DNA of 27,622 nt from a virus. A program made the translations under genes and the position numbers. The notes below the pieces were generated by a model, which made no database searches, had not been told where the DNA came from, and saw only the letters and a program-made list of their open reading frames with translations. How positions within the stretch are numbered: the first letter of the stretch is position 1; the number at the start of each line of letters is the position of its first letter. This document shows positions 1 to 27,622 of this stretch, in pieces. The stretch covers positions 1 to 27,622 of IMG/VR virus record IMGVR_UViG_3300048929_000771; one strand, given 5' to 3'.

Positions 1-483
1 TTATTCATCAAAAAATGCATCATCGTGTCTCTTCATCTCTTCCGTTACTTCAATGTCCGTTCTTTCATGAGAAGCAACCGGTAAGAGATAAGACTTGTCC
101 TTTGGACTTAATGTTTTTATATTGTTTTGTTCTTTGATGTATTCAGGTATGTGTACCATTTCCCTGACACGCTTTAACGCTTCTTTTTGACCTTTTTCAT
201 TCATACGGTGGAAATTCTCAAGCATCTCCCCAGCATCAGTACCAAAACAGTTATTCACATAATCGAAAGCAGATGCTGTATCATTCTCCCAACCCATAAG
301 ATAAGCTGGAGTCGTTTTCAGTATTTTTGCAATCGACTCAATCTTAGACTGTGGTAGTCCTCTGCCGTCTACTTCAATTTTATTAATAGAAGAACGGGAT
401 TTGTAGCCTGCCTTTAACGCCAGTTCTTCCTGGGATATACCAAGCTCTTCCCGCCTCCGTTTAATGATCTGACCTATTTCCAT
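1..483 (-). CDS. XRE-family prophage repressor (HTH regulator)
   Basis: This 160-aa protein has an N-terminal helix-turn-helix of the XRE/lambda-repressor type at about residues 5-60 (IIKRRREELGISQEELALKA, then a recognition helix near SRSSINKIE). The C-terminal part (SPKDKSYLLPVASHERTD) resembles clostridial phage-type regulators; no peptidase or LexA-like cleavage domain is evident. The ATG at 483-481 follows a strong ribosome site (GGAGGTGAT) and has its own promoter. It is transcribed away from the tail genes, the usual position of a lysogeny-type master repressor. It probably binds the 19-bp operators described below, alone or in competition with the Cro-like protein at 617-853; that binding is inferred. 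The gene is complete, with its TAA at positions 3-1. Confidence 0.9.
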   Translation of the reverse strand: MEIGQIIKRRREELGISQEELALKAGYKSRSSINKIEVDGRGLPQSKIESIAKILKTTPAYLMGWENDTASAFDYVNNCFGTDAGEMLENFHRMNEKGQKEALKRVREMVHIPEYIKEQNNIKTLSPKDKSYLLPVASHERTDIEVTEEMKRHDDAFFDE

Positions 484-503
484 TGGATCACCTCCATTCT
501 TAT

Positions 504-532
504 ATTATACCACATTGTAGAAAGTAATTCAA
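504..532 (-). promoter_or_regulatory. Promoter of the repressor gene (leftward)
   Basis: Read on the minus strand there is TTGAAT (532-527), a 17-bp spacer, then a perfect TATAAT (509-504), about 20 bp upstream of the repressor ATG. The spacer contains a lone TGTAG half-site (515-519 on the plus strand) matching the outer arm of the operators, so weak autoregulation is possible. Confidence 0.8.
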
Positions 533-550
533 CAAATTTCGGATATACTG

Positions 551-579
551 TTGACAAAAGTTGGACAAGGGAGTATGAT
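551..579 (+). promoter_or_regulatory. Module 1 promoter (rightward)
   Basis: TTGACA (551-556), a 17-bp spacer and TATGAT (574-579) form a near-consensus sigma-A promoter driving the Cro-like gene and tail module 1. It is divergent from the repressor promoter. The predicted start of transcription (about 586) falls on operator A, so a bound repressor would block initiation or escape. Module 2 has the same geometry. Confidence 0.8.
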
Positions 580-585
580 AATGAA

Positions 586-604
586 TGTAGACGATATGAC
601 TACA
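586..604 (+). promoter_or_regulatory. Operator copy A (19-bp inverted repeat)
   Basis: TGTAGACGATATGACTACA is an interrupted palindrome (TGTAG...CTACA, with one mismatch in the 7-bp arms). It starts 7 nt after the -10 box of the module 1 promoter. Three further copies occur in the window, at 826-844, 14864-14882 and 15090-15108, all in tail-module leaders. Confidence 0.75.
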
Positions 605-616
605 AGGGAGGGCAAT

Positions 617-853
617 ATGACGGATACGGTTCGATTGAAGGAAGAAATCAAGCGATCCGGTCTGAAAAAAGGGTGGATAGCATTGGAATTGGGGTTGTCT
701 AGCTATGGCTTTCATCGAAAGATTAACAATGAGAGTGAATTCAAGGCCGGAGAGATTAAAAGTTTGTGCCAGCTTCTTAAGATTACATCATTGAAAAAGA
801 AAGAGGAAATTTTTTTTAATGATGGAGTAGACAAAATAACTACAAAAGATTGA
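617..853 (+). CDS. Cro-like small HTH regulator
   Basis: The protein has 78 aa, starting at ATG 617 behind the ribosome site GGGAGGG; an upstream in-frame ATG at 551-616 would overlap the promoter and operator and is unlikely. The helix-turn-helix lies around residues 8-50 (GLKKGWIALELGLSSYGFHRKINN), followed by FKAGEIKSLCQLLKI, a pattern seen in small clostridial prophage HTH proteins. It is the first gene behind the module 1 promoter and is flanked by operator copies A and B. Its last codons (GVDKITTKD) are written by operator B itself. By position it is likely a Cro/antirepressor-type partner of the leftward repressor. A decayed homologue lies at 14919-15135. Confidence 0.85.
   Translation: MTDTVRLKEEIKRSGLKKGWIALELGLSSYGFHRKINNESEFKAGEIKSLCQLLKITSLKKKEEIFFNDGVDKITTKD
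826..844 (+). promoter_or_regulatory. Operator copy B, inside the 3' end of the Cro-like gene
   Basis: AGTAGACAAAATAACTACA matches the other operators at most arm positions (GTAGAC...CTACA) and overlaps the last codons of the Cro-like gene. It sits about 222 bp after copy A; the corresponding gap in module 2 (C to D) is about 208 bp. No promoter is obvious next to it, so it may act in looping or as a roadblock. Confidence 0.65.
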
Positions 854-879
854 GGAGATGGAGAAAGGAGGATTAGGAG

Positions 880-891
880 ATGACAATTTAG
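880..891 (+). other. Three-codon mini-ORF behind a perfect Shine-Dalgarno
   Basis: AAAGGAGG (864-871) is followed, 8 nt later, by ATG ACA ATT TAG. The next gene (929) also begins ATGACAAT, so this may be a decayed or duplicated gene start, or a leader that loads ribosomes upstream of the first tail gene. No function is assigned. Confidence 0.35.
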
Positions 892-928
892 TATGTAACA
901 TTGCAAAAACGCAGGTTGGGAGAATGAA

Positions 929-1417
929 ATGACAATAAATGAGTTACAGCGTCTTTTGATTCAGGAAATAGAAGTTCTCACAAATGATATTTACATAACG
1001 GATACCAAGGGGGAACTAGTACCTTTAAAAGGATATCCACAAAATATTAATATGTCAGAATCTTATCAATCAGATATTCAGGAATCAAAAGATAAGTGGA
1101 TTCCATATTTCCTCGTTCGTATGGACAAGGCTGAGTACAGAAAGAAAGAGGCAGATGGAAGAAATCAGGCGCATTTATTTATAGAAGTAAATATATGCGA
1201 TTCGGAATATGATCGTAAAGGTTTCTATACACTTACAGCTATTTTGCAACGTATCATTAACCGTTTCCAAAAGCAATCTATTTTAGGAGCTTTTTGTTGT
1301 GATCAATCCATGAATCTGATTTTTCAAAAAGAGTATGAATTTCCTTATTATAAAGGAGAAGTTGAAATGTTCTGGAATCTTCCAGATATTCAATTGGAGA
1401 AATTCTATGAATCGTGA
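929..1417 (+). CDS. Pre-sheath tail protein, possible tail terminator (module 1)
   Basis: The protein has 162 aa with no membrane segments or signal peptide. The core (SKDKWIPYFLVRMDKAEYRK, then HLFIEVNICDSEYDRKGFYT) resembles a minor protein found just before the sheath gene in Clostridia myophages. Position between regulation and sheath, and the corresponding gene in module 2 (15166-15579, a tail-terminator family member), suggest a tail terminator/completion role that caps the tube. That role is inferred from context. The start ATG follows GGGAG with a 6-nt gap. Confidence 0.7.
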   Translation: MTINELQRLLIQEIEVLTNDIYITDTKGELVPLKGYPQNINMSESYQSDIQESKDKWIPYFLVRMDKAEYRKKEADGRNQAHLFIEVNICDSEYDRKGFYTLTAILQRIINRFQKQSILGAFCCDQSMNLIFQKEYEFPYYKGEVEMFWNLPDIQLEKFYES

Positions 1418-1658
1418 ATCGGTTATGTATGTAGGACCATCATTAGAACGCATTGTTCAAGAAGGAGCTGTGTTTCGAAATGGTTATCCGGAGAAATTTA
1501 AGCGTGTATTAAACAGTTATCCAATTTTACAAGATTTAATTGTGCCGGTGGAATCATTGGCTGAGGTAAAAAAGTCTATCAGGAATCCAGAGAGTGATAT
1601 TAGTATGGTTTACCGGAAGGCTGAAAAAATCAGGAGGGAAATTAATTATGTCATATAA
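1407..1658 (+). CDS. Small pre-sheath phage protein (module 1)
   Basis: The protein has 83 aa starting at ATG 1407 behind TTGGAG; the open frame extends to 1335 but that overlaps the previous gene extensively. It overlaps the upstream gene by 11 nt and the sheath gene by 11 nt, so translation is probably coupled. The sequence (MYVGPSLERIVQEGAVFRNG) is a conserved-looking hypothetical. It occupies the same slot as the YqzN/YkzM-like protein in module 2 but I see no convincing sequence similarity. Function unknown. Confidence 0.7.
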   Translation: MNRESVMYVGPSLERIVQEGAVFRNGYPEKFKRVLNSYPILQDLIVPVESLAEVKKSIRNPESDISMVYRKAEKIRREINYVI

Positions 1659-3111
1659 ACATGGTATTGAAGTAATTGAAAATAAAACATCGTTTCCAAA
1701 TCCCCTTTCAACCCGATATGGGGTGCAGGTAGTACTGGGAACTGCACCAGTAAATCTGGCTGAAAATCCGTATGATGTAGCAAATAAGCCTATTAAGGTA
1801 ACTAGTTTCGAAGATGCTGTTAAGTTATTGGGATACAGCGAGGATTGGAAAAGTTATACTCTTTGTGAAAGTATGTTCGCAAGCTTCAAGGTATTCCAGG
1901 TATCTCCGGTCGTATTTATTAATGTTCTTGATGCTAAAAAACATAATAAAAGTATCGAAGAAGCCAATTATGGTGTTGCAGGTCATCAGGTTGTTTTAAA
2001 TACTCCTGGCATTTTAAAAGATACCGTCAAAATAAACGTTGTTAAAGACGATGTTGTTACACTTATAGAGAATAAAGACTTTATTATGGACTTTAATGAA
2101 TCTGGTTATCTTGTGGTAACACTCCTTAAATCTGGTAAAGGTTATGATACAACTGATTTAAAAATCTCCTATAAGAAAATTGCACCTGATATGGTTATGG
2201 AAGAGGATTTAATTGGTTTCTATCAGGTGGATACTGGTGAAGAAACAGGAATGGAAGTGTTAAGACAGATTTATCCTAAATTCGGAATTGTTCCCGGAAT
2301 GCTTTTGGCACCGGGCTGGACCGAGAACCCTAATATTGGTGCTGCTCTGCAGTCAAAATGTGAAGGCATCAGTGGAATTTTCCGAACGATGTGCCTTTTA
2401 GACCTGGATACGAAAGAGGCAAGAAAGTATATTGACTGTCCTAATGTCAAAAAGGATATGGGATATGATGAAAAGCATTCCATCGTACTTTGGCCAAGAG
2501 TAACAAAAGATAAACGCCAGTTTAGTTTTTCTTCTGTATATGGTGCGATGATGAGTCATCAAACCGTATTGAATGGAGATGTTCCATATGTGTATCCATC
2601 AAATAAGCTTTTAAATGTTGATGGCGCCGTATTAGCAGATGGTACAGAGATCTTTTTGGATCAGATTCAGGCTGGAGAATTAAATGGAAATGGTATTGTG
2701 ACAGCACTTCATGACAATGGCTGGAAAGCTTTTGGTAACAATACAGGTTGTTATCCTCAAAATGATGATCCAAAAGATCGTTGGATTGGCTGTAGAAGAA
2801 TGTTTGATTTCGTGGCAAATTACTTCATTACTGTTTACCGTGCAAAACTTGATGAAGGTATGAACAAAAGACAGGTAGATGATATCATCAACAGCTTTAA
2901 TATCTGGGGTAACAGCCTTATGGCATCTGGCATGTGTGCAGGTTTGTATGCAGAGTATCGTAAAGAAGAAAATTCTATTACGGATATACTTGCCGGTCAT
3001 ATGAAAATCAGAATCCATTTTGCGCCATATACTCCAACCGAATATATCCAGGCATTGGAAGAATTTGATGTCACAACTTTTGAACGTGCAATGACAATGG
3101 GGGAAGAATAA
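1648..3111 (+). CDS. Contractile tail sheath protein (module 1)
   Basis: The protein has 487 aa and is a tail sheath of the P2 gpFI/clostridial type. It begins SYKHGIEVIENKTSFPNPLS and contains the central LGTAPVNLAE-type insertion seen in sheath N-domains. The C-terminal region (HMKIRIHFAPYTPTEYIQAL) is the conserved sheath core that contacts tube and neighbouring subunits. ATG 1648 behind AGGAGGG is preferred over the longer frame opening at 1594, which would lie inside the upstream gene. It is followed 2 nt later by the tube gene, the canonical sheath-tube pair, so the module encodes a contractile tail. It is only distantly similar to the 432-aa sheath of module 2. Confidence 0.93.
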   Translation: MSYKHGIEVIENKTSFPNPLSTRYGVQVVLGTAPVNLAENPYDVANKPIKVTSFEDAVKLLGYSEDWKSYTLCESMFASFKVFQVSPVVFINVLDAKKHNKSIEEANYGVAGHQVVLNTPGILKDTVKINVVKDDVVTLIENKDFIMDFNESGYLVVTLLKSGKGYDTTDLKISYKKIAPDMVMEEDLIGFYQVDTGEETGMEVLRQIYPKFGIVPGMLLAPGWTENPNIGAALQSKCEGISGIFRTMCLLDLDTKEARKYIDCPNVKKDMGYDEKHSIVLWPRVTKDKRQFSFSSVYGAMMSHQTVLNGDVPYVYPSNKLLNVDGAVLADGTEIFLDQIQAGELNGNGIVTALHDNGWKAFGNNTGCYPQNDDPKDRWIGCRRMFDFVANYFITVYRAKLDEGMNKRQVDDIINSFNIWGNSLMASGMCAGLYAEYRKEENSITDILAGHMKIRIHFAPYTPTEYIQALEEFDVTTFERAMTMGEE

Positions 3112-3112
3112 T

Positions 3113-3628
3113 ATGTTAAAACTTCAGTTAGTAAACAGATATACCGTATATAGAGGCGGTAAGGAATTAATCGGAACAGCAGAAGAAGTTAAGCTTCCGG
3201 AAATCACCAGTTTAACCGATACTGTTGGAGGTGCTGGTTTCGGAGGAAACATGACAATTCCAGTTATTGGACTGGTGGATGATATGGAAATGGAAATTCC
3301 ATTTATGTCATTATGCAACGATGTATTTTCTCTGATGGATCCTACTCAGACAGCAGACATCACATTAAATGGCGCCATTCAGGGAATGGATGGAGGAGAC
3401 GGCAGCGTTGGCTATAAACCGGTTTCAATTTCTGTTCGTGGTACTGTTAAGAAATTTGTTCCAGGATCTATGAAGTCTGGCGCAAAAATGGGATCAAGTG
3501 TTTCTCTCGGTCTTAGCTATTATAAGGTTGTATTGGATGGTAAAACAGTGCTTGAGATTGACAAGTTAAACGGTGTTTATGTGGTAAATGGAAATGATGT
3601 ACTTCGTGAAGTCAGAGATATGTGTTAA
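3113..3628 (+). CDS. Major tail tube protein (module 1)
   Basis: The protein has 171 aa and belongs to the P2 gpFII-like tail tube family: an N-terminal VNRYTVYRGGKELIGTAEEV strand pattern followed by a glycine-rich loop (TVGGAGFGGNMTIPVIG). Subunits stack as hexameric rings to form the rigid inner tube driven through the target envelope when the sheath contracts. The gene follows the sheath by 2 nt. Its 3' end overlaps the open frame of the next gene, but the chaperone's likely start is at 3640. It differs clearly from the 157-aa XkdM-type tube of module 2. Confidence 0.92.
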   Translation: MLKLQLVNRYTVYRGGKELIGTAEEVKLPEITSLTDTVGGAGFGGNMTIPVIGLVDDMEMEIPFMSLCNDVFSLMDPTQTADITLNGAIQGMDGGDGSVGYKPVSISVRGTVKKFVPGSMKSGAKMGSSVSLGLSYYKVVLDGKTVLEIDKLNGVYVVNGNDVLREVRDMC

Positions 3629-3639
3629 GGAGAAAAGCT

Positions 3640-3984
3640 ATGGAAAAAGATAAAAAAGCAACAGAGACAGCGCAGGCAGACACGACTCTAGAGTGGATGA
3701 TGTTGAAGTTAAAGATGCCAGTAGAGTATCAAGGAATCAAGGTTGATCAGCTGGATTTATCTGGTATGGATACATTGACAGGGCGCGATTTAAATGCAGT
3801 CTATGATCTGTATGCCAATATGGGGGGAAGTGGCATTATCATGCAGGAAGCTACGCTGTTATTTGCACAGTTGATTGCATCTAAGGTTACTGGATTTCCA
3901 TTAGAGCTGTTTTATGTTTTAAGAGCAAGCGATTCAGTCAAGCTTAAGAACCGGGTATATCGTTTTTTCTTCCTAGAGGGATAG
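3640..3984 (+). CDS. Tail assembly chaperone, short form (gpE-like)
   Basis: The protein has 114 aa, starting at ATG 3640 behind TAAGGAG. It is the P2 gpE-type tail assembly chaperone: small, soluble, between tube and tape measure, with the pattern VEYQGIKVDQLDLSGMDTLT near residue 30. It should bind the tape measure protein and tube subunits during assembly and be absent from the finished particle. Near the 3' end the frame reads CGT TTT TTC, giving the slippery heptamer T TTT TTC at 3963-3969; a -1 slip there yields the long form (next entries). Confidence 0.85.
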   Translation: MEKDKKATETAQADTTLEWMMLKLKMPVEYQGIKVDQLDLSGMDTLTGRDLNAVYDLYANMGGSGIIMQEATLLFAQLIASKVTGFPLELFYVLRASDSVKLKNRVYRFFFLEG

Positions 3985-4002
3985 GCTGCCCCGAAGATAT
4001 CC
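3963..4002 (+). promoter_or_regulatory. Programmed -1 ribosomal frameshift signal (module 1)
   Basis: The heptamer T TTT TTC (3963-3969) is in the correct zero-frame phase of the gpE-like gene. Nine nt downstream is a possible stimulatory stem, GGATA (3979-3983) with TATCC (3998-4002). The zero-frame stop TAG lies at 3982-3984, and the -1 frame is open for 61 codons after the slip. This matches the P2 E/E' and lambda G/GT strategy. Confidence 0.8.
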
Positions 4003-4154
4003 GAAAGGTAAACAAGGCATTTATTTTTGCGGGTCGGTATTCCAAAGCCGGCCCGGAATTCTACTTCTCCCTTCCTTTAAGTCAAGCAGCCAGGTTAGTT
4101 AAAGATGTGGCGGAAACGGCCAGGGAAGAAAGCAGAGAAAGAAAGATGAGGTGA
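3969..4154 (+). CDS. Frameshift extension of the tail chaperone (gpE'-like)
   Basis: This open segment has no credible start of its own and is reached by a -1 slip at 3963-3969. It adds 61 residues (beginning LPRGIGCPEDIRKVNKAFIF, later GPEFYFSLPLSQAARLVKDV, with a charged R/E-rich tail) to give a fusion of about 171 aa. It ends at TGA 4152-4154, 7 nt before the tape measure ATG. In P2 and lambda-type phages the long form is made at a low ratio and binds the tape measure protein, while the short part contacts tube subunits. The absence of stops over 61 codons exactly behind a slippery site is the main evidence. Confidence 0.8.
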   Translation, partial: LPRGIGCPEDIRKVNKAFIFAGRYSKAGPEFYFSLPLSQAARLVKDVAETAREESRERKMR

Positions 4155-4161
4155 TGATATC

Positions 4162-4437
4162 ATGTCAGATATAAGTGAAAAGCTTGAACAGGCGAAGAAG
4201 ATTATGGATAAGGTAGATCCATATCTTAATGCCGCCGCTGATAAGACCACAGAGTTTTTGAAAGATTCTGTTAAAGCTGGAATGAAATTAGAATCTCAGA
4301 TGAGCTCTTTAAAGGTAGTTACAAAATCCTCTTCCTCTGAAATGGAGCGTCTTTATTCTATCGCAATTAAAATGGGAAAAACGACAGGTTTTTCTTCCGT
4401 TGATGCGAGTGAAGAAATGGAGCGCTTGGCGCGGGCT
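4162..4437 (+). CDS. Tape measure protein, exon 1 (module 1)
   Basis: This encodes the first 92 residues of the tape measure protein and ends at ...EEMERLARA. The next nucleotides are an in-frame TAA, and homologous sequence resumes at 4751 with GWKAEDM. The usual family sequence in this region (TIGR01760-type N-terminal domain) reads continuously through A-G-W-K-A-E-D-M, so the gene is split here, not truncated. The start ATG 4162 follows GAGGTGATGAT. Without splicing only a 92-aa fragment would be made. Joined to exon 2 the protein is 1063 aa. Confidence 0.85.
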
Positions 4438-4750
4438 TAACATCATCGGGCCGGCTGTATAGAAATATACAGCGCATACTGGGGAAATTCGGTAAACGCT
4501 AAAATAGTAAATACCATACTATCATGCCAATACCGAGAGAACTGCGGATCAGGCAGTTTTTGTAACGCATAGGAATTGAGCGCTATGAGAGCAAAAATAT
4601 TCCCAAGAGTCTCCGGCACGATTGTCTTAAGGACAATCTGCGATAGCACGCCGCTATCAAACCTAACGTAGGACGAGGGTGATAATATATGCTGAACTTG
4701 CAGGAAACTGCAAGAAGTAAGGGATAAAAAGCCTTTACGATAACAAGATG
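4438..4750 (+). ncRNA. Group I intron in the tape measure gene (no internal ORF)
   Basis: This 313-nt insertion fits group I rules. The last exon base is U (4437) and the last intron base is G (4750), and removal gives GCT|GGA with the tape measure frame restored. An internal guide at 4449-4455 (GGCCGGC) pairs with the end of exon 1 (U-G wobble at the splice site, 6 of 7 positions). CATC (4444-4447) pairs with GATG of exon 2 (4752-4755) as P10. A perfect P2-like hairpin lies at 4454-4460/4467-4473. A P4-like pairing is TTCGGT (4488-4493) with ACCGAG (4532-4537) flanked by AAACGCT. A possible P3 is 4480-4486 with 4600-4605, and a P8-like hairpin is 4621-4626/4632-4637. P7 is not assigned with certainty. 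No endonuclease, reverse transcriptase or transposase is encoded. An IStron-derived intron is an alternative. Confidence 0.72.
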
Positions 4751-7666
4751 GGATGGAAAGCAGAGGATATGCTAAAGGGATTGCCAGGGGTAATGAATCT
4801 GGCAGCGGCCTTTGGAGAAAATCTAGGAAGTGTTTCAGGGATTGTGACAGACACTATGGCTTCCTTTGGAATACAGGCGGGTGATTCTGCACAAATGGTA
4901 GATGTTCTTGCCCAGGCATCAATACATTCAAATTCCAGTTTGGATATGATGGGGAAGGCGTTACAAAGAGCGGCTCCTGTCGCTTCTGCGTTTGGCTACA
5001 GCGTAAACGATGTGGCATTAGCAGCAGGACTTATGGCAAGTGCAGGAATTCAGGGTGAAGAGGCTGGCATGTCTATGAAGGCCATATTTGCAAATTTAGC
5101 AGTTCCTTCAAAAAATGCAGAACAATACATGAGCAAGCTCTCCATTTCTTTAAAGGACAGCACCGGTAAAGTAAAACCATTAAGTAAGATGATTGATGAA
5201 TTGCGAAAAGGCTTTTCTGGTCTGTCAGCGGCACAAAAAGAAGAGTACGCGGCTGGCATTGCTGGAAAAGAAGGAATGAGCGGATTACTTGCTATTATGA
5301 ATGGTTCCGATCAGGAATTTCTGAAGCTAAAAGAGGCAATGGATCACAGCGCAGGTGCAGCAGAAAGATTATCTGAGATTCGTTTGGACAACTTGCAAGG
5401 GGATATTTCTCTTTTTCAAGGAACATTAGATAGCGTAAAGCTTGGTATTTTTAGTGGGATTTCCGGGGAATTAAGAGAACTTGCACAGAATGCAACCGTG
5501 TGGCTGTCTGGGGTTGGAGAGACCTTAGAGGATAATCTTCCAACCATACGAAGAAAAGTTCAGGAGTTTACAGGTGGAATAAAAGATTCATTTGGGCCGG
5601 TTATGGAAGTAGGAAATTGGTTCATGAAGCACTCAGATATAATGATTGGTGGAGTCGCAGGAATTGCCACTGCATTTGGAACTATGAAAGGAATTAGTGC
5701 AGGTGTGACTTTGGCAAAGAATTTTTCTCTGTTAATAGAGGCTTGGCCAGTCGCATTAGGTGCATTAGCAATCGGAACCATAGTGGGGATTGGGGTTGCA
5801 ATTAAAGAGCATAACGAAAAACTTCGGAAAGAAGATTTGGCTCAAAGATTTGGTGACATCAAATTATCTGCAGAAGAATTAGATCAAACGGCGAAGATGA
5901 TTCTTAATAATGGTAATTTAAAAGGTCTGACAGTTGCAGCAAGTGAAATTGAAAAGATTAAGGGATTATCAAAGGATTTCAACAATGCCGGTGATAATGT
6001 TGAAATGATAAACTGGAAGGTAAGTATTGGTCTTGAGCTTAATGAGAGTGATTTGGAGTCATACAAGTCATCGGTAGAAGAAATGATAAAGGGCTCTATT
6101 GACATCGTGGAACAGGCACGTTATACCACAAGAATCAGTACCAAGGCATTATTTGTAAATGACAATGAAACTGGGGAAGAGTTGATTAATGGCTTTAACA
6201 CTACATATAATTCCATCAGTGAAGAACTAAATGGTCTTGGAAAAAAGGCTGGGGAAAAATTAAGTGAAGCTATTGTAGATGGCGTTGCCAATCCAGAAAT
6301 GATGAAAGATGTAGAAAAAATTGTTGACGAGATGCGGTCCATTACCAATGAGGTAGCTAATGCAAAGACTGATGCAAAGCTCAAACGAATCCGAATGCAG
6401 TTTTCTGGAAAAGATCTAGATTCGGAATCGTTTCAGAATCTACAGGCTCAGATGAAGAAAGAGCTGGAAGAGCAAAACAATTTAAGAATGGAATCCGTGG
6501 ATTGGGATCTGGCTATGTTAGAAACTCAGTTGAACCGCGGAGATATTAGTGTCCAAGAGTACAAAGAAAAACAGCAGCAAATCAATAAGGCAAATGAAGA
6601 TCAGGAGTTAGCCCAGCAGGCAAGGAGTGTATCTTTTTCAACTAATACAATTGCAGATTCATATCAGGACGAAATTTCAGGGATGCTGCCAAAGGTAAAA
6701 GTGGGAATGGACGAAGCTATGGCAAATATTAGCCATGGGAATATAAATGCATTTGACTCAAATTATCTCTGGAAAAAAATGGGATTCAATGAGATGGATG
6801 ACAAGACTCTTGGTAATATCTCAGTGCTATGGGAAAATATGGAGTCGGACTATAGGCAACTTCAGTCTACCGTTAATGATTATTTGCAAAGGGGAGTTGA
6901 AGTACCAGCCGACATTGCAAAACAATTTTCTGATGCCTCTTTTATTGGTGCGGCAGCAAAGGACCCAAGTGCGATCAATCAAATGATGGCAATTAATGCT
7001 GCGGACAACCCAGAATACCGTGCGGCAATTGAGCAGGCAAGAGCAAATGGAGTAGAGGTACCAGAGGAATTTGCAACATACTTGGACAATAATGGGCCTG
7101 TAATTAAAGATGCAATTGGAAGACTTCGTGATGTCGCGGACACAGAAATAAATGATAAATTCCATAACATACCCGTTAATGGAACAGTTACTGCTAATTT
7201 TAGCTTAAATTCATTATATACCCCCAAATTACTGCCAGATATATCGCCTGAATTATCAACAGGAAAAACATTTCAAAATTACGCATTAAGAAATATTAAG
7301 CAATATGCCAAGGGCGGTCTAATCAGTGAGCCAACTCTATCCTGGTTTGCAGAAGAAGGGCCAGAGATGGCGATTCCTATCAACAACTCAAAACGTTCCG
7401 TCTCTCTCTGGCAGCAAGCTGGGCAATTAATTGGAGCTTACGAAGAAAACAACTACGGAAAAATGTATGATTCCATGGTTTCATCTGGCTCTCAAGTACT
7501 AAATGAAAATAGTTCTTCCTTTGCTCCTGTCTTTAGTCCAACTGTTTATGTTAATGGCAAAAAAGCCTCACAAGAAGAGGTAACAGGCGCAGTGCAAATG
7601 ACGTATGAGCAGTTTAAAGAATGGGCCGTGCAGTTTAAACATGAGCAGTACCGGGTTTCATTTTAG
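4751..7666 (+). CDS. Tape measure protein, exon 2 (module 1)
   Basis: This encodes residues 93-1063 of the tape measure protein. It starts with the conserved GWKAEDMLKGLPGVMNLAAA of the phage tail tape measure core. A hydrophobic stretch lies at about residues 388-442 (MIGGVAGIATAFG to ALAIGTIVGIGVAI), followed by long helical, charged segments. The C-terminal region contains YAKGGLISEPTLSWFAEEGP, a motif common at the end of these proteins. The protein spans the tube lumen, sets tail length and is ejected on contraction. An ATG at 4748 overlapping the 3' splice site would give an N-terminally truncated product without splicing, but no good ribosome site precedes it. Confidence 0.9.
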   Translation, partial: GWKAEDMLKGLPGVMNLAAAFGENLGSVSGIVTDTMASFGIQAGDSAQMVDVLAQASIHSNSSLDMMGKALQRAAPVASAFGYSVNDVALAAGLMASAGIQGEEAGMSMKAIFANLAVPSKNAEQYMSKLSISLKDSTGKVKPLSKMIDELRKGFSGLSAAQKEEYAAGIAGKEGMSGLLAIMNGSDQEFLKLKEAMDHSAGAAERLSEIRLDNLQGDISLFQGTLDSVKLGIFSGISGELRELAQNATVWLSGVGETLEDNLPTIRRKVQEFTGGIKDSFGPVMEVGNWFMKHSDIMIGGVAGIATAFGTMKGISAGVTLAKNFSLLIEAWPVALGALAIGTIVGIGVAIKEHNEKLRKEDLAQRFGDIKLSAEELDQTAKMILNNGNLKGLTVAASEIEKIKGLSKDFNNAGDNVEMINWKVSIGLELNESDLESYKSSVEEMIKGSIDIVEQARYTTRISTKALFVNDNETGEELINGFNTTYNSISEELNGLGKKAGEKLSEAIVDGVANPEMMKDVEKIVDEMRSITNEVANAKTDAKLKRIRMQFSGKDLDSESFQNLQAQMKKELEEQNNLRMESVDWDLAMLETQLNRGDISVQEYKEKQQQINKANEDQELAQQARSVSFSTNTIADSYQDEISGMLPKVKVGMDEAMANISHGNINAFDSNYLWKKMGFNEMDDKTLGNISVLWENMESDYRQLQSTVNDYLQRGVEVPADIAKQFSDASFIGAAAKDPSAINQMMAINAADNPEYRAAIEQARANGVEVPEEFATYLDNNGPVIKDAIGRLRDVADTEINDKFHNIPVNGTVTANFSLNSLYTPKLLPDISPELSTGKTFQNYALRNIKQYAKGGLISEPTLSWFAEEGPEMAIPINNSKRSVSLWQQAGQLIGAYEENNYGKMYDSMVSSGSQVLNENSSSFAPVFSPTVYVNGKKASQEEVTGAVQMTYEQFKEWAVQFKHEQYRVSF

Positions 7667-7674
7667 GAGGGCAT

Positions 7675-7878
7675 ATGGAAAATATATATAAAACTGTTCA
7701 GGGAGACACCTGGGATTTAATTGCTAAAAAGGTCTACGGGTCAGAAATACATCTGGATCACTTGATGAAGCATAACTTTTCATTGCTGGATTATTTTATA
7801 TTTCCTGCAGGTATTAAGGTGTTAACACCTGAGGTACCCCTAAAAGGAGCGAAAGGAATTCCAGAATGGAGAAAGTAA
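7675..7878 (+). CDS. Tail protein X (P2 gpX-like, LysM-like)
   Basis: The protein has 67 aa with the compact gpX/LysM-like fold: YKTVQGDTWDLIAKKVYGSE at the start and FPAGIKVLTPEVP near the end. P2 gpX is a small baseplate-hub protein needed for tail completion. ATG 7675 follows AGGAGGG, 8 nt after the tape measure stop. It is the P2-order counterpart of the larger XkdP-type protein in module 2. Confidence 0.85.
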   Translation: MENIYKTVQGDTWDLIAKKVYGSEIHLDHLMKHNFSLLDYFIFPAGIKVLTPEVPLKGAKGIPEWRK

Positions 7879-7899
7879 AGCAGGAAGGGAGGGATAACT

Positions 7900-9135
7900 A
7901 TGAGCGGAGTTAGAAAAAAGTATTTAAGTATTATCTACAATGGGGTTGAGGTTTGGCAAGATCTATCGGAATACATACAAAATTACTCCTATGATGATTC
8001 ATTAGACCAATCAGATACTATTTCAATAACATTAAGCGACAGGGATCTAAAATGGAGCAGGACGTGGTTGCCAGAAAAGGGAGATGTAATTACCCCAACT
8101 ATTATTCTTGAGAATTGGAATGAGGAGGGGGAAAAAATGACTGTCCCATGTGGAACTTTTCTGGTGGATGATTTTTCCTTCTCTTCCCCTCCCTTTACTT
8201 GTACCATCAATGGTGTTTCTGCTCCTGTTAATACATGTTTTAAAGAAACAGAAAATACAAAAACATGGGAATCTGCCACTGTAAGATTAATTGCTGGGGA
8301 ACTAGCAGGAAAATATGGATTGGAGCTTATATACGAGTCCACCGAAGAAATACAGGTTGCAAAAATAGAGCAGGATAAGCAATCAGATAGTGATTTTCTA
8401 AAAAACATTTGTGAAAAATACGGAATGGGATTAAAAGTGTATTCCAATAAACTCGTGATTTGGGACTTGAAGCAGTATTTTGAAAAAGCCCCAGTGCTTA
8501 TGATTCGTCCTGAAATGGTATCAAAGTGGACCTATAACAGTACCATGCAAGGGGTATATACGGGAGTGAAGGTCAGCTATACAAATCCTGGAAACAGTAA
8601 AACAGTTGATGTAATGGTAGGAACGGAAGAGCGTCTTTATAAAACCAATCAGAAAGTAGATAATGAGGCAGATGCTAGGCGGATCGGAGAGAGTGTATTA
8701 CGAAATGCCAACCGAAAAGAACGTAAATTGAAACTAACTTTACCACCAAAGATGTCATTATTTGCAACTGCCAATATTCAATTATCAGGTTTTGGAAATC
8801 TGGATGGGATATATTTTGTAGAAAAGATCTCCCATAGCTTGTCGGGAAAATCATACGATATGCAGGTCAGTCTAAGCTGTATATCTCAGGATAACGAGAA
8901 AAAGGATTCGGCATCAAAGGTGGATGATGCAAACAAGAGCGGCAGCCAATATACGGTGCTAAAAGGTGACAGTTTGTGGAATATTGCGAAACAGTTTTAT
9001 GGCAATGGAACCAGGTGCGAAGACATCTATGAGTCAAATAAACAAATGATTGAAACTGAAGCAAAGAGGCGGGGAAAAACGGATTCTAACCATGGATATT
9101 GGATCTACCCTGGTATGGATCTTCAAATTCCATGA
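7900..9135 (+). CDS. Baseplate hub protein (P2 gpD/XkdQ-like) with C-terminal LysM
   Basis: The protein has 411 aa. Residues about 1-330 follow the late-control D / T4 gp27-like hub family (SGVRKKYLSIIYNGVEVWQD near the N-terminus; later KWSRTWLPEKGDVITPTI and GIYFVEKISHSLSGKSYDMQ). After a serine/lysine-rich linker, about residues 347-411 form a LysM domain (YTVLKGDSLWNIAKQFYGNG ... YWIYPGMDLQIP). The hub trimer joins the tube to the spike. The LysM could bind peptidoglycan or act only structurally. The P2 gpD family usually lacks a LysM; here the domain organisation combines hub and XkdP-like LysM. Start ATG 7900 follows GGGAGGG. Confidence 0.85.
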   Translation: MSGVRKKYLSIIYNGVEVWQDLSEYIQNYSYDDSLDQSDTISITLSDRDLKWSRTWLPEKGDVITPTIILENWNEEGEKMTVPCGTFLVDDFSFSSPPFTCTINGVSAPVNTCFKETENTKTWESATVRLIAGELAGKYGLELIYESTEEIQVAKIEQDKQSDSDFLKNICEKYGMGLKVYSNKLVIWDLKQYFEKAPVLMIRPEMVSKWTYNSTMQGVYTGVKVSYTNPGNSKTVDVMVGTEERLYKTNQKVDNEADARRIGESVLRNANRKERKLKLTLPPKMSLFATANIQLSGFGNLDGIYFVEKISHSLSGKSYDMQVSLSCISQDNEKKDSASKVDDANKSGSQYTVLKGDSLWNIAKQFYGNGTRCEDIYESNKQMIETEAKRRGKTDSNHGYWIYPGMDLQIP

Positions 9136-9148
9136 AAGGAGTTTTCGT

Positions 9149-9562
9149 TTGAATGATGTAATTCGAATAGGAAGAATTTCTTCTGTTAATCCAGTGAGTG
9201 CTATGGCCAGGGTGTATTATCCAGACAGAGACAGCACCACATCGGAACTTGCATTATTTGGTTATCATGGGGAATTTAAGCTTCCTAAAGTAAATGATCA
9301 GGTAGTAGTGCTTCATCTGCCCAATGATACCAGTTCAGGAATTATTCTGGGGAGCTTTTGGAATGAGACGGATAAGCCTCCCAGGGAGGTAGAATACAAA
9401 AAAGATTTAGGGACCGGGGCTTATGAGGTGATAAAGGATGGTAATTATATTCTGCATTCACCCCAAATTACAATGGAAAGCGAAGCTGAATCCATTACCT
9501 TATCTGACTTGCTGGAGATGAAAAAGAGGTTGGAAGAATTAGAGAGGAGGTTGACGACATGA
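9149..9562 (+). CDS. Baseplate spike protein (gpV-like)
   Basis: The protein has 137 aa, starting at TTG 9149 behind GAAAGGAG; the open frame runs back to 9050 but inside the hub gene. It has the OB-fold of phage spike proteins near residues 3-75 (DVIRIGRISSVNPVSAMARV, then HGEFKLPKVNDQVVVLHLPN and SSGIILGSFWNE). A short beta-rich segment (GAYEVIKDGNYILHSPQITM) and a C-terminal helix (LLEMKKRLEELERRL) follow. It should trimerise under the hub as the membrane-piercing tip. No metal-binding HxH tip motif is evident. It overlaps the next gene by 4 nt (ATGA). Confidence 0.85.
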   Translation: MNDVIRIGRISSVNPVSAMARVYYPDRDSTTSELALFGYHGEFKLPKVNDQVVVLHLPNDTSSGIILGSFWNETDKPPREVEYKKDLGTGAYEVIKDGNYILHSPQITMESEAESITLSDLLEMKKRLEELERRLTT

Positions 9563-9948
9563 TTGGTCTTTTAGGCAACTTAAGATTTCGGGTAAATGAT
9601 AATAAAGCTTTTACATTTCAAAACATGAGAAGAGAGATATCAGCTTCATGGAATTCTATGGAGAGAATCGGACAAAAACCCATTTCAGAGTTTGGCGGGG
9701 CCAGTTTACAGACTCTTTCTCTTGAAATTACTTTAGATGCTTCTCTGGGAGTAAAACCAAGACGGCTTTTAGGGGATCTGGAACGAATGACAGAATCCGG
9801 AGAAGCCAATAAATTGGTTATTGGAAGAAAAATGGTGGGGAAAAACAAGTGGGTGATCACAAAATGCTCTGAAGCTTGGGAGGTAATACTAAGAGGTGGC
9901 GAATTATATCGCGCAAAAGTAACTTTATCATTGCAGGAATATTTATGA
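9559..9948 (+). CDS. Tail protein U-like (P2 gpU family)
   Basis: The protein has 129 aa. It contains FTFQNMRREISASWNSMERI, GGASLQTLSLEITLDASLGV and the R-rich motif PRRLLGDLERM, which are characteristic of the P2 gpU tail protein family. In P2, gpU is required for tail completion; in Clostridia phages it is found between hub/spike and baseplate wedge genes as here. Translation is coupled to the spike gene by the ATGA overlap. Confidence 0.85.
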   Translation: MIGLLGNLRFRVNDNKAFTFQNMRREISASWNSMERIGQKPISEFGGASLQTLSLEITLDASLGVKPRRLLGDLERMTESGEANKLVIGRKMVGKNKWVITKCSEAWEVILRGGELYRAKVTLSLQEYL

Positions 9949-9958
9949 GGTGTCAGAT

Positions 9959-10258
9959 ATGGAACAATACGAACTATCTTTGCTGGACATAAATGAAGAG
10001 GTGGCTGAAGAATTAAAGCGGAATCTAACTACTTTGTTTGGAACGAGAGCAGGAACCCAGCCCATTGACAGGGAGTTTGGAATTTCCTGGGAGTGCCTTG
10101 ATGAACCTCCTGATGTTGCGGAAAGCTTATTTTATCTTGAAGCGTGCAAAAAAGTGGATCAGTACGAGCCAAGGGTTTTAATTGAAGATATCTCATTTGA
10201 GAAAAGAGAAGGGGTTATGATCCCCCGTATCTATTTTAAAAGGAAGGAGGAAATCTAA
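9959..10258 (+). CDS. Baseplate wedge protein (gpW/gp25-like)
   Basis: The protein has 99 aa. It carries the gp25/lysozyme-like baseplate motif NLTTLFGTRAGTQPIDREFG, which includes the conserved G-T-R and P-x-D-R-x-F-G elements. Despite the domain name these proteins are structural, linking the wedge to the sheath/hub. ATG 9959 with GAGGTG 8 nt upstream is preferred over GTG 9950. It ends 1 nt into the start of gpJ (TAATG). Confidence 0.88.
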   Translation: MEQYELSLLDINEEVAEELKRNLTTLFGTRAGTQPIDREFGISWECLDEPPDVAESLFYLEACKKVDQYEPRVLIEDISFEKREGVMIPRIYFKRKEEI

Positions 10259-11406
10259 TGGAGAGTTTTAAAAATAGATTTTCTGATTATCCGGAAGTCA
10301 GCTTTATTGAAAATACCAGCTTTATTGATTTACAAACTAGGATGATTGAAGATTATGAAAATAAATACAAAGAGCTGACAGGCAAAAAACAATCTCTTGC
10401 AATGGCAGATCCGTACCGTCTCATTCTGTATTCTTGTGCAGCAGCTATATATCAGGGATACCAGTATGAAGATAGGGCTGCAAAGATGGGGTTATTAAAG
10501 TATAGTACTGGCGAATTCCTTGATAACTTAGCTGCATTTAAGAAAGTAAAAAGAAATGAAGCATCTCCGGCAAGGACGATCATTCGTTTTACTTTATCAA
10601 CATCAGTTGAAAGAAAAATCGTGATACCAAAGGGAACCAAAGTGAAAGGTCCTGAGCTGTATTTTGAGACTACTAGTGTTGGTGAAATTCCACAAGGAAA
10701 GCTTTATGTAGATATACCAGCAAAATGCCGAGTAAATGGTATTGTTGGAAATGGTTATGTACCTGGAGAAATCAGGACACTTACAGATCTTCTCCCGTAT
10801 ACGCTTAAGGTATCAAATATTACCCAAACGAGTGGAGGCACAGACGGAGAAACTGATGAGGAATTGGCTGAACGGATTTATTTGGCACCTGTCAGCTATT
10901 CCACTGCAGGACCACAAAAAGCATATGAATATTGGGTGAAGACCTTTAGTCCGTCTATCGGGGAATGCCGAATCACATCGGAATCTCCTGGAGAGGTGGA
11001 TATCTACATAACTATGGCTGATGGCTCTGTTCCTGATGAAGGATTCTTAAATGAATTAGAAGATTATTTAAGGAACAGTAGTATAAGGCCCTTGACCGAT
11101 CATGTTGTTGTAAAAAGACCCCAAACGGTGGAGTATGACATTGAACTTCATTATTATATCAGAAATGAAGATAGGGATAAGGAAGAAACCATTAAGGCTG
11201 CAATTCAGAATGCATGCAATAATTATATCTTGTGGCAGAAGAAGGTAGGCAGAGATATCAATCCATCTCAATTAATCTACGAGGCAATGGGGACGGGAAT
11301 AAAAATGGCTGAAGTAATAAAGCCTATATTTACAGAAATACCGGATTCTTCTATGGCGATACCAGGTAAAATCAATTTGGTTTATGGAGGACGTAAGGAT
11401 GATTGA
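10258..11406 (+). CDS. Baseplate J-like protein (gpJ)
   Basis: The protein has 382 aa of the Baseplate_J family. An N-terminal helical region (DLQTRMIEDYENKYKELTGK) leads to the fixed motif GEFLDNLAAFKKVKRNEASP, a beta section (IVIPKGTKVKGPELYFETTS), and the GGTDGETDEELAERIYLAP signature near residue 200. It builds the wedge ring together with the gp25-like and gpI proteins and triggers sheath contraction. The start overlaps the previous stop, and its 3' end overlaps the gpI start by 8 nt. Confidence 0.92.
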   Translation: MESFKNRFSDYPEVSFIENTSFIDLQTRMIEDYENKYKELTGKKQSLAMADPYRLILYSCAAAIYQGYQYEDRAAKMGLLKYSTGEFLDNLAAFKKVKRNEASPARTIIRFTLSTSVERKIVIPKGTKVKGPELYFETTSVGEIPQGKLYVDIPAKCRVNGIVGNGYVPGEIRTLTDLLPYTLKVSNITQTSGGTDGETDEELAERIYLAPVSYSTAGPQKAYEYWVKTFSPSIGECRITSESPGEVDIYITMADGSVPDEGFLNELEDYLRNSSIRPLTDHVVVKRPQTVEYDIELHYYIRNEDRDKEETIKAAIQNACNNYILWQKKVGRDINPSQLIYEAMGTGIKMAEVIKPIFTEIPDSSMAIPGKINLVYGGRKDD

Positions 11407-12337
11407 TTTTTATCATGGTGAAATAACAGACATCATGCCATATAATCTTATTTCTCCTGAAACTAAGGCTCTAAGTTATGCAGTCAGCCAGGCAATGAAA
11501 CGGCTAAAGGACTTTTCAAATGCCTGTCACATGTATGGCGAACTAAGCAAAGTACCGGAACCTATTCTGGATTTAATGGCCTTAGAGCTAAATACCCAAT
11601 ACTATGACCAGACCATGCCAAGAAAGCTAAAGGAGCAATTGCTCACACAAACTACTGCCTGGTATATGCATGCAGGAACTCCGGAAGTGCTTAGAGAGTT
11701 TTTAGGTACCGTATTAGAGGGAGGTAAGATACGTGAGTGGTATGAATATGGGGGCAATCCGTTTTTCTTCAAAGCAAAAGTTGAGGTGGGGGAGCACGAT
11801 ATTCCCCTAGGATATGGAGTTGAAGTAAAAAGGCAGATTGAACTATATAAGAACGCTCGCTCTTGGTTGGAGCACGTTGCATTTATAATTCGTTCCAGAA
11901 GTTATTGTGACGTGAGCCTTGCAAATGCAGTGCGATTCAGGGGTAGATTTTATCCGAGACTGAATGCTCCGATATTAAAATTAGATGGTATCTGGAATCT
12001 ATCAGGGAAAAAGTTGAGTGGGTATGACAGTGATGTAAAGATAGATTTTTATCCTGTAGGACAGAGCTATAAATTACAGGTTTCAGAAAATGTGAGTTTT
12101 AAGGAAATTTTCCGTAGTTCCTATTCGGCAAGGGTTTTAGCAGATACCAGAGAAAAAATCAGACTGCTCAGTCAGATTAATCTAAAAGCTGATGAAAGTA
12201 ACAGTCTCACTATTAAAACAAGTGTTTGTGTTGGACTTAGAGCAGGGAGTGTAAGAGTAACTACTTGTAATCCGTTATCAGGAGAATGGAAACTTGATAA
12301 GGATAGGAACTTAAATGGCGGGCTTTCAATTTTGTAG
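11399..12337 (+). CDS. Tail protein I-like baseplate/fibre connector (gpI)
   Basis: The protein has 312 aa from ATG 11399 behind GGAGG; the frame also opens at 11384. Residues about 1-180 match P2 gpI: LMALELNTQYYDQTMPRKLK and the following AGTPEVLREFLGTVLEGGKI element. P2 gpI is about 175 aa, so the last roughly 130 residues (LANAVRFRGRFYPRLNAPIL onwards) are an extension, probably beta-rich, that could dock the fibres. It anchors fibres to the wedge. Confidence 0.85.
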   Translation: MIDFYHGEITDIMPYNLISPETKALSYAVSQAMKRLKDFSNACHMYGELSKVPEPILDLMALELNTQYYDQTMPRKLKEQLLTQTTAWYMHAGTPEVLREFLGTVLEGGKIREWYEYGGNPFFFKAKVEVGEHDIPLGYGVEVKRQIELYKNARSWLEHVAFIIRSRSYCDVSLANAVRFRGRFYPRLNAPILKLDGIWNLSGKKLSGYDSDVKIDFYPVGQSYKLQVSENVSFKEIFRSSYSARVLADTREKIRLLSQINLKADESNSLTIKTSVCVGLRAGSVRVTTCNPLSGEWKLDKDRNLNGGLSIL

Positions 12338-12379
12338 TATTTATAATTAGATGATTAGTAGAAGAAAGGGAGAAAGATT

Positions 12380-12775
12380 ATGGCAGATAATTCAAACGGT
12401 GTAATGACCGTTATAGCTAGAAAAAAGTTATGCAAAGCACATGCCGGTGACCAGCAGCTATCTAAGATCACTAGTATCGCATGGGGAAATGGTGGTGTGG
12501 ACGAGAATGGAATTCCAAAAAAAACTACAGGTAATGAGATTGCTCTTTATAATGAATTACTTAAAAAAGAGATTGAAACACATGTCTATGTAAATACAGA
12601 AAATACAAGCTGTCGTTATACTGCAACGTTAGGAGCAGGTGAATTAACTGGAGAAGAAATATCTGAAATGGGACTATTTGATGAAGATGGGGATTTGGTT
12701 GCTTACCGTACATTTTTAAGAAAAGGAAAAGATGAGGATATTCCACAGATTTATGATATGGATGAAATATTTTAA
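12380..12775 (+). CDS. Tail-collar fibre N-terminal-type protein (module 1)
   Basis: The protein has 131 aa resembling the phage tail-collar fibre family (DUF3751-type): NGVMTVIARKKLCKAHAGDQ, then ITSIAWGNGGVDENG, and ISEMGLFDEDGDLVAYRTFL near the end. In long P2-type fibres this domain is the N-terminus that attaches to gpI; here it is a stand-alone protein, so the receptor-binding part must come from the following genes. ATG 12380 follows AAGGGAG. Confidence 0.75.
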   Translation: MADNSNGVMTVIARKKLCKAHAGDQQLSKITSIAWGNGGVDENGIPKKTTGNEIALYNELLKKEIETHVYVNTENTSCRYTATLGAGELTGEEISEMGLFDEDGDLVAYRTFLRKGKDEDIPQIYDMDEIF

Positions 12776-12787
12776 GGAGGTATCGTG

Positions 12788-13207
12788 ATGGCATTTTGTG
12801 ATATGAAAAATCCTCCGGAGTTTTCAACTGAGGTAAGAAAATGGGACAGGGAAACGTTGGCGGATGGTCAGGAATTGGCTGTTGAGATTGAGCAGTTATT
12901 TAATAATACATTATATAACAAGTCTCTTAATGAAAAACTTAGAAATAAAAGGGAGTTGTTGCTTAAAGCTGATGGCTGGAGTGGCAATGGGCCATATTCA
13001 CAAACTCTGGTAGTTGCTGGTATAAAGGTTGAAGAAGAGCCAGAGCTAGGAAAAGCTCTTAAAGGAACAGAGACGATAGAGGAAGTGAAAGCTTACAACA
13101 AAGCTTTTGGGTTAATATATCACGGTGAAGTACGGAACGGAGAAGTGGTATTTCAGGCATATAAAAAGCCTGCTCTAGATATTCCATTATTGTTGAAAGG
13201 AGTGTAG
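12788..13207 (+). CDS. Fibre/baseplate-associated protein (module 1)
   Basis: The protein has 139 aa, starting at ATG 12788 behind AAGGAGG. The N-terminus is helical (TLADGQELAVEIEQLFNNTL). The C-terminal half has the pattern LLLKADGWSGNGPYSQTLVV ... PALDIPLLL, a small beta-domain that recurs in clostridial phage fibre and upper-fibre proteins. It is probably a linker segment of the fibre assembly. Exact role unknown. Confidence 0.65.
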   Translation: MAFCDMKNPPEFSTEVRKWDRETLADGQELAVEIEQLFNNTLYNKSLNEKLRNKRELLLKADGWSGNGPYSQTLVVAGIKVEEEPELGKALKGTETIEEVKAYNKAFGLIYHGEVRNGEVVFQAYKKPALDIPLLLKGV

Positions 13208-13210
13208 AAA

Positions 13211-14251
13211 ATGGGTAAATTATGGATCCCTGGCGGTGGTTCAGGTTCTGGCAGTGGGAGCGATGAATGCACTGCCTCAAAGTCAGAAGTGTTAAAAGGT
13301 TATAGTGCGGTTACTTTAGATTCTGATGATGAACCAGTACAGGGTACACTAGAACTGACAGCAGATGCTAGCGATGGTCAGGTACTCTCAGGTAAGACGT
13401 ATTATAATACAGATCCTAAGAAAAAGAGAACTGGTTCTATGGCGAATCAAGGAGCTGTTTCTGTAAAACTTAATGCTGGGGAAGGCTATACCATTCCTTC
13501 TGGATTTCATAATGGGGGAGGAAAAGTTGAGGCGAATGGATTGGCGAGTCAGACGCCTGGGAATGCAACGGCAGCACATATTTTAAGTGGGCAGTCGGCT
13601 TGGGTGAATGGTAATAAGATAAATGGGGGAATTCCTTGGCAGAATGCTGAGATATCAGGCACTGATCGTGCATGGGCTCAAGGAATGTCTAATTGGGCTG
13701 GTACGATAAATTTGAAGGTTAGAAATGGCCATTATTTGAATGGGGTTAATTGGATTCAGCAGGATATTCCTAATTATCGTCCAGAAAATATAAAAAAAGG
13801 TGTTAATATTGGAGGAATTGTCGGTACTTTTGAGGGATATGTACCTGGCGCTACAGACTTGTATCTTAGAGGTAATAATATTGCTAATTTTAATGCGTAT
13901 ATAGATTCTTCTATTGATAGTGGATCATATATTAAGTTTGATTCTGGACAAATAACATTTACCGGTTATAGTAGACTTAGTAACAATATAGCAGCACTTG
14001 TTAATTTAACGGGTTACAATTTTGTAAACGTTGAAGTTGCCAATACTTATTTTCATACAATTGCTCTTGCAATAACGGAGAACCTAAGCGTCTATAGACC
14101 AATCGCTTTAGTTAAAGGGGTAAACGGGGTAACGGGCACAATCACATTATCATTAAACGTTTCAGCACTTAACGCAACAAGATATGTTAGGGTTATACGT
14201 GACGCAGAAACAAACGGTACTTTCTATATTTATAGAATTTGGCTAAGTTAA
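13211..14251 (+). CDS. Tail fibre / receptor-binding protein (module 1)
   Basis: The protein has 346 aa. It starts with a glycine/serine linker (IPGGGSGSGSGSDECTAS). Repetitive fibre units follow, each with the theme 'turn on/keep G-x-T-x-Y ... G-S-M/G-I' (for example VLSGKTYYNTDPKKKRTGSM, and ILSGQSAWVNGNKINGGIPW), common in clostridial fibre shafts. The C-terminal part (about residues 215-346, from GATDLYLRGNNIANFNAYID) is beta-rich, more AT-rich in base composition than the shaft, and is the likely receptor-binding head. That shift in composition suggests exchange of the head by recombination. The host receptor cannot be read from the sequence. Confidence 0.75.
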   Translation: MGKLWIPGGGSGSGSGSDECTASKSEVLKGYSAVTLDSDDEPVQGTLELTADASDGQVLSGKTYYNTDPKKKRTGSMANQGAVSVKLNAGEGYTIPSGFHNGGGKVEANGLASQTPGNATAAHILSGQSAWVNGNKINGGIPWQNAEISGTDRAWAQGMSNWAGTINLKVRNGHYLNGVNWIQQDIPNYRPENIKKGVNIGGIVGTFEGYVPGATDLYLRGNNIANFNAYIDSSIDSGSYIKFDSGQITFTGYSRLSNNIAALVNLTGYNFVNVEVANTYFHTIALAITENLSVYRPIALVKGVNGVTGTITLSLNVSALNATRYVRVIRDAETNGTFYIYRIWLS

Positions 14252-14265
14252 AAAGGAGACGCATA

Positions 14266-14670
14266 ATGAAAATATACACAGATAATGATTATAAAATCGT
14301 AGCTCTTGATATTGAACCAGCACATTTTGAATACTTATTTGAGGTTGATGAGGATAAATCTGAAATGTTTGGTAATTGGTGTGATACCTGCATTAGAGGT
14401 TATAAATATGAGCCTCAATTCGAAATGTCATTTGATAACGACGGTACACACCTGAGGGATGAGATAACAGGGGAATTCATGTATAAATTAGACAAGTATA
14501 ATGGGAAAAAAATTTCCGGATTCGCATGCTATCCATACATCGATTACCATACACTTGTACTGATCCAGAAACAGTACGAAGACTCCCAGAAACAGGTCCA
14601 TGTTCTCAACAATCAGATAGAGTATTTATCAATGATATCAAATATCGAAATGGATGTAAGTCATGAGTAA
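14266..14670 (+). CDS. Fibre-associated phage protein (module 1)
   Basis: The protein has 134 aa, starting at ATG 14266 behind AAAAGGAG. It contains EMFGNWCDTCIRGYKYEPQF, GFACYPYIDYHTLVLIQKQY and a C-terminal coiled segment (DSQKQVHVLNNQIEYLSMIS). I recognise this as a conserved type in Lachnospiraceae phages next to fibre genes, probably a small fibre tip/chaperone-like protein in the XkdW/XkdX position. Function not established. It is the last gene of module 1. Confidence 0.65.
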   Translation: MKIYTDNDYKIVALDIEPAHFEYLFEVDEDKSEMFGNWCDTCIRGYKYEPQFEMSFDNDGTHLRDEITGEFMYKLDKYNGKKISGFACYPYIDYHTLVLIQKQYEDSQKQVHVLNNQIEYLSMISNIEMDVSHE

Positions 14671-14770
14671 GTTTGATAAGATAGATTGTTTTTACTAATC
14701 TGTAGTATGCGCTATAGGAATGGCCCCCAATTTTGTTCAACCACATAGACTTCGACCTATTTATAAAAGA

Positions 14771-14799
14771 TTGACAATTTTTTTTATATGATATTATAG
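14771..14799 (+). promoter_or_regulatory. Upstream candidate promoter of module 2
   Basis: TTGACA (14771-14776) is followed by an extended -10, TG at 14789-14790 and TATTAT at 14792-14797 (15-bp spacer), or by TTATAG at 14794-14799 with a 17-bp spacer. It lies about 60 bp before the better promoter. No operator overlaps it, so it might provide separate, unrepressed expression of module 2. Confidence 0.5.
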
Positions 14800-14829
14800 A
14801 AATGTATTAAATATATATTTACCTTATTC

Positions 14830-14858
14830 TTGACATAATAGGTGTATAGGTGTATTAT
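14830..14858 (+). promoter_or_regulatory. Module 2 promoter
   Basis: TTGACA (14830-14835), a 17-bp spacer and TATTAT (14853-14858) sit 5 nt before operator copy C. The arrangement duplicates that of the module 1 promoter and operator A almost exactly, so the two tail modules should respond to the same regulator. Confidence 0.78.
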
Positions 14859-14863
14859 ATAAA

Positions 14864-14882
14864 TGTAGACGTAAAGACTACA
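14864..14882 (+). promoter_or_regulatory. Operator copy C
   Basis: TGTAGACGTAAAGACTACA differs from copy A only in the central 5 bases region. It covers the predicted start of transcription of the module 2 promoter. Confidence 0.75.
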
Positions 14883-14918
14883 AAAACGTTTTAAGTAATA
14901 CTAGTTGGTTAATAAAAA

Positions 14919-15135
14919 ATGTTAGAAGATACAGTTATAAAAAGTAAACAATATTATAATTATGTGTATTATTGATAGTTCACTAAAAAGTAGAATCAAA
15001 TATTGGTATATAGTAAAAAATAATAGCCTATGACAACTTCTTAAGATTACGCAGTTGAAAAAGAAACAGGAAATTTTTTTTACTCACAATGTAGACAATA
15101 AGACTACAAAAATGGAGAACAAATGGACCGAATAA
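14919..15135 (+). pseudogene. Decayed copy of the Cro-like HTH gene
   Basis: The segment aligns by eye with the Cro-like gene at 617-853. It begins ATG ... GATACAGTT (compare GATACGGTT after the intact start). The clearest match is the 3' part: CTT CTT AAG ATT ACG CAG TTG AAA AAG AAA is nearly the same as in the intact gene, and the frame ends ...EIFFTHNVDNKTTKMENKWTE at TAA 15133-15135. A codon equivalent to TGC in the intact gene is TGA (15031-15033), and the middle is largely unalignable and full of stops. No product is expected. It lies between operators C and D just as the intact gene lies between A and B. Confidence 0.7.
15090..15108 (+). promoter_or_regulatory. Operator copy D
   Basis: TGTAGACAATAAGACTACA is a full copy of the 19-bp operator. 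It occupies the 3' end of the decayed HTH gene, corresponding to copy B in the intact gene, and lies about 60 nt before the first gene of module 2. Confidence 0.75.
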
Positions 15136-15173
15136 CTGGTGGCAACATGGCAAAGGAGGTCGTAAGTGTATAA
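15123..15173 (+). other. 16-codon mini-ORF overlapping the module 2 first gene
   Basis: ATG 15123 reads 16 codons (MDRITGGNMAKEVVSV) to TAA 15171-15173, overlapping the GTG start of the tail terminator gene at 15166 by 8 nt. The AAAGGAGG site for that gene lies inside it. It could couple translation to the leader or be a chance ORF. Confidence 0.3.
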
Positions 15174-15579
15174 CAAAATCTTAGATGCAGTTATGAAAAA
15201 GCTTGGGGATCTATTCCCAGAAGCACAAATCACAGCAGATCCTCTGGGATCGGAAAAAAATCTTCCATGCTTTGAGGTAGATATTACCCAGGCAGAAGAA
15301 AAGCCGGTAACTGGAAATCGCTATTTTCGAAGCGTCAGTATTTCCATTATGTATTACCCCAAGCAGTCCGGGAATATATCCAGAGACCGAAACGAGGTAA
15401 TGGATACATTAATGGACAACCTAGAATATATAACCGCAGCAGATAGTTCCATCGTCAGGGGCAGTATGAGAACGGCTAAGAGCCAGGAAGAGGCGTTAAC
15501 CTTCCAGACAGATTACGAAATGTATGTTTTAAAATCTTCTAAATCAGAAGATTCTATGGAAGACATAAAATTATCATGA
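15166..15579 (+). CDS. Tail terminator-family protein (module 2)
   Basis: The protein has 137 aa, starting at GTG 15166 behind AAAGGAGG. It matches the phage tail terminator family found in PBSX-like elements (DUF6838-type): ILDAVMKKLGDLFPEAQITA, PCFEVDITQAEEKPVTGNRY and SVSISIMYYPKQ. Terminators form a ring on the distal end of the tube and sheath, halting polymerisation and, in phages, joining the head. In a headless particle this protein would cap the tail. Confidence 0.78.
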   Translation: MYNKILDAVMKKLGDLFPEAQITADPLGSEKNLPCFEVDITQAEEKPVTGNRYFRSVSISIMYYPKQSGNISRDRNEVMDTLMDNLEYITAADSSIVRGSMRTAKSQEEALTFQTDYEMYVLKSSKSEDSMEDIKLS

Positions 15580-15592
15580 AAGAGGTGCAGTT

Positions 15593-15790
15593 TTGGCAAA
15601 GAAAGAAGTAAAAGCAACAAATCAGACAGCCAGTGAACGTTATACAAAAAGACAGCTGGTCTGCTCCGAACGGTATTGCAATCAGAGTGATCTATTATGC
15701 GCTCTGCTGGAAGATGGGAAATTATATTCCCTGTCAGAAGCAGATGAAATTATGAATCGATTTATGAAAGGAAGGGTGAAAGTATGTTAG
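15593..15790 (+). CDS. YqzN/YkzM-like small protein (module 2)
   Basis: The protein has 65 aa, starting at TTG 15593 behind AGAGGTG. It contains YTKRQLVCSERYCNQSDLLC ... LLEDGKLYSLSEADEIMNRF and KGRVKV at the end. This is the small protein (YqzN/YkzM type in skin and PBSX) that always precedes the sheath gene. Its function is unknown. It overlaps the sheath start by 7 nt. Confidence 0.75.
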   Translation: MAKKEVKATNQTASERYTKRQLVCSERYCNQSDLLCALLEDGKLYSLSEADEIMNRFMKGRVKVC

Positions 15791-17082
15791 GTGGAGGAAA
15801 TTTTACAGTTCAAAATAAGGTGTTCCCAGGTGCGTATATTAATTTTGTAAACAGCGTTTCAGCTAGAGCATCTTTAGGAAACAGAGGCGTAGCAGCAATT
15901 CCAATAATTCTTTCCTGGGGACCTGAAAAGCAGGTATTTGAGGTAACCGCAGAAGAATTCCAGAAGAACTCAAAGGAGATTTTTGGTTTTACCTCAGACG
16001 ATGATGCCATGCTTCCGATTCGAGAGCTGTTTAAAAATATGACAAAAGGTATTTTCTATCGTCTAAATGGTGGAGCTTATAGTTCCAATGATTATGGTAC
16101 TGCAAAATATTCCGGCGAACGTGGTAACAGCCTGATGACTTTAATCTCAAAAAATGTAGATGACGCAAAGAGATTCGATGTAAAAACATTGTTTGACGGC
16201 AGAGAAGTAGATTCCCAGTCCGTAGCAGCAGCAACTGAATTAAAAGACAATGCCTATGTAATCTTTAAAAAGGAAGCTCCTCTTGCAGAGACAGCAGGAA
16301 GTGTCTTTAGTGGAGGAACCAATGGAAGCAATGTGACCGGAGAGGATTATGCAGCATTTCTTGAGGCGATTGAAAGCACTTCATTCCAGGCTCTTTGTTG
16401 CCCTTCCACTGACGATAAAGTAAAAGCATTGTTTGCTGCATTTACAAAACGTCTAAGAGATGAAGCTGGTATTAAATTTCAGACTGTTTTACATCAGTAT
16501 GCAAAAGCAGACCACGAAGGAATTATTTCCGTAGAAAACGAAACAGAAGAAGCGGTATCAGGCTTGGTTTACTGGGTGGCAGGTGCAGAAGCAGCTTGTG
16601 AGATTAATAAAACCAATGAAAACAGAGTCTATGACGGAGAGTACACCGTAAAGGTACCTTATTCACAGACTCAGCTAGCAGGTGGAATGAAGGAAGGTAA
16701 ATTCTTATTTCACAAAGTTGGAAATGATATCAGAGTCCTTACTGACATCAATACTCTGGTTACCTATACCAATGAAAAGGGAGAGGATTTCTCCAATAAC
16801 CAGACCATTCGGATTCTGGATCAGATTGGAAATGACATCGCTTCCTTATTTAACACTCGCTATCTTGGAAAGATTTCCAATGATGCAGCAGGCAGGGTAA
16901 GCCTTTGGAATGATATTGTTACATACGGAAAACAGTTAACAGTTTTAAGAGCCATTGAGGCTTTGGATTCAAAAGCAATTACGGTAGATAAGGGAGAAGG
17001 CAGACGATCTGTTGTTGTTAACTTCCCGGTTCAGCCTGTTAACTGTATGAGCATTTTATATATGACTGTTGTTGTTTCTTAA
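15784..17082 (+). CDS. xkdK: Contractile tail sheath protein XkdK-like (module 2)
   Basis: The protein has 432 aa and is the PBSX XkdK/skin YqbM-type sheath. It begins LGGGNFTVQNKVFPGAYINF and contains GNRGVAAIPIILSWGPEKQV, both hallmarks, and ends with DKGEGRRSVVVNFPVQPVNC followed by a hydrophobic strand (MSILYMTVVVS). The C-terminal strand should interlock with a neighbouring subunit as in other contractile sheaths. It is followed by an XkdM-type tube, so module 2 is also contractile. It is shorter than and only remotely similar to the module 1 sheath. Confidence 0.93.
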   Translation: MLGGGNFTVQNKVFPGAYINFVNSVSARASLGNRGVAAIPIILSWGPEKQVFEVTAEEFQKNSKEIFGFTSDDDAMLPIRELFKNMTKGIFYRLNGGAYSSNDYGTAKYSGERGNSLMTLISKNVDDAKRFDVKTLFDGREVDSQSVAAATELKDNAYVIFKKEAPLAETAGSVFSGGTNGSNVTGEDYAAFLEAIESTSFQALCCPSTDDKVKALFAAFTKRLRDEAGIKFQTVLHQYAKADHEGIISVENETEEAVSGLVYWVAGAEAACEINKTNENRVYDGEYTVKVPYSQTQLAGGMKEGKFLFHKVGNDIRVLTDINTLVTYTNEKGEDFSNNQTIRILDQIGNDIASLFNTRYLGKISNDAAGRVSLWNDIVTYGKQLTVLRAIEALDSKAITVDKGEGRRSVVVNFPVQPVNCMSILYMTVVVS

Positions 17083-17099
17083 GAAAGGGGAGATGAATT

Positions 17100-17573
17100 A
17101 TGAGCAATATTACAATGAACGCATGGGACGCAATTAGCGCAGCAAAAGCGGAGTGTTTTATCACAATTGAAAATGAGCGTTACAATTTTATGCAGGCTTT
17201 AAAAATGGAGGCAAAGATTGAAAAGGTAAAATCTGAAATTCCAATTTTAGGACGGGCCATGAAGGGAAATAAAACAGTTGGAATGAAGGGAACAGGTTCT
17301 GCCACCTTCCATTACAACACCAGCATTTTCCGGGATATCTTGTACAAGTATCAGCAGTCTGGTAAAGACGTTTATTTTGATATCCAGGTAACCAATGAAG
17401 ATCCAACCTCAAGCGTTGGCAGACAGACCATTATTTTAAAGGATTGTAACTTAAACGGTGGTCTTCTTACTAAATTTGATGCCACTGGAGAGTACCTGGA
17501 AGAAGAGTTTGAGTTCACCTTTGAAAGCTGGGAAATGCCAGAACGTTTCGGAACAATAGCAGGAATGCAGTAA
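17100..17573 (+). CDS. xkdM: Tail tube protein XkdM-like (module 2)
   Basis: The protein has 157 aa. It shows the XkdM family pattern: NAWDAISAAKAECFITIENE, IPILGRAMKGNKTVGMKGTG, TFHYNTSIFRDILYKYQ and the late GEYLEEEFEFTFESWEMPE. It forms the inner tube. The start ATG 17100 follows AAGGGGAGATG. Sheath and tube are 17 nt apart. Confidence 0.93.
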   Translation: MSNITMNAWDAISAAKAECFITIENERYNFMQALKMEAKIEKVKSEIPILGRAMKGNKTVGMKGTGSATFHYNTSIFRDILYKYQQSGKDVYFDIQVTNEDPTSSVGRQTIILKDCNLNGGLLTKFDATGEYLEEEFEFTFESWEMPERFGTIAGMQ

Positions 17574-17602
17574 AGATTAAAGATAAAAAGGAGATTAAAG
17601 TT

Positions 17603-18031
17603 ATGGGAGATTTAAGTTGTTTTTTAAGCCAGAATGCAGTAAAGGTAGATCGTGAAAAACATGTGGCATCCAAACGATTCTTGGGAGCAGATAAAAAGCC
17701 GGTTGAATGGGAGATTAAAGCCATCACTTCAAAAGAAGATGAAGATTTAAGAAAAGAATGTACAAAAAGGGTACCAGTCACCGGTAAAAAGGGCCAGTAC
17801 ACCCAGGAGACAGACTTTAACTTATATCTTGGAAAGCTGGCATCAGAATGCACCGTATATCCTAATTTAAATGACAAATCATTACAGGATTCTTACCATG
17901 TGATGGGAGCGGATGCGCTGTTAAAGGCAATGCTGACAGCTGGAGAGTATGCTGGCTACCTTGAAAAGATTCAGCAGGTCAATGGCTTTGACTCCACAAT
18001 GGATGAGCAGGTGGAAGAAGCAAAAAACTAA
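17603..18031 (+). CDS. xkdN: Tail assembly chaperone XkdN-like, short form
   Basis: The protein has 142 aa. It is the XkdN-type chaperone: MGDLSCFLSQNAVKVDREKH, VEWEIKAITSKEDEDLRKEC, and YHVMGADALLKAMLTAGEYA before an acidic end. It lies between tube and tape measure. The last codons read GCA AAA AAC TAA, which creates an A AAA AAC heptamer at 18022-18028; a -1 slip leads to the long form. Confidence 0.9.
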   Translation: MGDLSCFLSQNAVKVDREKHVASKRFLGADKKPVEWEIKAITSKEDEDLRKECTKRVPVTGKKGQYTQETDFNLYLGKLASECTVYPNLNDKSLQDSYHVMGADALLKAMLTAGEYAGYLEKIQQVNGFDSTMDEQVEEAKN

Positions 18032-18077
18032 TTGAGGGAGGCGATGTGGAGGCAAACGTTGCTTACTATTGCCTCCA
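18022..18077 (+). promoter_or_regulatory. Programmed -1 ribosomal frameshift signal (module 2)
   Basis: A AAA AAC (18022-18028), the classic strong bacterial slippery heptamer, ends exactly at the zero-frame stop. Downstream is a perfect 9-bp inverted repeat, TGGAGGCAA (18047-18055) with TTGCCTCCA (18069-18077), loop 13 nt. The 18-nt spacer is longer than usual, so the stem may act differently or form a more complex structure. The -1 frame is open for 61 codons. Confidence 0.85.
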
Positions 18078-18213
18078 TAAGATCCACAAATGGCCTCATG
18101 AGTTTTTAAACCTGGATCGATATGAACGAGCCTTTGTCATAGCGGCGGTACAGCTAAAGCTTGAGCATGATAAAAAAGAAGCGGATAAGGCAAAGGCAGG
18201 TAAATACAGGTAA
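18028..18213 (+). CDS. Frameshift extension of the XkdN-like chaperone
   Basis: A -1 slip at 18022-18028 adds 61 residues (LIEGGDVEANVAYYCLHKIH, KWPHEFLNLDRYERAFVIAA, then a K-rich end) to XkdN, giving about 203 aa and stopping at TAA 18211-18213. The sequence YYCLHKIHKWPHEFLNLDRY is the conserved second chaperone domain of PBSX-like phages. An alternative is independent initiation at GTG 18046, which has GGGAGG upstream (giving 55 aa); the uninterrupted -1 frame from the slippery site favours the fusion. Confidence 0.85.
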   Translation, partial: LIEGGDVEANVAYYCLHKIHKWPHEFLNLDRYERAFVIAAVQLKLEHDKKEADKAKAGKYR

Positions 18214-18271
18214 TGTGGAAGAACGTCCAAAGGGCGTTCTTCCTATCATAATAGGAAAGGAGGAGATAGGT

Positions 18272-20848
18272 TTGGCTTCAGTGGAATATTCTCTCTCTAT
18301 GTATGATGGAATGAGTACTACTCTGCGTGTGATTGAAACCAGGATTCAAAAAACAACCGTTGCTTTTATGGACTTTCGGAAAGTTACAGCTATGTCTATG
18401 AATGTTTCAACCTTTGAAAAGATAGAAAAAAGACTTTATGCCATAGATAACAAATACAAAGATGTTAAAAGTACTGTTTCAAAGGTGGAAAATCAGCAGA
18501 AGAACCTGAATAAAAGCATAGACGATGGTAAGAAAAAGGCAACTGACTTTAAAGAAACATGGAAAAAGTTGAAAGAAGGGTTCAATACCTCAACAAAGGT
18601 GCTTGGCAATATCGGTATTGACAATAACTTTAAGAAGATATTTACCCGGGCCAGCGATATGAAAGCGGCAGGAAATACAATTCAGGCCAAGACAGGAATG
18701 CATGGCCCAGAACTTTTAATGGCAAAGCAAAGTGCAAAAAATCTCTATGCCAATAACATAGCAAAAAGTCCAGCAGAAGCGGCTGACAGTATATCATCTG
18801 TTCAACAGATGACTGGAAAAACAGGACCAGGGTTAGAGCAATTAACACATGCTGGAATCTTATTACAGGAAATTTTTGGATATGGAATGGCTGACAGCAT
18901 AAAAACAGCTGGCATGTTGGAACAGAAATTTGGTGTTACAGGTGCCCAGGCACTGGACTTAATTGTCCAAGGGACTCAAGCGGGATTAAATAAAAATGGA
19001 GATATGTTGGATATTTTAAACAACAATTCGGAACAGTTTAAGATCCTTGGATTAAATGGTCAGGAAATGTTTAATATGCTAAATAACGGAGCCCAAAATG
19101 GCAATGCTTCCATAAGCTCAGTAGCCAATGCGGTTTCAGAGTTTTCATCAAGAGCTATAAGTGGAGGGGCAGAGGTCCAAGAAGGTTTTTCTGCCATAGG
19201 ACTCAATGCAGATCAAATGAAAGAAGCATTTGGAAGTGGTGGAGAAAGTGCAAAAGAAGCATTCTTACAGACGGTTACAGCGATAAATAGCATAAATGAT
19301 CCTGTGAGTAGAAATGCAGCGGGAATGAAATTGTTTGGCGATTCCTTTGGAGAGCTTGGAGAAAATGGACTAAGTGCATTATCCAGTTTAAATGGTTCAA
19401 TAGAGATATCAACAAGTCATTTAGAAGAATTAAACCGAGTGAAATACGATAATGCAACAAATGCTCTTAGTGCCTTAGCAAATACGGTAAACACAGGATT
19501 AGCAGGCGCTGTAGGAGGTATGGTCGATAATATAGGGAAAAAAATCTCAGACTTTACAACGGGTCTTCAAGGTAAAGTAGGTGAAATTAGTGGGATATTT
19601 GGAGTGATTGGCTTTGTTGCTGGAGTGATTGGAAATACTATCTCCAGCGTGTGGTCTGTTATTGAACCAGTAATTTGGGGCATTGTAGCGGCTTTAATTG
19701 TATACAACTCCACATCAGGTATTCTTTGGCTAACCACCTTAAAGCAAGCTGCTGTAATGGCCTGGAAGACCATCTGTGATTGGGCTGAGACAGCTGCTAT
19801 TATAGCAATGATCGTAGCGCAAGATGGGTTGAATGCAGCGTTTGCGGCCTGTCCATTAACTTGGATAATTATGTTAGTTATATTAATTATTGCGCTTTTT
19901 TATGCCGCGGTAGCAGCATTTAATAAATTGGCAGGTACTTCTATTAGTGCAACAGGATTAATATTTGGAGCATTTGCTGCTGCTTTTGCATTTATACAAA
20001 ATATTTTCATGGTAGTATGCCAATTTATATTTGGGCAGATTGATTTTTTAATTAATGTTTTAGGAGCATTTGCGAATTTTTTTGCAAATATCTTTAAGGA
20101 TCCTGCCGCTGCTGCCATTCATGTATTTTTTGATATGGTAGATGCTGCTTTAGGTGCAATTCAAAAATTAGCAAAAGGTATGGATTTAATATTTGGTTCA
20201 GATATGGAATCGGTTGTGATTGGTTGGAGGGAAGATTTATCTTCTGTTGAAGATAAAATGGTGAAGAAATATGGAAATGGAAAGTATGAAGAGGTAATGG
20301 GTAAATCTGATATAAATAAAACATTGGAGGACTTTGGTATCTCCATGGATCATAAAAGTTATACAGAAAATGCCAAAAAGGGCTATGACATTGGGGCCGA
20401 AGGTGGATCTTATATAAATAAATTCACTGATGTAAATAGCATATTTGGTGAAGGAAATAAACCATTTAATCCCAACGACTATGGCGGCAATTTAGGTCAG
20501 GATAATCAAGCTGATCTATCAGCAACCCTAAATAACTTAAATCAAAACTCACAAAACAATCCAAACCTATCACCTTACCAGGACAGCATCTCGAAAAACA
20601 CCGGTGATACAGCAGCAAGCACAGCAGCCATGGCAAACACCATGGATTCCATGGATGAAGAATTAAAATATATGAGAGATGTGGCGGAGCAGGAGATTAT
20701 AAATCGATTCACGCTAGCGGATCTAAAACTGGACATCAATAACAATAATAATATTAGAAATATTGCAGACGCAGAAAGTTTTACCAGTTTACTAAATGAC
20801 ACAACATCGGAAATGCTTTATTCCTATGCGGAAGGAGTGAATCGATAA
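18272..20848 (+). CDS. Tape measure protein (module 2)
   Basis: The protein has 858 aa from TTG 18272, which has AAAGGAGG 8 nt upstream; the frame opens earlier (18161) but inside the chaperone extension. An N-terminal coiled region (to about residue 90) leads into the tape measure core (MKAAGNTIQAKTGMHGPELL, SPAEAADSISSVQQMTG). A hydrophobic zone at about residues 440-610 contains several likely membrane-spanning helices (FGVIGFVAGVIGNTISSVWS; PLTWIIMLVILIIALFYAAV). The C-terminus is polar and Asn-rich. It sets tail length and enters the target membrane on ejection. No intron is present here, unlike the module 1 gene. Confidence 0.9.
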   Translation: MASVEYSLSMYDGMSTTLRVIETRIQKTTVAFMDFRKVTAMSMNVSTFEKIEKRLYAIDNKYKDVKSTVSKVENQQKNLNKSIDDGKKKATDFKETWKKLKEGFNTSTKVLGNIGIDNNFKKIFTRASDMKAAGNTIQAKTGMHGPELLMAKQSAKNLYANNIAKSPAEAADSISSVQQMTGKTGPGLEQLTHAGILLQEIFGYGMADSIKTAGMLEQKFGVTGAQALDLIVQGTQAGLNKNGDMLDILNNNSEQFKILGLNGQEMFNMLNNGAQNGNASISSVANAVSEFSSRAISGGAEVQEGFSAIGLNADQMKEAFGSGGESAKEAFLQTVTAINSINDPVSRNAAGMKLFGDSFGELGENGLSALSSLNGSIEISTSHLEELNRVKYDNATNALSALANTVNTGLAGAVGGMVDNIGKKISDFTTGLQGKVGEISGIFGVIGFVAGVIGNTISSVWSVIEPVIWGIVAALIVYNSTSGILWLTTLKQAAVMAWKTICDWAETAAIIAMIVAQDGLNAAFAACPLTWIIMLVILIIALFYAAVAAFNKLAGTSISATGLIFGAFAAAFAFIQNIFMVVCQFIFGQIDFLINVLGAFANFFANIFKDPAAAAIHVFFDMVDAALGAIQKLAKGMDLIFGSDMESVVIGWREDLSSVEDKMVKKYGNGKYEEVMGKSDINKTLEDFGISMDHKSYTENAKKGYDIGAEGGSYINKFTDVNSIFGEGNKPFNPNDYGGNLGQDNQADLSATLNNLNQNSQNNPNLSPYQDSISKNTGDTAASTAAMANTMDSMDEELKYMRDVAEQEIINRFTLADLKLDINNNNNIRNIADAESFTSLLNDTTSEMLYSYAEGVNR

Positions 20849-21513
20849 TGGCTTATGAAGTATACATAGATGACATGCTGCTCCCATTACCGCCGGAAAA
20901 GATTCCCGTAAAATACAGTGGTCAGAATAAAACGGCAAACCTGATAAATGGAGAAGAGATCAATCTCTTAAAGCCTGCAGGCCTAGCAGATATCAGTATT
21001 GATGTAACCATTCCCCAAATGGATTATCCATCTGCCGTATGGGATGGTAGCATTGAGAATGCAGAAGATTTTCTGGGAAAACTAGAGGATTTAAAAAAGA
21101 GTAAAAAACCCTTTGAATTTACCATAGTCCGTGAAGGGTTTGGGGGAGACAGCCTGTTTGATACAAGTATGGATGTTACTCTGGAAGATTATAAGGTGTC
21201 AGACGATGTCAGTCAGGGCCTTGATCTTCTGGTATCAATTACCATGAAAGAGTACAGGCACTACGGAACCCATATCATGAATTTTGTACTAAAAGAAAAT
21301 GGGGAGGCCCAGGCAGAGAAGGAAGAAGGCGAACGCTTGGGGGAACCACCTCAGGAAAAGAATTATACCGTAGTGAAAGGTGATTGTCTTTGGTCTATTG
21401 CCAAAAAACAGCTTGGCAATGGAGGCCGCTGGCAGGAGATCCATCAATTAAATAAGGACAAGATAAAAAATCCGAATCTGATTTACCCAGGACAGATTCT
21501 CGCATTGCCATAG
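20848..21513 (+). CDS. xkdP: XkdP-like LysM tail protein (module 2)
   Basis: The protein has 221 aa. The N-terminal domain begins AYEVYIDDMLLPLPPEKIPV, the XkdP/YqbP type. The C-terminal LysM lies at about residues 172-221 (NYTVVKGDCLWSIAKKQLGN ... NPNLIYPGQILALP). It probably bridges tape measure and hub near the baseplate. The ATG overlaps the tape measure stop (TAATG). Confidence 0.9.
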   Translation: MAYEVYIDDMLLPLPPEKIPVKYSGQNKTANLINGEEINLLKPAGLADISIDVTIPQMDYPSAVWDGSIENAEDFLGKLEDLKKSKKPFEFTIVREGFGGDSLFDTSMDVTLEDYKVSDDVSQGLDLLVSITMKEYRHYGTHIMNFVLKENGEAQAEKEEGERLGEPPQEKNYTVVKGDCLWSIAKKQLGNGGRWQEIHQLNKDKIKNPNLIYPGQILALP

Positions 21514-21527
21514 AAAGGAGGGGAACA

Positions 21528-22484
21528 GTGGAAGCACATTTATACATTCAAAATGGTGAGACCGTCTACGAGCCAGTAGTCCAGGGGAGCATTACCTGGG
21601 AAACGCAGCGCAAAGGTCAACCTGGTAAATGCACGTTTACCCTGATCCCTGATGACATCTTAAAAATTGAGGAGGGCAATGCCCTCCGACTGGATGTAGA
21701 TGGGACTCCTGTTTTCTTTGGATTCATATTTGAAAGAAGTTGGAACAGTGACGGTCTGATAAAGGTAAGCGCCTATGATCAGCTCCGATATCTAAAGAAT
21801 AAAGACAGCTATAATTATGTTGATTTAACCGCTGGTGAAGTCATTAAAATGATTGCCGGAGACTATAACCTGCAGGTTGGGGAGCTGGAAGACACAGGGG
21901 AAAAGATTATCAGAAATGAGAAAGACAAGACTCTATTTGATATTATCACCACCAATATGGACATAGCTATGATTCGTAAAAAGAAAATATTTGTTTTTTA
22001 CGATAATGCAGGAAAGCTGACCTTAAAAGATGCAGAGAATATGAAGCTAAATGTAGTCATTGATAACAAAACAGCTCTTGACTATGACTATAAGATCAGC
22101 ATTGACAGTAATACCTACAATCAGATTAAGCTATATCGTGAAGATAAAAACACAAAAAAACGAGAAGTATTTCTAACAAAAAGTTCAGAAAACATAAACA
22201 AATGGGGTATTTTACAAAAAGATGAATCCATTGATGAAGGGGTTGACGGACAGTCTATTGCAGATAATTATTTAAGCATTTACAACCGTCCATCTAAAAG
22301 CCTATCCATTAAGGATGCCTTCGGTGATATCCGGGTTCGCGCAGGCTGTATTCTTCCAGTAATTTTGGATACAAAAGATACTGTTCTAGAAAACTATTTA
22401 TTAGTAGAATCCGTAACCCACAAAATTGACACTGGAACTCATACCATGGATTTAACCTTGAAAGGAGCAAATATCTTTGGCTGA
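21528..22484 (+). CDS. xkdQ: Baseplate hub protein XkdQ-like (module 2)
   Basis: The protein has 318 aa, starting at GTG 21528 behind GAAAGGAGGGG. It is the XkdQ/YqbQ-type hub (T4 gp27-like): EAHLYIQNGETVYEPVVQGS, GTPVFFGFIFERSWNSDGLI, and LDYDYKISIDSNTYNQIKLY. Unlike the module 1 hub it has no LysM; that domain is on the preceding XkdP protein. It overlaps the next gene by 8 nt. Confidence 0.9.
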   Translation: MEAHLYIQNGETVYEPVVQGSITWETQRKGQPGKCTFTLIPDDILKIEEGNALRLDVDGTPVFFGFIFERSWNSDGLIKVSAYDQLRYLKNKDSYNYVDLTAGEVIKMIAGDYNLQVGELEDTGEKIIRNEKDKTLFDIITTNMDIAMIRKKKIFVFYDNAGKLTLKDAENMKLNVVIDNKTALDYDYKISIDSNTYNQIKLYREDKNTKKREVFLTKSSENINKWGILQKDESIDEGVDGQSIADNYLSIYNRPSKSLSIKDAFGDIRVRAGCILPVILDTKDTVLENYLLVESVTHKIDTGTHTMDLTLKGANIFG

Positions 22485-22791
22485 TGTGGAATGGATAGAA
22501 AATATAAAAAGAATTGTGATTCAGGCTGTGGAAGCGGGAGATCCATGTGATGTGATTCCTGGTACAGTGGTCAGAGAAAATCCGGTTGAAATTCAGTTAA
22601 GTGATAAAATCGTTCTGTTCCATTCTCAGATTCTTGTTCCAGATCAATTAAAAGATCACAAGCGGATCATGAATATCCCAGGAGTGGGAGAAGTGACGGT
22701 TGAGGTAAAAGGAGAAGTGAAAATGGGGAAAAGAGTGCTTCTTCTTCAAAAACGAGGTGGACAGCAGTATGTAGTCATTGGCACTTGGTAG
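22477..22791 (+). CDS. xkdR: XkdR-like baseplate protein, DUF2577 (module 2)
   Basis: The protein has 104 aa, starting at TTG 22477 (AAAGGAG upstream within the hub gene). It carries the DUF2577 pattern: WIENIKRIVIQAVEAGDPCD, VRENPVEIQLSDKIVLFHSQ, ending KRGGQQYVVIGTW. By position between hub and wedge genes it is probably the central OB-fold/spike-base protein. That role is inferred. Confidence 0.85.
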   Translation: MADVEWIENIKRIVIQAVEAGDPCDVIPGTVVRENPVEIQLSDKIVLFHSQILVPDQLKDHKRIMNIPGVGEVTVEVKGEVKMGKRVLLLQKRGGQQYVVIGTW

Positions 22792-22806
22792 GAAAGGAGG
22801 AACTTT

Positions 22807-23208
22807 ATGCTTCCGAAAACAAGTGAAATCTTACAAAAGAATTTAAAAATCGTTCAGAAACCGTCAAAAACATTTCGATTGGACGTAGAAAATAAAAGAA
22901 TCATAGATATGGTAGATGGCCTGGAGGCGGTGAAGCAATCAGTATACTGTATTTTGAATACAGAACGATTTGAATGGCTGATCTATAGCTGGAACTATGG
23001 TTCAGAGATGAAGGATTTATTTGGCAAATCAACAGGTCTAGTCAAAGCTAAAATAAAAAAACGAATCAGGGAAGCCTTGAAGCAGGATGACAGAATTTCA
23101 GAGGTGGACTCCTTTTCTTTTGATTTGGTGGAACGAAAGCTCCATGTAGCATTTAACGTGCATACCCAATGGGGGAAAATTGACGCAGAGAAAGAGGTGA
23201 GTATTTAA
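22807..23208 (+). CDS. xkdS: XkdS-like wedge protein, DUF2634 (module 2)
   Basis: The protein has 133 aa with a strong GAAAGGAGG site. It contains SKTFRLDVENKRIIDMVDGL, CILNTERFEWLIYSWNYGSE and RIREALKQDDRISEVDSFSF, the DUF2634/XkdS family, which is the functional equivalent of gp25/gpW baseplate proteins. Its stop overlaps the XkdT start (TAATG). Confidence 0.9.
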   Translation: MLPKTSEILQKNLKIVQKPSKTFRLDVENKRIIDMVDGLEAVKQSVYCILNTERFEWLIYSWNYGSEMKDLFGKSTGLVKAKIKKRIREALKQDDRISEVDSFSFDLVERKLHVAFNVHTQWGKIDAEKEVSI

Positions 23209-24287
23209 TGTATGAAGATATGACTTATGAAACCATCATGAACCGGATGTTAAATAGGGTTCCAAAAGGTCTTGATCAAAGAGAAGGCTCTCTAATTTAC
23301 ACCGCAATTTCCGCAGCCGCGGCAGAAATGCAGGTGATGTACATAGAGTTTGATACAATTTTAAAAGAAACATTTGCCCAGACTGCTTCCAGAGAAAACT
23401 TAATTCGCAGAGCCGCAGAGAGAGGAATGGAGCCAAGTCCCGCTACCAATGCCATTATAAAGGCGAAAGCCACACCTTTAGAAGCCGTTATCATGCCAGG
23501 ACAGCGCTTTCGCCTGGGAATTCATTACTATACGGTTATCAAAACAGTGGGAGAAGGCATCTATCAGTTAAGCTGTGAGACAGCAGGAACCCCAGGCAAC
23601 AGGCAGACAGGACGCTTAATACCCATTGAAAGTATTTCAGGACTTACCTCTATGGAGATAACCGATCTACTGATTCCAGGAGAAAATGAAGAGGATACGG
23701 AAACCTTTCGAGAGATTTACATGAGTTCCTTTACCGAAAAAACATTCAGTGGAAATCGAAAAGACTATTTAATCAAAACAAACGGAATCCCTGGGGTGGG
23801 AGCCACAAAGATTACAAGGGCATGGAATGGACCTTCCACCGTAAAGCTGACAATTTTGGATTCCAATTATAACAAAGCATCAGATCTGCTCATACAAACG
23901 GTGCAGGACACCATAGATCCATCTGGTAGCGGAAATGGGGATGGACTAGCTCCAATTGACCACGTAGTAACGGTAGATACGGCCGAGGAAGTAAAGGTAG
24001 GGATAACCTGCACTTTGGAGTATGAGAATGGTTATGAGGAAGAGACTCTTAAAACACTGATACAAGAGGCAGCAGAATCCTATTTAAAAGAGCTCAGAAC
24101 CTCCTGGGAAGGTCTTGGAGAACGGGGATGCATTATAAGAATCTCTCAGATGGAAGCCAGAATACTAGCACTAGAGGGAATTTACGATATTAAAAATACT
24201 TTTATTAACGGTGCACCAGAAAATCTGGAATTGAACCAGTATCAGATTCCAGTGTATGGGGGGGCTGAAATTGATACGAGAGGTTAA
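23208..24287 (+). CDS. xkdT: Baseplate J-like protein XkdT (module 2)
   Basis: The protein has 359 aa of the Baseplate_J/XkdT family: MNRMLNRVPKGLDQREGSLI, FAQTASRENLIRRAAERGME, and the central PGENEEDTETFREIYMSSFT. It is the paired equivalent of the module 1 gpJ, forming wedge arms. The 3' end overlaps the frame of the XkdU gene. Confidence 0.92.
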   Translation: MYEDMTYETIMNRMLNRVPKGLDQREGSLIYTAISAAAAEMQVMYIEFDTILKETFAQTASRENLIRRAAERGMEPSPATNAIIKAKATPLEAVIMPGQRFRLGIHYYTVIKTVGEGIYQLSCETAGTPGNRQTGRLIPIESISGLTSMEITDLLIPGENEEDTETFREIYMSSFTEKTFSGNRKDYLIKTNGIPGVGATKITRAWNGPSTVKLTILDSNYNKASDLLIQTVQDTIDPSGSGNGDGLAPIDHVVTVDTAEEVKVGITCTLEYENGYEEETLKTLIQEAAESYLKELRTSWEGLGERGCIIRISQMEARILALEGIYDIKNTFINGAPENLELNQYQIPVYGGAEIDTRG

Positions 24288-24825
24288 TTTATTATCCTAT
24301 ATTCCAGATTTCCTTAAGGAATATGAAGAAATGAAAACCATTCAAGAAGTCATGCAGTCAGAGATTCAGCGCATGGAAGATGAAACGGAAGTGTTGTTTG
24401 CCAATCAATTTATAATGAGCTCGGATTTAGATAACATTCGCCGATATGAGCAGATGCTGCGTTTACAGGCATCTTCTAAGGATACATTGGCAGACCGAAG
24501 ATTTAAGGTTTTATCCAAGTGGAATCGAATCATTCCTTATACCAAGGTCACATTAAGACAAAGGCTAGCTGTGTTATGCGGGGAAGATGGTTATACGCTG
24601 GATATTGATCCTGATAAAAAGGTCATTGTAAAGGTTGCGTTGAAAAGCAAACGGAATTTAAACGAAGTGAGAAAAATGTTAGAGGAATTTGTTCCATGCA
24701 ACATGGTGATTGATTTGGATCTTCTCTATAACCAGCATCATTTACTCAGCGGATTCAAACACAAACAATTAGGAGCCTGGAGTCACAGGCATATTAGAAA
24801 TGAGGTGCTTATCAGTGGCAAATAA
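24271..24825 (+). CDS. xkdU: XkdU/YmfQ-like baseplate protein (module 2)
   Basis: The protein has 184 aa from TTG 24271 (run of G eight nt upstream); an ATG at 24256 in the same frame would add 5 residues. TTG is preferred because the family normally begins close to R-E-V-x-L-L-x-Y-[LI]-P (here IREVNLLSYIPDFLKEYEEM). It contains LADRRFKVLSKWNRIIPYTK. Equivalent to gpI by position; it probably links fibre to wedge. It overlaps XkdT and the fibre gene. Confidence 0.85.
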   Translation: MIREVNLLSYIPDFLKEYEEMKTIQEVMQSEIQRMEDETEVLFANQFIMSSDLDNIRRYEQMLRLQASSKDTLADRRFKVLSKWNRIIPYTKVTLRQRLAVLCGEDGYTLDIDPDKKVIVKVALKSKRNLNEVRKMLEEFVPCNMVIDLDLLYNQHHLLSGFKHKQLGAWSHRHIRNEVLISGK

Positions 24826-25708
24826 AACAAACAATTATAAGTTTCCCAAGCCAGAGGCAGATGATTTTTACGATATAGCAGAGTATAACAAAGCCATGGA
24901 CATTTTGGATGATTCCCTAACTGAAATGGATCAAAAGAAGCTGGATAAGAATGGGGATGCTTCAGAGGCGGTCACTGAATTCGAACAGGAGATTTTAAGA
25001 GAGAACATTGAGTCTGGGGAGACATTATCATCTACTTTTGGGAAAATCAAAAAATGGTTCACAGAGATGAAAGATGTGGCGTTTTCAGGGCATGCGAAAG
25101 ATGTTACAACAGATGTGGCTCATCGGTTTGTTAGTGATACGGAGAAGAGTAACTGGAATGGGAAGGTTGGGGCTACTGGGGGGGATATATCAGAAACTAA
25201 TATTGACTCATTGGAATCAATAACTAATGAATTTCCTGTTCCTGATCAAGGGGAAACAACTAAGATCTTTATGGGAAAGGTTAAAAAGTTTATACAAGAC
25301 TTTAATAATTTCAAATCCGGTATTATTACCGTTGGTAAGTTGGTCAATAGTGGAAGCACTACTTTAGGTGGATATGCATTAGATGCAAGATATGGAAAAA
25401 CATTATTTGATCTTTATACTCAATTAAATAGTGATTTAAATAGAAAGCTATCTTCCAGTACTTTTTCCATCTCAAACACAAAAACTCTAGCAGATTTGTA
25501 TTCCGCCTATGGCGCAGGTACTATAATTATTTATAATAATACTGGAAATGTCCCAAGTTATGGCTCTGGAATCATATTACGGTGTTCAAGCTCTTACTTT
25601 AAACTCTTACTTGTTGATGATGATACTGATGCAATGTATCTGTGGACATTATCAAATGCGACGGCAACAACTCTAATAATAAGCGCCAACAAAGTCAAGA
25701 TTAATTAA
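24815..25708 (+). CDS. Tail fibre protein (module 2)
   Basis: The protein has 297 aa, starting at GTG 24815 behind GAGGTG; an ATG at 24800 is in frame but lacks a good site. The N-terminus is the clostridial fibre type (ANKTNNYKFPKPEADDFYDI, then KLDKNGDASEAVTEFEQEIL and FGKIKKWFTEMKDVAFSGHA). The middle ends in TLGGYALDARYGKTLFDLYT. The C-terminal 90 residues (from SISNTKTLADLYSAYGAGTI) look like a compact beta receptor-binding head. Module 2 has this single fibre gene, against four fibre-region genes in module 1. Confidence 0.8.
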   Translation: MANKTNNYKFPKPEADDFYDIAEYNKAMDILDDSLTEMDQKKLDKNGDASEAVTEFEQEILRENIESGETLSSTFGKIKKWFTEMKDVAFSGHAKDVTTDVAHRFVSDTEKSNWNGKVGATGGDISETNIDSLESITNEFPVPDQGETTKIFMGKVKKFIQDFNNFKSGIITVGKLVNSGSTTLGGYALDARYGKTLFDLYTQLNSDLNRKLSSSTFSISNTKTLADLYSAYGAGTIIIYNNTGNVPSYGSGIILRCSSSYFKLLLVDDDTDAMYLWTLSNATATTLIISANKVKIN

Positions 25709-25990
25709 AGTAATGATTTATTCCATATATCAGTATAGATTTAGTTTGTATTATTATGATTCCTTAATATTATTTTACTTGTATTAATGTAAAATTGTTG
25801 CTGAAAATAACCACTGATATCATGCCATTTTAAATACATAAATTGTGAATTTAATGGGTTGGGGTATATTTCTACTTCGAATATAGTTTGGAGATAAGCT
25901 AAATCACTATTATATCTAGTTTTAATAATAACCACTTAAATTTATTTGAAACCATATAATCTTGTAATAAATATTAGTTGAGGTAAAAAA
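25709..25990. other. AT-rich gap between module 2 and lysis genes
   Basis: I see no gene, no good terminator hairpin with a T-run, no operator copy and no convincing promoter here. A 10-base word (AATAACCACT) occurs twice (about 25805 and 25926). Holin expression may therefore depend on read-through from the tail modules. Confidence 0.4.
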
Positions 25991-26410
25991 ATGAAAAACA
26001 TATTATGCACATCCGCAGGCATCATTGGCAGCATCATAGCATCACTATTCGGAGGGTGGGATACAGGTATCGCAACACTAATTCTTTTCATGGGCATCGA
26101 TTTTTTCTCCGGCCTAGCAGTTGCCGGAATTTTCAAAAACAGCAGCAAAACAGAAACCGGTGCCTTAGAATCAAGAGCTGGCTGGAAGGGACTTTGTAGA
26201 AAGAGCATGACTCTACTCTTCGTCCTAATCGCCCACCGCCTAGACCTGTCCATCGGGACAAGCTACATAAGAGATACCGTCGTCATTGGTTTTATGGCAA
26301 ACGAATTACTATCCATCGTAGAAAACGCTGGACTAATGGGTATCCCGCTCCCAGCCGTATTAACAAAGGCAATCGATATCTTAAATCAGAAATCAGAACC
26401 AATCAAATAA
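25991..26410 (+). CDS. Phage holin (holin 4-1 / TcdE-type family)
   Basis: The protein has 139 aa, with TTGAGG 8 nt before ATG 25991. Three to four hydrophobic segments are visible: about residues 5-22 (TSAGIIGSIIASLFGGWDTG), 25-46 (IATLILFMGIDFFSGLAVAG), 73-85 (TLLFVLIAHRL) and 96-115. The mid-section SSKTETGALESRAGWKGLCR is characteristic of the toxin-secretion/phage-lysis holin family of Firmicutes. It should permeabilise the membrane, letting the amidase reach the wall and release the particles. Confidence 0.92.
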   Translation: MKNILCTSAGIIGSIIASLFGGWDTGIATLILFMGIDFFSGLAVAGIFKNSSKTETGALESRAGWKGLCRKSMTLLFVLIAHRLDLSIGTSYIRDTVVIGFMANELLSIVENAGLMGIPLPAVLTKAIDILNQKSEPIK

Positions 26411-26590
26411 CAATACAAATTACATCAAAGGTAACATCACATATAACATAACAGACACCATAACAGGTAAATCACAAATACCATAACCTCACATCCTACC
26501 TTTTTACCCCCAATTTCCCCACATATGAAAATCGAATCCACAAAACAATTTGTCCCATTCCCCACCCGGGACATTCTACCTTACACTTTC
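26411..26590 (+). terminator. C-rich, G-poor stretch, candidate Rho-utilisation region
   Basis: By hand count the 170 bases after the holin stop contain about 54 C but only about 11 G, a strong C>G bias unlike the surrounding genes. Such strand bias is typical of rut sites for Rho-dependent termination. A 6-bp inverted repeat (TGTCCC 26551-26556, GGGACA 26568-26573) lies at the end, with no T-run, so it is not an intrinsic terminator. Function is inferred. Confidence 0.35.
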
Positions 26591-26634
26591 ATATCATAAA
26601 ATTGTAATAGTATAGAAAGGACAAGGTGAGAGGT

Positions 26635-26790
26635 ATGGTAAAAAGCGAAGCAACGAAGGATATGCCCCATCTGGATCTTATAGGAATTCAGGAAAACCTA
26701 AATGACGCCGATTACACGGAAATCGAACGTTTCCGGGAATCCTTTGACCCGGATGATATGGGATTTTCCGGCAGAAGGGAAGGAATCTAA
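26635..26790 (+). CDS. Small hypothetical protein (51 aa) before the lysin
   Basis: ATG 26635 follows GTGAGAGG. The protein reads MVKSEATKDMPHLDLIGIQE, continues acidic (NDADYTEIERFRESFDPDDM) and ends GFSGRREGI. It has no membrane segment or signal peptide. It lies 1 nt before the amidase gene and the two are surely co-translated. It is soluble, very acidic and not recognised; an anti-lysin or regulatory role is possible but unsupported. Confidence 0.6.
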   Translation: MVKSEATKDMPHLDLIGIQENLNDADYTEIERFRESFDPDDMGFSGRREGI

Positions 26791-26791
26791 T

Positions 26792-27622
26792 ATGGAAATC
26801 CATCAATTATTAACCCCATATAACTATACAAACGGCGACATCAGCCGTATCAAATATATTGTAATTCATTATGTAGGAGCTCTGGGAGGAGCGGAAGCCA
26901 ACTGTAAATACTATGCATCTCAATATATTGGCGCCAGTGCCCATTACTTTGTAGGCTTTAACGGTGAGGTCTGGCAGTCCGTTGAAGATAAAAATATTGC
27001 ATGGCACTGCGGCGCCAAAACTTACAAGCATCCAGAATGCCGCAATACCAACAGTCTGGGAATCGAGCTGTGTGTTAGAAACAAAGGATCTCAGGCTGAT
27101 ACCAGCCGGGATTGGTACTTTGAAGATGCAACCGTAAGAGAAGCCAAGGAACTCACCAAGATGCTAATGAAAAAATACGGAATAAAAGAAGATCATATCA
27201 TTCGCCATTACGATGTCACCGGAAAAATTTGCCCCAATCCTTATGTCTATAACCATACCAAGCATACCTGGCAGGATTTTAAGGATAGTCTGGTAACAGC
27301 AGCCGAGGTAAAATCAGGTTGGGTAGAAGATGAGAACGGTTGGAAATTTTATCTAGGAGATACCGGAAACCTTGTAAAAAATGACTGGTACAAAGACGGA
27401 GAGAAATGGTATTGGTTTGACGGTGCTGGCTATATGGTAAAAGACACCTGGAAAACCGGCTCTGATGGGAAATGGTATTTTTTAACAAGTGACGGTTCCA
27501 TGGCAAAAGATCAGTGGATCGTCTGGAAAGACGAGTTATATCGTGCAACGGAAGACGGCACCATGTCAAAAGGAACTATGACCCTACAGACGGACGACGA
27601 CGGTGCACTGAAAATTGTATAA
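26792..27622 (+). CDS. N-acetylmuramoyl-L-alanine amidase endolysin with choline-binding-type repeats
   Basis: The protein has 276 aa, starting at ATG 26792 with AAGGAAGG upstream; earlier in-frame starts lie inside the 51-aa gene. An Amidase_2 domain covers about residues 1-165. Likely zinc ligands are His26 (KYIVIHYVG), His139 (HIIRHYDVTG) and Cys147 (KICPNP). It should cut the bond between muramic acid and L-Ala. About residues 174-270 form W/Y/G repeats of the cell-wall/choline-binding type (GWKFYLGDTGNLVKNDWYKD, EKWYWFDGAGYMVKDTWKTG, GKWYFLTSDGSMAKDQWIVW). It has no signal peptide, so export depends on the holin. Confidence 0.95.
   Translation: MEIHQLLTPYNYTNGDISRIKYIVIHYVGALGGAEANCKYYASQYIGASAHYFVGFNGEVWQSVEDKNIAWHCGAKTYKHPECRNTNSLGIELCVRNKGSQADTSRDWYFEDATVREAKELTKMLMKKYGIKEDHIIRHYDVTGKICPNPYVYNHTKHTWQDFKDSLVTAAEVKSGWVEDENGWKFYLGDTGNLVKNDWYKDGEKWYWFDGAGYMVKDTWKTGSDGKWYFLTSDGSMAKDQWIVWKDELYRATEDGTMSKGTMTLQTDDDGALKIV

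Follow-up and report, generated by a model that had tools for sequence, protein, structure and literature searches.

How are two different phage-tail modules, 14 kb apart, brought under common control? The window analysed here is a 27,622-base IMG/VR record. Its first three positions hold the stop codon of a divergently oriented XRE repressor gene, and it goes on to two contractile tail modules and a shared lysis end (Table 1). The amidase call is based on PF01510, the holin-like call on position and relatives. No head, terminase or integrase genes were seen in the window, although it is truncated on either side. A gene set of tail, holin and endolysin without these three is that of a tailocin, and this is what the gene order of L120/L121 and of the fixed loci in relatives shows. 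Each module leader contains two copies of one 19-bp operator. Judged on sequence, the four sites are very probably two OL/OD pairs of a single TP901-1-like CI/MOR switch, under which both tail modules, the holin and the amidase would be expressed together as a two-particle tailocin locus.

Table 1. Features of the window, with positions counted from its first base
Feature	Position	Strand	Details
XRE repressor, CI-like, HTH_3	4-483	-	PF01381 E=8.5e-13; recognition helix GYKSRSSINKIE; stop codon 1-3
Repressor-gene promoter	504-532	-	TTGAAT-N17-TATAAT
OR-like palindrome	517-533	.	GTAGAA-AGTAA-TTCAAC; overlies -35 of divergent repressor promoter
Leader-1 promoter	551-579	+	TTGACA 551-556, N17, TATGAT 574-579; 6 nt to O1
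O1 (OL analogue)	586-604	+	TGTAGACGATATGACTACA; on expected transcription start
Small HTH protein, Cro/MOR-like, 78 aa	617-853	+	weak DUF739 match, below cut-off; relatives
T8 tract inside cro/mor-like gene	810-817	+	9 nt before GTAGAC of O2
O2 (OD analogue)	826-844	+	AGTAGACAAAATAACTACA; 3' end of cro/mor-like gene
Tail module A, P2-like contractile	929-14670	+	sheath 1648-3111, tube FII 3113, tape measure 4748, gpU 9559, baseplate J 10258, gpI 11384, fibre 12380
Leader-2 promoter	14830-14858	+	TTGACA 14830-14835, N17, TATTAT 14853-14858; 5 nt to O3
O3 (OL analogue, module B)	14864-14882	+	TGTAGACGTAAAGACTACA
cro/mor-like 3'-end remnant	15030-15089	+	alignment to L014 leader; T8 at 15074-15081
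O4 (OD analogue, module B)	15090-15108	+	TGTAGACAATAAGACTACA
Tail module B, PBSX/Xkd-like	15166-25708	+	terminator 15166, sheath 15784, tube 17100, tape measure 18161, LysM 20848, baseplate J 23208
Shared lysis end	25991-27622	+	holin-like 25991-26410; amidase 26702-27622

Operator sites and promoters in the window

A scan of the window returned the four 19-bp sites exactly where a sequence-only reading of this DNA had placed them, and its claim that there are no further copies holds as well: GTAGACN5RACTACA gives four exact matches, all on the plus strand, against none for the reversed pattern used as a control and a calculated chance expectation of about 0.002. The next-best matches, at 12589 and 13970, have three mismatches each, which is chance level. 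The promoter geometry described in that reading applies to O1 and O3, which follow TTGACA-N17-TATNAT after 5-6 nt, and not to O2 and O4, which do not lie on a promoter. At the latter two sites GTAGAC is found 9 nt after a T8 tract; O2 falls in the 3'-terminal part of the cro-like gene itself, and O4 comes after what is left of one. A weak TTGAAA-N18-TTTAAT can be made out there in the window, but the O2 sites of relatives have no promoter, and a second promoter at O2/O4 was rejected.

The OR-like palindrome was absent from the earlier list of sites; it is related to O1-O4 but weaker. Of the 38 distinct promoter-operator leaders, 35 keep its pattern, GTAGA(A/T)-N5-TTCAAC, whose half-site differs from that of OL/OD and is shared in part. 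The three leaders without it are those without an adjoining repressor gene. Upstream of O3, at 14771-14797, TTGACA and TATTAT are separated by a 15-nt gap and followed by no operator. This stretch of leader 2 is a possible extra promoter and could be a source of unregulated expression.

Distribution in relatives and chromosomal locus

The spaced operator pair is present in 24 viral contigs. Relatives of the Cro-like protein have it beside them, as do those of the XRE protein apart from four distant ones. Searching all genome_contigs for the promoter-operator pattern yields 17 loci, 15 of them labelled Lacrimispora, Clostridium or Hungatella and two from MAGs labelled Paenibacillaceae. When the scan was run beyond phage genes on 17 related genomes (3-6 Mb), the exact motif proved not to be common elsewhere: 32 of its 34 hits fall in close pairs, with one pair per genome in 16 of the 17 Lacrimispora-type genomes, against 13 scattered hits for the reversed control pattern. 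Wherever the surroundings were read, the pair sits at the tailocin locus, which adjoins gpr/rpsT in seven genomes and holA/comEC on the other flank in the three genomes where that side was read.

In relatives, one repressor-cro leader type precedes either module A or module B. Loci L006-L026 and L120-L129, with A or B behind the same switch, have the appearance of a cassette exchange site in Lacrimispora-type genomes. Module A followed by B in tandem is seen in the window and in two other records (G018, G019); this tandem arrangement is new. An M78 peptidase gene (PF06114 in L120) adjoins the repressor in relatives, at a position outside the window.

Generality of the operator layout

Searching with Cro-like proteins of this type gave 74 loci from viruses, along with several named phages. 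On 72 loci of this cro family we performed a blind de novo search for a palindrome that occurs both upstream of cro and at its 3' end. A score of 16 was reached in 37 of 72 loci, compared to none of the 72 when a control region was used; with a clear pair in only these 37, either the layout is not universal or the search is incomplete. The operators differ among loci (GTAGAC, GTAGAT, GTAGAA, GTTGAA, TGTGAA and others) yet agree between O1 and O2.

Several further properties were considered and dismissed. The O1-O2 spacings, from 149 to 254 bp, show no clean phase, contrary to a fixed helical phasing. The left-right asymmetry conserved in the Lacrimispora site might have pointed to an oriented function, but the sites in relatives are symmetric, so asymmetry is not required. 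Conservation of O2 as a protein motif (VDKxTT) also fails: its codons are invariant, and the site outlives loss of the cro frame, as in L020 (T9), L051 (T7) and both L053 and L063 (TAA in cro).

Comparison with known systems

In the lactococcal phage TP901-1, CI acts at OR, OL and OD, the last located in distal mor, and the same topology is reported from many phages of lactococci and streptococci, although their operators differ in sequence (PMC7250872). The CI of the staphylococcal phage phi13 binds all three of its own operators (OL, OD, OR) in vitro (PMC8516035). The sequence record of TP901-1 shows an OL-OD distance of 248 bp, OD positioned 9 nt after a T7 at the mor end, and a metallopeptidase gene adjoining cI, as in the relatives of the window. 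The window shares with these phages the divergent CI and small HTH protein and an operator at the lytic promoter whose half-site recurs in a second operator in distal mor, about 240-250 bp away (240 in the window); its palindrome at the repressor promoter may correspond to OR. It differs in operator sequence, in controlling tail modules without a phage genome, and in having a second OL/OD pair without cI/mor at a second module 14 kb away. The similarity of the small protein itself is weaker: DUF739 (MOR) is matched with E=0.0055 and 17.3 bits (cut-off 27), and identity to TP901-1 MOR is 28% over 50 aa. A search of solved structures with both HTH proteins gave no useful match. Overall, these findings carry the TP901-1 operator layout beyond the phages of lactic acid bacteria, into phages of clostridia and fusobacteria and into a tailocin locus whose chromosomal place is fixed.

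The R/F pyocin clusters of Pseudomonas aeruginosa likewise encode two phage-tail particles under one regulatory circuit (PrtR/PrtN) with a common lysis cassette. There, however, the activator PrtN is under the repressor PrtR, whereas in the window the repressor operators lie directly on the tail promoters; moreover, both window modules are of the contractile type. With PBSX-type defective prophages and clostridial R-type tailocins (diffocin) the locus shares the Xkd order of module B and the holin and amidase at the end, without head genes. It differs from these in its fixed site between gpr/rpsT and holA/comEC of Lacrimispora-type genomes, its exchangeable A or B module and its TP901-1-like switch.

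The T tract before the distal operator

In 34 of 37 loci, T tract and O2 are separated by 9 nt, and a T7 or T8 occurs in 47 of 48 non-redundant cro/mor-like genes (the window, the mor end in L137 and most of L157-L224). The terminal Phe-Phe codons are TTT in 86 cases and TTC in 4, compared to 65 TTT and 38 TTC in the rest of these genes (Fisher 1.6e-8), and the Ile ahead of them is ATT in 41 of 43 cases against 118 of 256 elsewhere (1.9e-10). This bias towards TTT and ATT indicates that the tract is held at the nucleotide level. A limited literature search found no description of a T tract ahead of OD, which is weak evidence that the T7-8 tract and its nucleotide-level conservation are new.

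Our guess is that polymerase stalled by an occupied OD pauses or is released at the tract. A broader proposal, possible though rather doubtful, is that T7-8-N9-OD might be a composite element of CI/MOR-type switches in Firmicutes and Fusobacterium phages that acts as a switchable terminator: OD-bound repressor would halt leaking polymerase at the T tract and release it, and the tailocin locus would have copied the element, so placing its second weapon under the same repressor. In any case the conserved tract ahead of OD is now exposed and its role is directly testable.

Which protein reads the operators

Across phages, the distance between operators tracks the recognition helix of CI (Mantel r=0.51, p=0.0002; partial 0.49) but barely that of Cro (r=0.21; partial 0.11, p=0.08), where the Mantel test does not remove shared ancestry and the p-values are approximate because related sequences are not fully independent. 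Asn in the CI helix goes with GTAG half-sites in 21 of 22 cases and Ala or Thr with other half-sites (GTTG/GTGA types) in 8 of 8 (p=1.5e-6, equally approximate), which points to the XRE (CI-like) protein as the most likely binder of the sites. The residue concerned is the counterpart of Asn34 in the window repressor, and its pairing with the half-sites amounts to a simple rule of specificity. The resulting table of recognition helices and operators allows prediction of repressor sites. The small Cro-like protein could have been the main binder instead, in the way lambda Cro acts on CI operators, as it has an HTH-like region and is encoded between O1 and O2. We consider this unlikely given the weak Cro correlation once CI is accounted for, the inefficient DNA binding of TP901-1 MOR alone (PMC7250872) and the retention of the sites in second leaders that have lost cro; a MOR-type anti-repressor is the more likely role.

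These second leaders, three in number, have neither an adjoining repressor gene nor an intact cro, and all keep the promoter, O3, O4 and the T7/T8-N9 ahead of O4. Alignment clearly identifies leader 2 of the window as the remnant of a full L014-type leader, so the shared sites might merely be leftover homology from one ancestral leader with a functionless second pair. We regard this as improbable: in the promoter-O3 stretch the functional positions match the L014 leader at 25/25, 24/25 and 25/25, but the other positions at 16/29, 16/29 and 22/29, and the cro body has been shortened in a different way in each. Retention of the operators could nevertheless partly reflect a recent origin. Hardly credible is a role of the sites as RNA hairpins in the leader transcripts, for translation control or as a frameshift signal (U UUU UUN, 9-nt spacer, hairpin). 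O1 does lie just ahead of the ribosome-binding site and the T8-spacer-palindrome resembles a -1 frameshift signal, but the predicted hairpins are weak (-1.8 to -3.0 kcal/mol), O1 begins at about the transcription start and the operator type tracks a DNA-binding helix. The frames past the T tract are not conserved (median of 4 residues in -1), and programmed -1 frameshifting was rejected for lack of a conserved product. Control of both modules by one regulator, as the sequence-only reading had held, thus is the best reading, supported by a locus-specific pair in all but one of the related genomes, by its persistence in three regulator-less leaders and by covariation of operator and repressor helix.

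Proposed mechanism

The XRE repressor would occupy O1 and O3 at the transcription starts and thereby block initiation. Binding to O2 and O4, about 240 and 226 bp downstream, would give stronger repression, probably by looping or as a roadblock to leaking polymerase, and through the weaker 517-533 site the repressor would tune its own promoter. In response to a presumed induction signal it would be lost or neutralised, probably via an ImmA-like peptidase (encoded beside the repressor in relatives) and the Mor-like protein. Modules A and B, the holin and the amidase would then be expressed jointly, presumably yielding active tailocins. With the four sites as landing sites of one phage-type repressor, a Lacrimispora-like bacterium probably turns on both of its phage-tail weapons together. 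Reuse of one repressor-site pair would explain the joint control of two different phage-tail particles.

Origin of the second leader and related loci

Leader 2 was also considered as an in-place duplicate of leader 1, which was rejected on its greater likeness to the L014-type leader; judging from this likeness, two loci were probably joined by recombination. Another contig (L051/L087, IMGVR_UViG_2526164529_000011) has two operator-pair leaders separated by about 4.3 kb; the second of them, which precedes module B, has a cro-like gene of its own. A single promoter-operator match in a contig without related genes (L086, IMGVR_UViG_3300044779_000004) is probably due to chance. An orphan O2-like site after a T7 tract, with a cro-like remnant, lies among non-tail genes in L122/L103 (G003 contig 8, 301720). 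Finally, in Lacrimispora celerecrescens 152B (L130, G016) the repressor, one exact operator, the holin and the amidase are found within about 2 kb, and the tail module is gone.
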